A stretch of DNA of 64,000 bases, taken from positions 186,001 through 250,000 of the forward strand of contig JAJCXN010000055.1 in the NCBI GenBank assembly GCA_029263415.1, written 5' to 3'. This document shows, piece after piece, positions 1 through 64,000 of the stretch (its first letter is position 1; the number at the start of each line of letters is the position of its first letter). The notes beneath the pieces are model-generated. The model had not been told where the DNA came from. It saw only the letters and a program-made list of their open reading frames with translations, and searched no databases. The DNA is from Acidobacteriota bacterium. Its GTDB lineage: Bacteria > Acidobacteriota > Thermoanaerobaculia > Multivoradales > Multivoraceae. A program made the position numbers and the translations under genes.

Positions 1-168
1 GCCGTCGTCCAGATGGGTCGAACCCTGCCCGGTGCCCAGCTTGGCGATGGTGCGCGCGCGCTCCGTCGGGACGGTGCCGCTGGGCCTCTTCTAAGTCGAC
101 TGCCCAGGCTTCAGCTGCACTTGCAGCAGGACGACCTGTGGGTCCGGGCTCATGATCATTGACTTGCT
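1..168. other. Unassigned left edge
   Basis: These bases precede the yceD-like gene. Several frames are open through them on both strands. One plus frame ends with a TAA at 92-94 (last residues VPLGLF) and could be the 3' end of an upstream gene; a minus frame is also open throughout. None of the short translations is recognisable, so I assign no gene. Confidence 0.3.
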
Positions 169-285
169 GTGGCGGGGTTTGAGGTTCGTTGTGGCCGCTC
201 CGATTCGCTCCTGGCCTTAGGAGTTTCCATTGACATCGGAACCGATGCTTTCGTAGCCTCTTCGGCTGAAAAGGAGGCTCTTTGT

Positions 286-933
286 ATGCGGATCGAACTA
301 GACGACGCAAAGCGCGGTCCAGTCGCCTGGAACGAGACCCTCGACCTGGAGGTCAAGAGCCTCGGGACGAGCGGGTTAGGTGATTTGGGAGTAGTGGCCC
401 TTGAGGCGATTGAGCACAGCGGTGAATTCACCTACTCTGAGCCCAACTACAGACTTCGTGGCGAATTAAGTTACCGACAAGAGCTTTCCTGCTATCGGTG
501 CCTGGTAGAATTCGCGGAAGAGGTTGGTGACGACTTCGAGTACGTGCTAGAGCGTTCTGCGTTCCGCGCGGATCGTGGCCAAGATGCGGACTCGGGCGAT
601 ATGCCCGGTCACGCACCGGGTACAGTTGGAGCTGGCGAGACAACCGAGACTGCTAACGGCGACGATCCTGGCCTAGCTGGAGTCGAATTGGAGTTGCACA
701 CGGACGATCTCGAAATGCTCTCAATCGACACAGATCACATCGACACGACCTCCTACATTCGCGAGCAAGTTCTTCTGCATGTGCCGATGAAGGCGCTGTG
801 CAGGGTCGATTGCAAAGGCCTTTGTAGTCAGTGTGGCAAGGATCTCAATGCCAGTTCGTGCGATTGCAGTCCAGAACCGAGCGACCCGCGTTGGGCAGGT
901 CTAAGTGCCTTGAAAAGCCAGCTCGACGGTTAA
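286..933 (+). CDS. YceD/DUF177 family protein (large ribosomal RNA accumulation protein-like)
   Basis: A 215-residue protein of the YceD (DUF177) family, whose gene classically sits directly before rpmF and is linked to 23S rRNA accumulation. What is seen: a Cys pair in the middle (SCYRC) and a C-terminal Cys cluster (CRVDCKGLCSQCGKDLN), the signature end of the family, probably metal binding. An acidic Asp/Glu-rich stretch lies between. The start is the ATG at 286 because an excellent AAGGAGG ribosome site lies at 271-277; the frame is open further upstream but has no comparable signal. It is followed after 121 bases by rpmF, so the two are probably co-transcribed. The molecular role remains inferred from family and synteny. 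Confidence 0.88.
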   Translation: MRIELDDAKRGPVAWNETLDLEVKSLGTSGLGDLGVVALEAIEHSGEFTYSEPNYRLRGELSYRQELSCYRCLVEFAEEVGDDFEYVLERSAFRADRGQDADSGDMPGHAPGTVGAGETTETANGDDPGLAGVELELHTDDLEMLSIDTDHIDTTSYIREQVLLHVPMKALCRVDCKGLCSQCGKDLNASSCDCSPEPSDPRWAGLSALKSQLDG

Positions 934-1054
934 GTCTCTAAAGCTCGAACTTGAATCAATAGCCGTTTTAGTCCGTATCCCAGATGACATCTGAACTTGG
1001 CCCGGTGCGAGATCACTCGATGATCCTGGCAAAGTCGAATAGAGGAATCAGTCA

Positions 1055-1240
1055 ATGCCTAATCCCAAACGCAAACACTCCAAGGCCCGTCGCGATCGTC
1101 GGCGTGCCCATGACGCAATCACACCGCCTTCGGTCTCTCGTTGCGAGAGCTGCGGCGAAGTCAAGCGCCCTCATCGTGTATGCCCGTCGTGCGGCGAGTA
1201 CAAAGGTCGTGAAGTCATCGAAGGCCAGGACGCGCTATAA
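1055..1240 (+). CDS. rpmF: 50S ribosomal protein L32
   Basis: A 61-residue basic protein matching bacterial L32 in length and sequence. It opens with MPNPKRKHSKARRDRRR, the typical basic N-terminus that contacts 23S rRNA, and keeps the zinc-ribbon arrangement CESCGEVKRPHRVCPSCGEY with four cysteines, so this is the zinc-binding (C+) form. A GAGG-like ribosome site lies a few bases before the ATG. Position between yceD and plsX is the standard arrangement that couples ribosome assembly to lipid synthesis genes. Confidence 0.97.
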   Translation: MPNPKRKHSKARRDRRRAHDAITPPSVSRCESCGEVKRPHRVCPSCGEYKGREVIEGQDAL

Positions 1241-1330
1241 GGCGTCGGCTTGCGCTGTTCGAGAACTCGTTCTTCGAGCCTCTTGAATCCTTCGAGACTC
1301 TTGAACCCTTCGTGGTTCTAGGACCAACGT

Positions 1331-2392
1331 GTGGAGCCTGAAGTGAGTGTGATTCGCATAGCCCTTGACGCGATGGGAGGCGACGACGCCCCCAGATCTC
1401 CGGTGGAAGGTGCCGTTGATGCCATCCGCCAGAGTGGCGTGCACGTGGTCCTAGTCGGCAAAGAACCGGAGATCGATGCCGAGTTGCGTCGTCTTGAAGT
1501 GCCTGCCGATGTCGGTCGCCGACTCGAAGTTGTGCACGCAGAGCAGGTCGTCGAGATGGACGATTCGCCGATTGCGCCCCTGCGCCGTAAGCGTCAATCG
1601 TCGATTAGGATCGGTGCTGAGCTGGTGCGAGACGGGCGTGCTCACGCGCTGGTTAGCGCAGGTAACACTGGCGCTGCGATGGTCGCCGCTAAGAGCGTGA
1701 TCGGGGTAGCCGACGGTGTGACTCGGCCTGCGCTAGCCACCACCCTTCCGACTGAGAAGGGCTGGGTGGTGTTGCTTGATGTGGGTGCAAACGTCGATAC
1801 CTCGCCCGAACAACTGCGTGAGTTCGCGGTGATGGGCACCCTGTTCAGCCAGGAGATTGTCGGAGTCGACAACCCGAAAGTTGGACTCTTGTCGATCGGC
1901 GAAGAGCAAGGCAAGGGCAACGAAGCAGTGAAGCAGGCGTTCGAGGGCATCGAGCGCGCCGGCGTCAATTTCATCGGCAATGTTGAGGGTGGCGACATCT
2001 TCAAGGGCACCTCAGACGTTGTGGTGTGCGATGGTTTCGTCGGCAACATCGTGCTGAAGAGTGCGGAGGCGTTGGCCGAGATGATGTTCCACATGATCCG
2101 TGACGAGATCATGAAGAGTCCTTTGACCCGCCTTGGCGGCGGCTTGGCAAAGCCAGCGATGCTGCGCTTTCGCGCCAGAACGGCCTACGATGAGTTTGGA
2201 GGAGCGCCCTTGTTGGGTCTCAATGCCGGCTGCTTTATTGCTCATGGTCGCTCGAACCCGAAAGCGATGCAGAACGCCATCCTGAAGGCGCACTCGTTCG
2301 CCGACGCGCACGTCGACGAGCGCATCTCGCGACGACTGGCACGCATCGCAGACGCTCCAGCTGAAGAGATTGAGCAGGTCGAGGCCTCTTAG
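1331..2392 (+). CDS. plsX: Phosphate acyltransferase PlsX
   Basis: Soluble enzyme that turns acyl-ACP into acyl-phosphate, the donor for PlsY in glycerolipid synthesis. The 353-residue sequence is the normal family length. It opens with the hallmark IALDAMGGDDAP and carries the conserved central stretches LLSIGEEQGKGNE and NFIGNVEGGDIF followed by VVVCDGFVGNIVLKSAEALAEM. The GTG at 1331 is taken as start; a GTG a few codons downstream (about 1343-1346) is equally possible because the conserved core begins right after it. It follows rpmF by 90 bases and precedes fabD after an unusually long 198-base gap where fabH is usually found. Confidence 0.95.
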   Translation: MEPEVSVIRIALDAMGGDDAPRSPVEGAVDAIRQSGVHVVLVGKEPEIDAELRRLEVPADVGRRLEVVHAEQVVEMDDSPIAPLRRKRQSSIRIGAELVRDGRAHALVSAGNTGAAMVAAKSVIGVADGVTRPALATTLPTEKGWVVLLDVGANVDTSPEQLREFAVMGTLFSQEIVGVDNPKVGLLSIGEEQGKGNEAVKQAFEGIERAGVNFIGNVEGGDIFKGTSDVVVCDGFVGNIVLKSAEALAEMMFHMIRDEIMKSPLTRLGGGLAKPAMLRFRARTAYDEFGGAPLLGLNAGCFIAHGRSNPKAMQNAILKAHSFADAHVDERISRRLARIADAPAEEIEQVEAS

Positions 2393-2590
2393 AGAGCCGG
2401 TCACTGCACCACGGAGCTGGCCTCCTCCGGTCAAACGGGACGCGGACCTCAAGCGATCGTTACCTAGGGTGGCCCTGTGTCGCGGTTCCCTCGTGTGGCC
2501 GTCCCCCATATGGCAGAGACCCATTTGTACGTCCATGGTCAAATCGCTTGGAAGCGCCAGATCTCGGTCTAGAAAGAATAGAGTAAAACG
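2393..2590. other. plsX-fabD spacer without fabH
   Basis: In many bacteria plsX is followed by fabH. Here 198 bases separate plsX from fabD with no convincing reading frame and no recognisable fabH remnant. The stretch just before fabD (AGAAAGAATAGAG) is purine-rich and serves as a weak ribosome site. Confidence 0.6.
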
Positions 2591-3544
2591 ATGACATTTG
2601 CCTGTGTTTTTCCCGGCCAAGGGTCGCAGAGTGTCGGCATGGGCAAGGAACTTGCCGACGCTGATGCTGCGAGTCGTAAGGCGTTCGAAACCGCCGATGA
2701 GGTGCTTGGGTTTTCGCTGTCCAAGCTGTGTTGGGAGGGTCCGTCAGAGGATCTGGCCCTAACTGAGAACACCCAGCCCGCCATTTTGGTCGCTTCGGTG
2801 GCGTCGTGGCGACGAGTCGAAAGCCTCGGGGTTTCGCCGAGTTTGTTTGCTGGCCACAGTTTGGGTGAGTACTCAGCTTTGGTCGCCGCTGGCACACTCG
2901 CATTCGAGGACGCGGTGCTCTTGGTTCGCGAGCGAGGGCGCCTGATGCAAGAAGCGGTGCCGGTTGGCGTGGGGGCGATGGCTGCTGTCATCGGCCCCTC
3001 CGCTGAGGCAGTCGAAGAGGTTGCGGCGAAAGCGGCTGAGCAGACCGCCGAGGTGTGTTCGGTTGCCAACTACAACGCTCCTGGTCAGACAGTCATCGCT
3101 GGCTCGAAGGCGGCCGTCGATTGCGCCATTGAGTTGGCAAAGGAGGTCGGAGCCAAACGCTCGATCTTGCTGCCGGTGTCTGCGCCGTTTCATTGCGCAC
3201 TGATGAGAAAGGCACGCGAGGGCATGGAGCCGCTTCTGCGTTCAACGGAGTTCTTAGACCCTGTGGCGCCCGTCGTTTGCAACGTGGATGCAGTGGCGAT
3301 TACAACCGGTTCCGGGGCTCGTGAAGCGTTGATCCGCCAGATCGATGGTGCTGTGCGGTGGGTGGAGTCGGTGGAAACGATGATTGCAGCCGGAGTTCAA
3401 GGCTTCGTCGAGGTTGGCGCTGGTGGCGTGCTGTCCGGATTGAACCGACGCATCGATCGCTCGGTTAAGACGGTTGGCGCAGGCACCCCGGAGGCGATCG
3501 ACGCAGTGCGTGTGTTTGTCGCTGGTCTAGCCAGCGCATCGTAA
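2591..3544 (+). CDS. fabD: Malonyl-CoA:ACP transacylase FabD
   Basis: Loads malonyl groups from CoA onto acyl carrier protein for fatty-acid elongation in the cytoplasm. The 317-residue sequence begins with the family motif FPGQGSQSVGMG (oxyanion loop), has the nucleophile elbow GHSLGEYSAL near residue 90, the acyl-binding Arg region (LVRERGRLMQEA near residue 115), and the catalytic His in APFHCALM near residue 200. It is the standard family length. It lies directly ahead of fabG (38-base gap) in the fab cluster, so it is probably expressed with fabG and acpP. Confidence 0.96.
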   Translation: MTFACVFPGQGSQSVGMGKELADADAASRKAFETADEVLGFSLSKLCWEGPSEDLALTENTQPAILVASVASWRRVESLGVSPSLFAGHSLGEYSALVAAGTLAFEDAVLLVRERGRLMQEAVPVGVGAMAAVIGPSAEAVEEVAAKAAEQTAEVCSVANYNAPGQTVIAGSKAAVDCAIELAKEVGAKRSILLPVSAPFHCALMRKAREGMEPLLRSTEFLDPVAPVVCNVDAVAITTGSGAREALIRQIDGAVRWVESVETMIAAGVQGFVEVGAGGVLSGLNRRIDRSVKTVGAGTPEAIDAVRVFVAGLASAS

Positions 3545-3582
3545 GTCGCCTTCGCTACTTTTTGACATAGGAATTTCGAACC

Positions 3583-4329
3583 ATGTTTGACCTTACCGAC
3601 AAGACCGCAATCGTGACTGGAGCCAGCCGAGGTATCGGTCGCTCGATTGCCAAGACGCTGGCTGCTGCCGGCGCCCGGGTTGTACTCGCAGCGCGCACCG
3701 AAAGTGCGCTCGAAGAGGTGGCTGATGAGATCCGCGCAGCTGGAGGGGGCGTACCGTTCCCTCTAGCTTTGGATCTCGCTCAGCCGTCGAGCTTCAAGGA
3801 ACGACTCGGTTCGTTGCCCACGGAGTTCGGCAAGCCGGATATCTTTGTCGCCAATGCTGGCATCACTGCCGACAACCTGTTGCTGCGCATGTCGCATGAG
3901 CAGTGGCAGAGTGTGATCGACATCAACCTAACTTCGACGTTCGCGCTCACCAAGCTATTGGTGCGCGGCATGATGAAAAAGCGATGGGGGCGGGTGGTGG
4001 CTGTATCTTCTGTGGTCGGCATGATGGGTAATCCTGGCCAGGCTAACTACGCTGCGTCCAAAGCAGGATTGATCGGTTTCACCAAATCAGTGGCGAAAGA
4101 GGTCGGTAGTCGCGGGATCACCGCGAACGTGGTGGCGCCCGGCTACGTAGCAACTTCGATGACAGAAGAAATCAGCGATGAGGCGCGGGACAAGATGTTC
4201 GAGCACATCGTTCTTGGCCGCTTCGGGGAGCCCGAAGATATTGCCGCCGCGGTCCTGTTTCTAGCGAGCACCGAGGCCGGTTACGTGACCGGTGAGGTGA
4301 TCAACGTCAGCGGCGGTCTGCTGATTTGA
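3583..4329 (+). CDS. fabG: 3-oxoacyl-ACP reductase FabG
   Basis: NADPH-dependent reductase of the elongation cycle, a classical short-chain dehydrogenase of 248 residues. Visible motifs: TGASRGIGRS (nucleotide binding, near residue 12), NAG at about residue 90, catalytic Ser in VAVSSVVGMMGNPGQ and YxxxK in YAASKAGLIGFTKS, plus the C-terminal YVTGEVINVSGG typical of true FabG proteins. Position between fabD and acpP supports the specific assignment over a generic SDR. Confidence 0.96.
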   Translation: MFDLTDKTAIVTGASRGIGRSIAKTLAAAGARVVLAARTESALEEVADEIRAAGGGVPFPLALDLAQPSSFKERLGSLPTEFGKPDIFVANAGITADNLLLRMSHEQWQSVIDINLTSTFALTKLLVRGMMKKRWGRVVAVSSVVGMMGNPGQANYAASKAGLIGFTKSVAKEVGSRGITANVVAPGYVATSMTEEISDEARDKMFEHIVLGRFGEPEDIAAAVLFLASTEAGYVTGEVINVSGGLLI

Positions 4330-4503
4330 CCGAGCATTGTGCTCAATTACAGTCCTGAACGGGTAGAATCCTTCGGGCATACGTCGATCACCGCCGGAGG
4401 TCGTTTCAGGGAGTCTGGAGCGCGTCTCAGCGGATTGTTTGCCGGTTATTACAACTCTCAGGAGCGCAAGCGCGTTCTTATGTCTTGGAGGTCCATCACT
4501 ACT

Positions 4504-4743
4504 ATGGGCGTAGAAGCAAAAGTCAAAGAAATCATTGTCGAACAACTAGGTGTCGACGCTGACGAAGTCACCACTGAAGCGAGCTTCACTGAGGATCTCG
4601 GAGCAGATTCGCTCGATATCGTCGAACTCGTCATGGCCTTCGAAGAAGAGTTTGGAATCGAGATTCCGGACGAAGAAGCCGAGAAGATCGGCCGTGTCTC
4701 CGAGGCGGTTTCCTATATTTCCGAGCACGCTGAGTCAGCTTAA
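4504..4743 (+). CDS. acpP: Acyl carrier protein
   Basis: A 79-residue acidic carrier protein for growing fatty acyl chains. The 4'-phosphopantetheine site is Ser36 in [19 protein letters not shown], and the following helix [13 protein letters not shown] is typical of bacterial ACP. The ATG at 4504 gives the normal family length; the frame is open further upstream to 4339 but that part shows no ACP character. A GGAGG sequence sits at about 4487, rather far away, so spacing is unusual. The gene is followed by a 239-base spacer containing several perfect hairpins before fabF. Confidence 0.96.
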
Positions 4744-4982
4744 GACTTAGGTACTAGCTCAGACTGAGACCAGAGTCTCAGATCTTAGGCTGCCGAACCC
4801 AAGCCCTGAACGTCATCGAGACGTTCAGGCCTCGAAGCACGGGAGCCTGAGAGCAAGACGGGTACAGACCGGGTGGTCGAGTACCCGGCCAAAGCTCCTA
4901 ACCACTGTCCATTCTTTGGGTTGTGACCAGGGGCGTTGGTTGCACCAACGCACCAATTGCTGCTACGCGAAGGACCATAGGG
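4744..4982 (+). promoter_or_regulatory. Hairpin-rich acpP-fabF spacer
   Basis: Four perfect inverted repeats follow one another in 190 bases: CTGAGAC at 4764-4770 with 4775-4781; CCTGAACGTC at 4805-4814 with 4820-4829; CGGGTAC at 4859-4865 with 4881-4887, enclosing a second stem GACC/GGTC; and GCGTTGGT at 4933-4940 with 4944-4951. None is followed by a T-run, so simple terminators are unlikely. Plausible roles are mRNA processing or 3'-end protection that lets acpP accumulate above fabF. The role is inferred. Confidence 0.55.
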
Positions 4983-6227
4983 ATGATTGCGAACGCTAGA
5001 CGCGTCGCCGTAACCGGCGTCGGACTGGTATCGCCCATCGGACTGGACACAGACACGACTTGGCAGTCGCTGATGGACGGTCAGAGCGGCACTGGGCCGA
5101 TCACGCGGATGGATGCTTCGGAGTTTGCCTGCCAGATTGCAGGCGAGGTCTCCGACTTTGACCCGCTTCAGTTTCTTAGTAGCAAGGAAGTGCGCAAGGC
5201 GGACCGCTTTGTCCAGCTTGGCATCGCTGCGAGCGATGTAGCACTTGCTGATTCGGGCTTCGAGATCAACGATGAAAACCGCGAGCGCGTGGGCGTGTTC
5301 GTCGGTGCCGGGATCGGCGGTCTGCCGCTGATCGAGAAGATGCACGACATCTTGCTCGAAAAGGGACCGAGTCGCGTCTCGCCGTTCTTTATCCCCGGTT
5401 TGATCGCCAACATGGCGGCGGGACAAGTGTCCATCCGTCACGGTGCAATGGGGCCCAACCATTCCGTGTGCACCGCGTGCACCACGGGTCTGCACGCCGT
5501 GGGCGATGCGTTTCGCCAGATTCAACTGGGCTTCGCAGACGCTGCGATCTGCGGTGGTGCAGAGAGCTGCATCACGCCGTTGGCAGTGGCGGGATTCTCG
5601 GCTATGCGGGCCCTCTCGACCCGCAACGACGAGGGATCCATCGCCTCACGCCCGTGGGACAAGGATCGCGATGGCTTCGTGATGGGCGAGGGGTCGGGAC
5701 TGCTTGTGCTCGAGGAGTGGGAAGCAGCCAAGGCGCGCGGTGCACGCATCTACTGCGAGATTGTCGGCTACGGCATGAGCGGTGACGCGTACCACATCTC
5801 GGCTCCACACCCTGAGGGCGACGGAGCAGCTCGAGTGATGATTGCGACGCTCAAGGATGCAGGGATTCCTGCAGATTCGATCAGTTACATCAACGCTCAC
5901 GGGACCTCCACTCATCTCGGCGATTTGGCTGAGGTGATGGCGATTCGTCGGGTGTTCGGCGCCCATGCCGACAAGTTGGCGGTGTCGTCGACCAAGTCGT
6001 CGACCGGGCATCTACTCGGTGCCGCAGGTGGACTCGAGGCTGGCATTTTGGCGCTCGCTATTCACAAGCAAGTCATACCCGCAACGATCAATCTAGACGA
6101 GCCCGGTGAGGGTTGCGATTTGGATTTCGTGCCGCATACGCCAAGAGAGGCCGAGTTCGAGTACGCCTTGACCAACTCCTTTGGCTTCGGCGGAACAAAT
6201 GGCGCCCTGGTATTCAAGCGAGCCTAG
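4983..6227 (+). CDS. fabF: 3-oxoacyl-ACP synthase II FabF
   Basis: Condensing enzyme of fatty-acid elongation. With the ATG at 4983 it has 414 residues, the normal size. The catalytic triad is intact: Cys166 in VCTACTTGLHAVGDAF, the first His in INAHGTSTHLGD and the second in STKSSTGHLLGAAGGLE. The C-terminal NSFGFGGTNGALVF loop is also typical. The frame is open to 4923, but that part falls inside the hairpin-rich spacer and the conserved sequence starts at RRVAVTGVGLVSPIG. The last 30 bases are partly duplicated about 90 bases downstream. Confidence 0.96.
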   Translation: MIANARRVAVTGVGLVSPIGLDTDTTWQSLMDGQSGTGPITRMDASEFACQIAGEVSDFDPLQFLSSKEVRKADRFVQLGIAASDVALADSGFEINDENRERVGVFVGAGIGGLPLIEKMHDILLEKGPSRVSPFFIPGLIANMAAGQVSIRHGAMGPNHSVCTACTTGLHAVGDAFRQIQLGFADAAICGGAESCITPLAVAGFSAMRALSTRNDEGSIASRPWDKDRDGFVMGEGSGLLVLEEWEAAKARGARIYCEIVGYGMSGDAYHISAPHPEGDGAARVMIATLKDAGIPADSISYINAHGTSTHLGDLAEVMAIRRVFGAHADKLAVSSTKSSTGHLLGAAGGLEAGILALAIHKQVIPATINLDEPGEGCDLDFVPHTPREAEFEYALTNSFGFGGTNGALVFKRA

Positions 6228-6319
6228 CTCTTACCTTGTAAGCAACACGGTCTTCGCCGCAGGTGCAACCTCAAGGGTGCGTCCGCGTAATGGGTGCCCT
6301 GGTTTTCAAGAGGCCTAGC
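6198..6319 (+). repeat. Imperfect duplication of the fabF 3' end
   Basis: The last 30 bases of fabF (6198-6227, reading through the stop) reappear at 6290-6319 with only a few mismatches and small indels. Shared blocks include GCCCTGGT, TTCAAG and CCTAG. The second copy is outside any gene and is followed at once by a perfect hairpin GTGTTG/CAACAC at 6323-6338. Confidence 0.6.
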
Positions 6320-6721
6320 ACTGTGTTGGCGGCAACACCGCCTGTGCGGTGCTTTGAAGCTCGAAGGGTGCCTCAGGGGCAAACGGCGCTCCGATTCTGA
6401 AACGGTCGACTCTCGGAGCAGCCTGCGCTTCAGTCTGCTGAGAACCGGGAATCCGCAGACGCGCCGGGCGCGGCTACTTCTTAGCGTCCCAAGAGTCCAT
6501 TTGAGCGCGCGCCGTCAACTCATGGCCTTTGGGGGCTGCGCAAACATCAGGTCTCTGGGCAGGCTGCTGTTGTGCGGGCGAACTTCGTTCGCAACAAGGC
6601 CCAGGCTTCGTTGCTTCGTTGCTTCGTTGCTTCGTTGTTGCCTGGCGCCGCCGCCTCGCCGGGGGTTACACTGGGCGTAGCCCCTTAGGATGCTGGTTCA
6701 ACGATTCACTTGGAGTTCACC
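6228..6721. other. Non-coding gap with short repeats between fabF and iorA-like gene
   Basis: About 490 bases without a credible gene. It contains the partial fabF-tail copy (6290-6319), a hairpin at 6323-6338, a hairpin GCGAAC/GTTCGC at 6578-6592, and four perfect tandem copies of the octamer GCTTCGTT at 6605-6636. The two overlapping open frames here are Arg/Leu/Cys-rich translations without domain features and I do not call them. Confidence 0.6.
6605..6636. repeat. Tandem octamer repeat (GCTTCGTT x4)
   Basis: Four perfect head-to-tail copies of an 8-base unit, flanked by CCAGG at 6601 and CCTGG at 6641. It lies in non-coding sequence about 85 bases ahead of the molybdenum hydroxylase genes. 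Slippage-prone; no function can be assigned. Confidence 0.8.
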
Positions 6722-7219
6722 ATGAAGATCGACTTCACTCTCAACGGCGCTGCGACCACAGTCGATGTCACGCCCGACATGCCGCTCCTATGGGTGCTGC
6801 GCGATGTACTCGACATGAAAGGCACCAAGTTCGGCTGCGGTGCGTCGTTGTGTGGCGCCTGTACCGTGCATGTGGATGGCAAGGCCACTAGGACCTGTCG
6901 GTTGCCGGTCCAAGATGTCAAAGGAGCGAAAGTCACCACCATCGAAGGGCTCTCAGCGGACGGAACCCATCCGGTCCAGATCGCGTGGAAGGAGATCGAT
7001 GTTCCCCAGTGCGGCTATTGCCAGGCCGGCCAGATGATGACGGTCTCGGCTCTCTTGGAAACCAACCCGTCGCCAAGTGATGGGCAGATCAACAGCGCCA
7101 TGAATCGCAATCTCTGTCGGTGCGCAACGTACAGCAGGATCCGCAAGGCGATCCACCACTCGGCCGAGTTGATCGCTGGCGACGAAGCGGCGACGGCGTC
7201 AGGATCGGGTGCCAAATGA
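6722..7219 (+). CDS. (2Fe-2S)-binding small subunit of a molybdenum hydroxylase (IorA-like)
   Basis: Electron-transfer subunit of a xanthine-oxidase-family enzyme resembling isoquinoline 1-oxidoreductase alpha. In 165 residues it shows an N-terminal plant-type ferredoxin domain with [16 protein letters not shown] and a further Cys for the first 2Fe-2S cluster, and a C-terminal helical domain with CGYCQAGQ and NLCRCATY for the second. The ATG at 6722 is chosen because GGAG lies at 6712-6715. It overlaps the large-subunit gene by four bases (ATGA), so the two are translationally coupled. The organic substrate cannot be told from sequence. Confidence 0.92.
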
Positions 7220-9411
7220 GCGATTCCACGAAGGGCCGTCTGTCTCGTCGTAACTTCTTGCGCGTTTCCGCGCTCGCTGGTGGCGGTTTGCTGCTCTCCA
7301 CTCGCTTTGAACTGCTGGGCACTGCCAGCGCAGCTACGGCCGATGCGGCAGGGTCGCTCTCGACTCACGTCAGCATTTCCCCTGATGGTCTGGTTCACAT
7401 CGTCGCTCAGAATCCTGAGATCGGGCAGGGCGTGAAGACCATGCTGCCAATGTTGATCGCTGAGGAACTCGATGTTGCTTGGGAGCAGGTTCGTGTGACC
7501 CAGGGTGATCTCGACACCGACAGTTTCTCAGGCCAGTTCGCCGGTGGCTCCATGGCCACACCGATGCATTGGAAGCCGATGCGCGTCGCCGGTGCAACCG
7601 CGCGCGCGATGCTGATTGGCGCAGCAGCCTCACGCTGGGGCGTGAGTGCGGATTCCTTGACAACCGACGCCGGTGCGGTCTTGCACAAGGCCACCGGCCG
7701 GTCGCTCTCATACGGAGAACTCGCCACTGAAGCCGCAGCGTTGGCCGTTCCTTCAGCCGATAATTTGGTGCTGAAGACGCCTCAAGAGTTCAAGATTCTT
7801 GGCGTCAGCAAGCCTGGAGTCGACAATTCAAAGATTGTGACCGGGCAACCACTGTTCGGCATTGATGTGACGCTGCCGGGCATGAAGTACGCGGTATTCG
7901 CCAAGTCTCCGGTTTACGGCGCCAAGCTCAAGGCCGTCGATCTCGAAACAGTCAAGCAAGCTGCTGGTGTTTCGCATGCGTTCGTCGTGCGCGGCGACAC
8001 GCCCCTTTCAGGCCTGCAAGACGGTGTTGCGATCGTCGCGGATAGCTGGTGGGCGGCCAAGAGCGCTCGCGACGAACTGGTGGTTGAGTGGGACGAGGGG
8101 CCCACGGCTGCCCAGAGTAGTGCGGGTTTTGCTGAGCAAGCCGAGCTGTTGTCCAAGGGCGAGCCAACTCAGGTGATCAAGGCCGACGGCAACGTCGAAG
8201 TTGCTCTTGGTGCTGCGGCGAAGACCGTCGAGGCCGCCTACTCTTATCCCTTCATCGCTCACGCGCCGCTCGAACCGCAGAATTGCACCTGTCATGTAAC
8301 GGAAGGCGCTGTCGAGATTTGGGCGCCGTCGCAGACTCCAGAGCGGGCGAGAGATGGAGTGGCCGAACTACTCGGAATCGACAAGAGCAAGGTCACCCTA
8401 CATTTGACCCGGATGGGTGGCGGTTTCGGCCGGCGCCTCTACAACGACTTTGTGATGGAGTCGGCGCAGATCGCGAAGCAAGTCGGAGTACCCGTGAAGC
8501 TGCTATGGACTCGCGAGGACGACATGGCCCATGACCTCTATCGCCCGGGCGGCTTTCATTACCTCAAGGGAGGTCTGGATGCCAACGGTGACTTGAGTGC
8601 ATGGTACGACCACTTTGTGACATTTGGCGAAGGCAAGAAGTTCAGTGCGAGTGCCAGCATGGGCCTCGCCGAGTTTCCACAGGGATTTGTGGCCGACTAC
8701 TCGCTAGTAGCATCCAAGATGGCTCTCGGTGTGCCCACCGGCGCTCTTAGAGCTCCGACCAGCAACGCGATTTCCTTTGTCATCCAGTCGTTCATGGACG
8801 AGTTGGCGCACGCAGGTTCCAAGGACCCGTTGGAGTTCCGCCTTCAGCTGCTGGACAAGGTCATTGCAGCAGGCACCAAGACCCGACTGGACGCGAAGCG
8901 CATGCGCAATGTGTTGCTGTTGGTTGCCGAGAAGTCCGGATGGGGCAAACGCCAGCTCGCTCGAGGCTCGGGGATGGGCGTTGCCTTTCACTTTAGTCAT
9001 CGCGGCTACTTTGCCGAGGTGGTGCAGGCCACCGTCAGCAAGCGGGGTGACGTCGCGGTCGACCAGATCTGGGTTGCCGGAGATGTTGGCAACCTGATCA
9101 TCAATCCGATCAACGCTGAGAACCAGGTTCAAGGTGCCGTTCTCGACGGTTTGGCACAGGCGCTTCAGCAAGAGATCACGTTTGAGGGTGGTGCTGCTAA
9201 GCAGAGCAATTTTCACAACTTCAAGTTGCTTCGTATGGCGCAGGCGCCTCCGATCGAGGTGCATTTTCTCCAGTCCGAAGGGGATCCCACTGGTCTGGGT
9301 GAACCAGCGCTGCCGCCGGTGCCGCCGGCATTGTGCAATGCAATCTTCGCCGCGACTGGCCAGCGGGTCCGGTCTCTACCGCTGGCGAATCATGATCTCA
9401 GTTGGACCTAG
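7216..9411 (+). CDS. Molybdopterin-binding large subunit, Tat-exported (IorB-like aldehyde/isoquinoline oxidoreductase)
   Basis: Catalytic subunit of 731 residues in the xanthine dehydrogenase family, IorB type. The N-terminus carries a twin-arginine signal ([18 protein letters not shown]), so the folded cofactor-loaded enzyme is probably exported, the small subunit travelling with it. Molybdopterin-binding features include the Gly-rich [16 protein letters not shown] near residue 400 and [14 protein letters not shown] near residue 510; a Glu in the C-terminal [17 protein letters not shown] occupies the usual catalytic position. The start at 7216 overlaps the small subunit stop. No FAD subunit is present, consistent with a cytochrome acceptor as in IorAB relatives. 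Substrate unknown. Confidence 0.9.
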
Positions 9412-9440
9412 AGCTGCTCCTACCAGGCTAGAGCTGCTCC
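9408..9440. repeat. Short direct repeat after the large-subunit gene
   Basis: The 13-base sequence CTAGAGCTGCTCC, which includes the end of the gene, occurs at 9408-9420 and again at 9428-9440. It is a small local duplication at a gene 3' end, similar in kind to the fabF-tail copy. Confidence 0.6.
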
Positions 9441-9493
9441 CAACAGAATGCGGTCCTCATCGCTTGAGCCGCTTTCGTTCTGTGGTCACAGAA

Positions 9494-9520
9494 AAACGGC
9501 CGGCGAATCGCCGGCCGTTT
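9494..9520. terminator. Strong bidirectional hairpin terminator
   Basis: A perfect 12-base stem, AAACGGCCGGCG at 9494-9505 with its complement at 9509-9520, closed by a three-base loop. Because the stem itself begins with A and ends with T it can act on both strands, ending the iorAB-like transcript and, from the other side, the DUF2911 transcript. Confidence 0.8.
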
Positions 9521-9556
9521 GACTTAGCTTGAGGCGTGGCCCCCTTGGGCTCGCGC

Positions 9557-9650
9557 GCCGCCACTTGGCGACGTCCTCCTGGCGCCGCCACTCGGCGACG
9601 TCCTCCTGGCGCCGCCACTTGGCGACGTCCTCCTGGCGTCGCTACTTGGC
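9557..9650. repeat. 27-base tandem repeat, about 3.5 copies
   Basis: Units at 9557-9583, 9584-9610 and 9611-9637 differ by one base; a partial fourth at 9638-9650 overlaps the end of the DUF2911 gene. On the minus strand the repeat continues that gene's frame after its TAG stop and encodes the nonapeptide RRQEDVAKW repeatedly. It looks like an expansion born from the gene's own 3' end. Confidence 0.85.
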
Positions 9651-10244
9651 GAAGGTGAAGGGCAGCACGCCGATTTGCTTGCCCCAGACCAGGACAAGGT
9701 TGCCGCCGTCGGCACTCATGTCGGAGAAGACGTAGGTCAGCTGGTCGATTGTGTTCTCGCCGGCCACCACCATCATCGGCGCGCGGGCCACGTCGTGGTC
9801 TTCGCTGTAACCGTAGGAACCCCAGGTGATGCCTTCAGCCATCTTGGCGCGATCTGGCTTTTCCATGTGAGCTTGGCTGGAGATGATCGCGGTCCAAGCG
9901 CCTTCTTTGAGGTCGATGAACAGGCTGTATTCGCCCGCCGCAACCTTTGTGTCACCGATCATGAGATCGACTTCGCTGGTGATGCGAGTGGAAGCGTTAG
10001 CGCCTGCGCGCCAAACCGGGGCACCTGCGTTGAGCTTCTTGCCGAAACTCTCGCCGGATCCGAAGATGTCCGCTCGGCCGCGAAGGATTGGGCGTGAATA
10101 GCTGACGTCGATCCACTTGCCATCCACTTGGGTGGCGGCACTGCCCATGGGGCTGGCCGGGCGTTCGTCTTGTGCGATCGAGGCGGTTGCGACGAGGGCG
10201 AGAACCGCGAGCGCGGTTACTGCTACTTGAAGAGTTTTCTTCAT
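9642..10244 (-). CDS. Secreted DUF2911 family protein
   Basis: A 200-residue exported protein. The first 25 residues (MKKTLQVAVTALAVLALVA then ASIAQ) form a clear signal peptide. The remainder is a DUF2911 domain, recognisable from VSYSRPILRGRADIFG, VWRAGANASTRI, AAGEYSLFIDLKEG and a C-terminal LVLVWGKQIGVLPF. The function of this beta-rich family, frequent in Bacteroidota, Gemmatimonadota and Acidobacteriota, is not known. The ATG at 10244 is preferred over one nine codons upstream because a GGAGAA ribosome site precedes it and the signal peptide starts there. Its stop lies inside the last copy of a tandem repeat. Confidence 0.85.
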   Translation of the reverse strand: MKKTLQVAVTALAVLALVATASIAQDERPASPMGSAATQVDGKWIDVSYSRPILRGRADIFGSGESFGKKLNAGAPVWRAGANASTRITSEVDLMIGDTKVAAGEYSLFIDLKEGAWTAIISSQAHMEKPDRAKMAEGITWGSYGYSEDHDVARAPMMVVAGENTIDQLTYVFSDMSADGGNLVLVWGKQIGVLPFTFAK

Positions 10245-10439
10245 CGAGATGGATTCTCCAAAGAGTGCCACGCGCGAGGGGTTAAAGAGCGCCTGTGGCT
10301 TATGTTGAGTGAGTAGAGGTCAGCAATCTGGTCTACTTGAACTGAGCCTACCCGAATCCTATGCGGAGGGTGGCTGGTGACGAACTGCGCACCACGAGAG
10401 TGTACGGCTTGGCCAGCGTTCTGGATTGGGAGCAAGCTG

Positions 10440-11048
10440 CTAGAGATCCTTGATCTTCTGGTACGACGGCAGCGCCTTCAGGCCTTGCCAATAGCGAGTG
10501 GTGTTCTCCTTGAACTCGTCGATTCCCAGAGACTGAGCGAGGTGCAGTCCGTAGCCGACGCAAATGTCGGCGATGGTGAAGCGGTCGCAACAGAGGAACT
10601 CGCGATCTGCGGTGGCACTTTCGACTGCACGCAGCCGCCCCCAGAACCACTTTTTGTAGTCGTCGGCGACCTGCGGTACTCGGCGCTCTTCGGGCTCGAG
10701 CCGGGTGTAGCGGAGGAACAAGGTCTGAGGAAAGGTGAGCGTTGCGTCGCTGTAGTAGAGCCAGTTCAAGTAGGAGCCGTACTCGGGATCGTCGACCGCC
10801 ACACCAAGTGGAGTGGGCCCGTAGCGATCGACCAGGTAGTTGCAGATACCTGATGACTCCGTCATCTTGGTTTCTCCGTCAACGAAGTACGGAATGGTGC
10901 CGAGCGGGTTGAGTTCAAGGAATTCCTTGTGGAACACGCGCGGCGGGAACGGCATGGTTTCGAGCTGATAGTCCAAGGCCATTTCTTCCAGGCACCAGGC
11001 CGCGCGTAGGGAGCGAGCGCCTTTGCAGTGATAGAGGACGGGGGGCAT
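10440..11048 (-). CDS. Glutathione S-transferase family protein
   Basis: A 202-residue cytosolic protein with the two-domain GST layout. The N-terminal thioredoxin-like domain shows YHCKGARSLRAAWCLEEM with the catalytic-region Ser/Cys, then the cis-proline motif NPLGTIPYFVDGE and the glutathione gamma-glutamyl contact TESSGICNYL near residue 65. The C-terminal helical domain contains FTIADICVGYGLHLAQSLG, the N-capping box motif. A GGAG sequence precedes the ATG. It lies 141 bases downstream of the acyl-CoA dehydrogenase gene on the same strand, so joint transcription is possible. Specific substrate unknown. Confidence 0.9.
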   Translation of the reverse strand: MPPVLYHCKGARSLRAAWCLEEMALDYQLETMPFPPRVFHKEFLELNPLGTIPYFVDGETKMTESSGICNYLVDRYGPTPLGVAVDDPEYGSYLNWLYYSDATLTFPQTLFLRYTRLEPEERRVPQVADDYKKWFWGRLRAVESATADREFLCCDRFTIADICVGYGLHLAQSLGIDEFKENTTRYWQGLKALPSYQKIKDL

Positions 11049-11189
11049 GGATGACTCCAGTTGGTGAGTGAGCGAACTCTCTTCCGCGGTCTGCGGCGAC
11101 CCGGTTGGGTGGGGGTGGCCGGTGTTCGGAGACTTGTAGCTGCCATAGCTTCGAGCGCTGGCAACACCAGTCTCCCGAGTGCTTAAGAC

Positions 11190-12437
11190 CTACCAGAGTC
11201 CGTAGCGCTGGACCTCGGCTCGGCCGACCACCATATGGTGCACTTCGTCTGGTCCGTCGGCGAAACGTAGGTGACGCATGTCGGTGTACATGCCAGCGAG
11301 CGGCGTCCACTGTGAGATTCCCGCTGCTCCGTGGATCTGGATGGCCGCGTCGATGATCTCACAGACCTTTTCTGGAACCATCGCCTTGACCGCGCTTACA
11401 TAGACCCGCGCCTCTTGATTGCCGAGAACGTCCATCGCCTTAGCGGCTTGCAGTACCGCAAGTCGCATTGCGTTGATTTCGATCCTGGCTCGGGAGATGA
11501 CCTCGAGGTTTTTGCCCAGTCGGACGAGGGGCTTGCCGAACGCTACTCGTGAGCAGGCCCGCTTGACCATCAGCTCGAGCGCTAGTTCGGCCTTGCCGAT
11601 CGAGCGCATGCAGTGGTGGATACGTCCTGGCCCTAGGCGGACCTGCGAGATTTCAAAGCCGCGACCTTCGCCCAGCAGAATGTTCTCCTTCGGTACTCGC
11701 ACGTTGTCGAACTTGATGTGCATGTGGCCGCGTGGCGCGTGGTCTTGCCCGAATACCTGCATCCCGTCGAGGATCTCGACTCCGGGAGTGTCGGTGGGAA
11801 CTAAGATCTGGGACTGTTGTCGGCTTGCTTGCGCGTCGGGGCTGGTGCGCACCATGGTGATCATGATCTTGCAGCGAGGGTCGCCGGCCCCCGAAATGTA
11901 GAACTTCTCACCGTTGATGACCCAGTCCTCGCCGTCCAAGATGGCGGTGGTACAGACGTTTTTGGCGTCCGACGATGCGACACCAGGTTCGGTCATCGCG
12001 TAGGCAGAGCGAATCTCGCCAGCGAGTAGTGGCTTGAGCCATTGCTCCTTCTGCTCCGGCGTGCCGACGCGCTCTAAGACCTCCATATTGCCGGTGTCGG
12101 GTGCTGAGCAGTTGAGCGTTTCTGAGGCCAGCGGGTACTTGCCAAGTTCTGCTGCGATATAGGCGTAGTCGAGATTGCTGAGGCCTTGCCCGATCTCTGA
12201 ATCGGGCAGGAAGAAATTCCACAACCCCGATGCCTTTGCCTTTGCCTTCGCGCCTTCCAGCAATTCGAGTTGTCGTGGGTGCCAGGACCAGCGGTCCTCT
12301 TTCTGCGCGTGCAGATCGGTGAATTCTTCGGTGATCGGCTCGACGTTGTCTTTGATGTGGCGCATGACCGCATCCATAAGCGGTTGGGCTTGCTCAGACA
12401 TGGCCAAGTTGAACAGTTCGGTGTTGACGGTGGTCAT
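11190..12437 (-). CDS. Acyl-CoA dehydrogenase family protein
   Basis: FAD-dependent enzyme of 415 residues that introduces a double bond into acyl-CoA thioesters. Seen: YAMTEPGVASSDAKN (FAD-binding, with the usual AxTEPxxGSD pattern), YISGAGDPRCKIMI, the RLGPGRIHHCMRSIGKAELALELM helix and a C-terminal QIHGAAGISQWTPLAGMYTDMR segment. Length and the N-terminal AQPLMDAVMRHIKDNVEPITEEF resemble the ACAD11/FadE-like group acting on longer or unusual chains. The frame is open to 12938, but that extension runs antisense through the his-trp leader; the ATG at 12437 has a GGAGAA ribosome site and starts the conserved part. Confidence 0.92.
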   Translation of the reverse strand: MTTVNTELFNLAMSEQAQPLMDAVMRHIKDNVEPITEEFTDLHAQKEDRWSWHPRQLELLEGAKAKAKASGLWNFFLPDSEIGQGLSNLDYAYIAAELGKYPLASETLNCSAPDTGNMEVLERVGTPEQKEQWLKPLLAGEIRSAYAMTEPGVASSDAKNVCTTAILDGEDWVINGEKFYISGAGDPRCKIMITMVRTSPDAQASRQQSQILVPTDTPGVEILDGMQVFGQDHAPRGHMHIKFDNVRVPKENILLGEGRGFEISQVRLGPGRIHHCMRSIGKAELALELMVKRACSRVAFGKPLVRLGKNLEVISRARIEINAMRLAVLQAAKAMDVLGNQEARVYVSAVKAMVPEKVCEIIDAAIQIHGAAGISQWTPLAGMYTDMRHLRFADGPDEVHHMVVGRAEVQRYGLW

Positions 12438-12561
12438 GAGTTCTCCAGGTTGAAGAGAGGAAGGCTTGGTGAGAGCGAAGGAGTGGATCGGAGATTGTAG
12501 TACTTTGCCTCGGAAGAGCAGCCGCCACGGTGTTACAAGAACGCGAAACCACGGGTTGTTC

Positions 12562-12590
12562 TTGACACGACTCAAACCCGCTGTTTTAAT
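12562..12590 (+). promoter_or_regulatory. Predicted promoter of the aro-his-trp supraoperon
   Basis: TTGACA at 12562-12567 is a perfect -35 consensus, followed after exactly 17 bases by TTTAAT at 12585-12590, a good -10. Transcription would begin near 12597, giving a leader RNA of about 205 bases up to the terminator at 12801. No other comparable promoter is visible between here and aroDE. Confidence 0.75.
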
Positions 12591-12638
12591 CCAGGGCTCG
12601 TAGCGACGGCAACTACTCTGTTGTCGCTGCAGAAAAAC

Positions 12639-12710
12639 ATGCTTGTACTCAACACCATCGTCGCGCCCACCAACAGCCAGCTGCACTGGCACCACTGGAC
12701 CCACAACTAG
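12639..12710 (+). CDS. His/Trp-rich attenuator leader peptide
   Basis: A 23-codon frame (ATG at 12639, TAG at 12708) encoding a peptide that ends QLHWHHWTHN. In the last nine sense codons there are four His codons (12684, 12690, 12693, 12702) and two Trp codons (12687, 12696). It sits between a consensus promoter and a rho-independent terminator ahead of an operon that makes exactly these two amino acids. Known parallels are the his leader (runs of His) and the trp leader (tandem Trp) of enterobacteria, and multi-specific leaders such as thr and ilv; a mixed His/Trp one is not known to me. No strong Shine-Dalgarno is seen before the ATG (only an A-rich GCAGAAAAAC), which is the main weakness. 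Confidence 0.82.
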   Translation: MLVLNTIVAPTNSQLHWHHWTHN

Positions 12711-12723
12711 GTCGGGCGCCGCT

Positions 12724-12757
12724 GCGCTCCCGGCCATCCATTGGCCGGTTGGAGCGC
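12724..12757 (+). promoter_or_regulatory. Pre-terminator hairpin of the his-trp leader
   Basis: GCGCTC (12724-12729) pairs with GAGCGC (12752-12757) and the adjacent CCGGCCA (12730-12736) with TGGCCGG (12742-12748) around a five-base loop, leaving three bulged bases. Its right arm, 12751-12758 (GGAGCGCT), can instead pair with AGCCTCC at 12770-12776, the left arm of the terminator, with one bulged C. Its left arm can instead pair with GGGCGC at 12714-12719. These exclusive pairings are what an attenuator needs. Confidence 0.65.
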
Positions 12758-12768
12758 TGACAAGTGAC

Positions 12769-12801
12769 AAGCCTCCTTTCCGGTCGGTAAGGAGGCTTTT
12801 T
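12769..12801 (+). terminator. Rho-independent attenuator terminator
   Basis: Perfect ten-base stem, AAGCCTCCTT at 12769-12778 with AAGGAGGCTT at 12789-12798, a ten-base loop, and a T-run at 12797-12801. It lies after the leader peptide and about 70 bases before aroDE. The gene on its other side is transcribed away from it, so it cannot be the end of an upstream gene; its position only makes sense as a conditional terminator in the supraoperon leader. Confidence 0.85.
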
Positions 12802-12870
12802 CGTGTCTGACAACTCTTTTGGTCGTTGCCACTTGCGACAGCTCCCCGATCGACGGGGTTTGAGGTAGGG

Positions 12871-14448
12871 GTGACCGTGGTTGCCGATTGCCAGATGCGC
12901 CCGCTGATTGTGGCGTCGCTCACCTCCATGAGCGACATCGATCGGCTCTCTCCTGCTCACTTGGATCAGGTGGATTGGCTCGAGGTGCGTGCAGATTTGA
13001 TCGGAGAGGTCGACCTTGGCGTCTTGCGTTCGCGGTTTGGCGGCAAGCTGCTCTATACCTTGCGTAGCCGGGAAGAGGGTGGCCAGTCGATGCTAACTGC
13101 CGCCGAACGACACGCAGCGATCGAAGCAGCGAGTGCGCTGTATGACTTCGTTGATCTCGAGCTGATCGCCGATCAGGCCAGCAATGCAATCTCGGTGGTC
13201 CCAGAGTCACAACGGGTGGTGTCTTGGCACGGTCAGTTCGGACAGCCGCCGTCGCTCGACGAGCTCAGGCGATTGTTGGATCAACAGCGGGCTGTGGGTG
13301 CGGCATTCAAGAAGCTGGTCACGGCTGCCGAGACCCCCGAGCAGGCGTTACCGAGCTTGCAACTCCAGGTGGAAGAGGGGGAGAGCGGCGATCTAGTGAG
13401 CTTTGCCATGGGTGAGAGCGCGTCATGGAGTCGAGTGATCGCTGCTGCTCGCGGATGCGCTCTCGTCTACGCTGCGTGCGCAAACACCAAGGCGGCGGCA
13501 GGGCAGTTCTCGGTCGCGCAACTGGTTGGTGACTATCATCTCGGAGCCAAACAAGCCGTAGCCAAACAACGGCCTCGTACCATGCCCACCAAACTCTGCG
13601 GCGTGCTGGGCTCAACGGTGGCACACAGCCTCTCTCCGCGTCTTCACAACGGTGCCTACCGCGATCGCGACCTCGATGCCTTGTTCGTACCCATCGCTAC
13701 CGCTGATGCTGCCTGCACACTCGAGATGTTGTCGAGTGCCGCCTTTGCGGAACTTGGTTTCCAAATTGGCGGCGTAGCGGTGACTACGCCGTACAAGGAC
13801 ACCGCACTTGCGATCGGCGAACCGACAACCTGCGCGACCACCATCGGTGCCGCCAATACACTCATTCCTCAGACCCGACAGCACCCATCCGGTTGGTTGG
13901 CGGACTCCACCGACCCCGAGGGTGTCGTGGGACCGCTTCGATATCGCGCTGTCCCGATCGCGGGAGTCGCTGCCGCAGTCGTCGGCGCGGGCGGTGCGGG
14001 CCGCGCGGCTGCCCATGGCTTGCACGAAGCGGGCGCGAGAGTCACCTTAGTCAACCGCACGGTAGCAAGCGGAACCGAGGCGGCCCACCGTCTGGGTGTT
14101 GATTTCCAGGCGCTCTGTGACTTCGATCCAGCAGCGTTCCGAATCGTGGTCAATGCGACTGCCTTGGGGCACTCAGCGGATGACCCAACTCCGTTCGATG
14201 TGGACCTACTCCGCGCTGATGCGACTTTGGTCGACATGGTCTACCTAGGCGGCGCGGTTGAGGATTCGGCGACCAGAAACACCCAGCTCGTGAAGCAGGC
14301 CAAGGCTCTTGGGCTCACTGTCGTCGACGGCCGCGAGGTCTTGTTGTTCCAAGGCCAAAAGCAGTTCATGCTGATGAATGACAGTGAACTCGACCTCGAA
14401 CGTGCGGCCACTCGGCTGGGCGTCGAGCTTGATGGCGGAGTACCGTAG
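12871..14448 (+). CDS. aroDE: Bifunctional 3-dehydroquinate dehydratase (type I)/shikimate dehydrogenase
   Basis: Fusion of two consecutive shikimate-pathway enzymes, 525 residues. Residues 1 to about 225 are type I dehydroquinase: LEVRAD (substrate-binding Glu/Arg), SWHGQF (catalytic His), and FKKLVTAAET with the Schiff-base Lys. Residues about 238-525 are shikimate dehydrogenase: STVAHSLSPRLHN, TTPYKDTAL with the catalytic Lys, STDPEG with the paired Asp, the NADP loop VVGAGGAGRAA and DMVYLG. The GTG at 12871 is chosen for the GAGG at 12862-12865; GTG 12877 or ATG 12895 are possible. It heads the supraoperon and overlaps hisZ by one base, supplying shikimate towards chorismate for Trp. Bacterial AroDE fusions are rare (chlamydiae, some others) but typical of plants. 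Confidence 0.93.
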   Translation: MTVVADCQMRPLIVASLTSMSDIDRLSPAHLDQVDWLEVRADLIGEVDLGVLRSRFGGKLLYTLRSREEGGQSMLTAAERHAAIEAASALYDFVDLELIADQASNAISVVPESQRVVSWHGQFGQPPSLDELRRLLDQQRAVGAAFKKLVTAAETPEQALPSLQLQVEEGESGDLVSFAMGESASWSRVIAAARGCALVYAACANTKAAAGQFSVAQLVGDYHLGAKQAVAKQRPRTMPTKLCGVLGSTVAHSLSPRLHNGAYRDRDLDALFVPIATADAACTLEMLSSAAFAELGFQIGGVAVTTPYKDTALAIGEPTTCATTIGAANTLIPQTRQHPSGWLADSTDPEGVVGPLRYRAVPIAGVAAAVVGAGGAGRAAAHGLHEAGARVTLVNRTVASGTEAAHRLGVDFQALCDFDPAAFRIVVNATALGHSADDPTPFDVDLLRADATLVDMVYLGGAVEDSATRNTQLVKQAKALGLTVVDGREVLLFQGQKQFMLMNDSELDLERAATRLGVELDGGVP

Positions 14449-15428
14449 TGCGTATCCAATCGGGCCTTCCGGTCGGCGTCAATGCAGCCTTCTTCGACGA
14501 AGCGCGGCGCATTCGCGCGCTCGAAGCTTTGCTCTCGACGCGACTCATCGAGGGGGGCTTTCACGAGGTGCTGCTGCCGATCCTCGACTACTACCAGCCC
14601 TATGAGAACCTACTCACTTCGGGTGCGACTGAGTCAGGTGCGGCCGAACAGCTCTATCGCTTCATTGATCGTGATGGACAACTACTGGCTTTGCGTCACG
14701 ACTTCACGCCAATGCTGGCGCGCTTAGTCGCGCCGCGCATCAGTCAGTGGCAACTGCCGGTCCGGCTGTTCTATCGCGGCGATGTGGTGCGCTTTCAGGA
14801 ACCACGTCCGGGTCGACTGCGCGAATCGGCGCAACTCGGAGCGGAGATTCTGGACGCACCGGAAGCGAGCAATGAGCAAGAGGTGCTCGAACTGTTTGTC
14901 GATCTGCTGCAACGTAGCACGAGGTCTGGAACCGGCGGCTTGCAGATTGTCCTTGGCCTCGCCAACGCGCTCGAACCGCTGATTGCAGCAGCTCCTGACG
15001 CGGCAGCAGCGGCGCAAGCTGTTGTCCGTCGTGATCGCACCGCGGCGGCCGCAGTGAGTCGCGCGCTCCTTGAGGTCGTTCGCGACGGAGCCCCAAGCGA
15101 CTTCGCGGCGCTAGGGCATCGAGCTGGCGAACTCGAGGGATTGTTCGAAATCAAGGAGCGTCTGCTGCAGTCGGTCAGTGGGGATGACGTGCAGGTGTCA
15201 GTCGATCTCGCTGAGTTCGAAGCCTCGTCCGGGACCATCCAGGGCAGCGAGCATCTCTACTACCAAGGCCTCGTGTTTCGCGCCTACCGCCGTGGGTCCG
15301 CCCAGCCAGTGGGCAACGGCGGTCGCTACGACGGGCTGTTCAAGGCGTTAGGTGCTGAAGTGAGTGCGGCTGGATTCTCCATTGGTCTCGATCAGTTGCT
15401 GGCTGCACAGGATACGGGGGGCATCTAG
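14448..15428 (+). CDS. hisZ: ATP phosphoribosyltransferase regulatory subunit HisZ
   Basis: A HisRS-like protein without tRNA-charging function that forms a hetero-octamer with short-form HisG and transmits feedback by histidine. In 326 residues it shows the class II synthetase-type motifs VLLPILDYYQPYE, LALRHDFTPMLARLVA, LFYRGDVVRFQEPRPGRLRESAQLGAEIL and C-terminal PVGNGGRYDGLFKALG, but lacks the anticodon-binding domain of true HisRS. GTG start overlaps the aroDE stop by one base. Directly followed by hisG, its partner. Confidence 0.94.
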   Translation: MRIQSGLPVGVNAAFFDEARRIRALEALLSTRLIEGGFHEVLLPILDYYQPYENLLTSGATESGAAEQLYRFIDRDGQLLALRHDFTPMLARLVAPRISQWQLPVRLFYRGDVVRFQEPRPGRLRESAQLGAEILDAPEASNEQEVLELFVDLLQRSTRSGTGGLQIVLGLANALEPLIAAAPDAAAAAQAVVRRDRTAAAAVSRALLEVVRDGAPSDFAALGHRAGELEGLFEIKERLLQSVSGDDVQVSVDLAEFEASSGTIQGSEHLYYQGLVFRAYRRGSAQPVGNGGRYDGLFKALGAEVSAAGFSIGLDQLLAAQDTGGI

Positions 15429-15429
15429 G

Positions 15430-16098
15430 ATGCTCCGACTAGCTTTGCCCAAGAGCCGGAACCAGGAGAGCGCGCTCGAAGCGCTGGGCGCGGCGGGTGT
15501 TGACGTGTCGACTTTCTCGAACCGTCGGCTGCGCCAGTGCCTGAGTATTGAACCCTTGTCGGTGTCTGCGCCCGGAGATGCGGGTCCAGAGATTCGCGAG
15601 GTCGAGATCGTTTCGCTCAAGGATTGGGATCTGCCGCTCTACGTCGAGTACGGTATCGCCGACTGCGGCTTCGTCGGTACTGATGTGCTGGAAGAGCGCG
15701 GTGCAGATCTGCTGACGCCATTGCGTCTGCGTGCAGGTCGTTGTCGTATGTCACTGATCTCGAACACAGTCCTCCCTCCGAGCGACGGTGCTCAGATTCG
15801 CGTTTGCAGCAAGTACCCTGAGTGGACGCGGCGATTGCTTGCGCAGAAGCCCTGGGGAGCGGAGGTGTTCCAATTGTGGGGTTCGGTTGAACTCGGTCCG
15901 CTGCTTGAGCTTGCAGAACTGGCGGTCGACATCGTGCAAACCGGATCGACGATCAAGGAACACGATCTCCATGAGTTGGAGGTGCTGGCCGAGATCGCAC
16001 CGACGTTGGTGATCAACCGTGCCGCTTTTCAACGGCAGCGCGTTGCGCTCAACGAATTGATGGCGCGCATCGAGCGCGCCGGGTTGGTGGGGGCCTAG
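15430..16098 (+). CDS. hisG: ATP phosphoribosyltransferase catalytic subunit HisG (short form)
   Basis: First committed step of histidine synthesis, joining ATP and PRPP. At 222 residues it lacks the C-terminal regulatory domain and so is the short form that needs HisZ, encoded just upstream. Motifs: LRLALPKSR at the start, YGIADCGFVGTDVLEE, the PRPP-binding ELAVDIVQTGSTIKEHDL and EIAPTLVINRAAFQ. One base separates it from hisZ; the frame stays open to 15364 inside hisZ but the conserved sequence starts at the ATG 15430. Confidence 0.95.
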   Translation: MLRLALPKSRNQESALEALGAAGVDVSTFSNRRLRQCLSIEPLSVSAPGDAGPEIREVEIVSLKDWDLPLYVEYGIADCGFVGTDVLEERGADLLTPLRLRAGRCRMSLISNTVLPPSDGAQIRVCSKYPEWTRRLLAQKPWGAEVFQLWGSVELGPLLELAELAVDIVQTGSTIKEHDLHELEVLAEIAPTLVINRAAFQRQRVALNELMARIERAGLVGA

Positions 16099-16102
16099 AT
16101 CG

Positions 16103-17527
16103 ATGTGCTCGAACACAACATTGCCTGGCAGGGCGTTGACTGGTGCGGCGATCTGGGGCACCGAGATTCATTCCCTACGCCCGCTGGTCGCGGGGACCAG
16201 CGAGTTCGCGGATCGCCTTAAGCTCCTGCGTGCTCGAGCTACGGCCTGTGTTGATGACGCCGTGATCGCGCGAGCAAGCGAGATCCTCCATGCTGTTCGA
16301 ACCGGTGGCGATCAGGCGTTGCTGAGTGCTGTCGAGACTTACGACGGCGTCACCAAGAGGTCCGTCTTGGAGCTGCTCTTTGAGGTGGAGAATGAGGCCG
16401 CGGCCTCAGATGGAGTGCCCGAACTCAATACTCAGCTCAGCGCAGAATTCCGTGCGGCAGTGCACAGCTCAATCACTGCGGTGCGCCGCTTCCATGAGCC
16501 GCAGCAGCGGTGGATCGAGTCAGGCCACTATGCGATCGAGGCCGACGGGCTCAAGATCGAAGAGCGCGTCTTCCCGCTGCGTCGAGTCGGGTTGTATGTG
16601 CCAGGTGGCCGGTTCGTCTATCCGTCGACGGTGATCATGACCGTGGTGCCAGCGCAGCTTGCAGGCGTCAGCGACATTGTGGTTGCTTGCCCCCCTGCAG
16701 CGTTGGCTTCGAGCGCCGAACTGCGCTATGTGCTGCAAGTTTTGGGGATCAGCGAGGTTTGGGGAATGGGCGGCGCGCATGCGATTGCGGCTTTGGCCTA
16801 CGGCACCGACACTGTCAGGCCAGTGGATTTCATCGCCGGCCCAGGCAACGCTTGGGTGACGGCGGCTAAGCAGCTGGTTCGCGGTACGGTAGGAACCGAT
16901 CACGACGCTGGCCCGTCTGAAGTCGTGATCGTCGCCAGTGGCGATGCGCCCGCGACGTGGGTTGCTGCGGACTTGATTGCGCAAGCGGAGCACGACCCGC
17001 GAGCAGTTGCCGTGCTGGTCACGCCGTCGATGGACTTGGCGGAGTCGGTGCTCGCTGCGCTGACTCAGCAACTCGGTGACTTGGCGACGGCGGAGACCGC
17101 AGTTGAAGCCCTGGCAGGTTTCGGCGCGGTCCTGGTGACAGAAGACCTTGAGCAAGCGTTCGAGGTCGGCGAGTCGTTGGCCGCCGAGCATCAACAATTG
17201 ATGGGTGCAGCGGCCGAAGACTTGGCGCCACGCTGTCGCGCTGCTGGCGCACTGTTTGTCGGTAGTGCGACCCCCACGTGCTTCGGAGACTACGCCGCGG
17301 GACCCTCGCATGTGCTGCCTACCGGTGGTACCGCACGCTACTCGTCGGGCTTGTCGGTGCTTGACTTCGTCCGGCGGACACATTCGGTTCGAGCCAACTC
17401 AGAAGCGTCCGCTTCGCTGGGGCGGACCGCGGCCGCGCTGGCCGAAGTCGAGGGCTTGGTTGGACACCGACGTTCCGCGGTTCTGCGCGCTGAGGCCTTG
17501 GCGGTCGATGCTGGTGAGTCGTCATGA
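16103..17527 (+). CDS. hisD: Histidinol dehydrogenase HisD
   Basis: Zinc- and NAD-dependent enzyme for the last two oxidations, histidinol to histidine. The 474 residues include the N-terminal YVPGGRFVYPSTVIM, VWGMGGAHAIAALAYGT, DFIAGPGNAWVTAAKQ, HDAGPSEVVIVA, AQAEHDPRA (zinc-binding His) and CFGDYAAGPSHVLPTGGTARY. The usual APEHL around the catalytic Glu-His reads AAEHQQL here, a conservative variation. It is about 30-40 residues longer than many homologues, mostly at the N-terminus (an earlier methionine may not be the true start). It overlaps hisC by four bases. Confidence 0.95.
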   Translation: MCSNTTLPGRALTGAAIWGTEIHSLRPLVAGTSEFADRLKLLRARATACVDDAVIARASEILHAVRTGGDQALLSAVETYDGVTKRSVLELLFEVENEAAASDGVPELNTQLSAEFRAAVHSSITAVRRFHEPQQRWIESGHYAIEADGLKIEERVFPLRRVGLYVPGGRFVYPSTVIMTVVPAQLAGVSDIVVACPPAALASSAELRYVLQVLGISEVWGMGGAHAIAALAYGTDTVRPVDFIAGPGNAWVTAAKQLVRGTVGTDHDAGPSEVVIVASGDAPATWVAADLIAQAEHDPRAVAVLVTPSMDLAESVLAALTQQLGDLATAETAVEALAGFGAVLVTEDLEQAFEVGESLAAEHQQLMGAAAEDLAPRCRAAGALFVGSATPTCFGDYAAGPSHVLPTGGTARYSSGLSVLDFVRRTHSVRANSEASASLGRTAAALAEVEGLVGHRRSAVLRAEALAVDAGESS

Positions 17528-18621
17528 CACCGCGGAATCCAAGTCGGAAACCCTCGGCGAGCGCTTTCATGAGAGCCGAGCTGCGTGCACTATCTGTCTA
17601 CCAGCTCGACCAAACCGCGTTCACTCACAAGCTCGATCAGAACGAGGTGCCGTGGGATCTGCCGAGCCGTATGAAGCGAGAAGCACTTCAACGGATCGAG
17701 CGGCGCAACTGGGCTCACTATCCGGATTTTCACAGTGATCGACTGCGCGAGCAGATCGCTCAGCGCTACGGCCTCAAGCTCAATTCGGTGCTGGTGGGAA
17801 ATGGTTCGAGTGAACTGCTTGGTGTGGTGATCGAGGCCTTGGTGGGAGCCGGGGATGAGGTGATCTCACTGGCTCCGGCGTTCAGTTTGTATGAAATGTT
17901 TGTGCGCCGCACTGGCGGTCGGACGCTGACGCTTGCGCCGCGCGCCGATTTCGCTTTGCAGATGGACGAGCTGCTCGCAGAAGTCGAGCGCGATCCGGAG
18001 CGCACGGTTCTGTTGTGTGCGCCAAACAATCCGACCGGCGCTACCGCCACGGTAGATCAGGTGCGAGCGGTGCTGGAGGCGCTCAATGCTCCGCTGCTGC
18101 TCGACAATGCCTACGGTGAATTCTGCGACCAGAGCTATCTACCGCTCCTGAGCGAGTATGCAAATCTGGTTGTGTTTAGAACGTTCTCTAAGGCTTGGTC
18201 CGTCGCCGGGGTCCGGCTCGGCTACCTGTTGGCAGATCCTGAATTTGTCGGTGAGCTGCTCAAGGTGAAGCTGCCGTACAACGTCAACCATGCGTCGGCG
18301 GTCATCGGCGAAGTGATGCTCGAGAACGCAAGCTTCTCGGAACGCAGTGTGCGAGTTCTGTGCGGACGCCGAAGTCAGTGGAGTTCGTTGTTCGAGACTG
18401 CGGGCTTCGAGGTGTTTGAGTCCCACGCGAACTTCATCTTGGTCCGACACCCCGAGGCGGAACGGGTTCGCGATGGCCTTGGCGATCGCGGGATTCTGGT
18501 TCGCGACGTTTCATCGGGTCCAGGGCTCCAGCGATGTCTCAGGGTCGCTTTGGGCGATGGTCGTGCGCTGCGAGCGACCCGGCAAGCTTTGACCGAGATT
18601 CTTCATCTGGAGCAGCTATGA
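17524..18621 (+). CDS. hisC: Histidinol-phosphate aminotransferase HisC
   Basis: PLP-dependent class I/II aminotransferase turning imidazole acetol-phosphate into histidinol phosphate. The 365-residue sequence has LDQNEVPWDLP and HYPDFHSDRLREQIAQRYG near the N-terminus, NGSSELL, the PLP-contacting CAPNNPTGATA and LLDNAYGEF, and the Schiff-base Lys in FRTFSKAWSVAGVRLGYLL near residue 224. Start ATG 17524 overlaps the hisD stop (ATGA), as does its own stop with hisB, so translation is coupled throughout. Confidence 0.95.
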   Translation: MTPRNPSRKPSASAFMRAELRALSVYQLDQTAFTHKLDQNEVPWDLPSRMKREALQRIERRNWAHYPDFHSDRLREQIAQRYGLKLNSVLVGNGSSELLGVVIEALVGAGDEVISLAPAFSLYEMFVRRTGGRTLTLAPRADFALQMDELLAEVERDPERTVLLCAPNNPTGATATVDQVRAVLEALNAPLLLDNAYGEFCDQSYLPLLSEYANLVVFRTFSKAWSVAGVRLGYLLADPEFVGELLKVKLPYNVNHASAVIGEVMLENASFSERSVRVLCGRRSQWSSLFETAGFEVFESHANFILVRHPEAERVRDGLGDRGILVRDVSSGPGLQRCLRVALGDGRALRATRQALTEILHLEQL

Positions 18622-19259
18622 CCGACTCGAATGCGAATGCCACAACTGGGCGCAGCGCCACCATCCAGCGTGCGACCAAAGAGACACAGATCGACCTAGC
18701 GCTAGATCTCGATCCCAACTCGGCACAACTTGCAGCGCGCTCGATCGAAGTGCCTGACGGGTTCTTCGCGCACATGTTGGATGCGCTGAGCAAGCATGCC
18801 GGAATCGGTATCCGGCTCGAGGCCACCGGCGACACGCACATCGACCTTCACCATACGGTTGAGGACACCGGCCTCGCATTGGGTGAGGCGCTGAGTGAGG
18901 CGCTTGGCGATCGAACCGGCATTGTGCGCTTCGCGCATGCGTATGCGCCACTGGATGAGGCGTTGAGCAGAGCTGTGATCGACCTCTCGGGCCGCGGTTT
19001 CTTGTGCCTGCGGATGCCCGAACCACTGCAACAAGCGTGGGTCACTCAGGACTTTCCGCTGACTTTGATTGAAGACTTCTTTCAGGCCTTCGCTGATCGT
19101 GGACGCTTTACTCTGCACTTGGACATGTTGGAAGGTCGTAACCCGCACCACGTTGCCGAGTCGGCCTTCAAAGCGGCGGCACTAGCTCTGCGTCAGGCAG
19201 TCACGGTAAGACCTGGCGACAGTTCTGTTCCGAGCACCAAGGGAACCTTGAGCGCGTGA
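18618..19259 (+). CDS. hisB: Imidazoleglycerol-phosphate dehydratase HisB
   Basis: Manganese-dependent dehydratase, 213 residues, monofunctional. Both internal halves of the family fold are visible: DGFFAHMLDALSKHAGI, HIDLHHTVEDTGLALGEAL (metal-binding HHxxED), LDEALSRAVIDLSGRG and GRNPHHVAESAFKAAALALR (second HHxxE). There is no N-terminal HAD phosphatase domain, so histidinol-phosphate phosphatase must be encoded elsewhere. The N-terminal 25 residues are an Asn/Thr-rich tail. ATGA overlap with hisC. Confidence 0.95.
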   Translation: MTDSNANATTGRSATIQRATKETQIDLALDLDPNSAQLAARSIEVPDGFFAHMLDALSKHAGIGIRLEATGDTHIDLHHTVEDTGLALGEALSEALGDRTGIVRFAHAYAPLDEALSRAVIDLSGRGFLCLRMPEPLQQAWVTQDFPLTLIEDFFQAFADRGRFTLHLDMLEGRNPHHVAESAFKAAALALRQAVTVRPGDSSVPSTKGTLSA

Positions 19260-19903
19260 ACTCTTCTGCTTCAGCCATCGTGATCATCGATGCGGGCGTT
19301 GGCAATTTGGGTAACGTGCTGCGCGCCGTCGAGCACGTGGCGCTTGGGTGTCGGGCGGTGATTACCGACGACCCGGACAAGGTTCGTCGAGCCCGTATTC
19401 TGATCCTGCCTGGAGTCGGCGCTTTTAGACCGCCGCGGGAACGTCTGCGTGGTGGACTTGAAACGGCGCTGGCTGAGGCTCTCGCTCAGGGCGCGTTCTT
19501 GCTGGGCATCTGCGTGGGTTTTCAACTGCTGTTCGAGGGCAGTGATGAGTTTGGCGATACGGACGGTCTCGCCTATGTGCCCGGTCGCGTGACCCGCATG
19601 CCCGATCACAGTGCGGATGGCGCCGCATCGCCCCACATTGGTTGGAACCGTTTAGTCGACTGCACCGACCACCCGTTGCTCAAGGGGGTCCACGACGATT
19701 ACGCCTACTTTGTACACAGCTACGCGGCGATCAACGTTCCTTCAGAACTCGAAGTAGCTAGTTGCTACCACGGGACTCGCTTTCCCGCGGTCGTTGCTCA
19801 CGGCAAGGTGATGGGTACTCAGTTTCATCCCGAAAAATCTGGCGCAGTCGGACTCAAGATTCTCGGCAATTTTCTCGAGCTCGCCGGAGGCACTCATGTT
19901 TGA
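19256..19903 (+). CDS. hisH: Imidazole glycerol phosphate synthase glutaminase subunit HisH
   Basis: Class I glutamine amidotransferase that supplies ammonia to HisF. In 215 residues it shows the N-terminal VIIDAGVGNLGNV, oxyanion loop LPGVGAF, the nucleophile Cys in GICVGFQLLFEGSDE and the His/Glu pair in GTQFHPEKSG. GTG start overlaps hisB by four bases and its end overlaps hisAF by eight. It must dock on the HisF half of the downstream fusion, so the assembled enzyme would combine HisA, HisF and HisH activities in one complex. Confidence 0.95.
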   Translation: MNSSASAIVIIDAGVGNLGNVLRAVEHVALGCRAVITDDPDKVRRARILILPGVGAFRPPRERLRGGLETALAEALAQGAFLLGICVGFQLLFEGSDEFGDTDGLAYVPGRVTRMPDHSADGAASPHIGWNRLVDCTDHPLLKGVHDDYAYFVHSYAAINVPSELEVASCYHGTRFPAVVAHGKVMGTQFHPEKSGAVGLKILGNFLELAGGTHV

Positions 19904-21509
19904 CGCCATCGGATCTGCGACTGACGCCCCGCCACAGGAGAAGGTGGGAGCCAACGGGTTTGAGTTCATGCCGGCGATCGATCTGCGCCATGGGCGGGTG
20001 GTTCGGCTCCAACAGGGCGACGACGCTCGGCAAACGGTCTACGGCGATGATCCGGAGAAGGTCCTGCGTGGCTATGCCGATTCGGGCATCCAGCGTGTGC
20101 ACATTGTTGACCTCGACGCAGCTTTTGGGGAAGCTCCGCAACGCGAGTTGATTGAGCGCCTATTGTCGATGGACTCAGGCCCAAGTATCCAACTTGGCGG
20201 TGGCCTGCGCGATCGCTCGTCGGTGGATTGGGCGTTTGCTGCGGGCGCAGAACGGGTGGTCATCACATCGCTCATGGTGCGCGATTTCGCTGCGTTCGCA
20301 GAACTGTGCAGTCGCTATTCGCAGCGGGTGGTCGCGGCCTTGGATTGCCGCGATGGCGATTCCGGAGCGCAGCTCCGGCTCGCGGGGTGGACCGAATCGG
20401 CGAGCGAGGATGTGGAGACCATTTGCGAACGCCTGCGACGGTTACCATTGGCTGCAGTCCTAGTCACCGACATCGGCAGAGACGGCATGATGTCGGGCCC
20501 CAATATCGCGCTAGCAGCGCGGCTTGGTCTTTGGAGTGGAGCTCCAAGCATCGTCTCGGGCGGCGTTCAGTCATTGGTAGACCTCGAGTTGGCCGTTGCA
20601 GAGCCGGGCGTCGGCGGGGTGGTGGTGGGCAAAGCTCTCTTCGATGGAAGCATTAGCCTTGATGCCGCTATGCGTACGGTCGAAGGCGGCGGTGCAAACC
20701 GGGGGGTTCGCGCTCGGCCGATCACCGGGCTCACCCATCGGGTGATCCCGTGCCTGGATGTCCAGGATGGGCGGGTGGTCAAAGGTGTGAACTTTCAGAA
20801 TCTTGTCGATCACGGTGATCCAGCAGAAGCGGCCAAGAGGTACGCAGAACAAGGTGCTGATGAGATCGTGTTCCTCGACATTGGAGCCGGTCCGGAGCGC
20901 CGGGATACCGATCTTGATTGGGTGAGCCGGGTCGCTGAGCAGGTGTTTGTTCCGTTGTGCGTTGGAGGTGGTGTGCGCAAGGTCGAGGATGCGCGCGAAT
21001 TGCTGCTCGCTGGGGCAGACAAGATTGGCATCAACAGCGCAGCCGTGGATCGTCCCGAGTTGCTGCGCGAGTTGGCGGAACGCTTCGGCAAGCAGTGTGT
21101 GGTTTTGTCGGTGGATGCACGTCGGCGTCCTGCAACTGGTAGTGGTACGCCCACGTGGGAAGTCATGAGCGGCGGCGGCCGGCACGAAACCGGGCTCGAC
21201 GCGCTTGAGTGGATTTTTCGAGCAACCGAGCTGGGTGCGGGCGAAATCCTGTTGACCAGTATCGATAGCGACGGCACCCAGGATGGCTACGATACCGAGC
21301 TGCTGCGCGCCGTCTGCTCGATGGTGAGCGAGCCGGTAATCGCCTCGGGCGGCGCTGGCACCATTGCTCACTTGGAAGCGGCGCTCAGTACTGGTGTTTC
21401 TGCAGTGTTGGCTGCGTCAATCTTTCACGAAGGGACTTTTACTGTGTCGGACGTCAAGCAACAACTCAGTCACCGTTTTCCAATGCGAACAGCGAGGCAC
21501 CCCAGATGA
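19896..21509 (+). CDS. hisAF: HisA-HisF fusion: ProFAR isomerase/IGP synthase cyclase
   Basis: One 537-residue protein with two complete (beta-alpha)8 barrels. Residues about 22-258 are HisA: Asp29 in MPAIDLRHGRVVRL, Asp150 in VVAALDCRDG, LVTDIGRDGMMSGPN. A short Gly/Arg-rich linker (about 262-277) follows. Residues about 279-530 are HisF: Asp288 in VIPCLDVQDGRVVKGVNF, CVGGGVRKVEDA, Asp407 in VVLSVDARRR, LTSIDSDGTQDGYD and VIASGGAGT. All four catalytic aspartates are kept, so both halves should be active on consecutive steps, with PRFAR passing from one to the other. HisA and HisF are classic paralogues; as separate genes they are normally adjacent. The reading frame shows no sign of error at the junction. 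It overlaps hisH by eight bases and hisIE by four. Confidence 0.93.
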   Translation: MFDAIGSATDAPPQEKVGANGFEFMPAIDLRHGRVVRLQQGDDARQTVYGDDPEKVLRGYADSGIQRVHIVDLDAAFGEAPQRELIERLLSMDSGPSIQLGGGLRDRSSVDWAFAAGAERVVITSLMVRDFAAFAELCSRYSQRVVAALDCRDGDSGAQLRLAGWTESASEDVETICERLRRLPLAAVLVTDIGRDGMMSGPNIALAARLGLWSGAPSIVSGGVQSLVDLELAVAEPGVGGVVVGKALFDGSISLDAAMRTVEGGGANRGVRARPITGLTHRVIPCLDVQDGRVVKGVNFQNLVDHGDPAEAAKRYAEQGADEIVFLDIGAGPERRDTDLDWVSRVAEQVFVPLCVGGGVRKVEDARELLLAGADKIGINSAAVDRPELLRELAERFGKQCVVLSVDARRRPATGSGTPTWEVMSGGGRHETGLDALEWIFRATELGAGEILLTSIDSDGTQDGYDTELLRAVCSMVSEPVIASGGAGTIAHLEAALSTGVSAVLAASIFHEGTFTVSDVKQQLSHRFPMRTARHPR

Positions 21510-22246
21510 GCGGTTCCGCTCCCCAAATATCCCTAGCGTCTGCCGACCTCGAGCGGCTGCGCTTTGATGAGGCAGGCCTGATTCCGATGGTGGTTCAGGA
21601 TGTTCAAAGTGGCACTGTACTGATGGTGGGTTGGGCAAATCGACAGGCGGTAGCGTTGACCATCGAGACACAGCGTGCTCATTTCTTTAGTCGATCCCGG
21701 CAGACCTTGTGGCGCAAAGGCGAGACCTCGAGTAATGAGCTGGTGGTGCGCGAGATCGCCGTCGACTGTGATCGCGACACGCTACTGGTACGCGCTGACC
21801 CACGCGGCCCGACCTGTCACACCGGTGGGCGCTCTTGCTTCGACGACGGTCTCAAGCGGGTTCCGTCGCAGCTCGAGCTCGGTTGGCTGGCGGAGGTTGT
21901 TGCGAGTCGTGCACGGGCCGGCGATGCCAATGCGAGCTACACGGCGAGACTGCTCGCGCAGGGTGTGGAACGTGTTGCACAAAAGGTCGGTGAGGAGGCG
22001 GTCGAGACGGTAATCGCCGCTGTTGTTGATCCTGCACGAGGTTCCGCCGAGGGGTCGCAACGTCGCGAACTTGTGGGCGAAAGCGCGGACCTCTTGTTCC
22101 ATCTCCTGGTCCTACTCGAGGCCAAACAGATTCCGCTGCAAGAGGTCGCGGCTGAATTGCGTAAGCGGCACAGCCAATCCGATTCCGTTGCGGACCTTGA
22201 GGGTGACCGATCGCCTAGCGCGGCTGAAGAAGGTGGCGCTCGATGA
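21506..22246 (+). CDS. hisIE: Bifunctional phosphoribosyl-AMP cyclohydrolase/phosphoribosyl-ATP pyrophosphatase HisIE
   Basis: Catalyses the second and third steps of histidine synthesis. Residues about 15-125 are HisI: FDEAGLIPMVVQD, MVGWANRQA, FFSRSRQTLWRKGETS, zinc ligands in VDCDRDTLL and GPTCHTGGRSCF. Residues about 130-230 are HisE, a MazG-like helical domain with QKVGEEAVETVIAA and RRELVGESADLLFHLLVLLEA. 246 residues in all, with a charged C-terminal tail. ATGA overlaps on both sides; it is the junction gene joining the his and trp halves of the operon. Confidence 0.95.
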   Translation: MSGSAPQISLASADLERLRFDEAGLIPMVVQDVQSGTVLMVGWANRQAVALTIETQRAHFFSRSRQTLWRKGETSSNELVVREIAVDCDRDTLLVRADPRGPTCHTGGRSCFDDGLKRVPSQLELGWLAEVVASRARAGDANASYTARLLAQGVERVAQKVGEEAVETVIAAVVDPARGSAEGSQRRELVGESADLLFHLLVLLEAKQIPLQEVAAELRKRHSQSDSVADLEGDRSPSAAEEGGAR

Positions 22247-23892
22247 GTGGCTCGCAAGAGCGCGGCAGCGTGCGTGCCACCGCCCATATCCGAGAGTTCC
22301 TCGCGGACACCTTGACACCGCTCGGCGTCTTCAAGCGACTCCAAGGTCTCTCGGATTTTCGGTTTCTCCTGGAGAGCGTGACCGGTGGTGAGCAAGTGTC
22401 GCGTTTCTCGTTTGTTGGTGCAGCCCCCAGCGAGGTGCTGTGGCTCTACGAAGACAAGCTCCTCTTGTCGAAAACGCCCGACCTCAAGCAGCGCACGGAA
22501 CTCGCTGGCGATCCCTTGGCTGTGCTGCGAGCGCGCATGGAATCGATTACTGGTGAACGCTGCTTGGTCGCGGGCACCGAGCTGCCGTTCGTCGGTGGCT
22601 GGGTAGGGTACTTCGGTTGGGACCTGGTCCGATTGCTGGAGAACTTGCCGAGCCGCCCGCCGGACGACTTCGGTCTTCCTATTGCCCTGCTTGCACGCTT
22701 TGATGACGTCGCAGTCATTGATCATGCACGTCAACGGATTGTGCTGGTTGCCAATGAGGTGGAAGGCGAGACCACCGGGGCCTCAGCAGAAGCGCGACTC
22801 GATGCACTGACGGGAACTCTCGAGGCGGCCCAGGGCGCTGGTGCTCTGCCGCTGCCGCAAGAGGAGTTGAAGCCACCTGTGCTCGCGCCGCCGACACTCA
22901 GCGATGACGAATACCAAGCAGCAGTGGTGAAGGCCAAAGAGTACATTGGCCAGGGTGACATCTTTCAAGTTGTACCCGCGCGGCGCTGGGAGGTGCAAGA
23001 GAGCATCAAACCACTCGCGTTGTATCGGTCCCTGCGAGTGGTCAATCCGAGCCCCTACATGGTGCTAATCGAGACCCCGGAGGTTTCTTTGGTCGGAGGA
23101 TCACCGGAGACGCTGGTCAGAGTGCAAGGCGACACTTTCTCAGTCCGACCGCTCGCTGGGACCCGGCCTCGTGGCGCCACGCCTCAGCAGGATCGTGAGC
23201 ACGAGCGAGAGATGCTGGAGGATCCAAAAGAGATCGCCGAGCACGTCATGTTGGTGGATCTTGGCCGCAACGATCTGGGGCGCGTTGGGGCAGCGGGCGA
23301 GGTCAAGGTCTCGGACTTCATGACAGTCGAGCGCTACAGTCATGTCATGCATATCGTCAGCAGCGTCCAAGCCCGTCGAGCGGAAGGGCGATCTGCGCTC
23401 GATGCGTTGTTCGCGTGCTTCCCCGCGGGCACGTTGTCTGGTGCACCCAAGATTCGTGCGATGGAGATCATCGATGAGCTGGAGCCGGCCGCTCGGGGTC
23501 CGTACGGCGGCGCAGCCGGCTATCTCTCGTTCAACGGTGATCTTGATACCTGCATCACCATTCGTACATTGGTGGTCGAGCCGAACAGGATCACGGTCTC
23601 CGCTGGGGCGGGACTGGTCGCCGATTCAGATCCCGCCAGTGAGCAACAAGAAACAAAGGACAAGGCGGCGGCACTCTTGCGTGCTGTGGCTCTGGCCAAA
23701 CGACTTCAGGAAACTTCAACCGAGGCGCTCAACTTGGACTCATTGACGAACGCAGTGAATTCTACAGACGCAGTGAATCCCATAGGCGCAGTGAATCCCA
23801 CAGACGCTGTGAATCCCACAGACGCTGTGAACCCTACGGACGCGGTGAAGCCTACGGACGGAGTGAACTCGGCGGACGGAGGCGAATCATGA
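22243..23892 (+). CDS. trpE: Anthranilate synthase component I TrpE
   Basis: Converts chorismate and ammonia to anthranilate, first committed step of Trp synthesis. 549 residues. Near the N-terminus LLES (residues 42-45) is the motif that binds feedback Trp. The catalytic domain shows GDIFQVVPARRWE, PYMVLIETPEVSLVGGSPE, RPLAGTRPRG, LVDLGRNDLGRV, FPAGTLSGAPKIRAMEII and GPYGGAAGYLSF. The C-terminus is extended by a repeat tail (residues 506-547) of seven hexapeptides like NPTDAV, absent from ordinary TrpE. ATGA overlaps with hisIE and trpG show that the trp genes are translated from the same message as the his genes. Confidence 0.95.
   Translation: MSGSQERGSVRATAHIREFLADTLTPLGVFKRLQGLSDFRFLLESVTGGEQVSRFSFVGAAPSEVLWLYEDKLLLSKTPDLKQRTELAGDPLAVLRARMESITGERCLVAGTELPFVGGWVGYFGWDLVRLLENLPSRPPDDFGLPIALLARFDDVAVIDHARQRIVLVANEVEGETTGASAEARLDALTGTLEAAQGAGALPLPQEELKPPVLAPPTLSDDEYQAAVVKAKEYIGQGDIFQVVPARRWEVQESIKPLALYRSLRVVNPSPYMVLIETPEVSLVGGSPETLVRVQGDTFSVRPLAGTRPRGATPQQDREHEREMLEDPKEIAEHVMLVDLGRNDLGRVGAAGEVKVSDFMTVERYSHVMHIVSSVQARRAEGRSALDALFACFPAGTLSGAPKIRAMEIIDELEPAARGPYGGAAGYLSFNGDLDTCITIRTLVVEPNRITVSAGAGLVADSDPASEQQETKDKAAALLRAVALAKRLQETSTEALNLDSLTNAVNSTDAVNPIGAVNPTDAVNPTDAVNPTDAVKPTDGVNSADGGES
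23758..23883 (+). repeat. 18-base coding tandem repeat in trpE, seven units
   Basis: Seven head-to-tail units of 18 bases encode N-(P/S)-T-D-A-V hexapeptides at the very end of trpE. Third and fourth units are identical, others differ at silent and replacement sites. The period is a multiple of three, so gain or loss of units would not shift the frame into the overlapping trpG start. Confidence 0.9.
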
Positions 23893-24617
23893 GCCTGCGT
23901 CGACATGCCACCTGGGAACTGGGAGCCGAGTGGGCAAGCCGTGGTCGACCGCGTTTGCTAATTGTCGACAACTACGACTCGTTTACCTACAACTTGGTCC
24001 AGATGCTGGCGGTCAACAAGGTGGCGTTGGAAGTTGTTCGCAACGATCTACTGTCGGCTGAGCAGGTTCTTGAACAAGTTGAGCAGGGGCGCGTTCAAGG
24101 CTTGGTGTTGTCGCCCGGCCCGGGCCGACCCGAGGATGCTGGCATCTGCGCCGATCTCCTGAAAGCTCAACCGAAGATCCCTATCTTGGGGGTTTGTCTT
24201 GGACATCAGGCGATGGGGTTTGCCTCCGGAGCGGTGGTTGATCGAGCGCCGGTGTTGATGCACGGCAAGACCTCTTCGATCCGTTTCGAGGATCATGCGA
24301 TGTTCTTTGACATTCCGCAGCCGTTTATCGCCACGCGGTACCACAGCCTTCGAGTCGCGGAAGAGTCTCTGCCAGACGAGTGGTTGCCACTCGCTTGGAG
24401 CGAGGAGGGCATCTTGATGGCAATGGCGCATCGGTCGTTGCCGTATTGGGGATTCCAGTTTCACCCGGAGTCGATTCTGACTGTCGACGGAGCGCAGCTA
24501 CTGGCAAACTTCGTAGCTCTGACGGAGACCTACGACCGCGAAGGTCAGGATCCTGAAACCCGCGTTCAGCGAACCGCACTGAGTTCAGAGCCAGCCTCAA
24601 GCGAGACCGAACTATGA
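23889..24617 (+). CDS. trpG: Anthranilate synthase glutaminase component TrpG
   Basis: Glutamine amidotransferase partner of TrpE, also usable by PabB for folate synthesis in some bacteria. In 242 residues: LLIVDNYDSFTYNLVQ, LSPGPGRPEDAG (oxyanion region), nucleophile Cys in LGVCLGHQAMGFASG, and the His/Glu pair in GFQFHPESILT. About 20 extra residues precede the conserved start and a 25-residue acidic tail follows. It is a stand-alone domain, not fused to TrpE or TrpD. Four-base overlaps with trpE and trpD. Confidence 0.95.
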   Translation: MSLRRHATWELGAEWASRGRPRLLIVDNYDSFTYNLVQMLAVNKVALEVVRNDLLSAEQVLEQVEQGRVQGLVLSPGPGRPEDAGICADLLKAQPKIPILGVCLGHQAMGFASGAVVDRAPVLMHGKTSSIRFEDHAMFFDIPQPFIATRYHSLRVAEESLPDEWLPLAWSEEGILMAMAHRSLPYWGFQFHPESILTVDGAQLLANFVALTETYDREGQDPETRVQRTALSSEPASSETEL

Positions 24618-25669
24618 GCGAGTCAACCACCTTCAGCGATCTATTGCGACACTTGATCTCTGGCCAGGATCTCACCCGAATCGAAATCGAGAACCTGTTC
24701 GGTCGATTGATGGATGGCGAGTTGTCGGTCTTCGAGAAGACGGCCCTTCTGGTTGCACTGGCGTGCAAGGGAGAGTCCTCAGAGGAGATCGCCGGAGCCG
24801 CGTCGGCGATGCGCGGGCGCTTGCTCGAGGTTCATCACTCGCAAACCGACGCGGTAGATACCTGCGGGACGGGTGGGGACGGCTTGGGCACGGTCAATGT
24901 GTCGACTGCAGCGGCTCTGTGTGCTGCGGCCGCAGGAGTTCCTATCGCAAAACACGGGAATCGATCGGTCTCGAGCAAGTCAGGCAGTGCCGACGTATTG
25001 GCCGCGCTAGGGTTAGAGCTCGAACTCAGCCCGCGAGTGATGGGGCGGTGTCTGGATCACGTCGGGATTGCCTTCTTGTTTGCGCCACTCCTGCACCCGG
25101 CCATGCGCGAGGTGATGCCGGTACGCAGCGCACTCGGAGTCCGCACCGTCTTCAATGTGCTTGGTCCTTTGACCAATCCAGCTGGCGCGCGTCGTCAGGT
25201 GATGGGTGTCTTTGCTCGACGCTTGGTGCTGCCGATCGCGCAGGTTCTCAAAGAGCTGGGGGCTGTCCATGCGTTGGTAGTCCACGGTGCAGATGGCCTC
25301 GATGAGATCTCGACCACTGGGCCAACCTTCGTTGCGGAGGTGAATGGCTCGGTGATCTCTGAGTACACGCTCGAACCCGAGGACTTCGGCTTGGTGCGGC
25401 GTTCGCTCGACGAGCTCGCGGGTGGTACTCCTGAGGAGAACGCGGTCTCGCTGAAGACTGTGTTGGAAGGAGCCGACGGCGCACAGAGTGCGCACGCCGA
25501 GATCGCGGCGTTGAACGCGGCTGCCGCTCTCTATGTTGGCAGCAAGGTTCATGATCTGGGGGCAGGCGTTCAGCTAGCGCGCGAGACTCTTGGGTCCGGC
25601 GCGGGTATGCGCAAGCTCGAAGAGCTGGTGGCGTTTAGCGCTGCCGCATCTTCTGAGGACAGTCGATGA
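24614..25669 (+). CDS. trpD: Anthranilate phosphoribosyltransferase TrpD
   Basis: Second Trp-branch step, joining anthranilate and PRPP. The 351-residue sequence has the PRPP motif DTCGTGGDGLGTVNVST, the KHGNRSVSSKSGSADVLAALG loop, the anthranilate-tunnel stretch FAPLLHPAMREVMPVRSALGVRTVFNVLGPLTNPA and VVHGADGLDEIS. Family-typical length and complete. ATGA overlaps on both sides. Confidence 0.95.
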   Translation: MSESTTFSDLLRHLISGQDLTRIEIENLFGRLMDGELSVFEKTALLVALACKGESSEEIAGAASAMRGRLLEVHHSQTDAVDTCGTGGDGLGTVNVSTAAALCAAAAGVPIAKHGNRSVSSKSGSADVLAALGLELELSPRVMGRCLDHVGIAFLFAPLLHPAMREVMPVRSALGVRTVFNVLGPLTNPAGARRQVMGVFARRLVLPIAQVLKELGAVHALVVHGADGLDEISTTGPTFVAEVNGSVISEYTLEPEDFGLVRRSLDELAGGTPEENAVSLKTVLEGADGAQSAHAEIAALNAAAALYVGSKVHDLGAGVQLARETLGSGAGMRKLEELVAFSAAASSEDSR

Positions 25670-26517
25670 GCGAGAGTCTTGCCGACGTATTGCTCCGCAT
25701 TGTTGAACGACGTACGGATGTGCTGTCGGGTGCCGGGCACGCGATCGGTGCGGAAGGTGTCAGTCGGTCCGCGCTGGCCGACCGCGTGGAGTGGCCGGTG
25801 CTCGCGCAGGACACCGCCGGCCATGCTTTCCTCAGCGGCCTTTTGGAGCAGCGCGGTAATGCGATCATCGCCGAAGTCAAGATGGGCTCGCCGAAGCTGG
25901 GCGACCTGAGAACCGAGGTCGACGCTGAAGCGCAGGCGCGAATCTATGGGGAGGGCAAAGCGGCAGCGTTGTCGGTTGTGGTCGAGCCTGACCACTTCTT
26001 TGGCAGCTATCAGCTTTTGGAGCGATGCCGGCGGGCAAGTGGATTGCCCGCGATCGCGAAGGACTTCCTGGTTTCAGAGCAGCAGCTGCGGTGGGCACGT
26101 GACGCGGGTGCTGGCGCCGTGCTACTCATCGCGGCGCTCTATGAGTCTCGGGAGCTCGAAGACTACGCGCTCGCAGCCTTGGCACTGGGCTTGGTGCCAT
26201 TGGTCGAAACGCACACAGCAACGGACATTGCCAAACTGATGTCCAACAACGCGGTTCGCTATGACTTGGTTGGAATCAATAATCGGGATCTCCGGGACTT
26301 CTCAGTGGACATCGAGAATTCAATTCGATTGAGGCCGACCCTGCCCGCTTCGGCGCTTTCGGTGGCTGAAAGTGGTATCCACAAGCGCTCAGACATCGAG
26401 CATCTTTCAAGCGCAGGCTTCGATGCCTTTCTTGTCGGCGAATCGTTGTTGCTAGCTAAAGATCCGGCTGCTCGGCTGTCTCATCTGCGTGGTGATTTGC
26501 TGGGCGCCCGTCCATGA
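25666..26517 (+). CDS. trpC: Indole-3-glycerol phosphate synthase TrpC
   Basis: A (beta-alpha)8 enzyme that closes the indole ring. In 283 residues: catalytic Lys in AIIAEVKMGSPKLGDLR, second Lys in PAIAKDFLVSEQQL, LVETHTATDIAKL, VGINNRDLRDFSVDI and ALSVAESGIHKRSDIEHL then FLVGESLLLAKDP. It is monofunctional; TrpF is a separate gene immediately downstream with an ATGA overlap. Confidence 0.94.
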   Translation: MSESLADVLLRIVERRTDVLSGAGHAIGAEGVSRSALADRVEWPVLAQDTAGHAFLSGLLEQRGNAIIAEVKMGSPKLGDLRTEVDAEAQARIYGEGKAAALSVVVEPDHFFGSYQLLERCRRASGLPAIAKDFLVSEQQLRWARDAGAGAVLLIAALYESRELEDYALAALALGLVPLVETHTATDIAKLMSNNAVRYDLVGINNRDLRDFSVDIENSIRLRPTLPASALSVAESGIHKRSDIEHLSSAGFDAFLVGESLLLAKDPAARLSHLRGDLLGARP

Positions 26518-27164
26518 TCGGGTCAAGGCTCAAGGTGAAAATCTGCGGCGTGACCAACGCAGAGGACCTCGAGCGCAGTTGCGAGCTCGGTGCCGACTTG
26601 ATCGGATTTAACTTCTATCGCCCTAGTCCGCGCTATGTCACCCCTGAGGCGGCACGCCGACTACGCGCCTTGATGCCAGCTGGGATCGACGCAGTGGGTG
26701 TGTTCGTCAACTCGCCGATGAGTGAGGTGGCGCAGGTCGAGCGGGAAGTGAAGCTTGATCGAATCCAGTTTCACGGCGATGAGACGGCGGATGACGTTGC
26801 GCCGATGGCCGAACGGTCGATCCGCGCTCTGCGTGTAGGACAGGGCTTCAAGAGCAAAGACGTCGAGGCTTGGTCTGACTGTTGGGCTGTGCTTTTTGAT
26901 GCGCCATCTGAGGCCCTGTATGGAGGCTCAGGAGTTGCCTGGGCCTACGACCGAGTGCGTGAGGTGGTGAATGGTTCGATGCGAACGTTTATCGCAGGAG
27001 GATTGGGTCCGCACAACGTTGCAGCTGTTTCCGCCCGCTTGCCCGGGCTCGAAGGCGTTGATGTGTGTTCCGGGGTCGAAACGAATCCTGGGCGAAAGGA
27101 TCCAGAGCTGCTGCGCGAGTTCTTTGAGCGACTACGACAGTCCTCCGCTGCACTGGCCGGATGA
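26514..27164 (+). CDS. trpF: Phosphoribosylanthranilate isomerase TrpF
   Basis: Amadori rearrangement of phosphoribosylanthranilate, the Trp counterpart of the HisA reaction. 216 residues with the catalytic Cys in VKICGVTNAEDLE, LIGFNFYRPSPRYVT, VGVFVN, IQFHGDE, IAGGLGPHNVA and GVDVCSGVETNPGRKDPELL. Since the same operon holds a HisA domain, TrpF keeps a dedicated enzyme rather than sharing a bifunctional PriA. A 49-base gap with a GGAGG site separates it from trpB, the only notable gap in the operon. Confidence 0.95.
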   Translation: MIGSRLKVKICGVTNAEDLERSCELGADLIGFNFYRPSPRYVTPEAARRLRALMPAGIDAVGVFVNSPMSEVAQVEREVKLDRIQFHGDETADDVAPMAERSIRALRVGQGFKSKDVEAWSDCWAVLFDAPSEALYGGSGVAWAYDRVREVVNGSMRTFIAGGLGPHNVAAVSARLPGLEGVDVCSGVETNPGRKDPELLREFFERLRQSSAALAG

Positions 27165-27213
27165 AGTCACTCTTGTTTGATCAGAATTTTCCCTTAACTT
27201 GGAGGCTTCTCAC

Positions 27214-28524
27214 ATGAGGTCCACAGTCCCCGATGAACGAGGCCATTTCGGTATCTACGGCGGGCAGTACGCGCCTGAAACGTTGATGGCGCCACTGGCC
27301 GAACTGGCGCGCGCCTACGACAAGTTCAAGAACAAACGAGCCTTCAAGAACCGGTTGAACGATTTGCTGGCGAACTACGTCGGCAGGCCGTCGCCGCTCT
27401 ACTTCGCGGAGCGTCTGACCGAGCAGCTGCAGGGCGCCAAGATCTACCTCAAGCGCGAGGACCTACTGCATACCGGCGCGCACAAGATCAACAATGCTCT
27501 TGGCCAAGCGTTGCTCGCCCAAGAAATGGGCAAGAAGCGCGTTATCGCGGAGACCGGGGCCGGTCAACACGGTGTCGCGAGCGCGACCGCAGCCGCACTC
27601 TTAGGTCTCGACTGCGTGGTGTACATGGGAGTTGAGGACATGCGTCGTCAACGATTGAATGTGCATCGGATGCGGATGCTCGGGACCGAGGTCCGTGGGG
27701 TCGATTCGGGCAGTCAGACGCTCAAGGACGCAATCAACGAAGCCATGCGGGATTGGGTCACCACGGTGAAAACGACGCACTACATTCTTGGTTCAGTACT
27801 TGGACCGGAGCCTTTCCCACGCATGGTGCGCGACTTCCACTCGGTGATCGGCGAGGAAGCCACTCGCCAGCTCAAGAAACAGAACGGGACACCGAACCCC
27901 AACGTTGCCATTGCTTGCGTCGGCGGTGGCAGCAACGCGATTGGGTTGTTCCACGTGTTTCTTGATCAGCCCGGTGTGCGACTCATTGGTGTTGAGGCGG
28001 GCGGACGTGGTCCCGCCCTTGGTGAGCACGCGGCGAGGTTTAGTGGCGGCCGCTTGGGTGTTCTGCATGGCACCAAGACGTTGGTCTTGCAAGACGAGCA
28101 TGGCCAAGTGGCGGCCACCCACTCAATCTCAGCCGGTCTCGACTACCCGGCTGTTGGGCCGGAGCACGTTTTCCTGAAAGAGAAAGACCGCATTGAGTAC
28201 ACCCAGGCGACCGATGCCGAGGCGATCGCAGCCTTTCATCGATTAGCGAGCACCGAAGGGATCCTGCCTGCTCTCGAGTCCAGTCACGCGATTGCTGAGG
28301 CTTTGAGGTTGGCACCAATGCTACCCGCAGACCAGGTGATCCTGGTCAACCTCTCAGGTCGCGGTGACAAGGATGTTGAGTCGGTGATCGCCTATGATGA
28401 GGAGCACCAAGCTATCCAAGCCGAGTCAGGGGTGCCGGGGTCTGAGGCCGAGGCCGGCACTGAAACATACTTGGATGCAGCAACTGAACCACTCGAAGAA
28501 TCCGATGAACTGGGGAGTAACTGA
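27214..28524 (+). CDS. trpB: Tryptophan synthase beta chain TrpB
   Basis: PLP enzyme condensing indole and serine. The start ATG 27214 follows a GGAGG at 27201-27205. Standard TrpB1 features: [16 protein letters not shown], the PLP Lys in [35 protein letters not shown], the phosphate-binding [11 protein letters not shown] and NLSGRGDKD near the end. 436 residues, with a roughly 35-residue acidic tail ([19 protein letters not shown]) beyond the usual C-terminus. Stop and trpA start overlap by one base (TGATG). Confidence 0.96.
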
Positions 28525-29363
28525 TGACCACTCAGCACATCAACCGGGTTTTCGAAGCCTGTGCCGAAGAGAAGCGAGCAGCGTTCATTCCGTTTCTGTG
28601 CGGCGGTGATCCAGACCTTGCGACCACGCGACTCTTGCTGCGCGCATTGGTCAAGGGCGGTGCCGACATCATCGAGGTGGGTGTGCCGTTCTCCGACCCG
28701 ATCGCTGATGGCCCAGTCAATCAACGAGCTGCTTGTCGATCGCTCGAATCAGGGACCACCCTGACCAAACTGCTTGCTCTGATCGGTGAGGAACGTGCCG
28801 CGCTGGGCGTACCGATTGTTCTCTTCACCTACTTCAACCCAATCTTTGCGATGGGAGTCGAGCGCTTCGCGACTGCAGCCGCTGAGGCGGGCGTGGATGG
28901 CGTTCTGTGTGTGGATCTGCCGCCGGAGGAAGCAGCTGAAGCCTTGACTCCGGCATTGGGCCGAGTCGATCTTGCGCCGATCTTTCTGCTGGCACCGACC
29001 AGTTCCAAGGAACGCATGCGCTTGGTCGGTGAGAGTTCGAGGGGCTTTGTCTACTACGTGTCGCGCCTGGGCGTGACGGGGGCCGCCACCGATACCGGTG
29101 GTGACCTCGGTTCCGACGTGAAGACGGTGAAACGTCTTTGCAAGATGCCGGTCGCGGTAGGCTTCGGTATCTCGACCCAGGAGCAGGTTAAAGAGGTTGC
29201 GGAGTTTGCTGACGGCGTGGTGGTGGGCAGCGCCCTAGTGCAGCTCATTGAGACGGCGGTCGAGGGCGGTGCGTCAGGGGAGGAGCTGGTTGAAGTCCTT
29301 TACGCTCGCGTTGCGGCACTGACCGCGGATCTTGCCCGAAAGAAACTGCTTGGCATCTTCTGA
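28524..29363 (+). CDS. trpA: Tryptophan synthase alpha chain TrpA
   Basis: Cleaves indole-3-glycerol phosphate and channels indole to TrpB. 279 residues, complete: FIPFLCGGDPDLATTRLLLRAL, catalytic Glu in DIIEVGVPFSDPIADGPVNQRA, catalytic Asp in GVLCVDLPPEEAAE, the loop FVYYVSRLGVTGA and VAVGFGISTQEQ. The usual FIPYITAGDP appears as FIPFLCGGDP. Last recognisable pathway gene of the supraoperon; an SDR gene follows after 19 bases. Confidence 0.95.
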   Translation: MTTQHINRVFEACAEEKRAAFIPFLCGGDPDLATTRLLLRALVKGGADIIEVGVPFSDPIADGPVNQRAACRSLESGTTLTKLLALIGEERAALGVPIVLFTYFNPIFAMGVERFATAAAEAGVDGVLCVDLPPEEAAEALTPALGRVDLAPIFLLAPTSSKERMRLVGESSRGFVYYVSRLGVTGAATDTGGDLGSDVKTVKRLCKMPVAVGFGISTQEQVKEVAEFADGVVVGSALVQLIETAVEGGASGEELVEVLYARVAALTADLARKKLLGIF

Positions 29364-29382
29364 CTCAGACCACGAAAGCACG

Positions 29383-30189
29383 ATGAATCACATGAGCAAC
29401 CCGACAAACAAGTCGATCAACTATCTGGACGCCTTTCGCCTCGACGACAAGGTGGCAGTAGTCACCGGCGCGTCTTCAGGGCTCGGAGTGACCTTCGCAC
29501 ACGCATTGGTGTCGGCTGGCGCCGCGGTGGTGCTTGCGGCAAGACGCAAGGACCGCCTCGAGGCTCTCGCTGCGCAGATTGAGCAGGCAGGCGGCCGCGC
29601 GCTCGCGGTTGAGTGCGATGTTGTCAGCGAGCGTGACGTTGATGCGTTGGTTGATGTGACTCTATCGACGTACGGAACGGTTGATATCTTGGTCAACAAC
29701 GCGGGCACGACGAATCCTCAGCCAGCCGCGGTCGAGAGCGTCGAGGATTTTCGCCAGGTGGTCGACGTCAACCTCACCGGTGTGTTCTTGTGCGCTCAAC
29801 GATTCGGGCGCGTGATGCTGGAGACAAATCGCGGCTGCATCATCAACGTTGCCTCCATCCTAGGTTTTGTTGCCAGCGGCCAGATCCCACAGGCGTCCTA
29901 CGCGGCGAGCAAGGCTGGGGTCGTTAACCTCACCCGCGAACTTGCGGCACAGTGGGCGCGGTCTGGTGTGCGAGTCAATGGTATTGCTCCGGGTTGGTTT
30001 CAATCTGAGATGACCGAAGGCATGTTCGACGACGAGCATGCGCTGAATTGGATTCGCAAAAAGACCCCTGCTGGTCGGCCGGGCAAGGAGCATGAACTGG
30101 CAGGGGCATTGCTGTTTCTTGCGTCCGATGCCTCTAGCTACATTCACGGTCAGACCTTGCCGGTCGACGGTGGCTGGACAATTGTCTGA
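29383..30189 (+). CDS. Short-chain dehydrogenase/reductase following trpA
   Basis: A 268-residue classical SDR: TGASSGLGVTFA (NAD(P) binding, near residue 27), NNAG, catalytic Ser in INVASILGFVASGQ, YAASKAG and the C-terminal PVDGGWTIV. It resembles FabG-like and gluconate-5-dehydrogenase-type reductases; substrate unknown. It begins only 19 bases after trpA on the same strand with no terminator between, so it may ride on the his-trp transcript. ATG 29383 is used; another ATG three codons later is possible. Confidence 0.88.
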   Translation: MNHMSNPTNKSINYLDAFRLDDKVAVVTGASSGLGVTFAHALVSAGAAVVLAARRKDRLEALAAQIEQAGGRALAVECDVVSERDVDALVDVTLSTYGTVDILVNNAGTTNPQPAAVESVEDFRQVVDVNLTGVFLCAQRFGRVMLETNRGCIINVASILGFVASGQIPQASYAASKAGVVNLTRELAAQWARSGVRVNGIAPGWFQSEMTEGMFDDEHALNWIRKKTPAGRPGKEHELAGALLFLASDASSYIHGQTLPVDGGWTIV

Positions 30190-30265
30190 CCGAGTCTCGT
30201 AACGCTCATCGCGACGTCGGCCGATTCCGGGGAACTCAAACGGCGCTAGAAGGTAGTTGCTCAAC

Positions 30266-31324
30266 ATGTCTGAATCAGAAAAGAAGAGACCCGGTTGTTC
30301 GCGGATCGGTTGTTGTAGCTGCTTGGTGTTGATCGGTTTGTTTGTCGGTTTGGTGGTGGCCCTAACCCGCATGCAAGCAGTTTTCGAGAGGGGCTCCGGG
30401 CCGCAGCAGACCGAGACGCTGCAGCGCGACCTACCGACGCTGCGTGACTTCCAGCAGTTGGTGGAGGCCGGAGAATTGGGAGCCCCGAGCCTGCCGGTCG
30501 TGGACGCAGAAGATACGGAGACTTCAACTGCGCTCGAAACACGCCGCTTTAGCTCGTTTGCCGAACTGCTGGCGGCGACTGGTGGGAGAGTTGTAAGGGT
30601 TGAGTTGGACCTGGATTTTGGTGACTTTGATGTGAAGCGCGGTGAACCGGGCTCTGGCATCATGGTTGAAACCAAATACGACGCGCGTGCGTTCCGCTTT
30701 ACTGAAGAGTTCACAGAGGGCCCCGATGGCGGCGGTGTGATGAAGATCAAGGCTGGCCCGAAGGGCGGCCGGATGGGCCTGATGCTGCGGGGGGCGGGCC
30801 GCGGTCCCAAGAACTTCGTGACCATCAAACTGCCACCCGATGTGCCTCTCGATCTCGCAGGTCAAATTGGAATTGGCGAAACTCACTTGGAACTGGGCGG
30901 GCTGCTGTTGAGGTCTGTGGACTTGGATCTAGGGACCGGCGACCATGAACTCAGCTTCAGCGAGCCGTTGCTAGCTCCCATGGAGAGCTTCTCGATCGGC
31001 AAGAGTGTGGGGGAGTTGCGTGTGGAGCTATTGGGCAACGCCAGCCCGAGTACCGTCGACATTAACCTTGGGCTCGGTGAGCTTGATGTCGATCTAGAGG
31101 GAGCGTGGGTGTCAGACGCGACCGTCGCTCTGCGTAACCGCGTTGGCGAGTTGCAGGTGAGCCCCCCTTCGACAGCTCATGTTGCGATGGTCGGTCGGCA
31201 AATTGCTCTAGGTGAGAGCGACATCGATGTGCCGCGACTGGATCTCCCTGAAGGAGCTCCGATCCTCGAAGTAGACGTGTCAGGTGTAGTGGGTGAGATC
31301 AGCCTGCGCTTTGATTCACCGTAG
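30266..31324 (+). CDS. Membrane-anchored beta-rich protein of unknown function
   Basis: 352 residues. A Lys/Arg-containing N-tail with a CCSC cluster is followed by one membrane helix (CLVLIGLFVGLVVAL, about residues 20-34), so most of the protein would lie outside the cytoplasm. The rest alternates short beta strands with repeated GxGEL/GVGEL patterns (VRVELDLDFGDFDV, IGIGETHLELGG, LGLGELDVDLEGAW, VVGEISLRF), reminiscent of the adhesin-like DUF4097/LiaF beta-helix. I do not recognise a specific family member. It lies 76 bases after the SDR. Confidence 0.7.
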   Translation: MSESEKKRPGCSRIGCCSCLVLIGLFVGLVVALTRMQAVFERGSGPQQTETLQRDLPTLRDFQQLVEAGELGAPSLPVVDAEDTETSTALETRRFSSFAELLAATGGRVVRVELDLDFGDFDVKRGEPGSGIMVETKYDARAFRFTEEFTEGPDGGGVMKIKAGPKGGRMGLMLRGAGRGPKNFVTIKLPPDVPLDLAGQIGIGETHLELGGLLLRSVDLDLGTGDHELSFSEPLLAPMESFSIGKSVGELRVELLGNASPSTVDINLGLGELDVDLEGAWVSDATVALRNRVGELQVSPPSTAHVAMVGRQIALGESDIDVPRLDLPEGAPILEVDVSGVVGEISLRFDSP

Positions 31325-31453
31325 GACCTGCGCGCCTCGACCGCGCCAAGCGTTGGTGAACTGAGCCTGCGTGATCTGAGAATTGTATTCTGGGACTGGT
31401 ATTCTGAGCCTTGCGTTCGGGACCAAGGTGGTGGGCTCGCCGGTCATGTGGAC

Positions 31454-33973
31454 CTAGGCGGTCGGCAGACCGCTGAGCACTTCGGCGACCGCTGAGGCGC
31501 TCGCTGGCCGATCCTCGGCGCGCTTAGCTAAAAGCGTTGCCACCAGTTCCGACCAGGGGCCTGCGAGTTCAGGCCGCCGTCGCTCAAGCGGTGGTGCGGG
31601 GGTGTGCAGATGCCCGTACAGTACCGCCGAGACCTCTTCGGCTCGGAACGGTTCATAGCCGACCAGCAGGCGAAAGGCGAGATTGCCGAGCGCATATAGA
31701 TCGGCCCTGGCATCGATCCGGCCGCCGGAGAGTTGCTCAGGTGACATGTAGAGCGGTGAGCCGACGGCGAGACCGTCTTGAGTGATGGTGGCACCGACTC
31801 CTTGCATCCGAGCGATGCCGAAGTCCACAAGCTTCACTAGCTCCGACCCGTCCACAGAGGTTGCCTTGGTGACCATTACATTGCCCGGTTTGAGATCGCG
31901 ATGCACCACCTGGAGGTTGTGGGCGGCACCCAATCCTTGCGCGATCTGTAAGAGCAGCGAGCGCACCCGGACCAGGGCGGGTTTGCTCTCCAACAGCAGC
32001 ATGGCATCCAGGGGCTGCCCCTCTATGAACTCCATGGTTACGAAGATTCCGCCTGGTACGCGACCGGCGTCGTGAACGCGAACGACGTTAGGATGCGCGA
32101 TCTTGCGGCAGATCTGGACCTCGCGGATAAGGCGTTCGGCGTGTTCGGGTGCGGCGTTCTGAAGCACTGTTTTAATCGCCACGGTCTCGTCTAGCAGTTG
32201 GTCGTGAGCGCGGTAGACATGGCCCATGCCGCCTTGTCCCAGCGTGCCGACGATCTCGTATCGATTGGCGAAGACTTTGCCTATGACGATGGCATCGAAC
32301 GAACCTCTCGGCCTCGAAGAGGCTGAAGAAGGTGCGCCGGATGCTCCAGGAGTGTCGACGACTGTGTCGTCAAACTGCAGACGATGGAGCCGACTCGCGT
32401 CAAGCAGTTCTTCAAAGTCGGTGGTGCTGAACTCGTCTTCGCTCGCGCTAGCGCTGACCTTTCGTGCCCCGGGGCTCGTGACGGTTGCCTGCGCTCTCTT
32501 GCCTGGTGGGTTTGTTCGTGGCGCGGCAACCGATTTGGCGGAGACCCCGGTCACCGTGGCGGCGGTGGGCACACCGCTGATGACCTCTGACGCGAGTACT
32601 TCGTGCTCAAGAGTGTTTAGCCTTCGCGAGGCGTCGCGGTAGTCGCTTCGAGGAATAAGGAGACGTCGATATGCCGCGACCGCTTCCGCCTTGCGCACGA
32701 GCTGTTCCAGGCAACGAGCTTCCCAGTACAGCCAATCTGGGCGGGTGTGTTCGTCGCGCAATGCTGCTGAGACCAGGTTGAGTCGCTTGAGCGCGTCCTG
32801 AGCATCATTCCGTTGCTCGACGAGATATGGCAGGAGTAGCAGTGTTGCTTCTGGGTATCCGCCGTCGCGGACGCCGATCTGTTGGAAGGTCTGGAATGCC
32901 TCTTGGTCTCTTCCGGCCTTGAGCAACATGCGGCCAGCGCCCAGGCGGTCGCCCTTCTCTAGGAGGCATTGCGCCGCTTGCAGTGGTTGCCCGGCCTGAG
33001 AATAAAGTTGGCTCGCGCGACCATGACGCCCGGCGGCGGCGAAGCAGCGGGCGGCGTCAAGCGGTCGCTTCGCCTGATCGAACGCGCGCGCCGCTCGTTC
33101 GAGTTCGCCGACTTTTTCCCAACGCTTGCCTGCTGACTCGAAGTTCTGCGCCTCTTCCAGGACCTCCGCTGTCACTCGATCGTCACCCAGACCAGCATAG
33201 ATGGCTGCCGCCGCACCGAGATTTCCGCAACGGCGTTGGACATTGGCGAGCAGGCGTCGGTCGGCCTTGGGATCCAGTTCGAGCAACTTGAGAGCCGCAT
33301 GTGGCTTGTCAATGGCCAGGTAGGCGTCGACCGCGGGTCCTGGTCCAGCCAACTGCTCGATGAGTTCGGCGTCCTGAACTGTTCGCGCGGGCCAGGGACG
33401 GATCACATCTGCTGCTTCCTTTGACTTGCCAGCGCGTGCCAGGAGCTTTGCTCGGCGCATGTCCAGCGTGCGTCGTCTCTCGTCGTCGGAGCGCGTGCCG
33501 GCTGTTCCGCTCTCAGCCTGAGTTAGCTTGCGCGATTCGGCCCCCAGGATGCGAGCCGCATTGATGAAGTCGCCGCTGCGTTCGTAGTACTGAGCGGCAG
33601 TGGTGTACTTCTCGGCTCGCTCGTAGTTGATTGCGCCTCGGTCGTATTGGCGCAACTTGACCGCAACGTCGGCAGCGCGGTCATACGCTCGAGCCAGCTC
33701 GTACATGGCGATCGCCTCGCTCAGATGGCCAGCTGCGACCAGCAGTCCGCCGACTTGAAGGGGCTTGAGGTCACCTGCGTCGGTTGTGCTTCCGACCGTG
33801 GCTTGGAAGAAGTAGAGCGCTGCGGCCTTCGGCTCGTTGCCCTGAAGCGCAATCCTTCCTGCATCGAGGTAGTGTTTTCGTTTTGCGAGAAGCTCTGCCG
33901 CCTTGGCGTGCTCCCCCTTCGCTACCAGTTGTGCAGCGCGTTTGATCGGGTCGAAATTGAACAGGCTAGACAA
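31454..33973 (-). CDS. Ser/Thr protein kinase with N-terminal TPR-like repeats
   Basis: 839 residues, no membrane helix or signal. Residues 1 to about 440 are alpha-helical repeats (for example AAELLAKRKHYLDAGRIALQ, YERSGDFINAARILG, YSQAGQPLQAAQCLLEKGD), likely a protein-interaction solenoid. After a low-complexity linker comes a complete Hanks-type kinase (about 570-835): LGQGGMGHVYRA, invariant Lys in VAIKTVLQ, VVHRDLKPGNVMV, KLVDFGIARM, GSPLYMSPEQLSGG and DLYALGNLAFRLL. The kinase at the C-terminus with repeats before it reverses the more usual bacterial order. A hairpin (GCGGTC/GACCGC, 31458-31473) overlaps its last codons. Confidence 0.9.
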   Translation of the reverse strand: MSSLFNFDPIKRAAQLVAKGEHAKAAELLAKRKHYLDAGRIALQGNEPKAAALYFFQATVGSTTDAGDLKPLQVGGLLVAAGHLSEAIAMYELARAYDRAADVAVKLRQYDRGAINYERAEKYTTAAQYYERSGDFINAARILGAESRKLTQAESGTAGTRSDDERRRTLDMRRAKLLARAGKSKEAADVIRPWPARTVQDAELIEQLAGPGPAVDAYLAIDKPHAALKLLELDPKADRRLLANVQRRCGNLGAAAAIYAGLGDDRVTAEVLEEAQNFESAGKRWEKVGELERAARAFDQAKRPLDAARCFAAAGRHGRASQLYSQAGQPLQAAQCLLEKGDRLGAGRMLLKAGRDQEAFQTFQQIGVRDGGYPEATLLLLPYLVEQRNDAQDALKRLNLVSAALRDEHTRPDWLYWEARCLEQLVRKAEAVAAYRRLLIPRSDYRDASRRLNTLEHEVLASEVISGVPTAATVTGVSAKSVAAPRTNPPGKRAQATVTSPGARKVSASASEDEFSTTDFEELLDASRLHRLQFDDTVVDTPGASGAPSSASSRPRGSFDAIVIGKVFANRYEIVGTLGQGGMGHVYRAHDQLLDETVAIKTVLQNAAPEHAERLIREVQICRKIAHPNVVRVHDAGRVPGGIFVTMEFIEGQPLDAMLLLESKPALVRVRSLLLQIAQGLGAAHNLQVVHRDLKPGNVMVTKATSVDGSELVKLVDFGIARMQGVGATITQDGLAVGSPLYMSPEQLSGGRIDARADLYALGNLAFRLLVGYEPFRAEEVSAVLYGHLHTPAPPLERRRPELAGPWSELVATLLAKRAEDRPASASAVAEVLSGLPTA

Positions 33974-34152
33974 GCTCGGACTCGGATTCTTGGGACGATG
34001 GTTCGAAGCTGTGGTTCGATTTCTGGGGGATTGTAGCCTCCTTGGTGCTCGGCCGGGTCGTTCCGGCGCTGATAGCTTCGTCTACGAGCCTTGGTCGATG
34101 TTAAGGCGGCGAACCAGCCAAGACCACCGAATGTCTTGCAGAGGGGACGATA

Positions 34153-35163
34153 GTGAAGATACTGCATGCTGGGGATGTACCCGGTGTAGCTGAGCTGCTT
34201 CGAACAAACGGGTGGCTCGAAGTCGACGAGACGGTGCTCAGTGCCGACCGCGCCGGCGATGGCAATATGAACCTGACTCTGCGAGTGACTACTGACCGTC
34301 GCTCGGTGGTGCTCAAACAGGCACGCCCCTGGGTAGAGAAGTACCAGCAAATTGCTGCGCCGATCGAGCGCGCGCTGGTCGAGGCTCGGTTCTATCGGCA
34401 GGTCGAGAAGCTTCCCGAAGTGAGTGCGATGATGCCTGAGCTGCTGGGCAGTGACTCTGAGAGCTACACGTTGCTGCTGGAGGATCTGGGGTGCGGGAGC
34501 GATCTGAGCACTCTGTATGCCCCTCAGGCACCGCCACTCGAAGCCTCTGTACTCGAACAATTGGCTCGGTACTTAGGGACGTTGCATGCCGGTACTCGCG
34601 GTCAGTTCACGCCTGAATTGGCGAATCGCGAGATGCGAGCGCTCAATCATGAGCACATCTTCCGAGTTCCGTACCAGCAGGGCAATGGAGTCGATCTTGA
34701 GCAGTTTGAAGCCGGACTGACGGCGGCGGCCGCTGAAGTCCGAGCTGATGAGCCCTTGCTTGCGCTGATCAGCGAACTGGGAGAGCGGTACTTGGACGAC
34801 GGCCCTTGCCTACTCCACGGCGACTTCTTTCTTGGTAGCTGGTTGCGCGCCGACCGCGTGATGGTCATCGACCCCGAGTTCTGCTTCTTTGGCGATCCAG
34901 AGTTTGATGTCGCGATCGCTGCTGCTCATCTGCTGCTCGCCGGGCAGAGCGCAGACCAGCTGTCGATTTGGTCTAAGTCGGCGTGTGTGGCCGCAGTTCG
35001 GTCGCTAGACATGCGCTTGGTTGCGCAGTTTGCCGGTTGCGAGATTCTTCGCCGTCTGTTGGGCGTTGCCCAGGTGCCGGTTGCGCCCAGTGAGGGGAGT
35101 CGTGCGGACCTGGTTCAGTGTGCGGTGAGCGCGGTGAAGGATGGGCACATCGTCGGACTCTAG
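34153..35163 (+). CDS. APH-family small-molecule kinase, MtnK-like
   Basis: A 336-residue aminoglycoside-phosphotransferase-fold protein. It resembles S-methyl-5-thioribose kinase: GDGNMNLTLRV with the glycine-rich loop, SVVLKQARPWVEKY with the nucleotide-binding Lys, LLEDLG, the catalytic loop HGDFFLGSWLRADRVMVIDPEFCFFGDPEFDVAIAAAH. The MtnK-type VIDPEFxFxGxxxFD motif is clear, but the usual HGDLHTGS reads HGDFFLGS and the protein is shorter than typical MtnK (near 400 residues). So methionine-salvage kinase is plausible, another sugar or metabolite kinase is possible. GTG start. Confidence 0.72.
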   Translation: MKILHAGDVPGVAELLRTNGWLEVDETVLSADRAGDGNMNLTLRVTTDRRSVVLKQARPWVEKYQQIAAPIERALVEARFYRQVEKLPEVSAMMPELLGSDSESYTLLLEDLGCGSDLSTLYAPQAPPLEASVLEQLARYLGTLHAGTRGQFTPELANREMRALNHEHIFRVPYQQGNGVDLEQFEAGLTAAAAEVRADEPLLALISELGERYLDDGPCLLHGDFFLGSWLRADRVMVIDPEFCFFGDPEFDVAIAAAHLLLAGQSADQLSIWSKSACVAAVRSLDMRLVAQFAGCEILRRLLGVAQVPVAPSEGSRADLVQCAVSAVKDGHIVGL

Positions 35164-35219
35164 GGTGGCGCGCCGCGGGAGAGCGTGTGCGAGACTCATG
35201 GGTGAACTGAAGGAGAATC

Positions 35220-36275
35220 ATGGGCGACGTCAACCAGGTCGGAGCTCAGCGCAAGCGCTGGGCAGGGTTAGTGATGGTGGTTTTGCTTGCGTTATGCACG
35301 GGCTGTGGCGCGGGCGATGAAGAGCGAGTCCAGGAACCCCCAACGCCTGAAGCAACTGTCGAGCAGATCGACGTCTGGCTCGATGTGGATCCGGCAATCG
35401 GGTTGTTCGAGAAGGAGGTCGACGACGGAGTGATGTTGCTGCAAGCGTTCAACTCACCCGAGCTGCTCATCCATGGGGTGTCGGTCGTCTTTGGCAATGC
35501 TTCGAGGGACAACGGGCTGCCCATCGCCAAGGATGTCGTGAGCCGCTTTGGTCCGAGTGGGCTGGGCGTGTATTCGGGCGCGGGTGCTGCGACCGAACTT
35601 GGAACAGCCACCGAGGCCACTGAGGCGCTTGCAAGAGCACTTGAGCAGCGACCGATGACGGTGCTGGCAGTGGGGCCGGTGACCAATGTTGGCTCGCTGT
35701 TGATGCTGCGGCCGGAACTTGCATCGCGGATCGAGAGCCTGGTGATGGTGGCGGCTCGTCGGGTTGGGCAGAGTTTCAGGGCCACCCCAGAGTCCACAGG
35801 GTCGCCCTTTCGCGACTTCAACTTTGAACTGGATCCTGATGCAATGCAGGTGATCCTGGACAGCGAAGTGCCATTGGTGTTTGCGCCTTGGGAAGTTTCT
35901 TCCCACGTCTGGGTTACCGACGCTGACCTTGAGCAGCTCGCTGCAGCGAGTGCGTCCGGTCAGTGGTTGAGTGAGCAGGTGGCCTCTTGGATCGCGTTTT
36001 GGAAGCGTGATTTGGGAACGGTGGGTTTCAATCCATTCGATACTTTGGCGGTGGCATGGTTGACTCACCCCGAACTGATTGCCTCGGTCGACGCAGGTGT
36101 GTGGATCCAAGAGGATGAGGATGACGTCAATCCGGGCCAGCGTAAGCCCTTTCTCTATGTCGATGAGACTCGAGCCGATATCAAGCAAGCGATCTACACC
36201 TATCGGCCGCAACCAGCGTTCAAGGACGCGTTACTGGCGCGTCTGGCAGGTGTTGAGGAGGTCCCCCAAAAATGA
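35220..36275 (+). CDS. Nucleoside hydrolase-family lipoprotein
   Basis: 351 residues. An N-terminal signal with lipobox (VVLLALCTGCGAGDE) predicts a lipid-anchored envelope protein. The mature part is an inosine/uridine-preferring nucleoside hydrolase fold: metal-binding DVDPAIG and VDDGVMLLQAFNSPE, HGVSVVFGNAS, TVLAVGPVTNVGSLL, and FNFELDPDAMQVIL. The N-terminal DxDPGxDD loop is split by about eight extra residues (DVDPAIGLFEKEVDD). It could cleave nucleosides in the periplasm. Overlaps the next gene by four bases (ATGA). Confidence 0.8.
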   Translation: MGDVNQVGAQRKRWAGLVMVVLLALCTGCGAGDEERVQEPPTPEATVEQIDVWLDVDPAIGLFEKEVDDGVMLLQAFNSPELLIHGVSVVFGNASRDNGLPIAKDVVSRFGPSGLGVYSGAGAATELGTATEATEALARALEQRPMTVLAVGPVTNVGSLLMLRPELASRIESLVMVAARRVGQSFRATPESTGSPFRDFNFELDPDAMQVILDSEVPLVFAPWEVSSHVWVTDADLEQLAAASASGQWLSEQVASWIAFWKRDLGTVGFNPFDTLAVAWLTHPELIASVDAGVWIQEDEDDVNPGQRKPFLYVDETRADIKQAIYTYRPQPAFKDALLARLAGVEEVPQK

Positions 36276-37603
36276 GTGTTGCTGATCTGCCTCTGGCTCC
36301 GCCGGTAGAGGTTGCGCAACCCGCAAAGCCTGCCCCCAAAGAGCGCGGCCGCCTGGTCGCACTCGATGTCGCGCGCGGCTTTGCTCTGCTCGGTATCGTG
36401 CTAGTCAACGTCGATCTGTTCTCGGTGCCGATGGGGATTCTCGAGCAAGCGGGTCCCTATGAGCCGGGGATCCTGCCGCTAGCGGCCTGGGTGTTCATGG
36501 CCATGTTCTGCCAAGGAAAGTTCTATCCGCTGTTCTCACTGCTCTTTGGAATCGGTGTGGTGTTGCAACGCGAGAACATCGCGACTCGAGGAGGTAACTA
36601 CACTACGCTCGGCGTGCGGCGAATGGCGCTGTTGCTGTTGTTTGGTCTCACTCATGTTGTTCTCCTTTGGTACGGCGACATCCTGGTGTTCTACGCAACC
36701 GCGGGAGTTGCTTTGGTCTTGGTCGCAGGCTGGCGCGCGGCCACCTTGATCCGGGTTGGAACCGCGCTCATCGTGGGAGCGACGCTGTTGGTTGGAGCGA
36801 TTTCTCTAGCGCTGCCGGCGGAGTCGTTTGGCAGTGCAATAGAAGTGCTCGAGGAGGCAAAGACGCTAGAGATCGGTGACCAGCCTTTTAGCGAAATGAT
36901 CGGAAAGATCGACGAACTGGACCGAAGCCTGGCCGACCCGGTTTACCTGGCAGGTGAAGCAAAGGCCTATCGAGAAGGCGGCTTTCTACAAGCTCTGGGG
37001 TTTCGAGCACTGTCGTGGTTGGCGGTCGTTGTTTCTGGTGTCATTGGGTTCTGGTGGGTAGTTCTCGGACTCTTCATGCTCGGTGCGGGTTTGTTCAAGG
37101 CGGGGTTGTTGGATCCCGCGAATGAGCGGTACCTACTCCGTTTCGTGAGCGTTGCCATGGTCGTCGGTATCCCACTCAGTGCTGTCGCGGTGGTGCTGTT
37201 CAAGAGCCAAGATCCGAGCCGCCTCAGGGATGCCTTTGCTGTGGCAGGACCGCTGTTGATTGGGCCGGTGGTGGCGCTTGGCTATCTGTCGGGAGTCACC
37301 TTGATCGTGCGCCATCGCTTTTTTGTTGGCGCGACCACCGCACTCGCTGCCACCGGGCGCATGGCTCTGACCAACTACCTGAGCCAGAGCCTTGTTCTAG
37401 CGTTCGTTTTCTACCACTGGGGCTTGGGGCTCTACGGTCAGCTTGCCGGCCACCAACGCATGCTATTGGTGATTGGGCTATTCGCGTTTCAGGTCGCCTT
37501 CAGCCGTTGGTGGCTCGCGCGCTTCCGGTTTGGCCCGCTTGAATGGGTGTGGCGGTCTGCAACCTACGGTCGCAGGCAGCCCATGCGGCGTTTGCCGTCT
37601 TAG
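36272..37603 (+). CDS. DUF418 family membrane protein
   Basis: 443 residues, a polytopic membrane protein of the DUF418 (YeiB-like) family. It starts with the family signature RLVALDVARGFALLGIVLVNVDLFS after a Pro-rich N-tail, contains GQGKFYPLFSLLFGIG, and ends with ALTNYLSQSLVLAF, LFAFQVAFSRWWLARFRFGPLEWVWRSATYG. About ten hydrophobic segments are visible. Possibly a transporter; function unproven. Translationally coupled to the nucleoside hydrolase gene. Confidence 0.88.
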   Translation: MSVADLPLAPPVEVAQPAKPAPKERGRLVALDVARGFALLGIVLVNVDLFSVPMGILEQAGPYEPGILPLAAWVFMAMFCQGKFYPLFSLLFGIGVVLQRENIATRGGNYTTLGVRRMALLLLFGLTHVVLLWYGDILVFYATAGVALVLVAGWRAATLIRVGTALIVGATLLVGAISLALPAESFGSAIEVLEEAKTLEIGDQPFSEMIGKIDELDRSLADPVYLAGEAKAYREGGFLQALGFRALSWLAVVVSGVIGFWWVVLGLFMLGAGLFKAGLLDPANERYLLRFVSVAMVVGIPLSAVAVVLFKSQDPSRLRDAFAVAGPLLIGPVVALGYLSGVTLIVRHRFFVGATTALAATGRMALTNYLSQSLVLAFVFYHWGLGLYGQLAGHQRMLLVIGLFAFQVAFSRWWLARFRFGPLEWVWRSATYGRRQPMRRLPS

Positions 37604-37662
37604 TGTCGTCAAGGAGTTTCTAAGCTTCGTTCGTGCTTTCACCTGGAATTGGAGAATCTCAA

Positions 37663-39063
37663 ATGTCGGATCGTCGTCTTGCTTCGTTCGTTCGCTTCCT
37701 AGTTGTCCTTCTTGGCCTTGGTTTGCTGGCGCCTTCAATTCACGCGCAGTCCGAAGCGATGCCAGATTCGTTCGCCCAAGGGCGAGTGGTCACGCGGATG
37801 CCCGATGTGCTGTCACAACGTGAGCGACCGCCGGTGATCAATCGGTTCCTCGACCAACGGCTCGAGAATCTGCTGCCCAAACTGATGCGCGAAACCGGCA
37901 TCGACATGTGGTTGGTGATCAATCGCGAGTATGCAGAAGACCCGGTGTACTACAGCCTGGTTCCACACCCTACGTATGCCGCCCGGCGCACGACGATGTT
38001 GGTGTTCTTCGATCGCGGCGGGGATGAAGGCATCGAGCGACTAACAGTGAGCCGGTATCCTTTCGGTTCGCTGTATGAATCGGCATGGCAAGGCGGGAAC
38101 CTGGACGAGCAATGGAAGGGCTTGGCCGAGGTGATCGCCCAGCGGAATCCGAAGAAGATTGGCATCAATGTGAGCCGCACCTGGCCGCCGGCAGATGGGT
38201 TGACGGCCTCTCTGCGCGATCGGTTGATGGAGGAGCTTGCTCCCAATCTGCGTGAGCGAGTGGTCAGTGCCGAGCGGCTGGCAGTGCGTTGGCTCGAAAC
38301 GCGCTCGGAACTTGAATTAGCGACGTATCCGCACATCGTGCAGATCGCTCGAGCGGTGATCGACGAAGCGTTCTCGGAGCGGGTGGTTACGCCCGGATCG
38401 ACCACTGCGGCCGACATCGCCTGGTACATCGCCGAACGCTTCGCCGAGCTGGAGTTGCCGATTTGGTTTCAACCCTCAGTCGACATCCAACGCGCCGGTC
38501 AGGAATGCAGTGACACTTCGCCCTTCTGTGGAGCAAGCGGCGACGTCATCGTCATGCCGGGCGACGTACTGCACACCGACGTTGGCGTTTGCTATCTGCT
38601 GCTGTGCACCGATACCCAGGAGATGGGATACGTCCTAAGGCCGGGAGAGACCGAAGTTCCGCAAGAGTTGGCGAACGCTCTAGCAGCTGGCAACCTGTGG
38701 CAGGACATGCTGACGACGAGTTACTCCACTGGCCGAAGCGGCAATGAAGTGCTCGCGCAGACGATTTCGAAGTGCGAACGGGAAGGCCTCAAGTGCAGTA
38801 CCTACACTCATCCGATTGGCTACTTCGGACATGCTCCGGGCCCAACGATTGGCATGTGGGACAACCAAGGTCCTACCCCCGATCGAGGTGATTGGAAGGT
38901 CCACCCCAACACCGCCTATTCAATCGAGGGCAATGCCCGCACCAAGCTCGACATGTGGGATGGTCAGTACGTGGTTATCAAGCTCGAGCAAGATGCGGTG
39001 TTTGATGGCGAGAGCGTCTGGTATCTGGCTGGCCGACAGACGGAGTGGTTGTTGGTCCGTTAG
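37663..39063 (+). CDS. Secreted M24-family (Xaa-Pro-type) metallopeptidase
   Basis: 466 residues with a signal peptide (RLASFVRFLVVLLGLGLLAPSIHA). N-terminal creatinase-like domain (LMRETGIDMWLVINREYAEDPVYYSL), then the pita-bread domain with five likely metal ligands: Asp in HTDVGVCYLLLCTDTQ (two), His in GYFGHAPGP, Glu in YSIEGNA and Glu in VVIKLEQDAVF. The ATG 37663 follows GGAG at 37651-37654; an in-frame GTG upstream at 37633 lacks such a site. Role: probably export-side peptide breakdown. Confidence 0.87.
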   Translation: MSDRRLASFVRFLVVLLGLGLLAPSIHAQSEAMPDSFAQGRVVTRMPDVLSQRERPPVINRFLDQRLENLLPKLMRETGIDMWLVINREYAEDPVYYSLVPHPTYAARRTTMLVFFDRGGDEGIERLTVSRYPFGSLYESAWQGGNLDEQWKGLAEVIAQRNPKKIGINVSRTWPPADGLTASLRDRLMEELAPNLRERVVSAERLAVRWLETRSELELATYPHIVQIARAVIDEAFSERVVTPGSTTAADIAWYIAERFAELELPIWFQPSVDIQRAGQECSDTSPFCGASGDVIVMPGDVLHTDVGVCYLLLCTDTQEMGYVLRPGETEVPQELANALAAGNLWQDMLTTSYSTGRSGNEVLAQTISKCEREGLKCSTYTHPIGYFGHAPGPTIGMWDNQGPTPDRGDWKVHPNTAYSIEGNARTKLDMWDGQYVVIKLEQDAVFDGESVWYLAGRQTEWLLVR

Positions 39064-39111
39064 TCAGCTCAGCGCCGAGCTCGGCCAGTTGGCAATTGGA
39101 TCGGTCGCTGG

Positions 39112-39178
39112 CCGCCCCTTCCCTAGTGGGCGGTCGGCTGGTAGCCGCTCGTTCCCCAGCGGGGCGGTCGTTTGACCG
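39112..39178. terminator. Hairpins between convergent genes
   Basis: Between the convergent M24 peptidase and SDR genes lie CCGCCC (39112-39117) with GGGCGG (39128-39133), and CGGTC (39165-39169) with GACCG (39174-39178) around GTTT. GC-rich stems in the expected place for transcription ends, but without good T-runs. Confidence 0.4.
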
Positions 39179-39213
39179 TCCCGTTCCCCAGTCGGGTGCG
39201 AGGCACGGGGTCG

Positions 39214-39999
39214 CTAGCCGGAAGTGGTGACGCCCCCATCGACGACGAAGTTCTGGCCGGTTGTCCATGCTCCGGCTCTAGAAGCGAGATAGACCGCGAT
39301 GCCGGCGAGATCTTCTGGGACCCCGAGGCGGCGCAGTGGGGTCTCGCTCTCGCGGGCCGTGCGCATTTCATCGTTCTCCCACAGAGCGCGGGCGAAGTCG
39401 GTCTTGACCAATCCTGGGGCAATGCTGTTGACGCGGATGTTGTGAGGCCCGAACTCAACCGCGAGGTTACGGGCCATCTGCATGTCAGCGGCTTTGGAGA
39501 TCGCGTAGGCGCCGAGGTGAGTTGAGCCCTTGAGGCCGCCGATCGAAGACACCAGAATGATGGTGCCGTCTCTGCGCTCCTTCATTTCGGGAGCGACTCG
39601 CTGAGCGAGCCAGTGGTTGCTCTTGATGTTGACGTCCATGATCTTCTGAAACGCGGAGTCCGGGATGTCTTCGGCAGAACCAAAGAAGGGGTTGATGGCT
39701 GCGTTACACACCATGCTGTCGATCTGGCCGTAGGCTTCGCGCGACTTAGCCAAAAGGTTCTCGATCTGGTCAAGTTTGGAGATGTTGCAAGGCACGGCAG
39801 TGGCATTCCCGCCTGCGCTGTTGATGCCCTCGGCAACCCGGTTACAAGCGTCCTCCTTGCGACTCGAGATGACAACGTTGGCGCCGTGATGGGCCATCGC
39901 TTCAGCAATCGCCTTACCGATGCCCTTGGTTGAGCCGGTGATGACGGCAGTCTTGCCGGTGAGGTCGAACAGATTGGCGACGTCGAAGAGATCACTCAT
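39214..39999 (-). CDS. Short-chain dehydrogenase/reductase
   Basis: 261-residue classical SDR. TGSTKGIGKAIAEAM, NAAINPFFG (NNAG variant CNAAI), catalytic Ser in IILVSSIGGLKGS, YAISKAADMQMARNLAVEFG and the C-terminal GQNFVVDGGVTTSG. Closest in pattern to DHRS4/FabG-like oxidoreductases; substrate unknown. The ATG at 39999 is preferred to an open extension to 40068 because a GGAG lies a few bases before it and the conserved LFDLTGKTAVITG begins soon after. Confidence 0.9.
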   Translation of the reverse strand: MSDLFDVANLFDLTGKTAVITGSTKGIGKAIAEAMAHHGANVVISSRKEDACNRVAEGINSAGGNATAVPCNISKLDQIENLLAKSREAYGQIDSMVCNAAINPFFGSAEDIPDSAFQKIMDVNIKSNHWLAQRVAPEMKERRDGTIILVSSIGGLKGSTHLGAYAISKAADMQMARNLAVEFGPHNIRVNSIAPGLVKTDFARALWENDEMRTARESETPLRRLGVPEDLAGIAVYLASRAGAWTTGQNFVVDGGVTTSG

Positions 40000-40082
40000 G
40001 CGGTGGGGCTCCAGTGGAGAAAGTGAATGGGAAAAAAGGTGCGAACGAAGGCGTGATTCTACGCGCAAGGCTGCAACTCGTC

Positions 40083-40107
40083 ACTGTCCATATCGTATAG
40101 GTACAGT
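40083..40107. promoter_or_regulatory. Operator-like inverted repeat in divergent promoter region
   Basis: ACTGT at 40083-40087 and ACAGT at 40103-40107 flank a near-symmetric AT-rich core (CCATATCGTATAGGT). It lies in the 259-base region between the minus-strand SDR and the plus-strand ABC transporter, a usual position for a repressor site. The flanking GTCACT/AGTGAC adds a second, offset pair. Binding factor unknown. Confidence 0.45.
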
Positions 40108-40258
40108 AGTGACAATTGGCTCGATGTGGTGGCAAAGCCCGGCCCTTGTGCTCGCGATCCTGGCCCGGTTCGGAATGCGAGCGCTAGATTCGGCGTAGGC
40201 TGGCAGAACGTAGTCACAATGGACGCCGACAACAACAGTCTTAGTTAGGAGTATAGGT

Positions 40259-41170
40259 GTGAGTAGTGAATCCGCCCTTTATGTAGAAGGGGTCTCGAAA
40301 CGATTTGGAAAGCAGGTTGCTGTGAAGCACCTGGACATGGATATTCCACGAGGGGCCATCTACGGTTTTCTTGGTCCTAACGGAGCTGGCAAAACGACCA
40401 CGATCCGGATGGTAATGAGCATCATCTATCCCGACACCGGCACGATCCGGATCCTAGGCCAGCCGAATGCTGAGGGCATTAAGGATCGCTTGGGCTACCT
40501 CCCCGAAGAAAAGGGGCTCTATAAGAAGATGACCACTCTTGAAATCTTGGTCTACTTCGGTCGCCTCAAGGGCATGAACGCCGTAGACGCGAAGAAGCAA
40601 GCGCGCGAGCTACTCACGCGCTACGGCTTGAAGGACGCGATCGACAAGAAGTGCGAGGCGCTCTCCAAAGGGATGGGACAGAAGGTGCAGATTCTCGGCA
40701 CCATGATTCATGACCCGGAGCTGGTGATTCTCGATGAGCCGTTCTCGGGTCTTGACCCGGTCAACGCCGAGGTCATGCGAGACCTCATCCTGCAGATGCG
40801 CAAGGATGGAAAGACGGTGATCTTCTCCACGCACATCATGCACCAGGCCGAGCAGCTCTGCGACTCGATCTTGCTGATGCATCACGGCGAGAAGATCATC
40901 GACGGTTCGATGATGGAAGTTCGTTCCGCCGGAGATCACGGGATTCAGATCGACTACGACGGAGACGGTGCACTCTTAAAGCAGCTGGAGGGTGTTTCGA
41001 GAGTTAACGATTCGGGCAAACAGGCCGAGCTCTATCTCGAAGAGGGCGTCGACCCGCAGGCAATTCTGGCCAAGCTGGTCGGCAAGATCAGCATTCGTCG
41101 ATTTGATCTGCGTGAACCATCTCTGCACGAAGTGTTCGTGCGTGCCGTAGGAGGCGAAGTCGATGCTTAG
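40259..41170 (+). CDS. ABC transporter ATP-binding protein (NatA-like)
   Basis: 303-residue ATPase subunit of an ABC-2 type exporter. Walker A GPNGAGKTTTIRM, Q-loop region GYLPEEKGLYKKMT, signature LSKGMGQKVQI, Walker B ELVILDEPFSGLDPVN, switch His in FSTHIMHQ. The last roughly 80 residues form the DUF4162 extension found in NatA/YhaQ-type proteins. GTG start with a TAGGAG site. It overlaps the permease gene by eight bases. NatAB systems export Na+; other members export lipids or drugs, so the substrate is open. Confidence 0.9.
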   Translation: MSSESALYVEGVSKRFGKQVAVKHLDMDIPRGAIYGFLGPNGAGKTTTIRMVMSIIYPDTGTIRILGQPNAEGIKDRLGYLPEEKGLYKKMTTLEILVYFGRLKGMNAVDAKKQARELLTRYGLKDAIDKKCEALSKGMGQKVQILGTMIHDPELVILDEPFSGLDPVNAEVMRDLILQMRKDGKTVIFSTHIMHQAEQLCDSILLMHHGEKIIDGSMMEVRSAGDHGIQIDYDGDGALLKQLEGVSRVNDSGKQAELYLEEGVDPQAILAKLVGKISIRRFDLREPSLHEVFVRAVGGEVDA

Positions 41171-42815
41171 CAAAACAGGGTTAGTCGCTCAGCGCGAGTA
41201 CGTTGAGAACATTCGCACCAAGGCATTCTGGATTGGCATTCTGGTGTTCCCCATCCTTATCAGCGCGATGATGGTAGTGCCGATGCTCTTAGAGCGAGCC
41301 AAGTCAGCGCGCTCGTACGCGGTTGTCGACCAGTCCGGCTGGTTGCTTGAGGCCGTCGAAGAACGAGCAACCATGCCAGATGTCGAGAAGGTTTTGCGTC
41401 GCGCGCTCAAGGATCTCGAGGACGAGAAGAAAGCCGCAGAGCTACCGGAGACGCTGAGAGCGACCGCTCAGCAGATCAACGTCGCTTTGAGCATGATCCG
41501 CTCGGACAAACTTGCGGGTGATCTGGATGACGAGCAGTGGGAGGACGCTCAAGACAAGGTCATCACTGGATTTGCCACGATGGTCGGCGGCTTCAGTGGG
41601 GCTGATGGCGCAGCGATGCGCGAGATGTTGCCCGCTCAAGCACTCGCAGAGTTGAGTCGCCTACGATCTTCGATCCAGGAGTGGTGGCTCGCGCTGCCTG
41701 CCGACGAGGCGGCCGAGTACGGCTCGGGGCTTGCCAAGAGCCGCTACTCGAGAGTGGATGTCGAGGTCGGTGGAAGTCAGGAAGACCTGATCGCCGAGCT
41801 CAATCGACAGGTCAAAGAAGACGAAATCTTCGCTTACTTCGTGCTGCCCTCTGACCCAGTTGTAGCGAGCGATGGCGGTCGTTATGTCTCGACCAACCTC
41901 ACCGATGATGACCTGAGGATCTGGTTTTCGAACATTGCCGGGGACGTCATCAGAGAGCGACGGATGGAGCAGCGCGAGATCGATCGTGAGACTGCTCAGT
42001 GGATCACTGAAGACTTCCGCTTGAAGTCAACCAAGATCGGGTCCAGCGGCGAGGAAGAAGACGTCTTGGCTCAGGATCTGGTCCGACAATGGGCGCCGGT
42101 GGTGTTCGTCTACCTGCTTTGGATCTCGGTGTTCACCATCGCTCAGATGTTGCTCACCAACACCATCGAAGAGAAGAGTAACCGCCTGATGGAGGTGCTG
42201 CTTTCCTCGGTTTCGCCGATTCAGCTGATGATGGGCAAGATAGTGGGGATCGCTATGACCGGCATGACCATGCTCGGTAGCTGGATGGTGTTCTTCTACT
42301 TGGTGACCAAGTTCTTGCCACGCTTCATCGACGCCGATATACCGTTCGATCTGTCGGTGATCGCAACCGATCCCAAGTTCATGGTGTCGTTCTTGGTTTA
42401 CTTCCTACTCGGGTACCTGTTCTACGCCGCGCTGCTGGTTGGTATTGGTTCGGTGTGCAACAGCCTGAAAGAAGCTCAGAACCTGCAGACTCCGATCATG
42501 TTGCTCTTGTTTGTGCCGCTGGCGTCGATGATGCCGATCGGTAAGGACCCGAATGGGCTGCTAGCTCAGGTGATGTCGTTCATTCCACCCTTCACGCCGT
42601 TTGTAATGATGAATCGGGCGGCCGGGCCGCCGTCGATGATGGAGTACGTGCTGACGACGGCCCTGCTCTTGGTGTCAGTCGGAGTGGTGATGTGGGCTGC
42701 AGCGAAGGTCTTCCGGATTGGCGTCTTGATGACCGGTAAACCGCCCAAGTTGGGAGAGATCATTCGGTGGATCCGCGCCCCTGTCGGGATCGTGCCGGAG
42801 CGGGACCAGAGCTAA
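41163..42815 (+). CDS. ABC-2 type transporter permease (NatB-like)
   Basis: 550 residues. One N-terminal membrane helix (AFWIGILVFPILISAMMVVPML), then a large, charged extracytoplasmic domain (about residues 50-310), then a cluster of five to six helices typical of ABC-2 permeases, with EEKSNRLMEVLLSSVSPIQLMMGKIVG ahead of them. This matches NatB/YhaP architecture. Partner of the ATPase upstream by overlap. Confidence 0.9.
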   Translation: MLSKTGLVAQREYVENIRTKAFWIGILVFPILISAMMVVPMLLERAKSARSYAVVDQSGWLLEAVEERATMPDVEKVLRRALKDLEDEKKAAELPETLRATAQQINVALSMIRSDKLAGDLDDEQWEDAQDKVITGFATMVGGFSGADGAAMREMLPAQALAELSRLRSSIQEWWLALPADEAAEYGSGLAKSRYSRVDVEVGGSQEDLIAELNRQVKEDEIFAYFVLPSDPVVASDGGRYVSTNLTDDDLRIWFSNIAGDVIRERRMEQREIDRETAQWITEDFRLKSTKIGSSGEEEDVLAQDLVRQWAPVVFVYLLWISVFTIAQMLLTNTIEEKSNRLMEVLLSSVSPIQLMMGKIVGIAMTGMTMLGSWMVFFYLVTKFLPRFIDADIPFDLSVIATDPKFMVSFLVYFLLGYLFYAALLVGIGSVCNSLKEAQNLQTPIMLLLFVPLASMMPIGKDPNGLLAQVMSFIPPFTPFVMMNRAAGPPSMMEYVLTTALLLVSVGVVMWAAAKVFRIGVLMTGKPPKLGEIIRWIRAPVGIVPERDQS

Positions 42816-43139
42816 GGGGAGCGCAGGCTAGGAGGCCTTCCGGGCAATCGATATCGCGTCGACTGTCCGGGAGGTTCCCGCCGGGAGACATCTCGCCGGA
42901 AGATGTTGCTGCCCGGAGACATCGCTGCCGGGATGTCGAGCGCACCTCCACCCGCGAGGCGAATCTGATGCGGTTGACACTCTTCAAAGAGCTAGACACT
43001 CAACACTCGGAGGGCAAGCGCGACACACTACTTCGGCACGCAGTAGATCGGCACGCAGTAGAGTAGTGTAGGTGGTGGGCTTCTCAGAGCTTGTTTTCAA
43101 CCCTCAGCCAACACTCTCAATAGGTCTACAGCCGCTTAG
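42816..43139. other. Non-coding spacer ahead of uppS
   Basis: 324 bases with no credible gene. It contains CCGGGAGACATC-like copies (about 42880-42940) that can form GACATC/GATGTC stems, a perfect TTGACA near 42974 without a good -10, and the compound repeat at 43025-43069 described separately. Confidence 0.5.
43025..43069. repeat. Compound site: inverted repeat enclosing a direct repeat
   Basis: ACACTACT (43025-43032) and AGTAGTGT (43062-43069) are perfect inverted repeats. Between them lie two exact, adjacent 15-base copies of TCGGCACGCAGTAGA (43033-43047, 43048-43062). The whole 45-base element is 71 bases before the uppS start. Could be a protein-binding site or a stem with repetitive loop. 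Confidence 0.75.
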
Positions 43140-44000
43140 ATGACTACTCGCGAAACTGATGTCCGGGCCGTTAGCGCACGTCCAACCCGATCGCGATCTT
43201 TGGGCCTCAGGCCTCTACTAGATCTCGTTAAGCAGCCGTTCTACTGGCTGTATGAACGGCGTCTGTTGTCGAAGGTCGATGAATGGTCGATGCCACAGCA
43301 TGTCGGCATCATCATGGATGGCAACCGCCGCTATGCTCGCAATCTCGGTCTGTCTCACGTATCAGAGGGACACGCCCGGGGTGCCGCGAAGCTCTGGGAC
43401 GTGCTGAATTGGTGCTACGAAGTTGGGGTTCCGGTGATCACTGTGTGGAGCTTCTCGATGGAGAACTTCCAACGTGAGGGCAGTGAGGTCGAGTCTTTGC
43501 TGGAGCTGTTCGAGGAAAAGACCCGCGAACTGGCCGATTCAGACGACGTGCATTCGAACGAGATTCGGGTGCGCTATCTGGGCGAGATTTCGATGCTCCC
43601 CGAGAGTCTTCAGCAGGCGATTCGGCACGCCGAAGAGGCGACCGCGGGATACTCCAAGTTCCAGCTCAACATTGCGATGGCCTATGGTGGTCGCGAAGAG
43701 ATTACGTCGGCCTTCAGGAGTTACCTGCGTGACGAGCACTCCAAAGGTTGTTCGATGGAGGAGATCGTCGAGAACCTCGACAAGAGTTCGATTGAGCCCT
43801 ATCTTTATACCCATGGACAGCCCGAGCCCGACTTGATCCTGCGTACCAGCGGAGAGGTCAGACTGTCAGGGTTCTTGCTGTGGCAAAGCGCCTACGCTGA
43901 GTACTACTTTTGCGACGCGAACTGGCCGGCACTGCGCAAGATCGATCTGCTCCGCGCACTGCGCGCGTACCACGGCAGGCAGCGGCGTTTGGGTCGTTAG
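43140..44000 (+). CDS. uppS: Isoprenyl transferase (undecaprenyl diphosphate synthase)
   Basis: cis-Prenyltransferase that makes the undecaprenyl carrier for cell-wall polymers. 286 residues with HVGIIMDGNRRYAR (catalytic Asp, FPP binding), GHARGAAKL, VWSFSMENFQRE, FQLNIAMAYGGREEI and the C-terminal PDLILRTSGEVRLSGFLLWQSAYAEYYF. Compared with most UppS it has about 45 extra N-terminal residues and SGEVRLSGFLLWQ in place of SGExRlSNFLLWQ. The function is otherwise clear. Confidence 0.94.
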   Translation: MTTRETDVRAVSARPTRSRSLGLRPLLDLVKQPFYWLYERRLLSKVDEWSMPQHVGIIMDGNRRYARNLGLSHVSEGHARGAAKLWDVLNWCYEVGVPVITVWSFSMENFQREGSEVESLLELFEEKTRELADSDDVHSNEIRVRYLGEISMLPESLQQAIRHAEEATAGYSKFQLNIAMAYGGREEITSAFRSYLRDEHSKGCSMEEIVENLDKSSIEPYLYTHGQPEPDLILRTSGEVRLSGFLLWQSAYAEYYFCDANWPALRKIDLLRALRAYHGRQRRLGR

Positions 44001-44017
44001 CTCCTGGCAGTCGGTTC

Positions 44018-44036
44018 CGACTCAGCCTGAGTCGTT
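44018..44036. terminator. Hairpin between convergent uppS and glycosyltransferase genes
   Basis: CGACTCA (44018-44024) pairs perfectly with TGAGTCG (44028-44034) around GCC, followed by TTGTT. It overlaps the last codon of the minus-strand glycosyltransferase and ends the uppS transcript. Confidence 0.6.
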
Positions 44037-45872
44037 GTTACTGCGCGGGACCACGCGTAGCAAGATCAGCGTGGGTCCTTGTCGCCACCGCGTCGGTTCA
44101 AAACGCTTGACCTCTTCATAGCGTTCGAACATCTCGCGGTAACGTTGCGCATAGACCATGTGGTGGTCTTCAGTGAGGTCGGCTGGCCTCAAGAAGCGGT
44201 TGAAGGCCCTGCCGGCCAGCAGCACATACTGGTAACGGTCTTGCTCGATCTCCTCAATCGGCACTCGGGCGGCAAAGCGTGCGCGCCTGAGGAAGAAGTG
44301 CTCTGGGGGGAGGCGCGGTGTGTAGGACTCGCGGAACAAACGAGTGCCGGCCGGCAGTTCGTCAACTAGCCAGCGCGCGGCGATATCTCGGGTGCTGAAT
44401 CTTGCGAGACTCACGGTTTGTTGCAGCGTACTCCACGCTGGAACTGCCGCCGCTAAGAGCACGATCGCCACCGACGGCCCGACAGAGGACAGTACGCGAG
44501 AGGACAGGATGCGAGGCGCCCATGCACGGGCAGACAAGCGTTTCACCACCGACGAGGTTAGATACTCGCTGATGCCAGCGACCCCGACCCCCGCTAGGGC
44601 TGCCAGCACCGGGATCACTGGCGCGAGGTTGCGCTCGAGTGCCAAGCTCATGGTCAGCATCAAGAGGAGGTATGCGAATGGATAAAAGGCCATCAAGAGC
44701 CACCGTCGTCGTTCACGCACCCTCAGCGCCAACGGTGCAACCAGGATTGCGAGGAGAGCAATCCAGCCGAGGGCCTGACCTAGGACGCCAAGATAGAAGG
44801 TGAGATTGTTCTCCCGGATGACGCCGATCCAGCCACCCGTGGAGTATTGCCTGATGCCGAACAGCATCCCGCGCGGGGCGAAGATCGCGAAGTGCGGATC
44901 GAGAATGAAGGTCGGCATCGCTGCGATGAAGGTAGCCAACGAGGAGAAGCCTGCAATGGCGAGTGGGGTGAATGTCTTGAGGTGTGAGGGGCGCTCTTTG
45001 GCCGTAGAACTCCTGCGGGCTTCGAGAGTGAGCGCTACCCAGGCCGCAACGATCGCGATTGCGACGGTGCCTGCGGGATACTTGGTCGCCGCTGCTAACC
45101 CTGAGAAGAGCCCGGCCGCGGCGTACCAGCGCCACTGTGCGCGCTGGTTGGTTGTGTGCAGAATGCGCACAACGCAATAGAGCGAGAAGGTGGCCAGGCA
45201 AGCGGACGGATAGTCGCTAATGATCAGGTGTGACCCATGGTTGAACACTGGCGAGAAGATGTAGAGAAGCGCCGCGCAGGCTGCGGCGACCAGTGCGCGA
45301 GCCGGTCGATCTTGGGTACCGCCACCGACGATCCACCAGGCGATTCCAAAGACCGGTAGTACCGTGACTGCTGACAACAACGCGACCAGAACGCGTAGGA
45401 CGAGCCACTGATGGGCCTGAGCTTCGACGGTCCCCGACCAAACGGTGGCTAGTGCGGCAAAGCCGGTGGGAAAGAGGCTCGCGAGCCACAGTGCGAAGGC
45501 GCCCGCGTAGTAGCTCACATGTCCGTACACGAAGCTCGGCCGCCACGGGTTTCCTGCGTTGATCTCAGCCGCGTGGTGATAGTAGGTCCCCTCGTCTTGA
45601 TAGGCCCGTTCGAAGACCTCGTGGTCTGCTCCAACGAGGCGCACCAGAAGAGCTGCGCCAAGGGCTACGAGCAGGACCCACCGCGCCGCGAGATGGTGCT
45701 TGTTTGTGGTGCCCTCACTCCTCATTGAACGGTTCAGCGCTAGACATCCATTCGCTACCGCTAGGACCAGCCAGCAGACCGCGATCCAACGGCCAACCGG
45801 TCGCGTGGAATTCCACGGGCCGAATGCTTGAGTCATCCAGCACCCCCACAGGAGGATCGTCGCGGCAATCAA
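44022..45872 (-). CDS. Polytopic membrane glycosyltransferase, PMT/GT39-like
   Basis: 616 residues with about a dozen hydrophobic segments. The first long loop contains ADHEVFERAYQDEGTYYHHA, an acidic Asp/Glu motif in the place of the catalytic site of GT-C (PMT/ArnT-type) transferases, and FVYGHVSYYAGAFALWLASL follows. C-terminal soluble part (about residues 500-616) holds LPAGTRLFRESYTPRLPPEHFFLR. Such enzymes move sugars from polyprenyl carriers, which fits the uppS neighbour though it is on the opposite strand. Acceptor unknown. Confidence 0.75.
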   Translation of the reverse strand: MIAATILLWGCWMTQAFGPWNSTRPVGRWIAVCWLVLAVANGCLALNRSMRSEGTTNKHHLAARWVLLVALGAALLVRLVGADHEVFERAYQDEGTYYHHAAEINAGNPWRPSFVYGHVSYYAGAFALWLASLFPTGFAALATVWSGTVEAQAHQWLVLRVLVALLSAVTVLPVFGIAWWIVGGGTQDRPARALVAAACAALLYIFSPVFNHGSHLIISDYPSACLATFSLYCVVRILHTTNQRAQWRWYAAAGLFSGLAAATKYPAGTVAIAIVAAWVALTLEARRSSTAKERPSHLKTFTPLAIAGFSSLATFIAAMPTFILDPHFAIFAPRGMLFGIRQYSTGGWIGVIRENNLTFYLGVLGQALGWIALLAILVAPLALRVRERRRWLLMAFYPFAYLLLMLTMSLALERNLAPVIPVLAALAGVGVAGISEYLTSSVVKRLSARAWAPRILSSRVLSSVGPSVAIVLLAAAVPAWSTLQQTVSLARFSTRDIAARWLVDELPAGTRLFRESYTPRLPPEHFFLRRARFAARVPIEEIEQDRYQYVLLAGRAFNRFLRPADLTEDHHMVYAQRYREMFERYEEVKRFEPTRWRQGPTLILLRVVPRSNNDSG

Positions 45873-46079
45873 CGTCCGTCGGAGGTGATAGGTGATGGAA
45901 TCAATGGCGATTTGTGTAACCCCGGGGAGCCGACCGACGTTTAGTCAGAAGCGCCGTAAGAATGAGTGAATGAGTGTTCGAGCACACCACGGACGGCTAG
46001 AGTGTGCCCAAGCTCAACAGCACTTCTTCAGCGTTGAGGCGATGTTAGATGAACTCTACGTTGGAAACCCAAAGATCCA

Positions 46080-47873
46080 TTGAGCCAGTTGTTCTTCAGA
46101 TGCCCGAAGCGAGGCCGCGTGGCTAGATCTTGTTGGCGAGTTCTCTCGAGCCTTGCGCTGGTGTTTGGTTTGGCGCCAACCGTGGCGGCGCATGCCCAAC
46201 GTCAGCTCGACCTGCGGCTGCTCCAAATCGAGCTGCCGGGGCCGCCCGTGGAGGTTTTTGCCTCGGATCTCGACGGCGACCAGATCGGTGATCTCTTGAT
46301 CTTGGTGGCCTACACCACCTGGGATCAGATCACGATCAGTGAAGAAGTCGAGATGGACGAGGTGGAAGGTCTCATCGAAATGATGACCGTGGTTCCCGCT
46401 CTGGCCGATCGTAGGGAGTTGTTTTTCTTGCGCGGCTCAGATGACGGTGGCTTCGTACTGGTGGGTGGGCCGCTCGAGGTGCCAAAGACGGTGTCCACCT
46501 TTCTCGATGGCCCGTCCTCAGCGCCGGTGCTAGCGATTGATGATGAAGGGTTGCTAGCGGTGCGACTGAAGGTTGAGGCCAACGATGGTGAAGCTCGGAT
46601 CGACTATCAACGGCTCTTGTCTGAGCCCACTGTGCTGAGCGGTGGTAGATCGCTCTTGCCGGGTCTATCGTTGACCGGTGACATCGACGGCGATGGCGAA
46701 CTCGACTTGATCTATCCACTAGAGCGCGAGTACACCGTCTACCTGGGCCGCGATGCCGGTTTTGCCGAGTGGAATGAGGACGCGCAAACGCTCGGCGGCG
46801 AGGCTGACGCATCAGCGCCCCAGAACGTGGTCGCAACCAGGCCGACTCTGACGCCAGTTCAAACGATCTATCTCCCGGGACGTGAAGAGCTGCAGTTGAC
46901 TTCGCGACGCATCCACTATCCGCTGCCGCATCTCGAGGATCTCAACGGCGACGATCTCCCGGAGTTGGTGTTGCTGCACCCGAATAGGCGATTCAATGAT
47001 CCCTGGATTGGACTCAATAGCGAGGGCAGGCTTGGGCCTCTTCGACGCCCTTTACGCCGCTCCCAACTGGGGCAAGTTGAGAGCGCCCTGGATCAGAACG
47101 TGGTGTTCATGGGCGACGTTGACGGCGATGGCCAGGCTGAGTTGGTGAAAGAGACGATGCTCGCAGATGACGAAGGGGGCTTTCGGCATGAGATGCGAAC
47201 AGCGAAGCAGCCTCCGTATCGTTACGAGATCTTCCGCACCGATGACAGCTTCCGGCCGCTAGGAACGCCCGCAACCTTCGAGTCCACCGGCTACGCGTTT
47301 GGCGCGGATTCTGACGCGGAGTTTCCACTACCGGGAGGCTTCCAAGATCTAGATGGCGACGGTCTGCTCGATCTGGTGACCATCACACTCGACTTTTCCA
47401 TGATGCAGTTGGTCCGCATCATGGTGACCCAATCGATCAGCATAGGTCTCGATTTCCACATCCGGTGCCAGGGAACGGATGGCAAGTTCAAGCGGGTTGA
47501 AGGCTTGGATCTATCCGGCAAGTTCAAGGTCAGGCTCAACGATCTGCGCATCGGGCAGCTATCGCAGTTCGCGGGTGACTTCGATGGCGATGGTCGCGCG
47601 GACTTTGTCCAGATGGGGCGTGGCAAGAGGGTATCGATTCACCGCGGATCTGACGGTTGTGGGTACCCGGCTCGACCGGATCTCGAGATCGAACTCGAGC
47701 AGGAGCCTAAGAACTTGTCGTTGGTCAAAGTTGGTGACTTTGATGGGGACGAGTTTGCAGATCTTTTGGTGGTGCATCCTCGCAAGGGTAGGGGAGGCCG
47801 AGCCAGCGCAGCCGATGCGTCGACGTTGCCGGTGACCTTGGAGATGCACCTGAGCCGAGGGCAACGAAATTGA
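46080..47873 (+). CDS. Secreted FG-GAP/VCBS repeat protein
   Basis: 597 residues with an N-terminal signal (LSSLALVFGLAPTVAAHA). At least seven calcium-type loops of FG-GAP repeats are spread along it: DLDGDQIGDLL, DIDGDGELDLI, DLNGDDLPELV, DVDGDGQAELV, DLDGDGLLDLV, DFDGDGRADFV and DFDGDEFADLL, consistent with a beta-propeller. Start is a TTG with only a weak ribosome site, so it is uncertain. The gene overlaps a second FG-GAP gene by four bases; both probably act together outside the cytoplasm. Ligand unknown. Confidence 0.83.
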   Translation: MSQLFFRCPKRGRVARSCWRVLSSLALVFGLAPTVAAHAQRQLDLRLLQIELPGPPVEVFASDLDGDQIGDLLILVAYTTWDQITISEEVEMDEVEGLIEMMTVVPALADRRELFFLRGSDDGGFVLVGGPLEVPKTVSTFLDGPSSAPVLAIDDEGLLAVRLKVEANDGEARIDYQRLLSEPTVLSGGRSLLPGLSLTGDIDGDGELDLIYPLEREYTVYLGRDAGFAEWNEDAQTLGGEADASAPQNVVATRPTLTPVQTIYLPGREELQLTSRRIHYPLPHLEDLNGDDLPELVLLHPNRRFNDPWIGLNSEGRLGPLRRPLRRSQLGQVESALDQNVVFMGDVDGDGQAELVKETMLADDEGGFRHEMRTAKQPPYRYEIFRTDDSFRPLGTPATFESTGYAFGADSDAEFPLPGGFQDLDGDGLLDLVTITLDFSMMQLVRIMVTQSISIGLDFHIRCQGTDGKFKRVEGLDLSGKFKVRLNDLRIGQLSQFAGDFDGDGRADFVQMGRGKRVSIHRGSDGCGYPARPDLEIELEQEPKNLSLVKVGDFDGDEFADLLVVHPRKGRGGRASAADASTLPVTLEMHLSRGQRN

Positions 47874-49654
47874 GCTTGTTCAACCCAGCGGCTTTGCGAT
47901 TGACAGTCAAGGTCACAGTCTTAGTTGCGGTCGCAGTGCTGTGCGAGGCCGAGCCGGTAGCTGCTCAAGGTCCTTCAGCACAGGAGAGGCCCGAACTCTT
48001 CAGCTTCGCACTCGATGGTCGGGTGCGCGAAGTCAAGAGTGAGTGCGCGGGTGATACTTGCACCAGCTACGTCCTGCTCCGGACGCCTACCGAGGATGAT
48101 GAGGACGATGAGGACGATGCAGTGGGCGCTGTCGGAGGATCGAGCCCTGAAGGCCTGCGCAACGTCGAGCTGTGGTCCTTGGTCGTCCCCGCGACCGCGC
48201 AGAGCTCAGCCGAAGCGTCCATACGTCGGCTTCGATCAAGTGTGCCCGCCGATGCCGGTCGCCTGGCTCTCTGCGCAACGAACTCGTCGCGGTCGCTGGT
48301 GATGCTGCAGGCTCTCGGCTCGGTGTACTTCGTCGATCCGGCGAGCGAGGACCAACCGTTGGCACCTGGGACTCGGGTGGGCTCGGCGAAGTGGTCTGCT
48401 CCAGCGGCCCCTTGGACAACTGATTGCTCCGAGTTGATGTTGGTTGGTCCTGGAGCCGTGAGGCAAGTGACCCTGGCCGGACGCGGTCCGCGGCGTTCGG
48501 TACTGTCAGTGACTGAGTTACCAATTCACTTCAGCATCCGCCGCAATGGATCGGGGCTGACGCTCGAGTCGCCGCCGGTGCGTCGCATTGATCAGGGATC
48601 TGGGTTGGTTGCCGTGGGGCCAAAAATCTACGACCACCTTCGTATCGAATCGTTGGTGTTCGAACCGACAGCAGACTCCGCTCATTGGCTTCAAGACCTG
48701 GGCACGGATGCGGACGGAAATGACGCTGAGGATGGCACGGCGCAACGAGCGTGGTCGCGCTTGCCAGCCGCAGAGGAAATACTACAGTCGCGCTACTTGT
48801 CGCTCGAAGGCCAACTGGTCCTCGTCGTCGTGACCAAGGAGGCGGACAAGATTGGCCTTCTCGAGCGCAAGAAGCTCCGATTGTTTCGCCTCACTGCCGA
48901 TCGGACTCGAGCGGGTAGGTTGCCGTTCTTTGAAGCGCTGACTTCGAGTCGGCTGTGGCAACGGCTCGACATTCAGTTCATCGACGTTACCGGAGACGGC
49001 GTCAACGATCTGGTCTTGGTTCAGCCGGAGGGGCTCAGCGGCGAGCCGACCCTGGTTGATGTGTTCGCTGCGACGGCACCGCTCCAGTTCTCATCCAAGA
49101 AGTCTCGGACAGTGCTCGAGACCGGCGCGGCATGGTGGTCGCTGGAGAATGACTGGAACGGAGACGGCCAAGCGGACGTCGCCGTTCTCGACGGGCAGGT
49201 GCTCCAGTTCCACAATGCGCAATGGCAGGCGGCGAGCGCCGGGAAGGCGAGCGACGGGAAACGGAAGAAGCGGCAGGCCTACTGGGCGAGCGAGCCGTCC
49301 TACAGGATGGAGCTCGTGGATCGTGCTTCGTCCCGGCTCGATCTCGGACTTCTCACCGGAGCCGAATCGGGAGGCTCCAGTCCGACCGATGGCAGCGAGG
49401 AATCGCTCAGTGAGATGGTCTCCAGCATATTTCAGAAGGTGTGGGTCGACGACGGGATGATGGTGATTCCCACCGTCTTTGAAGGCAGCAGCCAACCCAG
49501 CGATGAAGAGGCTGAACTGATCGAGATCAGCGTCGTAGAAGAGGAAGATCAAGACCGGAAGGACGACGACGATGAAGCGAAGCCCGCCGCTGAGAACCGA
49601 GGATTGATCTTCGTCGTCCGCGCTCCCAACGTTGGAACAGCGCCGGATCGATAG
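47870..49654 (+). CDS. Secreted FG-GAP-like protein, second of a pair
   Basis: 594 residues, TTG start overlapping the previous stop (TTGA). A signal peptide (VTVLVAVAVLCEAEPVAAQ) is visible. Only two clear FG-GAP loops remain (DVTGDGVNDLVLV and DWNGDGQADVAVL, about residues 370-430), in a propeller-like context. An acidic run near residue 75 (EDDEDDEDD) and an acidic C-terminal region (EEEDQDRKDDDDE) are notable. No recognised specific function; likely partner of the upstream protein. Confidence 0.78.
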   Translation: MSLFNPAALRLTVKVTVLVAVAVLCEAEPVAAQGPSAQERPELFSFALDGRVREVKSECAGDTCTSYVLLRTPTEDDEDDEDDAVGAVGGSSPEGLRNVELWSLVVPATAQSSAEASIRRLRSSVPADAGRLALCATNSSRSLVMLQALGSVYFVDPASEDQPLAPGTRVGSAKWSAPAAPWTTDCSELMLVGPGAVRQVTLAGRGPRRSVLSVTELPIHFSIRRNGSGLTLESPPVRRIDQGSGLVAVGPKIYDHLRIESLVFEPTADSAHWLQDLGTDADGNDAEDGTAQRAWSRLPAAEEILQSRYLSLEGQLVLVVVTKEADKIGLLERKKLRLFRLTADRTRAGRLPFFEALTSSRLWQRLDIQFIDVTGDGVNDLVLVQPEGLSGEPTLVDVFAATAPLQFSSKKSRTVLETGAAWWSLENDWNGDGQADVAVLDGQVLQFHNAQWQAASAGKASDGKRKKRQAYWASEPSYRMELVDRASSRLDLGLLTGAESGGSSPTDGSEESLSEMVSSIFQKVWVDDGMMVIPTVFEGSSQPSDEEAELIEISVVEEEDQDRKDDDDEAKPAAENRGLIFVVRAPNVGTAPDR

Positions 49655-49657
49655 TAG

Positions 49658-50503
49658 ATGCGTGGCAACAACCAGCACCCGATCCAGAGCCCTACCCAGA
49701 GCACTGATGCTTCCAAACCGCTATTGCAAAGCGCTGAAGCGCTCGTGGATACCCATTGCCACCTGACCCTCGAACAACTGGGTGAGGATCCTGATCGCTA
49801 TTGGGCACGAGCGCAGCGAGCCGGAGTGGTCCAGGCCATCGTTATAGGTATTGATGCGAAGACCTCCGCTGACGCTGTGAGCTACGTCGAATCTCGTGAG
49901 GGGCTGTTCGCAGCAGTCGGGATTCATCCGAACGAGGCGGGTACCGCGAGTGAGGGCGACTTCTCGGCGATTCGCGAGCTGGCTCAGCACCCGAAGGTGG
50001 TTGCGATTGGAGAGTCAGGGCTCGATACTTTCTGGGATCGCTCTACGGCTGAGGATCAAGAGTATTGGCTTGCTCGCCATGTTGAGCTGGCCATCGAAAT
50101 TGACCTGCCTCTGGTGCTTCACATTCGCGGTGCCTATCCCCGCGCGGCCGAGTTGCTCAAGGATTCGGCCGAGCGAGGTTTGCGCGGGGTGGTCCACTGT
50201 TTTGCAGGCACCGGCGAAGAGGTCTTGCCCTTTGTTGAATGGGGTTGGCCGGTGTCGTTCAGCGGCATTTTGACCTACGGTAAAGCCGACAATGTTCGCG
50301 ATGGTGCCATCAACACCCCGCTGGAGCAGTGCCTAGTCGAAACCGATAGTCCGTGGCTCACGCCTGCCGGTCGCCGCGGCGAAGTCAATGAGCCTGCGTT
50401 TGTGGTTCACGTTGCCAAACGTCTCGCGAAGGTCAAGGGCGTTTCCCTCGAAGAGGTTGCTCGTGTGACCACTGCAAACGCTCGTCGCGTCTTCGGCCTC
50501 TAG
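49658..50503 (+). CDS. tatD: TatD-family metal-dependent hydrolase
   Basis: 281-residue amidohydrolase-fold DNase/deacylase of the TatD family. Metal ligands: VDTHCHL, the Glu of IGESGLD, His in VLHIRGA, His in VHCFAG and Asp in ETDSPWLTP. Small departures from consensus are GESGLDTF (usually GEIGLDY) and LHIRGA (usually LHSRDA). About 28 extra residues precede the conserved start. Two bases after the FG-GAP gene stop, so co-transcribed. Confidence 0.9.
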   Translation: MRGNNQHPIQSPTQSTDASKPLLQSAEALVDTHCHLTLEQLGEDPDRYWARAQRAGVVQAIVIGIDAKTSADAVSYVESREGLFAAVGIHPNEAGTASEGDFSAIRELAQHPKVVAIGESGLDTFWDRSTAEDQEYWLARHVELAIEIDLPLVLHIRGAYPRAAELLKDSAERGLRGVVHCFAGTGEEVLPFVEWGWPVSFSGILTYGKADNVRDGAINTPLEQCLVETDSPWLTPAGRRGEVNEPAFVVHVAKRLAKVKGVSLEEVARVTTANARRVFGL

Positions 50504-50611
50504 GAACCGAAGCCATTCTTCGCACGGGTGCTCACTAGGTGCCTTCATCGGCGTTCCTAGCGCCCGGCTCGGTAATGCGAGTTCGTTGCGGGCAGAAACT
50601 CACACGGGCAG

Positions 50612-50646
50612 AAAAAAGCCCCGAGATCCGTTTCCGGAACCGGGGC
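50612..50646 (-). terminator. Minus-strand rho-independent terminator
   Basis: Read on the minus strand, GCCCCG (50646-50641) pairs with CGGGGC (50623-50618) and is followed directly by six T (50617-50612). It faces a transcript coming from the right, yet no minus-strand protein gene lies there before 53773. Confidence 0.7.
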
Positions 50647-50800
50647 GTTGCCGGTGCGTCCCACGAAAGGACAACAGGGCGCATATCAAAACTAACACTG
50701 AGTTGAGCAGAGAGGCTAAGGGCATGGGGTCCAACCTGAGGTTGGGTCGCCTCTCTAAACTAGGACCGACGGCTGCTCGAAGGCGCATCGATCAAATGAT
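50612..50800 (-). ncRNA. Candidate small structured RNA
   Basis: Upstream of the minus-strand terminator is a nested hairpin: AGAGAGGC (50709-50716) with GCCTCTCT (50749-50756), and inside it CCAACC (50731-50736) with GGTTGG (50740-50745). Together with the T-tailed terminator and the absence of a gene, this suggests an independent minus-strand RNA. The 5' end is not defined; no clear promoter was found, and it does not match the signal motifs of SRP RNA, tmRNA or RNase P RNA. Confidence 0.35.
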
Positions 50801-51285
50801 GGAAATGACTAACTGCAAAGGTGGAGCCAAGATCTGTCTTCGAGAAAGTTTCCTGCTAGTTTTTCTTCTGCGCGTTGGGTTTGACGGGCGCTAGGGTGCC
50901 TGTTTTGTTGAGCTGTGAGCAATCTCGGATCTAAGATAAAAAGAGTGTGATTGCTAGCCAGGATGGGTTCTGATCATGTAAGTGGATTCAGCTGGGATTG
51001 TTCCAGTGTGGTGCATTCTGGAGAAATTGTTCCGTTTCGGTTCGGTTTCAGGAGAGATGACCCGATTTGGCTCGGTCTTGTTTTGCGCTGAGGCTCGTGA
51101 GATTGGACAGGAGAAGAGTTCCGCCCAAGGTCAACGTGATCGTTCGAAGCGGGTCGGGGTTAGATCAATGCAGGACTGTGAACTTCCCGGTCAGAGCGCA
51201 TAGAGTGCGTCTATTCGTAAGTCGCTGCTCGAGTAGGCTCGAGTAGGTTTGAGTATCCAGAGCTACCAGGAGCCCACACTTCCCA

Positions 51286-52344
51286 ATGCTAGAAACGGCC
51301 AAAGACTTTTTCGTCGAACTTCTTGAGACGCCCAGCCCGTCGGGCCATGAGGCTCCAGTCCAAGAGCTGGTGCGCAACTATGCCGCGGGCTTCGCCGACG
51401 AAGTCACAACCGACCACCATGGCAATGTCATCATCGCGTGCAATCCAGGCGGCAAGCGCCGCGTTCTGTACGCTGGGCACTGCGACCAGATCGGGCTGCT
51501 GGTGAGCTTCATCGATGACGATGGCTTCTTGTATACCCAGACCATTGGCGGCTGGGATCCGCAACAACTAGTTGGTCAGAGTGTAGTGGTGTGGTCGCAG
51601 GACGGGCCGATTCCCGGTGTCATCGCGCGTAAGCCGATCCACTTGCTCACCCTCGAGGAACGAGGGAAAGTGGTTCAGGCCAAAGATCTCTGGATCGACA
51701 TCGGTGCTTGCTCAAAGAAGGAGGCATCGGAACTGGTTCGGATCGGTGATCCGGCCACGCTCACCCTCGGCTACCAAGAGATGCGCAACGGTCTTGCGTT
51801 TGCGCCCAAGATGGACAACACCACCGGACTGTGGGTGGTGATCGAGGCTGCACGCAGAGCTCAAGAGGCCGGCGGCCTCGACTGTGCGCTTTATGCGGTC
51901 TCCACGGTCCAAGAGGAGATCGGCCTGCGCGGCGCGAAGACCAGTGCGTTCGGAGTCGATCCCGAGATCGGCGTTGCCGTAGACGTCACCCACGCTACTG
52001 ACTGCCCGACCATTTCGAAGACACAGGATGGCGAGATCGCTCTCGGCGGAGGTCCAGTGATTGTGCGTGGTCCCAACATGAACCCGCGGATCACTGATCT
52101 GCTGATCGAGACCGCCAACCAAGAAGAGATCGAGTATCAGTTGGCGGCAATCGCGCGGGCGACGCCCAACGACGCCAACTCGATTCAGATCACGCGCTCC
52201 GGGGTTGCCACGGGGCTGGTGAGCATTCCCAACCGCTATATGCACAGCGCGGTTGAGACGATCTCGCTTAGCGACATCGATCGGTCCGCTGACCTGCTCG
52301 CAGCTTTCGCGCTCTCGGTGGGCGAACAGTCGTTCATCCCTTGA
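51286..52344 (+). CDS. M42-family metallopeptidase
   Basis: 352-residue aminopeptidase of the glutamyl aminopeptidase/FrvX family, cytosolic, usually a dodecameric shell degrading small peptides. Motifs: SPSGHEAPVQELV, metal His in YAGHCDQIG, bridging Asp in PKMDNTTG, the catalytic Glu pair in TVQEEIGLRGA, Asp in AVDVTHATD and His in RYMHSAVETISL. Complete and normal length. Followed by yceH after seven bases. Confidence 0.93.
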   Translation: MLETAKDFFVELLETPSPSGHEAPVQELVRNYAAGFADEVTTDHHGNVIIACNPGGKRRVLYAGHCDQIGLLVSFIDDDGFLYTQTIGGWDPQQLVGQSVVVWSQDGPIPGVIARKPIHLLTLEERGKVVQAKDLWIDIGACSKKEASELVRIGDPATLTLGYQEMRNGLAFAPKMDNTTGLWVVIEAARRAQEAGGLDCALYAVSTVQEEIGLRGAKTSAFGVDPEIGVAVDVTHATDCPTISKTQDGEIALGGGPVIVRGPNMNPRITDLLIETANQEEIEYQLAAIARATPNDANSIQITRSGVATGLVSIPNRYMHSAVETISLSDIDRSADLLAAFALSVGEQSFIP

Positions 52345-52351
52345 GCCTGAG

Positions 52352-53029
52352 ATGACGCGGACGCGACGATTGACCGAGGTCGAGCTGCGAGTGGCCGGCG
52401 CGCTGATGGAGAAGGAGCAGACCACTCCAGACGCGTATCCAATGACGGTCAACGCGTTACGTGCTGCGTGTAATCAGAAGACCAACCGCGACCCAGTAAC
52501 CGACTTAGGCGAGGAGGCTGTGCGTGATGCACTCGAGTCTCTACGTCAAGATGTTTTGGTGTGGCGGAGTTCCGGCGCACGCGCCGAGCGTTGGGAGCAT
52601 CGACTTGCGAGTCGTTGGGAACTCAACCGTCAAGAGAAGGCGGTGCTCACTCTGTTGATACTGCGCGGCCCACAGACGCCGGGAGAGCTGCGCACTCGTT
52701 CCGAGCGGATGACCGACTTCGCATCGGTGAATGCTGTGGTGTCGACGTTGAACACCATGCGCGAAGGGGACCATCCATTGGTGCGCGAGCTGTCGAGAGC
52801 GCCTGGTCAAAGTGCGACTCGGTGGGATCATTTGGTTGGCAAGGACTCGCCGAAGGCCACGGCCGGCGAGGTTGCTGGTTGCCAGCCGAACGTGCCCGCG
52901 TCTGAGCCCGTCGCGAACGGTGACGACGATCGTTTCACTCAGCTGGAGGCTCGAGTGTCTGATCTCACAAAACGCCTGGAATCGCTTGAAACAGCGCTAG
53001 GTGTTAACAGCGAGGCAGATACACCTTGA
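52352..53029 (+). CDS. YceH/DUF480 family protein
   Basis: 225 residues. Two winged-helix domains characterise the DUF480 family: LTEVELRVAGALMEKEQTTPDAYPMTVNAL with ACNQKTNRDPV, and VLTLLILRGPQTPGELRTRSERM. The C-terminus ends in a short coiled coil (TQLEARVSDLTKRLESLETALG). No biochemical role established. ATG 52352 is the start; it overlaps the M50 protease gene by four bases. Confidence 0.9.
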   Translation: MTRTRRLTEVELRVAGALMEKEQTTPDAYPMTVNALRAACNQKTNRDPVTDLGEEAVRDALESLRQDVLVWRSSGARAERWEHRLASRWELNRQEKAVLTLLILRGPQTPGELRTRSERMTDFASVNAVVSTLNTMREGDHPLVRELSRAPGQSATRWDHLVGKDSPKATAGEVAGCQPNVPASEPVANGDDDRFTQLEARVSDLTKRLESLETALGVNSEADTP

Positions 53030-53724
53030 TCAATCCCGAACTTTTGCCTGAGCTGGCCGCTTGGTTAGCCGTGTTCATCTTTTCGACCACGCTACATGAA
53101 GCCGCTCACGCCTGGGCTGCCCTGCGGCTTGGCGACGAAACCGCCTACCTGGGCGGTCAAGTATCCCTCAATCCACTGCCTCATATTCAGCGCGAGCCGT
53201 TCGGCATGTTGATCGTGCCGGTGGTCTCGTTCCTGCTGATGGGAGGGCGTTGGATGATCGGCTGGGCCAGTGCTCCTTATGATCCGCGCTGGGCCAACAT
53301 GTACCCGCGGAAGGCGGCCTGGATGGCGCTGGCGGGCCCGATGTCGAACCTCTTGCTCACGATCCTCGCTGGTGTCGCTTTGCGAGTGGGCCTGGCGACA
53401 GGATATTTCGTCCGTGGGATCGATTCCCTCTCCAGCGTCGTGCAGCCGACGGAAGGTCTTGGGAGTCAGGGACTGGCGATTGTGCTGAGTGTCGCCTTCT
53501 CACTCAATCTGGTGCTCTTCTTGTTCAACCTGATTCCGCTGCCACCCATGGATGGCAGCGCGGTGATTCAACTCTTCATGAGCGAGAATCTCTCAAGAAC
53601 CTACCAGGAGCTGATGTCCAACCCAATGTGGGGTTGGGTCGGCATCATTGCTGCCTGGAACATCTTCCCCAAGGTGTTCTCACCGTTCTATGTGTTTGCG
53701 CTGCAAGCCTGGGGCCTGTGGTAG
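53026..53724 (+). CDS. Site-2 protease family (M50) membrane metallopeptidase
   Basis: 232 residues, intramembrane zinc protease with five to six membrane segments. The zinc site HEAAH appears in TTLHEAAHAWAALRLGD, and the second motif NLIPLPPMDGSAVIQ supplies the third ligand Asp. AGPMSNLLLTILAG is the usual AGPxxN helix. It is a short form without PDZ domain. TTG start overlapping the yceH stop. Substrate unknown, often anti-sigma factors or peptide remnants. Confidence 0.9.
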   Translation: MINPELLPELAAWLAVFIFSTTLHEAAHAWAALRLGDETAYLGGQVSLNPLPHIQREPFGMLIVPVVSFLLMGGRWMIGWASAPYDPRWANMYPRKAAWMALAGPMSNLLLTILAGVALRVGLATGYFVRGIDSLSSVVQPTEGLGSQGLAIVLSVAFSLNLVLFLFNLIPLPPMDGSAVIQLFMSENLSRTYQELMSNPMWGWVGIIAAWNIFPKVFSPFYVFALQAWGLW

Positions 53725-53772
53725 TCGTTAGCTCCCCCAAGCATGCAGCGATGGCGACGTCTGGTCCGTTCG

Positions 53773-55116
53773 TCAGTCGACGATCGATTGGTACACCAAC
53801 GACCTGAACTCATCGCCGAGTGTGGTGCGATGGGGCAGGATCTGCACCATGTAGATGCCGATCAGGTTCTCTTGGGGGTCGATCCAGAACTTGGTGCCGG
53901 CGGCACCGCCCCAGTTGAACTCGCCCTTCGATGTGTACTCGCCGAGTTCCCCAGGGCCGTTGGATACCGCGAAGCCTAGACCGAAGCCGTAACCGCCAGC
54001 GGTCATTGGTCCGGCTTCGATGCCGCCCATGTGATCGCTGGTCATCAGTTCCACTGTCTTCGGTGAGAGGATCCTGGTGCCGTCGATCTGGCCGCCTCCC
54101 AGCATCATCATGCAAAAGCGCATGTAGTCACTGGCGGTGGACGCCAGGCCGCCGCCGCCACTAAAGAAGGTGGCTGGATCCTTGGAAACATAGTTCCGTG
54201 ACGTAATCGCGGGAGCAGGCTCGATCTCGGTGCTGGTGTTCTGCGCCAAGAAGGCGTTCGCGTCTCCGGGGGTACCTTTGGGCGCATAGAGCTGCGCGAA
54301 ACGACTGCGCTTCTCTGGCGGAACCCAAAAGCTGGTGTCGACCATGCCGAGTGGACCAAAGATTCGATCGTTCAGGAATTCCTCGAAGGTTTGGCCGGAG
54401 ACCACTTCGACCAGTCGACCCAAGACGTCGGTGTTGACGCCATAGTGCCAGCGGGTTCCTGGTTCGTACTGCAGTGGAATCTCGGACAATTTGCCGACGA
54501 ACTCCTCGAGGTCCTTATCGGCGAGCAAGAGGCCCGCGGCCCGATACTTCTGGTCGACTTCGCTGTTGCCGAAGAAACCGTAGGTCAAACCGCCGGTGTG
54601 ACGCAGCAGGTCGCGGACGGTCATCTGCTTCTTAGCGTCGCGGGTTTTGCCGGCTTCGCCGTCCTCGTCAGCGGTGGCGGTTGCCACTTGAAGAGATGCG
54701 AGCTCAGGGATGTATTTGCCTACCGGATCGTTGAGGAAGAGCTTGCCTTCTTCATACAGGATCATCACCGCCACCGAGGTGATGGGCTTTGACATGGAGT
54801 AGATGCGGAAAATGGTGTCTTCGCGCATCGGTACGCTGTTCTCTCGATCCGCCTCACCCCAGGTTTCGAGGTAAGCGATCTTGCCGTTGCGAGCGATCAT
54901 GCCGAGCGCCCCTGTCATTACTTTGTTGTCGACATGTTGCTGCATTGACTGACCGATGCGCGCTAACCGGTCTGCTGAGAGCCCCACATCTCCGGGCTTC
55001 GCCTTCGGTAGGCCGTTGGCCAGGAGCGGCGCTGTGGCTACCAGAACCAGGCAGGCGAAAGCGGCAGCCAAGCGGCATGCGATGGATCTTTTGGAGGGAT
55101 ATCGTGGTTGACGCAT
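53773..55116 (-). CDS. Secreted serine hydrolase, beta-lactamase (class C) family
   Basis: 447 residues with a signal peptide (ACRLAAAFACLVLVATAPLLA). Penicillin-binding-like active site: SMSK (nucleophile Ser and Lys), WHYGVNTDVLG with the YxN motif, and HMGG near residue 355 in the KTG-like position. Family members include esterases, D-aminopeptidases and beta-lactamases, so specificity is open. ATG 55116 is used; an ATG 12 codons upstream is possible. Confidence 0.87.
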   Translation of the reverse strand: MRQPRYPSKRSIACRLAAAFACLVLVATAPLLANGLPKAKPGDVGLSADRLARIGQSMQQHVDNKVMTGALGMIARNGKIAYLETWGEADRENSVPMREDTIFRIYSMSKPITSVAVMILYEEGKLFLNDPVGKYIPELASLQVATATADEDGEAGKTRDAKKQMTVRDLLRHTGGLTYGFFGNSEVDQKYRAAGLLLADKDLEEFVGKLSEIPLQYEPGTRWHYGVNTDVLGRLVEVVSGQTFEEFLNDRIFGPLGMVDTSFWVPPEKRSRFAQLYAPKGTPGDANAFLAQNTSTEIEPAPAITSRNYVSKDPATFFSGGGGLASTASDYMRFCMMMLGGGQIDGTRILSPKTVELMTSDHMGGIEAGPMTAGGYGFGLGFAVSNGPGELGEYTSKGEFNWGGAAGTKFWIDPQENLIGIYMVQILPHRTTLGDEFRSLVYQSIVD

Positions 55117-55369
55117 TGTTAGGGGTGCCTCGCGAGATGGATGGTTTTGCATGTGGAATCGAGCGCCCAGGGTACACCGAAATGGCGGTGTGGGCTATCG
55201 GGCATTCCCGGGTGGGAACGACCGAAGGGAACTTCGAAGCATGCTGCTTTGAACCGGTCTGAATCGACCACGAAGAGGTCTACCCTAGATCAGGAGCCAC
55301 TGCTACCATCGCCGGTTCATCGTTTACTCGCCCTGCGCTCGAAGCGGCAATGGGAAATGGAGCTTGCTT

Positions 55370-55930
55370 GTGGTCTCGATGCAGCGAATTAAGCTATTGG
55401 TCCTGCTTACTGCATTGTGGATCGCATTGTCGGGTACCTACTCACTGAAGCCGATTATTCTTGCGGGCGGGCTCTTCTCTATTGCTCTGGTGATGGTGGT
55501 GGTTGGGCGGATGGATAGCGCTGTAGGCCAGACCACACCCCGGCCGGAGCTTGCGTTTTTCATGGTGCGCATGCCCAAATACTCATGGTTTTTGCTGGGT
55601 AAGGTGATCTCGGCAAACCTTCGAGTCACCCGCATGCTGTTTACTCCGAGCCTTCAGCCTGATCCGCGACTGCTGCGCATGAAGGTCGGCCCTCAGACCG
55701 TGTTGGGCAAGCTGGTGCTGGCGAACTCGATCACGCTGACCCCTGGCACGGTAACCCTCGATCTACGCGCTGGTGAGGTCTTGGTGCACGCATTGGGCTC
55801 AGTTTCCGCAGGAAGCGTGGTCAATGGCGATATCGACCGAGAACTGCGCAGGCTTGAGGGCGGGTCTGGCGTTAGCGCACGCTCAAGGCCCGATGTCGAC
55901 GCCGAGGACTCGGTGGGGAAGAGCGAGTGA
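55370..55930 (+). CDS. mrpE: Na+/H+ antiporter subunit MrpE
   Basis: Small membrane subunit of an Mrp-type multisubunit cation/proton antiporter, about 186 residues. Two N-terminal helices (LLVLLTALWIALSGTY and LAGGLFSIALVMVVVG), WFLLGKVISANLRVTRMLF, then the typical cytosolic domain VLANSITLTPGTVTLDLRAGEVLVHAL. GTG 55370 has GGAG at good spacing; ATG 55379 is the alternative. First gene of a tightly coupled operon through 63500. Confidence 0.88.
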   Translation: MVSMQRIKLLVLLTALWIALSGTYSLKPIILAGGLFSIALVMVVVGRMDSAVGQTTPRPELAFFMVRMPKYSWFLLGKVISANLRVTRMLFTPSLQPDPRLLRMKVGPQTVLGKLVLANSITLTPGTVTLDLRAGEVLVHALGSVSAGSVVNGDIDRELRRLEGGSGVSARSRPDVDAEDSVGKSE

Positions 55931-56244
55931 GGCCGGACCTCTTGTTTGTGGTTCCGATGTTCGCGATCGTGGCGACCATGATCCTGGCGCTGGTGCGAGC
56001 CTGGCTGGGTCCCACTGTGTTCGATCGACTGCTTGCGGCGAACGTGATCGGCACCAAGACGGTCTTGCTGATTGCGGTAAGTGGTTTTCTTCTGGGTCGC
56101 CCCGAGTGGCTCGATCTCGCCTTGCTCTACACCTTGATCAATTTCGTCGGGACCTTAGCAGTGTGCCGCTTTTCTCGGTTTGGCAGTCTCGCGCAGGACG
56201 ACGTGCGCAGGCCCGAAGACATCGGCAGCGGGAGGGGTGCGTGA
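55927..56244 (+). CDS. mrpF: Na+/H+ antiporter subunit MrpF
   Basis: 105 residues, three membrane helices. VRAWLGPTVFDRLLAANVIGTKTVLLIA is the conserved MrpF core, followed by LALLYTLINFVGTLAVCRF. GTG start overlaps mrpE by four bases (GTGA). Confidence 0.92.
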   Translation: MRPDLLFVVPMFAIVATMILALVRAWLGPTVFDRLLAANVIGTKTVLLIAVSGFLLGRPEWLDLALLYTLINFVGTLAVCRFSRFGSLAQDDVRRPEDIGSGRGA

Positions 56245-56666
56245 GCGAACTACTCGCCGCCCTTGACCTCCCTCTCGAGATCCTGAGTTGGGTGAGCCTC
56301 GTTCTAGGTGGTTTCTTTTGCCTGGTTGGAGGCTTCGGTATGGTTCACTTCGACTCGTTCTTCCTGCGCATCCATGCCGCCGGTGTGACTGACAGCTTGG
56401 GCGCAGCACTGATCATTCTGGGGCTTGCGTTTCAAGCCACGAGTGTTGCGATCTTCATCAAGTTAGCGCTACTGATTCTGTTCTTGTGGGTCACTGGACC
56501 GACCGCGACCCACGCGTTGGTCAAGGCGGCGTACGCCTTTGGGGTCAAGGCCGAAATCGATCTGCCTCCGCTCGCCCGTGATCCGGACGCTCCTCCGGTG
56601 CCCGAAGACGAAGGCAAACACGGCAAGCCAGTCGTTGCCGGAGTTTCCTACGAGACGCCTCCATGA
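56241..56666 (+). CDS. mrpG: Na+/H+ antiporter subunit MrpG
   Basis: 141 residues, three helices. GFFCLVGGFGMVHFDSFFLRIHAAGVTDSLGAALIILGL is the diagnostic MrpG segment. A C-terminal charged tail with Pro and Asp follows. GTG start overlapping mrpF, with GGAGGGG at 56231-56237. Confidence 0.92.
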   Translation: MSELLAALDLPLEILSWVSLVLGGFFCLVGGFGMVHFDSFFLRIHAAGVTDSLGAALIILGLAFQATSVAIFIKLALLILFLWVTGPTATHALVKAAYAFGVKAEIDLPPLARDPDAPPVPEDEGKHGKPVVAGVSYETPP

Positions 56667-57247
56667 CGCCATTGCTGTTGCTTTTGTTTGTGGCGCTAGC
56701 AGTGACCGCTGTCCAGATCGTTCGACTCGACGATCTGTTCTCGGCTGCGATGTTGACTGGCGTCTTCAGTCTCTTGTCTGCTGGACTGTTTGTGCTGATG
56801 GACGCTGTTGATGTCGCCTTCACCGAGGCCGCAGTCGGCGCGGGCATGACCACGATTCTCATGTTGGGCGCTCTGTCGGTGACCTCGACTCGTGAGCGTC
56901 AAGGGAAGCTTCAATGGCGGCCGTTCGTGGTGGTCCTAGGCGTGGGCGCGGCCTTGGTGTACGCCACTTTCGACATGCCGGGCTTCGGCGACCCGGCCGC
57001 ACCAATCCATCATCATGTTGGCCCTGAGTACTTGGCTGGTGCCGAGGAGCACCACATCCCCAATGCGGTGACAATGGTGCTGGCGAGCTATCGCGGCTAC
57101 GACACCCTAGGCGAGACGGTGGTGGTGTTCGCAGCCGTCGTCGGGGTGTTGCTGCTCTTGGGCGAGCGTTCCTTGCTGATGCGCCTGCGTCGTCGGGCTA
57201 CCGCGACCGCTGAGACCAACGCCTCGCGCGCACGAGATATCGCCTAA
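56663..57247 (+). CDS. DUF4040/MbhD-MbhE-like antiporter subunit (MrpA C-terminal equivalent)
   Basis: 194 residues. The first part (VALAVTAVQIVRLDDLFSAAMLTGVFSLLSAGLFVLMDAVDVAFTEAAVGAGMTTILMLGAL) is the DUF4040 domain found at the C-terminus of MrpA and as MbhD. The second part resembles MbhE, with a His-rich loop (HHHVGPEYLAGAEEHH) and helix VVVFAAVVGVLLLLGER. A split MrpA is implied: the antiporter core is in separate genes downstream. Confidence 0.85.
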   Translation: MTPLLLLLFVALAVTAVQIVRLDDLFSAAMLTGVFSLLSAGLFVLMDAVDVAFTEAAVGAGMTTILMLGALSVTSTRERQGKLQWRPFVVVLGVGAALVYATFDMPGFGDPAAPIHHHVGPEYLAGAEEHHIPNAVTMVLASYRGYDTLGETVVVFAAVVGVLLLLGERSLLMRLRRRATATAETNASRARDIA

Positions 57248-57849
57248 TGCCGATCACCAAGGACCAGCGGGACGAATGGCGCACCGAAGACAATCTTCAT
57301 GCGGGCGGACCCAAGATGTCAGAGGGTGCCGAGCCCCTGCCGATGCGTGGAAAGTTGGTGCTCCGCGGTGCCGTGCGCTTGGTGGTGCCGTTCGTCTTTC
57401 TGTTTGGGCTCTATGTTCAGTTCCATGGGGACTATGGGCCGGGTGGGGGATTTCAGGCCGGCGTCATTTTCGCCACCGGGTTTATCTTGTTTGGCCTGAT
57501 TTTTGGCAGCCAGTTGAGCGAGTCTGTGTTTCCCGAGCGGTGGGCAGAACGCTTGTTGGCCTTGGGCGTCTTGCTCTACGCCGCGGTTGGAGTCTTCTCT
57601 CTCGTGGCTCCCGGCGCTCAGACGTTCAATTTCCTTGACTACAACGCGCTCGGCAAGAACGGTCAGCACTACGGCATCGTGCTGGTCGAATTAGGTGTCG
57701 GACTCGCTGTGGCTGCGGCAATGGTCAGGCTCTACTACGCCTTTGCCGATTTGTCAGAGTTGTCGGCGCCGGTCGAAGCGGCGATCGACGACGCAACACC
57801 GCTTGCGAACGCAGCTTCCAGGAACAAAGACTCTAGGAGCGCAGAGTGA
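57247..57849 (+). CDS. mrpB: Na+/H+ antiporter subunit MrpB
   Basis: 200 residues, about four helices. VPFVFLFGLYVQFHGDYGPGGGFQAGVIFATGFILFGLIFG is the MrpB/MbhF hallmark. A hydrophilic N-tail of about 35 residues and a C-terminal tail are extra. It overlaps its neighbours by one and four bases. Confidence 0.92.
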   Translation: MPITKDQRDEWRTEDNLHAGGPKMSEGAEPLPMRGKLVLRGAVRLVVPFVFLFGLYVQFHGDYGPGGGFQAGVIFATGFILFGLIFGSQLSESVFPERWAERLLALGVLLYAAVGVFSLVAPGAQTFNFLDYNALGKNGQHYGIVLVELGVGLAVAAAMVRLYYAFADLSELSAPVEAAIDDATPLANAASRNKDSRSAE

Positions 57850-58322
57850 TCGGCGACGCGCAGTCAGTTGCCGGTCTGGCAATCTATTGGGCCATCATCG
57901 GTCTGATGATGACCGGTCTTTATGCGGTGATTGCGCGCGAGAACCTGATCAAGAAGATCATGGGCCTTTCCTTGTTTCAGTCATCGGCGATCTTGTTCTA
58001 CATCGCCATGGCCAAGGTCACAGGCGGCACTGCGCCGATCCTGATTGAGGACAAGCATGCCCAGGCGACGAGGGCCGGCCACGGCGCTGCATCAGCTGGT
58101 GCCGACGGCACCAACCACGCGGCAGCGGAGGTGCTCTATAGCAACCCGCTGCCTCACGTGTTGATGCTGACCGCAATCGTGGTTGGGGTCGCGACGTTAG
58201 CCCTCGCGCTGGCGATGGTGGTGCGGATCCAAGATCGGTACGGCACTGTCGAAGAAGACGAGATTGTTCAACAAGACTTGCGGTCGTCGTTGCGACGCGC
58301 CTTCAAGCCCGCGGCCGAGTAG
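57846..58322 (+). CDS. mrpC: Na+/H+ antiporter subunit MrpC
   Basis: 158 residues, NuoK-like. IYWAIIGLMMTGLYAVIARENLIKKIMGLSLFQSSAILFYIAM resembles NuoK/MrpC helices one and two; LPHVLMLTAIVVGVATLALALAMVVRI is the third. A loop rich in Ala, His and Gly (about residues 70-95) is longer than usual. GTG start overlaps mrpB. Confidence 0.9.
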   Translation: MIGDAQSVAGLAIYWAIIGLMMTGLYAVIARENLIKKIMGLSLFQSSAILFYIAMAKVTGGTAPILIEDKHAQATRAGHGAASAGADGTNHAAAEVLYSNPLPHVLMLTAIVVGVATLALALAMVVRIQDRYGTVEEDEIVQQDLRSSLRRAFKPAAE

Positions 58323-58327
58323 CGCCA

Positions 58328-59845
58328 GTGCCAAGTTCTCTTCAGCAGCACCTGCCGGTCTTGACGGTGCTCGTTCCCATGTTGGCGGCACCGCTGTGCG
58401 TGCTCATTCCCAACCGTGCCTTTACACGGGTGTTGGCGATCCTCGCCTCGGCAGGTTCTTTTGCAGTCGCATTGGCGCTGTTGGCTTCCGTGCGCGAGTC
58501 CGGAGTCCCGATTCACTACGCACTGGGCGGCTGGGCGCCTCCGTTGGGCATCGAACTCCGTATCACCTTGCTCAGTGCCTTCGTCATCGCCACGATCACC
58601 TTCATCTCGACTGTGGTGCTCGCGTTTGAAGCGCGCGGATTGTCGGCGTCGGGTCTGCCGGAGTCCAGGCTCAACTTGTTCTACGCGGCCTATCTGCTGG
58701 CGTTGACCGGTTTGGTCGGCATGGTGGCGACCAACGATCTCTTCAACGTGTTCGTTTTCCTTGAGATCTCCTCACTGGCCTCATACTCGATGATCAGCCT
58801 GGGCAAGGACCGTCGCGCGCTGGTAGCCGCCTACTCGTATCTTTTGATTGGCACCGTGGGGGCGACCTTCTACCTGCTAGGGGTCGGTTTGCTCTATCAG
58901 GTGACCGGCACTCTCAATATGTTGGATATAGCGGCGCGGTTGCCGGAGGTCGCGCACCTGCGTTCGGTAGCAGTGGGTTTCGTCTTCTTGATGGTGGGAT
59001 TGTTCATCAAGCTCGCGGTCTTTCCGCTGCATCAGTGGTTGCCGAACGCCTACACGCACGCTCCTGCGAAGGCTGCTGCGATGCTGGCGGGCACGGCGAC
59101 TAAGGTCTCCTACTACGTGCTATTGCGGGTGATTTTCACTGTCTTTGGTGCAGCCTTTGTCTTCGGACAACTGGGCCTCGCTCGAGTGCTCTTGCCGCTG
59201 TCGCTGTTGGCGATGTTCGTTGGCTCCGCTGCAGCGATCTACCAGACAGATCTACGCAGACTCTTGGCCTACTCGAGCATCGCCCAGGTCGGTTACATGA
59301 CGCTCGGACTGTCGCTGCAGAACGCGGACGCACTCACTGGTGGAGTGGTCCATCTGTTCAATCACGGCGTGACCAAGAGCGGGCTGTTCTTGATCGTCGC
59401 TGCCATGGCGACGCGCGCCGGCGGGTGGAGCGTCGACGCCATGGCGGGCGCTGCTAAGTCGATGCCGATCGCATTTGGTGGCTTCGTGCTTGGTGGCTTG
59501 AGCTTGATCGGTGTTCCTGGAACCGCCGGCTTCGTTTCCAAGTGGTATCTGGTTCGTGGGGCGCTCGAGGCAGGCAAGCCTTGGGTGGCTTTTTTGATCT
59601 TGCTCAGCTCGATGCTGGCAGTGGTCTACGTTTGGCGAGTCGTTGAAGCAGGCTTCTTTCAAGAACCGCAGGCCCGAGAGGGTTTCGAAGCCTCAGGACG
59701 CATACCATTGAACATGTTGGTTCCTGCTGGCGTCTTGTTGTTGGCGAGCTTGGTGTTCGGAATCTGGACTGAGCCCACCCTAGGAACCGCAGCCAGTGCG
59801 GTCGAGTACCTGCTCAGCTTCTCCAACAGCGGAGCATCGATGTGA
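58328..59845 (+). CDS. mrpD: Na+/H+ antiporter subunit MrpD (first NuoL/M/N-like protein)
   Basis: 505 residues, about 14 helices. Conserved proton-path residues: Glu in NVFVFLEISSLASYSM (helix 5 type), Lys in MVGLFIKLAVFPLHQWLPNAYTHAPAKAAAML, and the helix with HGVTKSGLFLIVAAM. Typical of MrpD proteins that carry cation/proton exchange. GTG start five bases after mrpC. Confidence 0.9.
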   Translation: MPSSLQQHLPVLTVLVPMLAAPLCVLIPNRAFTRVLAILASAGSFAVALALLASVRESGVPIHYALGGWAPPLGIELRITLLSAFVIATITFISTVVLAFEARGLSASGLPESRLNLFYAAYLLALTGLVGMVATNDLFNVFVFLEISSLASYSMISLGKDRRALVAAYSYLLIGTVGATFYLLGVGLLYQVTGTLNMLDIAARLPEVAHLRSVAVGFVFLMVGLFIKLAVFPLHQWLPNAYTHAPAKAAAMLAGTATKVSYYVLLRVIFTVFGAAFVFGQLGLARVLLPLSLLAMFVGSAAAIYQTDLRRLLAYSSIAQVGYMTLGLSLQNADALTGGVVHLFNHGVTKSGLFLIVAAMATRAGGWSVDAMAGAAKSMPIAFGGFVLGGLSLIGVPGTAGFVSKWYLVRGALEAGKPWVAFLILLSSMLAVVYVWRVVEAGFFQEPQAREGFEASGRIPLNMLVPAGVLLLASLVFGIWTEPTLGTAASAVEYLLSFSNSGASM

Positions 59846-61443
59846 TGTCGACCGGGATTCCAATCCTCGCGGCGACCGTCGGTGCACCCGATTTCGCCCC
59901 GTTGCGCGCGATCGGTCGTGTGACGCTCGGTGTCCTCGGCGATGGCCAAATCGCCTTCGCCGTAGCCCTGGTGTTGCCGTTGTTGGTAGCGCTGGCGGTG
60001 GCCGTCACCGGATCAAGGCCGAATCTGCGCGATGGCATCACTACCGTGGGCGCGATTCTCACCTTCTTGGCCGTGTGCGCCGTCTATGCGGCTTGGGGCA
60101 GTGGGGAGGTCGTATCTTGGACGCCGATCGAGCTTTTCCCTGAGGTAGGCCTAGCCTTTGCGGTTGAACCTCTCGGTCTGATCTTCGCGCTGGTCGCTAG
60201 CAGCCTTTGGGTGCCAACATCGATCTATGCGTTTGGCTATATGCGCGGCCACCATGAAGGGAACCAAACACGCTTCTTTGTGTGCTTTGCGCTGGCGATC
60301 TTCGCTGCGCTCGCAATCGCATTTGCGGGCAACTTGGCGACGCTGTTTGTGTTTTACGAAGTGCTGACCTTTTCCACGTTTCCGCTGGTCGCCCACCACG
60401 CCACCGACGAAGCTCGCAAGTCGGGTCGCGTTTACCTGGGAGTGCTGGTCGGGACATCGATCTGCTTCTTTCTGTTGGCGATCATCTGGACGCACAGCTT
60501 GACCGGCACGGTGGCGTTTGAATCGGGCGGAGTTCTTGCTGGCGCTGGTGTAAGCCCAGGCGCAACGTTGCTGCTCTTGCTCTTGTTTGCGTTCGGTATC
60601 GGCAAGGCGGCGCTGATGCCCTTTCATCGATGGCTTCCAGCGGCGATGGTCGCGCCGACCCCGGTGAGCGCGCTGCTGCATGCAGTAGCAGTGGTGAAGG
60701 CGGGGGTGTTCGCGGTGGTCAAGGTGGTGGCTTACATTCTGGGCGCCGACCATTTGCGCGAGAGCCTGGGCAGTTTCGACCTGTTGCGCATACCCGCTGA
60801 CCAGATTCTGGTCGGCATCGCATGCTTCACAATCCTTAGCGCGTCGATCGTGGCGTTGAAACAGGACAACTTGAAACGACGGCTGGCCTATTCGACCATC
60901 AGCCAGCTGGCCTACATCGTCTTGGCTGCGGCACTGCTGCATGAACTAGGTGTGGCTGCGGGTGGTCTACACATCATGAGTCACGCGGTGGGCAAGATCA
61001 CTTTGTTCTTTTGTGCCGGTGCAATCTATGTGGCGACTCATGAGAAGGACATTTCGCAGATGAGCGGCTTTGGGCGACGCATGCCGTGGACCTACGGTGC
61101 GTTCTTGGTGGGCTCGCTCTCGATTATCGGCCTGCCGCCGTTCGTTGGTGTATGGAGTAAGTGGGCGTTGTTTGTGGCGGCGTTCGAGACCGGTCGTTGG
61201 TGGGTCGCCGCGGTACTCGTGGTGAGTTCCTTGCTTGCCATCGGCTATCTCTTACCGGTTGCGATCGACGGGTTCTTTGGCGGCCGCAAGGACGGAGAAA
61301 AGGAAGTCATGAAGGAAGCGCCACTGCTCTGCGTAGCGCCGCTGGTCCTCACTGCGTTGCTGTGCGGGTTCTTCTTCGTTGCAGTCGATGAGTGGTACTG
61401 GTTGGCGTCGTCGATTGCTTCACAAGGAGCCTTCGGTGGCTAG
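59842..61443 (+). CDS. Second NuoL/M/N-like antiporter subunit
   Basis: 533 residues, about 14 helices. Glu in LFVFYEVLTFSTFPLV, Lys in GIGKAALMPFHRWLPAAMVAPTPVSALLHAVAVVKAGVF and the later Lys in HAVGKITLFFCAGA match the antiporter family. It looks like the N-terminal core of MrpA or a second MrpD. GTG 59842 or ATG 59845 starts it, overlapping the previous stop. Confidence 0.88.
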   Translation: MMSTGIPILAATVGAPDFAPLRAIGRVTLGVLGDGQIAFAVALVLPLLVALAVAVTGSRPNLRDGITTVGAILTFLAVCAVYAAWGSGEVVSWTPIELFPEVGLAFAVEPLGLIFALVASSLWVPTSIYAFGYMRGHHEGNQTRFFVCFALAIFAALAIAFAGNLATLFVFYEVLTFSTFPLVAHHATDEARKSGRVYLGVLVGTSICFFLLAIIWTHSLTGTVAFESGGVLAGAGVSPGATLLLLLLFAFGIGKAALMPFHRWLPAAMVAPTPVSALLHAVAVVKAGVFAVVKVVAYILGADHLRESLGSFDLLRIPADQILVGIACFTILSASIVALKQDNLKRRLAYSTISQLAYIVLAAALLHELGVAAGGLHIMSHAVGKITLFFCAGAIYVATHEKDISQMSGFGRRMPWTYGAFLVGSLSIIGLPPFVGVWSKWALFVAAFETGRWWVAAVLVVSSLLAIGYLLPVAIDGFFGGRKDGEKEVMKEAPLLCVAPLVLTALLCGFFFVAVDEWYWLASSIASQGAFGG

Positions 61444-61708
61444 CGGACCGCAAGACCGACAACACATTTGGGACAACCCCAAGAATGTGCAGAAGCTGCT
61501 GGTGGTGTTCTGGATCGCGTGCGCGTTGATGCTCTGTGTGGACTTCCTGGTGCACCGCCATCTCTCGTTCGAGCACGACGAACTTCCGATCGAAGGTTGG
61601 TTCGGCTACTACGGTTTTTATGGCTTCATAGCGTGTGTTTTGCTAGTGGTCGTCGCCAAGCAAATGAGGCGATTTCTGATGCGCGGAGAGGACTACTATG
61701 ACAAGTAG
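61436..61708 (+). CDS. Small two-helix membrane protein of the antiporter operon
   Basis: 90 residues. Two helices are visible (LLVVFWIACALMLCVDFLV and YYGFYGFIACVLLVVVAKQM), then a polar tail ending RGEDYYDK. A GTG start with AAGGAG in front overlaps the previous gene by eight bases, and its end overlaps the next by eleven, so it is a genuine coupled gene. I do not recognise the family; it may be an accessory subunit of this antiporter type. Confidence 0.8.
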   Translation: MASGPQDRQHIWDNPKNVQKLLVVFWIACALMLCVDFLVHRHLSFEHDELPIEGWFGYYGFYGFIACVLLVVVAKQMRRFLMRGEDYYDK

Positions 61709-63500
61709 CTTGTTGCTCGCCGCCGCCAGCGATCCGGCCTCGCTTTCAACCACGATGTCGACCGTGCGCGGGATCGATATCGACGGCATCGGCGGTTGGA
61801 TGCACCCAGCGCTGCCACTGCTCATTGGCGCTGCGCTGATTGCATTCTTGCCTAGCCGCTTCGGCCGTTGGGTGTTGGTGCTGGCGCCAATCCTAGGATT
61901 CTTGAACTTGCTTGGGTTCGAGATCGGCACCGTGGTCGAGCTGCCGATGATGGGCCTCGCACTTCAGGTTCTCGAGGTCGACAAGCTGTCGCTGCTGTTT
62001 GGATACCTATTCCATTTGGCTGCGCTGCTTGCGGGCATCTATGCGCTGCATCTCGATGACCGGCTGCAACCGTCAACCGGATTGGCCTACGCCGCCGCTG
62101 CCGTTGGTGCGGTCTTCGCTGGCGATTTGCTGGTTCTGTTTGTGTTCTGGGAACTGCTTGCGATCACCTCGGTCTTTCAGATTTGGGCACGCAAGAGCGA
62201 TCAGGCATTTGGTGTTGGCATGCGCTACTTGACGCTGCACATCTCTTCAGGGCTCTTACTTCTGGGTGGTGCCGCAGTCCTCTTCAAAGAGACCGGCGCA
62301 GTTGAGTTGGGCAAGATGGAGCTTGGGCCGGTGGGCGATGTGGGACTCGGCCCCTGGCTGCTGCTGATCGCTGTTGGCCTCAAAGCGGCGTTCCCCGCGC
62401 TTCACACTTGGTTGGTGGACGCTTACCCCGCTGCGACCCCAACCGGTACCGTGTTTTTGTCGTCGTTCACTACCAAGACCGCGATCTACGTACTGGCGCG
62501 ATGCTTTGCAGGTGCCGACGAGCTGATCGTGGTGGGTGCCGTGATGGCGATGTTCCCGATCTTCTATGCGGTGATTGAGAATGATCTGCGGCGGGTCTTG
62601 GGATACTCAATGATCAACCAGATCGGTTTCATGGTGGTCGGCATCGGCCTTGGAGAAGGTTTGGGAGTGAACGGCGCCGTGGCCCACGCTTTCAACGACG
62701 TGATCTTTAAGGGTCTGCTATTCATGAGCATGGGCGCAGTCCTATTTCGCACCGGCAAGATCAACGGTTCGGAACTTGGCGGTCTTTATAAGACCATGCC
62801 GCAGACAGCTGGTTTCTGCATGGTAGGCGCTGCGTCGATCTCCGCTTTCCCCGGGTTCTCTGGCTTTGTCAGCAAGAGCATGGTGATGGTCGCCGCCGCG
62901 CACGACGGCCAAGTCTTAGTCTGGCTGCTGCTCTTGTTCGCGAGTGCAGGCGTCTTTCATCACGCCGGCATCAAGATCCCGTTCTTCGCGTTCTACGCGC
63001 ACGACTCCGGGCTCAGGCCTAAGGAAGCTCCGACAAACATGCGAGTGGCGATGGGGATCTCTGCTTTGCTCTGCGTTGGTATTGGTTGCTTTCCGTTCCT
63101 GCTCTACCGGATGCTGCCGTATGACGCGCCCTACAATCCTTATGACGTCACTCATGTGGTGACCCAACTACAGCTGTTGTTCTTCTCAGCGCTGGCGTTC
63201 GTGACCTTGATGTTGCTCAAGATCTACCCGCCAGAGTTGCGCAGCACCAACCTAGATGTCGACTGGATTTGGCGCCGACTGATCCCGCGGGTTTGCCGCC
63301 TGCCAATCGCGCTTTGCGGTGCTGTGTGGGGCGGGTTGCTGGCCGGTGCTGGTGATGTCAGGCGATCTGGCCTGCTAGCGGTGCGCTGGCTCCATAGCCC
63401 TGCTGGTCGCTTTGGGGAGCCCTGGCCGACAGGCCGCACCGCATTTTGGGCTGCGCTCTTGTTGGCGGTGATGATGATGGTTGCCTACGCCAGCCGATAG
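61698..63500 (+). CDS. Third NuoL/M/N-like antiporter subunit
   Basis: 600 residues, about 15-16 helices. Glu in LVLFVFWELLAITSVFQ, Lys in IAVGLKAAFPALHTWLVDAYPAATPTGTVFLS, NDLRRVLGYSMINQIGFMVVG and HAFNDVIFKGLLFMSMGAVL are as expected. A C-terminal extension beyond the antiporter core has a basic segment and a final helix. With three such subunits the complex could have three ion channels. Confidence 0.88.
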   Translation: MTSSLLLAAASDPASLSTTMSTVRGIDIDGIGGWMHPALPLLIGAALIAFLPSRFGRWVLVLAPILGFLNLLGFEIGTVVELPMMGLALQVLEVDKLSLLFGYLFHLAALLAGIYALHLDDRLQPSTGLAYAAAAVGAVFAGDLLVLFVFWELLAITSVFQIWARKSDQAFGVGMRYLTLHISSGLLLLGGAAVLFKETGAVELGKMELGPVGDVGLGPWLLLIAVGLKAAFPALHTWLVDAYPAATPTGTVFLSSFTTKTAIYVLARCFAGADELIVVGAVMAMFPIFYAVIENDLRRVLGYSMINQIGFMVVGIGLGEGLGVNGAVAHAFNDVIFKGLLFMSMGAVLFRTGKINGSELGGLYKTMPQTAGFCMVGAASISAFPGFSGFVSKSMVMVAAAHDGQVLVWLLLLFASAGVFHHAGIKIPFFAFYAHDSGLRPKEAPTNMRVAMGISALLCVGIGCFPFLLYRMLPYDAPYNPYDVTHVVTQLQLLFFSALAFVTLMLLKIYPPELRSTNLDVDWIWRRLIPRVCRLPIALCGAVWGGLLAGAGDVRRSGLLAVRWLHSPAGRFGEPWPTGRTAFWAALLLAVMMMVAYASR

Positions 63501-63508
63501 GCTGAGAC

Positions 63509-64000
63509 ATGGGTGATCAGGACCAGAACACGGCGACCAAGAGCACGGCGAACCAGGCTGCGGACCACCAGAGCGTGCACCGCCAGGGTACCGAGCCAGA
63601 AGACAGAGGGCAGCTGAGCGACATCAAGGTGGAACGGCTGCGATCCGACACGCCGCTGGTGGCTGGTGGGCGGGTTCATCTCAACAATGCCGGTGCTGCT
63701 GCGCAGCCGCTTCCAGTGATCGAAGCGGTCAGTGCACACCTTGCGCTCGAGCATCAGGTGGGCGGCTACGAGGCGGCGGCTTTAGCACGCGCAGGCATCG
63801 AGTCGGCAAGGGGTTCCATCGGTCGCTGCATTGGCGCTCAAGCAGGCAACATCGCGCTCGTCGAGAGCGCCACTGCGGCCTATGCGCAGGCTCTTTCGAG
63901 CATCGATTTTGAGCCTGGCGATTCGGTGGTGTTGTCGCGCTACGATTACGCCTCGAACCAGATCATGGCGATCTCTCTAGCGCGCCGCCGTGGGGTCAAG
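63509..64000 (+). CDS. Class V aminotransferase (5' part, cut by window edge)
   Basis: An open frame of 164 codons running off the right end. After a hydrophilic tail of about 45 residues the family sequence begins: GRVHLNNAGAAAQPLPVIEA, then HQVGGYEAAALA, LVESATAAYAQAL and GDSVVLSRYDYASNQIM. This matches the N-terminal half of selenocysteine-lyase/cysteine-desulfurase-like PLP enzymes. The PLP Lys lies beyond the window. ATG 63509 follows the antiporter gene by eight bases. Confidence 0.85.
   Translation, partial: MGDQDQNTATKSTANQAADHQSVHRQGTEPEDRGQLSDIKVERLRSDTPLVAGGRVHLNNAGAAAQPLPVIEAVSAHLALEHQVGGYEAAALARAGIESARGSIGRCIGAQAGNIALVESATAAYAQALSSIDFEPGDSVVLSRYDYASNQIMAISLARRRGVK

Follow-up and report, generated by a model that had tools for sequence, protein, structure and literature searches.

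A candidate attenuator reading His and Trp codons ahead of a joint aroDE-his-trp operon in Acidobacteriota

The window analysed here, a stretch of 64,000 nucleotides from an Acidobacteriota genome, carries genes for histidine and tryptophan biosynthesis side by side on the plus strand. The first gene of the array is aroDE (12871–14448, start codon uncertain), which encodes a fused type I 3-dehydroquinase and shikimate dehydrogenase. It is followed by hisZ, hisG, hisD, hisC, hisB, hisH, hisA-hisF (in one frame), and hisIE at 14448–22246, and then by trpE, trpG, trpD, trpC, trpF, trpB, and trpA at 22243–29363. The his and trp genes were assigned by NCBIfam matches, which bear out the initial annotation in placing genes of exactly these two pathways downstream of a leader peptide. 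The matches of hisZ, hisC, and hisB scored under the curated cut-offs of their best NCBIfam models, with gene order and length in agreement, and those of trpE, trpC, and trpF were also under the cut-offs. Neighboring genes overlap at 10 of the 11 junctions examined, seven of them via ATGA, including the hisIE-trpE junction; given these overlapping junctions, the aroDE, his, and trp genes are likely to form a single transcript. HisA and HisF share one open frame of 537 aa (19896–21509), and a single open frame across the two was also found in 3 of 38 relatives' loci (L037, L038, and L040). The predicted C-terminus of TrpE (approximately 23780–23889) contains a DAVNPT-type short tandem repeat.

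Upstream of aroDE, on the same strand, direct reading of the sequence revealed a promoter-like site at 12562–12590, consisting of TTGACA at −35 (12562–12567), a spacer of 17 nt, and TTTAAT at −10 (12585–12590). A hairpin of 12 bp predicted by RNA folding in the 5′ untranslated region (12600–12630) precedes the ATG of a leader peptide ORF of 23 codons plus TAG (12639–12710), which is translated as MLVLNTIVAPTNSQLHWHHWTHN before the stop. The ATG, preceded by gcagaaaaac, is without a good Shine-Dalgarno sequence. The C-terminal end of the peptide is QLHWHHWTHN; of the last nine sense codons, four encode His and two encode Trp, and the regulatory codons H W H H W T H occupy 12684–12704. Further downstream, a terminator composed of AAGCCTCCTT-TCCGGTCGGT-AAGGAGGCTT and a subsequent T run lies at 12769–12801. 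The initial annotation had described this leader, its His and Trp codons, and its position between TTGACA-17-TTTAAT and a rho-independent terminator, and the sequence agrees on each point. Fixed-rule scans reported neither a promoter nor a terminator in the window, because the promoter rule requires the second base of the −10 element to be A and the terminator rule limits loops to 3–8 nt. As in an attenuator, a leader ORF rich in codons for the operon products is situated between the promoter and the first gene, and, as in one of mixed specificity, these codons stand for two amino acids, both of which are operon products.

The stretch between the leader stop codon and the end of the terminator can be divided, on the plus strand, into segments that would form competing helices. 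Segment B (12710–12719; assigned by eye and from alignment columns 31–38/47–54) would pair with C on an upstream ribosome stall. Segment C (12724–12735) would pair with B or D, and segment D (12743–12757) with C or E; segment E (12769–12785) comprises the 5′ arm of the terminator (12769–12778) together with loop bases pairing with D, and segment F (12789–12801) comprises the 3′ arm and the T run. Segments C, D, and E were placed by folding and alignment, and F by these and the sequence itself. The alignment contained 23 of the 49 leaders examined, including three his-only and three trp-only ones; the aligned region started at the last regulatory codons, and stacks were scanned without a model. 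The top four stacks were E:F, B:C, C:D, and D:E. Since C, D, and E are each common to two helices, the combination of B:C and D:E excludes that of C:D and E:F. The proportion of paired cells was 87.7% for the former set and 88.4% for the latter; neither percentage was reached in any of 500 column shuffles, and pairing dropped to 61.6–65.4% when the partner was shifted by one column. Seven pairs per set were changed on both sides, a number reached by 0 of 500 shuffles for the antiterminator and by 42 of 500 for the terminator. The mutually exclusive antiterminator pairing characteristic of an attenuator is kept in the relatives. An intrinsic terminator follows the leader in the window and in 45 of the 49 leaders examined, the hairpin picked being doubtful in a few of them.

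The effect of the ribosome position on these helices was calculated by masking the mRNA as far as 12 nt beyond the first base of the A-site codon, an assumed footprint, and folding the remainder to just before F; the folds represent equilibrium rather than kinetic structures. In the window, the probability that the E arm is sequestered was lowest for a ribosome at the stop codon (0.07) and rose to 0.61 at the His codons and 0.75 at the Trp codons; it was 0.25 with no ribosome. When the intervening stretch was shuffled 60 times, neither the His nor the Trp difference was reached once. Folding thus predicts antitermination in the window when the ribosome stalls at His or Trp codons and termination when it stands at the stop codon. 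Across the leaders folded, the His effect exceeded 0.1 in 36 of 44 and the Trp effect in 16 of 42, each being reversed in one leader and the Trp effect being weaker in many relatives. The mean difference was 0.34 for His as against 0.02 in shuffles (18 leaders), and 0.31 for Trp as against 0.04 (15 leaders). Taken singly, 8 of the 18 leaders for His and 4 of the 15 for Trp showed a difference that was reached by at most 5% of the shuffles.

The relatives are metagenome-assembled genomes of Acidobacteriota, mostly of the class Thermoanaerobaculia, and the arrangement aroDE-hisZGDCBHAF-IE-trpEGDCFBA is common in the order of the window. Leaders ahead of the operon in these relatives include GWWHGVHHHGDF, PGWWLRVHHHTT, TSWWAHGHGKG, RGHWHHHVN, and AWRTHHHHAVS, among others. 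Leaders were classified by a fixed rule, which took the best ORF with its stop codon 40–450 nt upstream of the first gene and called it mixed if the last 14 codons contained at least one Trp, at least two His, and at least four Trp and His codons together. The initial annotation had proposed a comparison with relatives sharing the operon as a check for conserved His and Trp codons, and such conservation was found: a Trp+His leader was present at 51 of 55 loci classed as joint, as against 68 of 4000 random segments of 700 nt from the fetched loci. One genus contributed 20 of the 55 loci, 18 of which passed, and 33 of the 35 loci from the remaining genera passed as well. The his and trp genes reside on one contig at 45 joint loci, 43 of which passed in a manual tally; the jointness of the other 10 of the 55 was deduced, because their contigs end before trpE or before the his genes meet trpE. 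The four joint loci failing the rule belong to genomes G016, G451, G018, and G028. The leaders of G016 and G451 contain one Trp and two His codons each, the leader of G018 is missing upstream of segment D, and that of G028 (locus L193), GRRGGMHHRHGP, has RR where its genus mate G057 has WW, hisIE and trpE being adjacent in G028.

The fixed-rule counts omit loci, such as L049 and that of G031, at which the sequence upstream was too short. Also omitted were contigs carrying aroDE only (G022, G026, G028, G030, G033, G034, G038, G041, G047, G049, G050, and G061), locus L033 of G030, and G060, in which no leader had at first been recognised. The leader of G031, cut by the contig end, reads CWRSSAHHHAH, and that of G060, SSWWYGVHHHGI, is visible by eye. 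Among the omitted aroDE-only contigs, those of G022, G030, and G061 have Trp+His leaders, and that of G050 has one Trp and three His codons. With a loose promoter pattern, the ATG of the leaders in families f9, f10, f14, and f17 is located approximately 5–11 nt past a putative −10 element (short distances are seen, for example, in L263, L264, L232, L253, L245, and L046), and the leader may therefore be translated from a nearly leaderless mRNA in these families.

In several lineages, the composition of the leader differed with the gene content of the operon. By the fixed rule, his-only operons had His-only leaders in seven of eight cases. The trp-only regions, for which families f11–f13 and genus g57 were partially covered, had Trp-only leaders in 8 of 24 cases and unrecognised ones in 16, with none mixed as scored. 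In one of these regions, that of G044, the position scored was upstream of aroDE; the actual leader before trpE, SGWWWLSHIHWTGV, is rich in Trp with two His and would satisfy the mixed rule, bringing the mixed count to 1 of 24 if so scored. Trp-only calls were made by chance in 359 of 4000 random segments, and therefore mainly the WWW cases of family f10 carry weight. In f10, the his and trp operons are separate and have His-run and Trp-run leaders, respectively: HHHRHHHLV, HHHHHHVM, HHHHHI, HRHHHHHHQR, and, in G075, HHHLAWHHRP before the his operon, and WWWPSSE, NWWWYC, NWWWSRRS, and SWWYRRA before aroDE-trpE. Both kinds are present in one genome in G085 and in G083; no leader was seen ahead of aroDE-trpE in G089.

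Similar differences are found within other families. In G026 and G041 of family f4, the first his operon stops at hisA, hisF-hisIE-trp is located elsewhere, and the leaders LVHHHKMT and GVHHHHGMS are without Trp; in the same family, the leaders of G034, in which the operon is joint on a single contig, and of G047, in which the contig ends before trpE, contain both Trp and His. In G042 of family f5, the his and trp genes are apart and the leader is VVVHHHPVI, and the leaders of its mates G027 and G035 are AWRTHHHHAVS and AWRGHHHHSVS. G055, which like G044 is trp-only and has no hisG or hisD matches, has QHR where its relatives have HHH. Exceptions to the correspondence between leader and gene content are G028, G044, G053, in which HVH is kept, and G075, a his-only case with one Trp. 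A TrpE tree comprising 48 genomes requires eight changes of the joint state (6–9 in bootstraps), and well-supported branches force at least four of them. The leader codons appear, from these comparisons, to have been rewritten when the operon split or one pathway was dropped. The possibility that aroDE decides the leader was rejected, as the leader stands directly before hisZ in G049 and G052. In family f6 (L036, L047, L171, and L172), aroDE is apart from the his-trp operon, the leader of which lies directly before hisZ; there, the gene after aroDE is distantly hisZ-like (26–34% identity), perhaps hisS. In some genomes of f13 and f14 (L227, L229, L257, L258, and L260), a single hisD immediately precedes trpE; no further his gene was found next to it, and no leader of the His/Trp type was seen.

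The joint operon is not private to the family of the window, being present in other families. In f14 and f17, which lie outside the order of the window but within its class, it has leaders such as RRHHHHWHW, GHWYWFH, RHWHAHH, and WHWHWHH, and it is also found in f52, which belongs to Acidobacteriota outside this class and in which the leader of G346 reads RRWR...HHHRYH. The best reading of these sequences is that the His+Trp attenuator is old in its class. No his or trp gene was found in approximately 3 kb downstream of 21 named aroDE relatives outside Acidobacteriota. A covariance model built from the leader-region alignment matched the locus in 52 of 71 genomes of the order, the sequences used to build it matching by construction, and 17 of the 19 genomes with no match belong to family f3. 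In the window's own genome, this search found no second such locus; the next match was the minus strand of the same terminator (E 0.007), and the rest had E > 1. Four additional weak full-length matches in the order (G042 C125, G043 C24, G010, and G015) were rejected, as they have a terminator and no His/Trp leader, the upstream part of G042 C125 being lost at the contig end. In f3, none of 18 genomes, most of them incomplete assemblies, had a hisG match, and aroDE-trp is retained; members of this family (for example L151, L155, L156, and L157) have probably lost histidine synthesis.

We considered whether the leader might belong to a His-only attenuator that is unresponsive to a Trp shortage, with Trp codons that are present by chance or in decay. 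His codons do outnumber Trp codons, the folding effect is stronger for His and is seen in more leaders (36 of 44, as against 16 of 42 for Trp), and Trp has been lost in G028. However, when ORFs were chosen by terminator distance (18 leaders, 347 residues), Trp was enriched like His relative to shuffles (z 7.8 and 7.9, respectively, followed by Ile with z 2.1), in a test that is not wholly independent because terminators had been sought near the leader. In addition, Trp is kept at 51 of the 55 joint loci and absent from seven of the eight his-only leaders, and the trp operons of f10 carry WWW leaders of their own. We regard a His-only attenuator as improbable. It is still harder to believe that the TGG and CAY runs owe their conservation to a role as an RNA sequence or structure element rather than to being read as codons. 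The region just downstream is indeed strongly structured and conserved, but His is spelled both CAC (126 codons) and CAT (74 codons) in the relatives' leaders, which use all three stop codons. Moreover, the order and spacing of Trp and His vary between families (WW..HHH, RHWHAHH, and HHHHWHW) with the content retained, and this content tracks the amino acids that the operon makes. Just as little credence is given to a peptide acting mainly in trans, with attenuation as a secondary role; a trans role has been reported for the leader peptide peTrpL of Sinorhizobium and provides a precedent, but the N-terminal part of the present peptide varies widely, conservation is limited to the His/Trp content and the cis structures, and the present data contain no pointer to a trans target. 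Least probable of all is an ordinary terminator or boundary with the operon starting downstream of the hairpin, for although the stem is nearly symmetrical, the covariance model matches the minus strand too, and a minus-strand gene begins nearby, no promoter-like site was found between the terminator and aroDE in a narrow-rule scan, TTGAC-type promoter-like sites occur upstream of the leaders in many relatives (loose pattern), and B, C, and D would be purposeless in a plain terminator.

On the strength of the sequence comparison and the folding models, we consider it highly probable that the element is a ribosome-mediated transcription attenuator of the aroDE-his-trp operon with dual specificity for His and Trp, operating by OR logic. 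The comparative support for such a dual-specificity attenuator is strong. In the proposed mechanism, RNA polymerase would start just past 12590 and be followed by a ribosome translating the leader. If charged tRNA-His or tRNA-Trp were scarce, the ribosome would stall at one of the six His/Trp codons, leaving B, just past the stop codon, free to pair with C. D would then be available for E, and the resulting D:E helix would block the terminator E:F, so that the 16-cistron aroDE-his-trp message would be made. A ribosome reaching the stop codon would instead allow C:D and E:F to form, and transcription would end before aroDE; termination would likewise be favoured in the window with no translation. 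Because a stall on either codon type would have the same outcome, either shortage would raise both pathways, and restraint of the pathway that is not short would have to come from feedback inhibition of its enzymes. Stalling, termination and readthrough in vivo, the single transcript, and the physiology are what we infer from the locus and its relatives. The broader proposal also seems probable, with somewhat more reserve: that a single attenuator responds to two amino acids made by separate pathways and controls both pathways through one 16-cistron transcript, that it is old in Thermoanaerobaculia and occurs in f52 as well, and that its codons were rewritten in several lineages.

Attenuators described in textbooks each respond to the products of a single pathway; the his attenuator has three hairpins with alternative pairings, the trpL attenuator has four segments, and the thr (Thr/Ile) and ilv leaders are of mixed codon make-up. 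The window shares with hisL of Salmonella and E. coli a His-rich leader, a three-hairpin arrangement with alternative pairings, and a terminator before the first gene. In contrast to hisL, which is of single specificity and precedes his genes only, the leader of the window also contains Trp codons and stands ahead of a joint aroDE-his-trp operon. With trpL of E. coli it shares a short leader, with adjacent Trp codons in trpL, and competing hairpins (PMC1183508, which also describes the general attenuation model and names thr and ilv among the attenuated operons), whereas trpL has Trp and no His and the window has both and six segments. As in the thr (Thr/Ile) and ilv (branched-chain) leaders, one leader reads several operon products; the amino acids of those operons share a pathway or precursors, whereas His and Trp are made by two separate pathways. 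The leaders of hisZ/hisS in bacilli (Naville and Gautheret 2010, PMC2965389) resemble that of the window in their His run, their position upstream of hisZ, and their occurrence outside Proteobacteria and Actinobacteria, but they are of single specificity and from Firmicutes, whereas the leader of the window is mixed and from Acidobacteriota. Almost none of the Acidobacteria attenuators predicted in that 2010 study had an associated function. The element matched no Rfam family; the models His_leader and Trp_leader gave no match up to E 10 in window positions 12300–13000 and none at the gathering score in the loci of 10 relatives. No His+Trp leader was found described in the open-access literature searched (titles, abstracts, and search terms), an earlier mention being possible in the comparative surveys cited in PMC4833913. 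As far as sequences can tell, the relation to known attenuators is clear and the evolutionary record is unusual.

If the conserved His+Trp leader functions as proposed, one sensor read by the ribosome would tie together two pathways that consume PRPP, raising the question of what keeps the cells from wasting whichever amino acid is in sufficient supply. The mixed, His-only, and Trp-only leaders of the relatives would constitute a natural experiment on specificity after operon fusion and fission. Since the codons appear to have been rewritten where the operon split or lost a pathway, these genomes would record the evolution of leader specificity by codon change. The finding adds a well-supported candidate attenuator to Acidobacteriota, and the leader signature may be used to predict joint control of his and trp genes.
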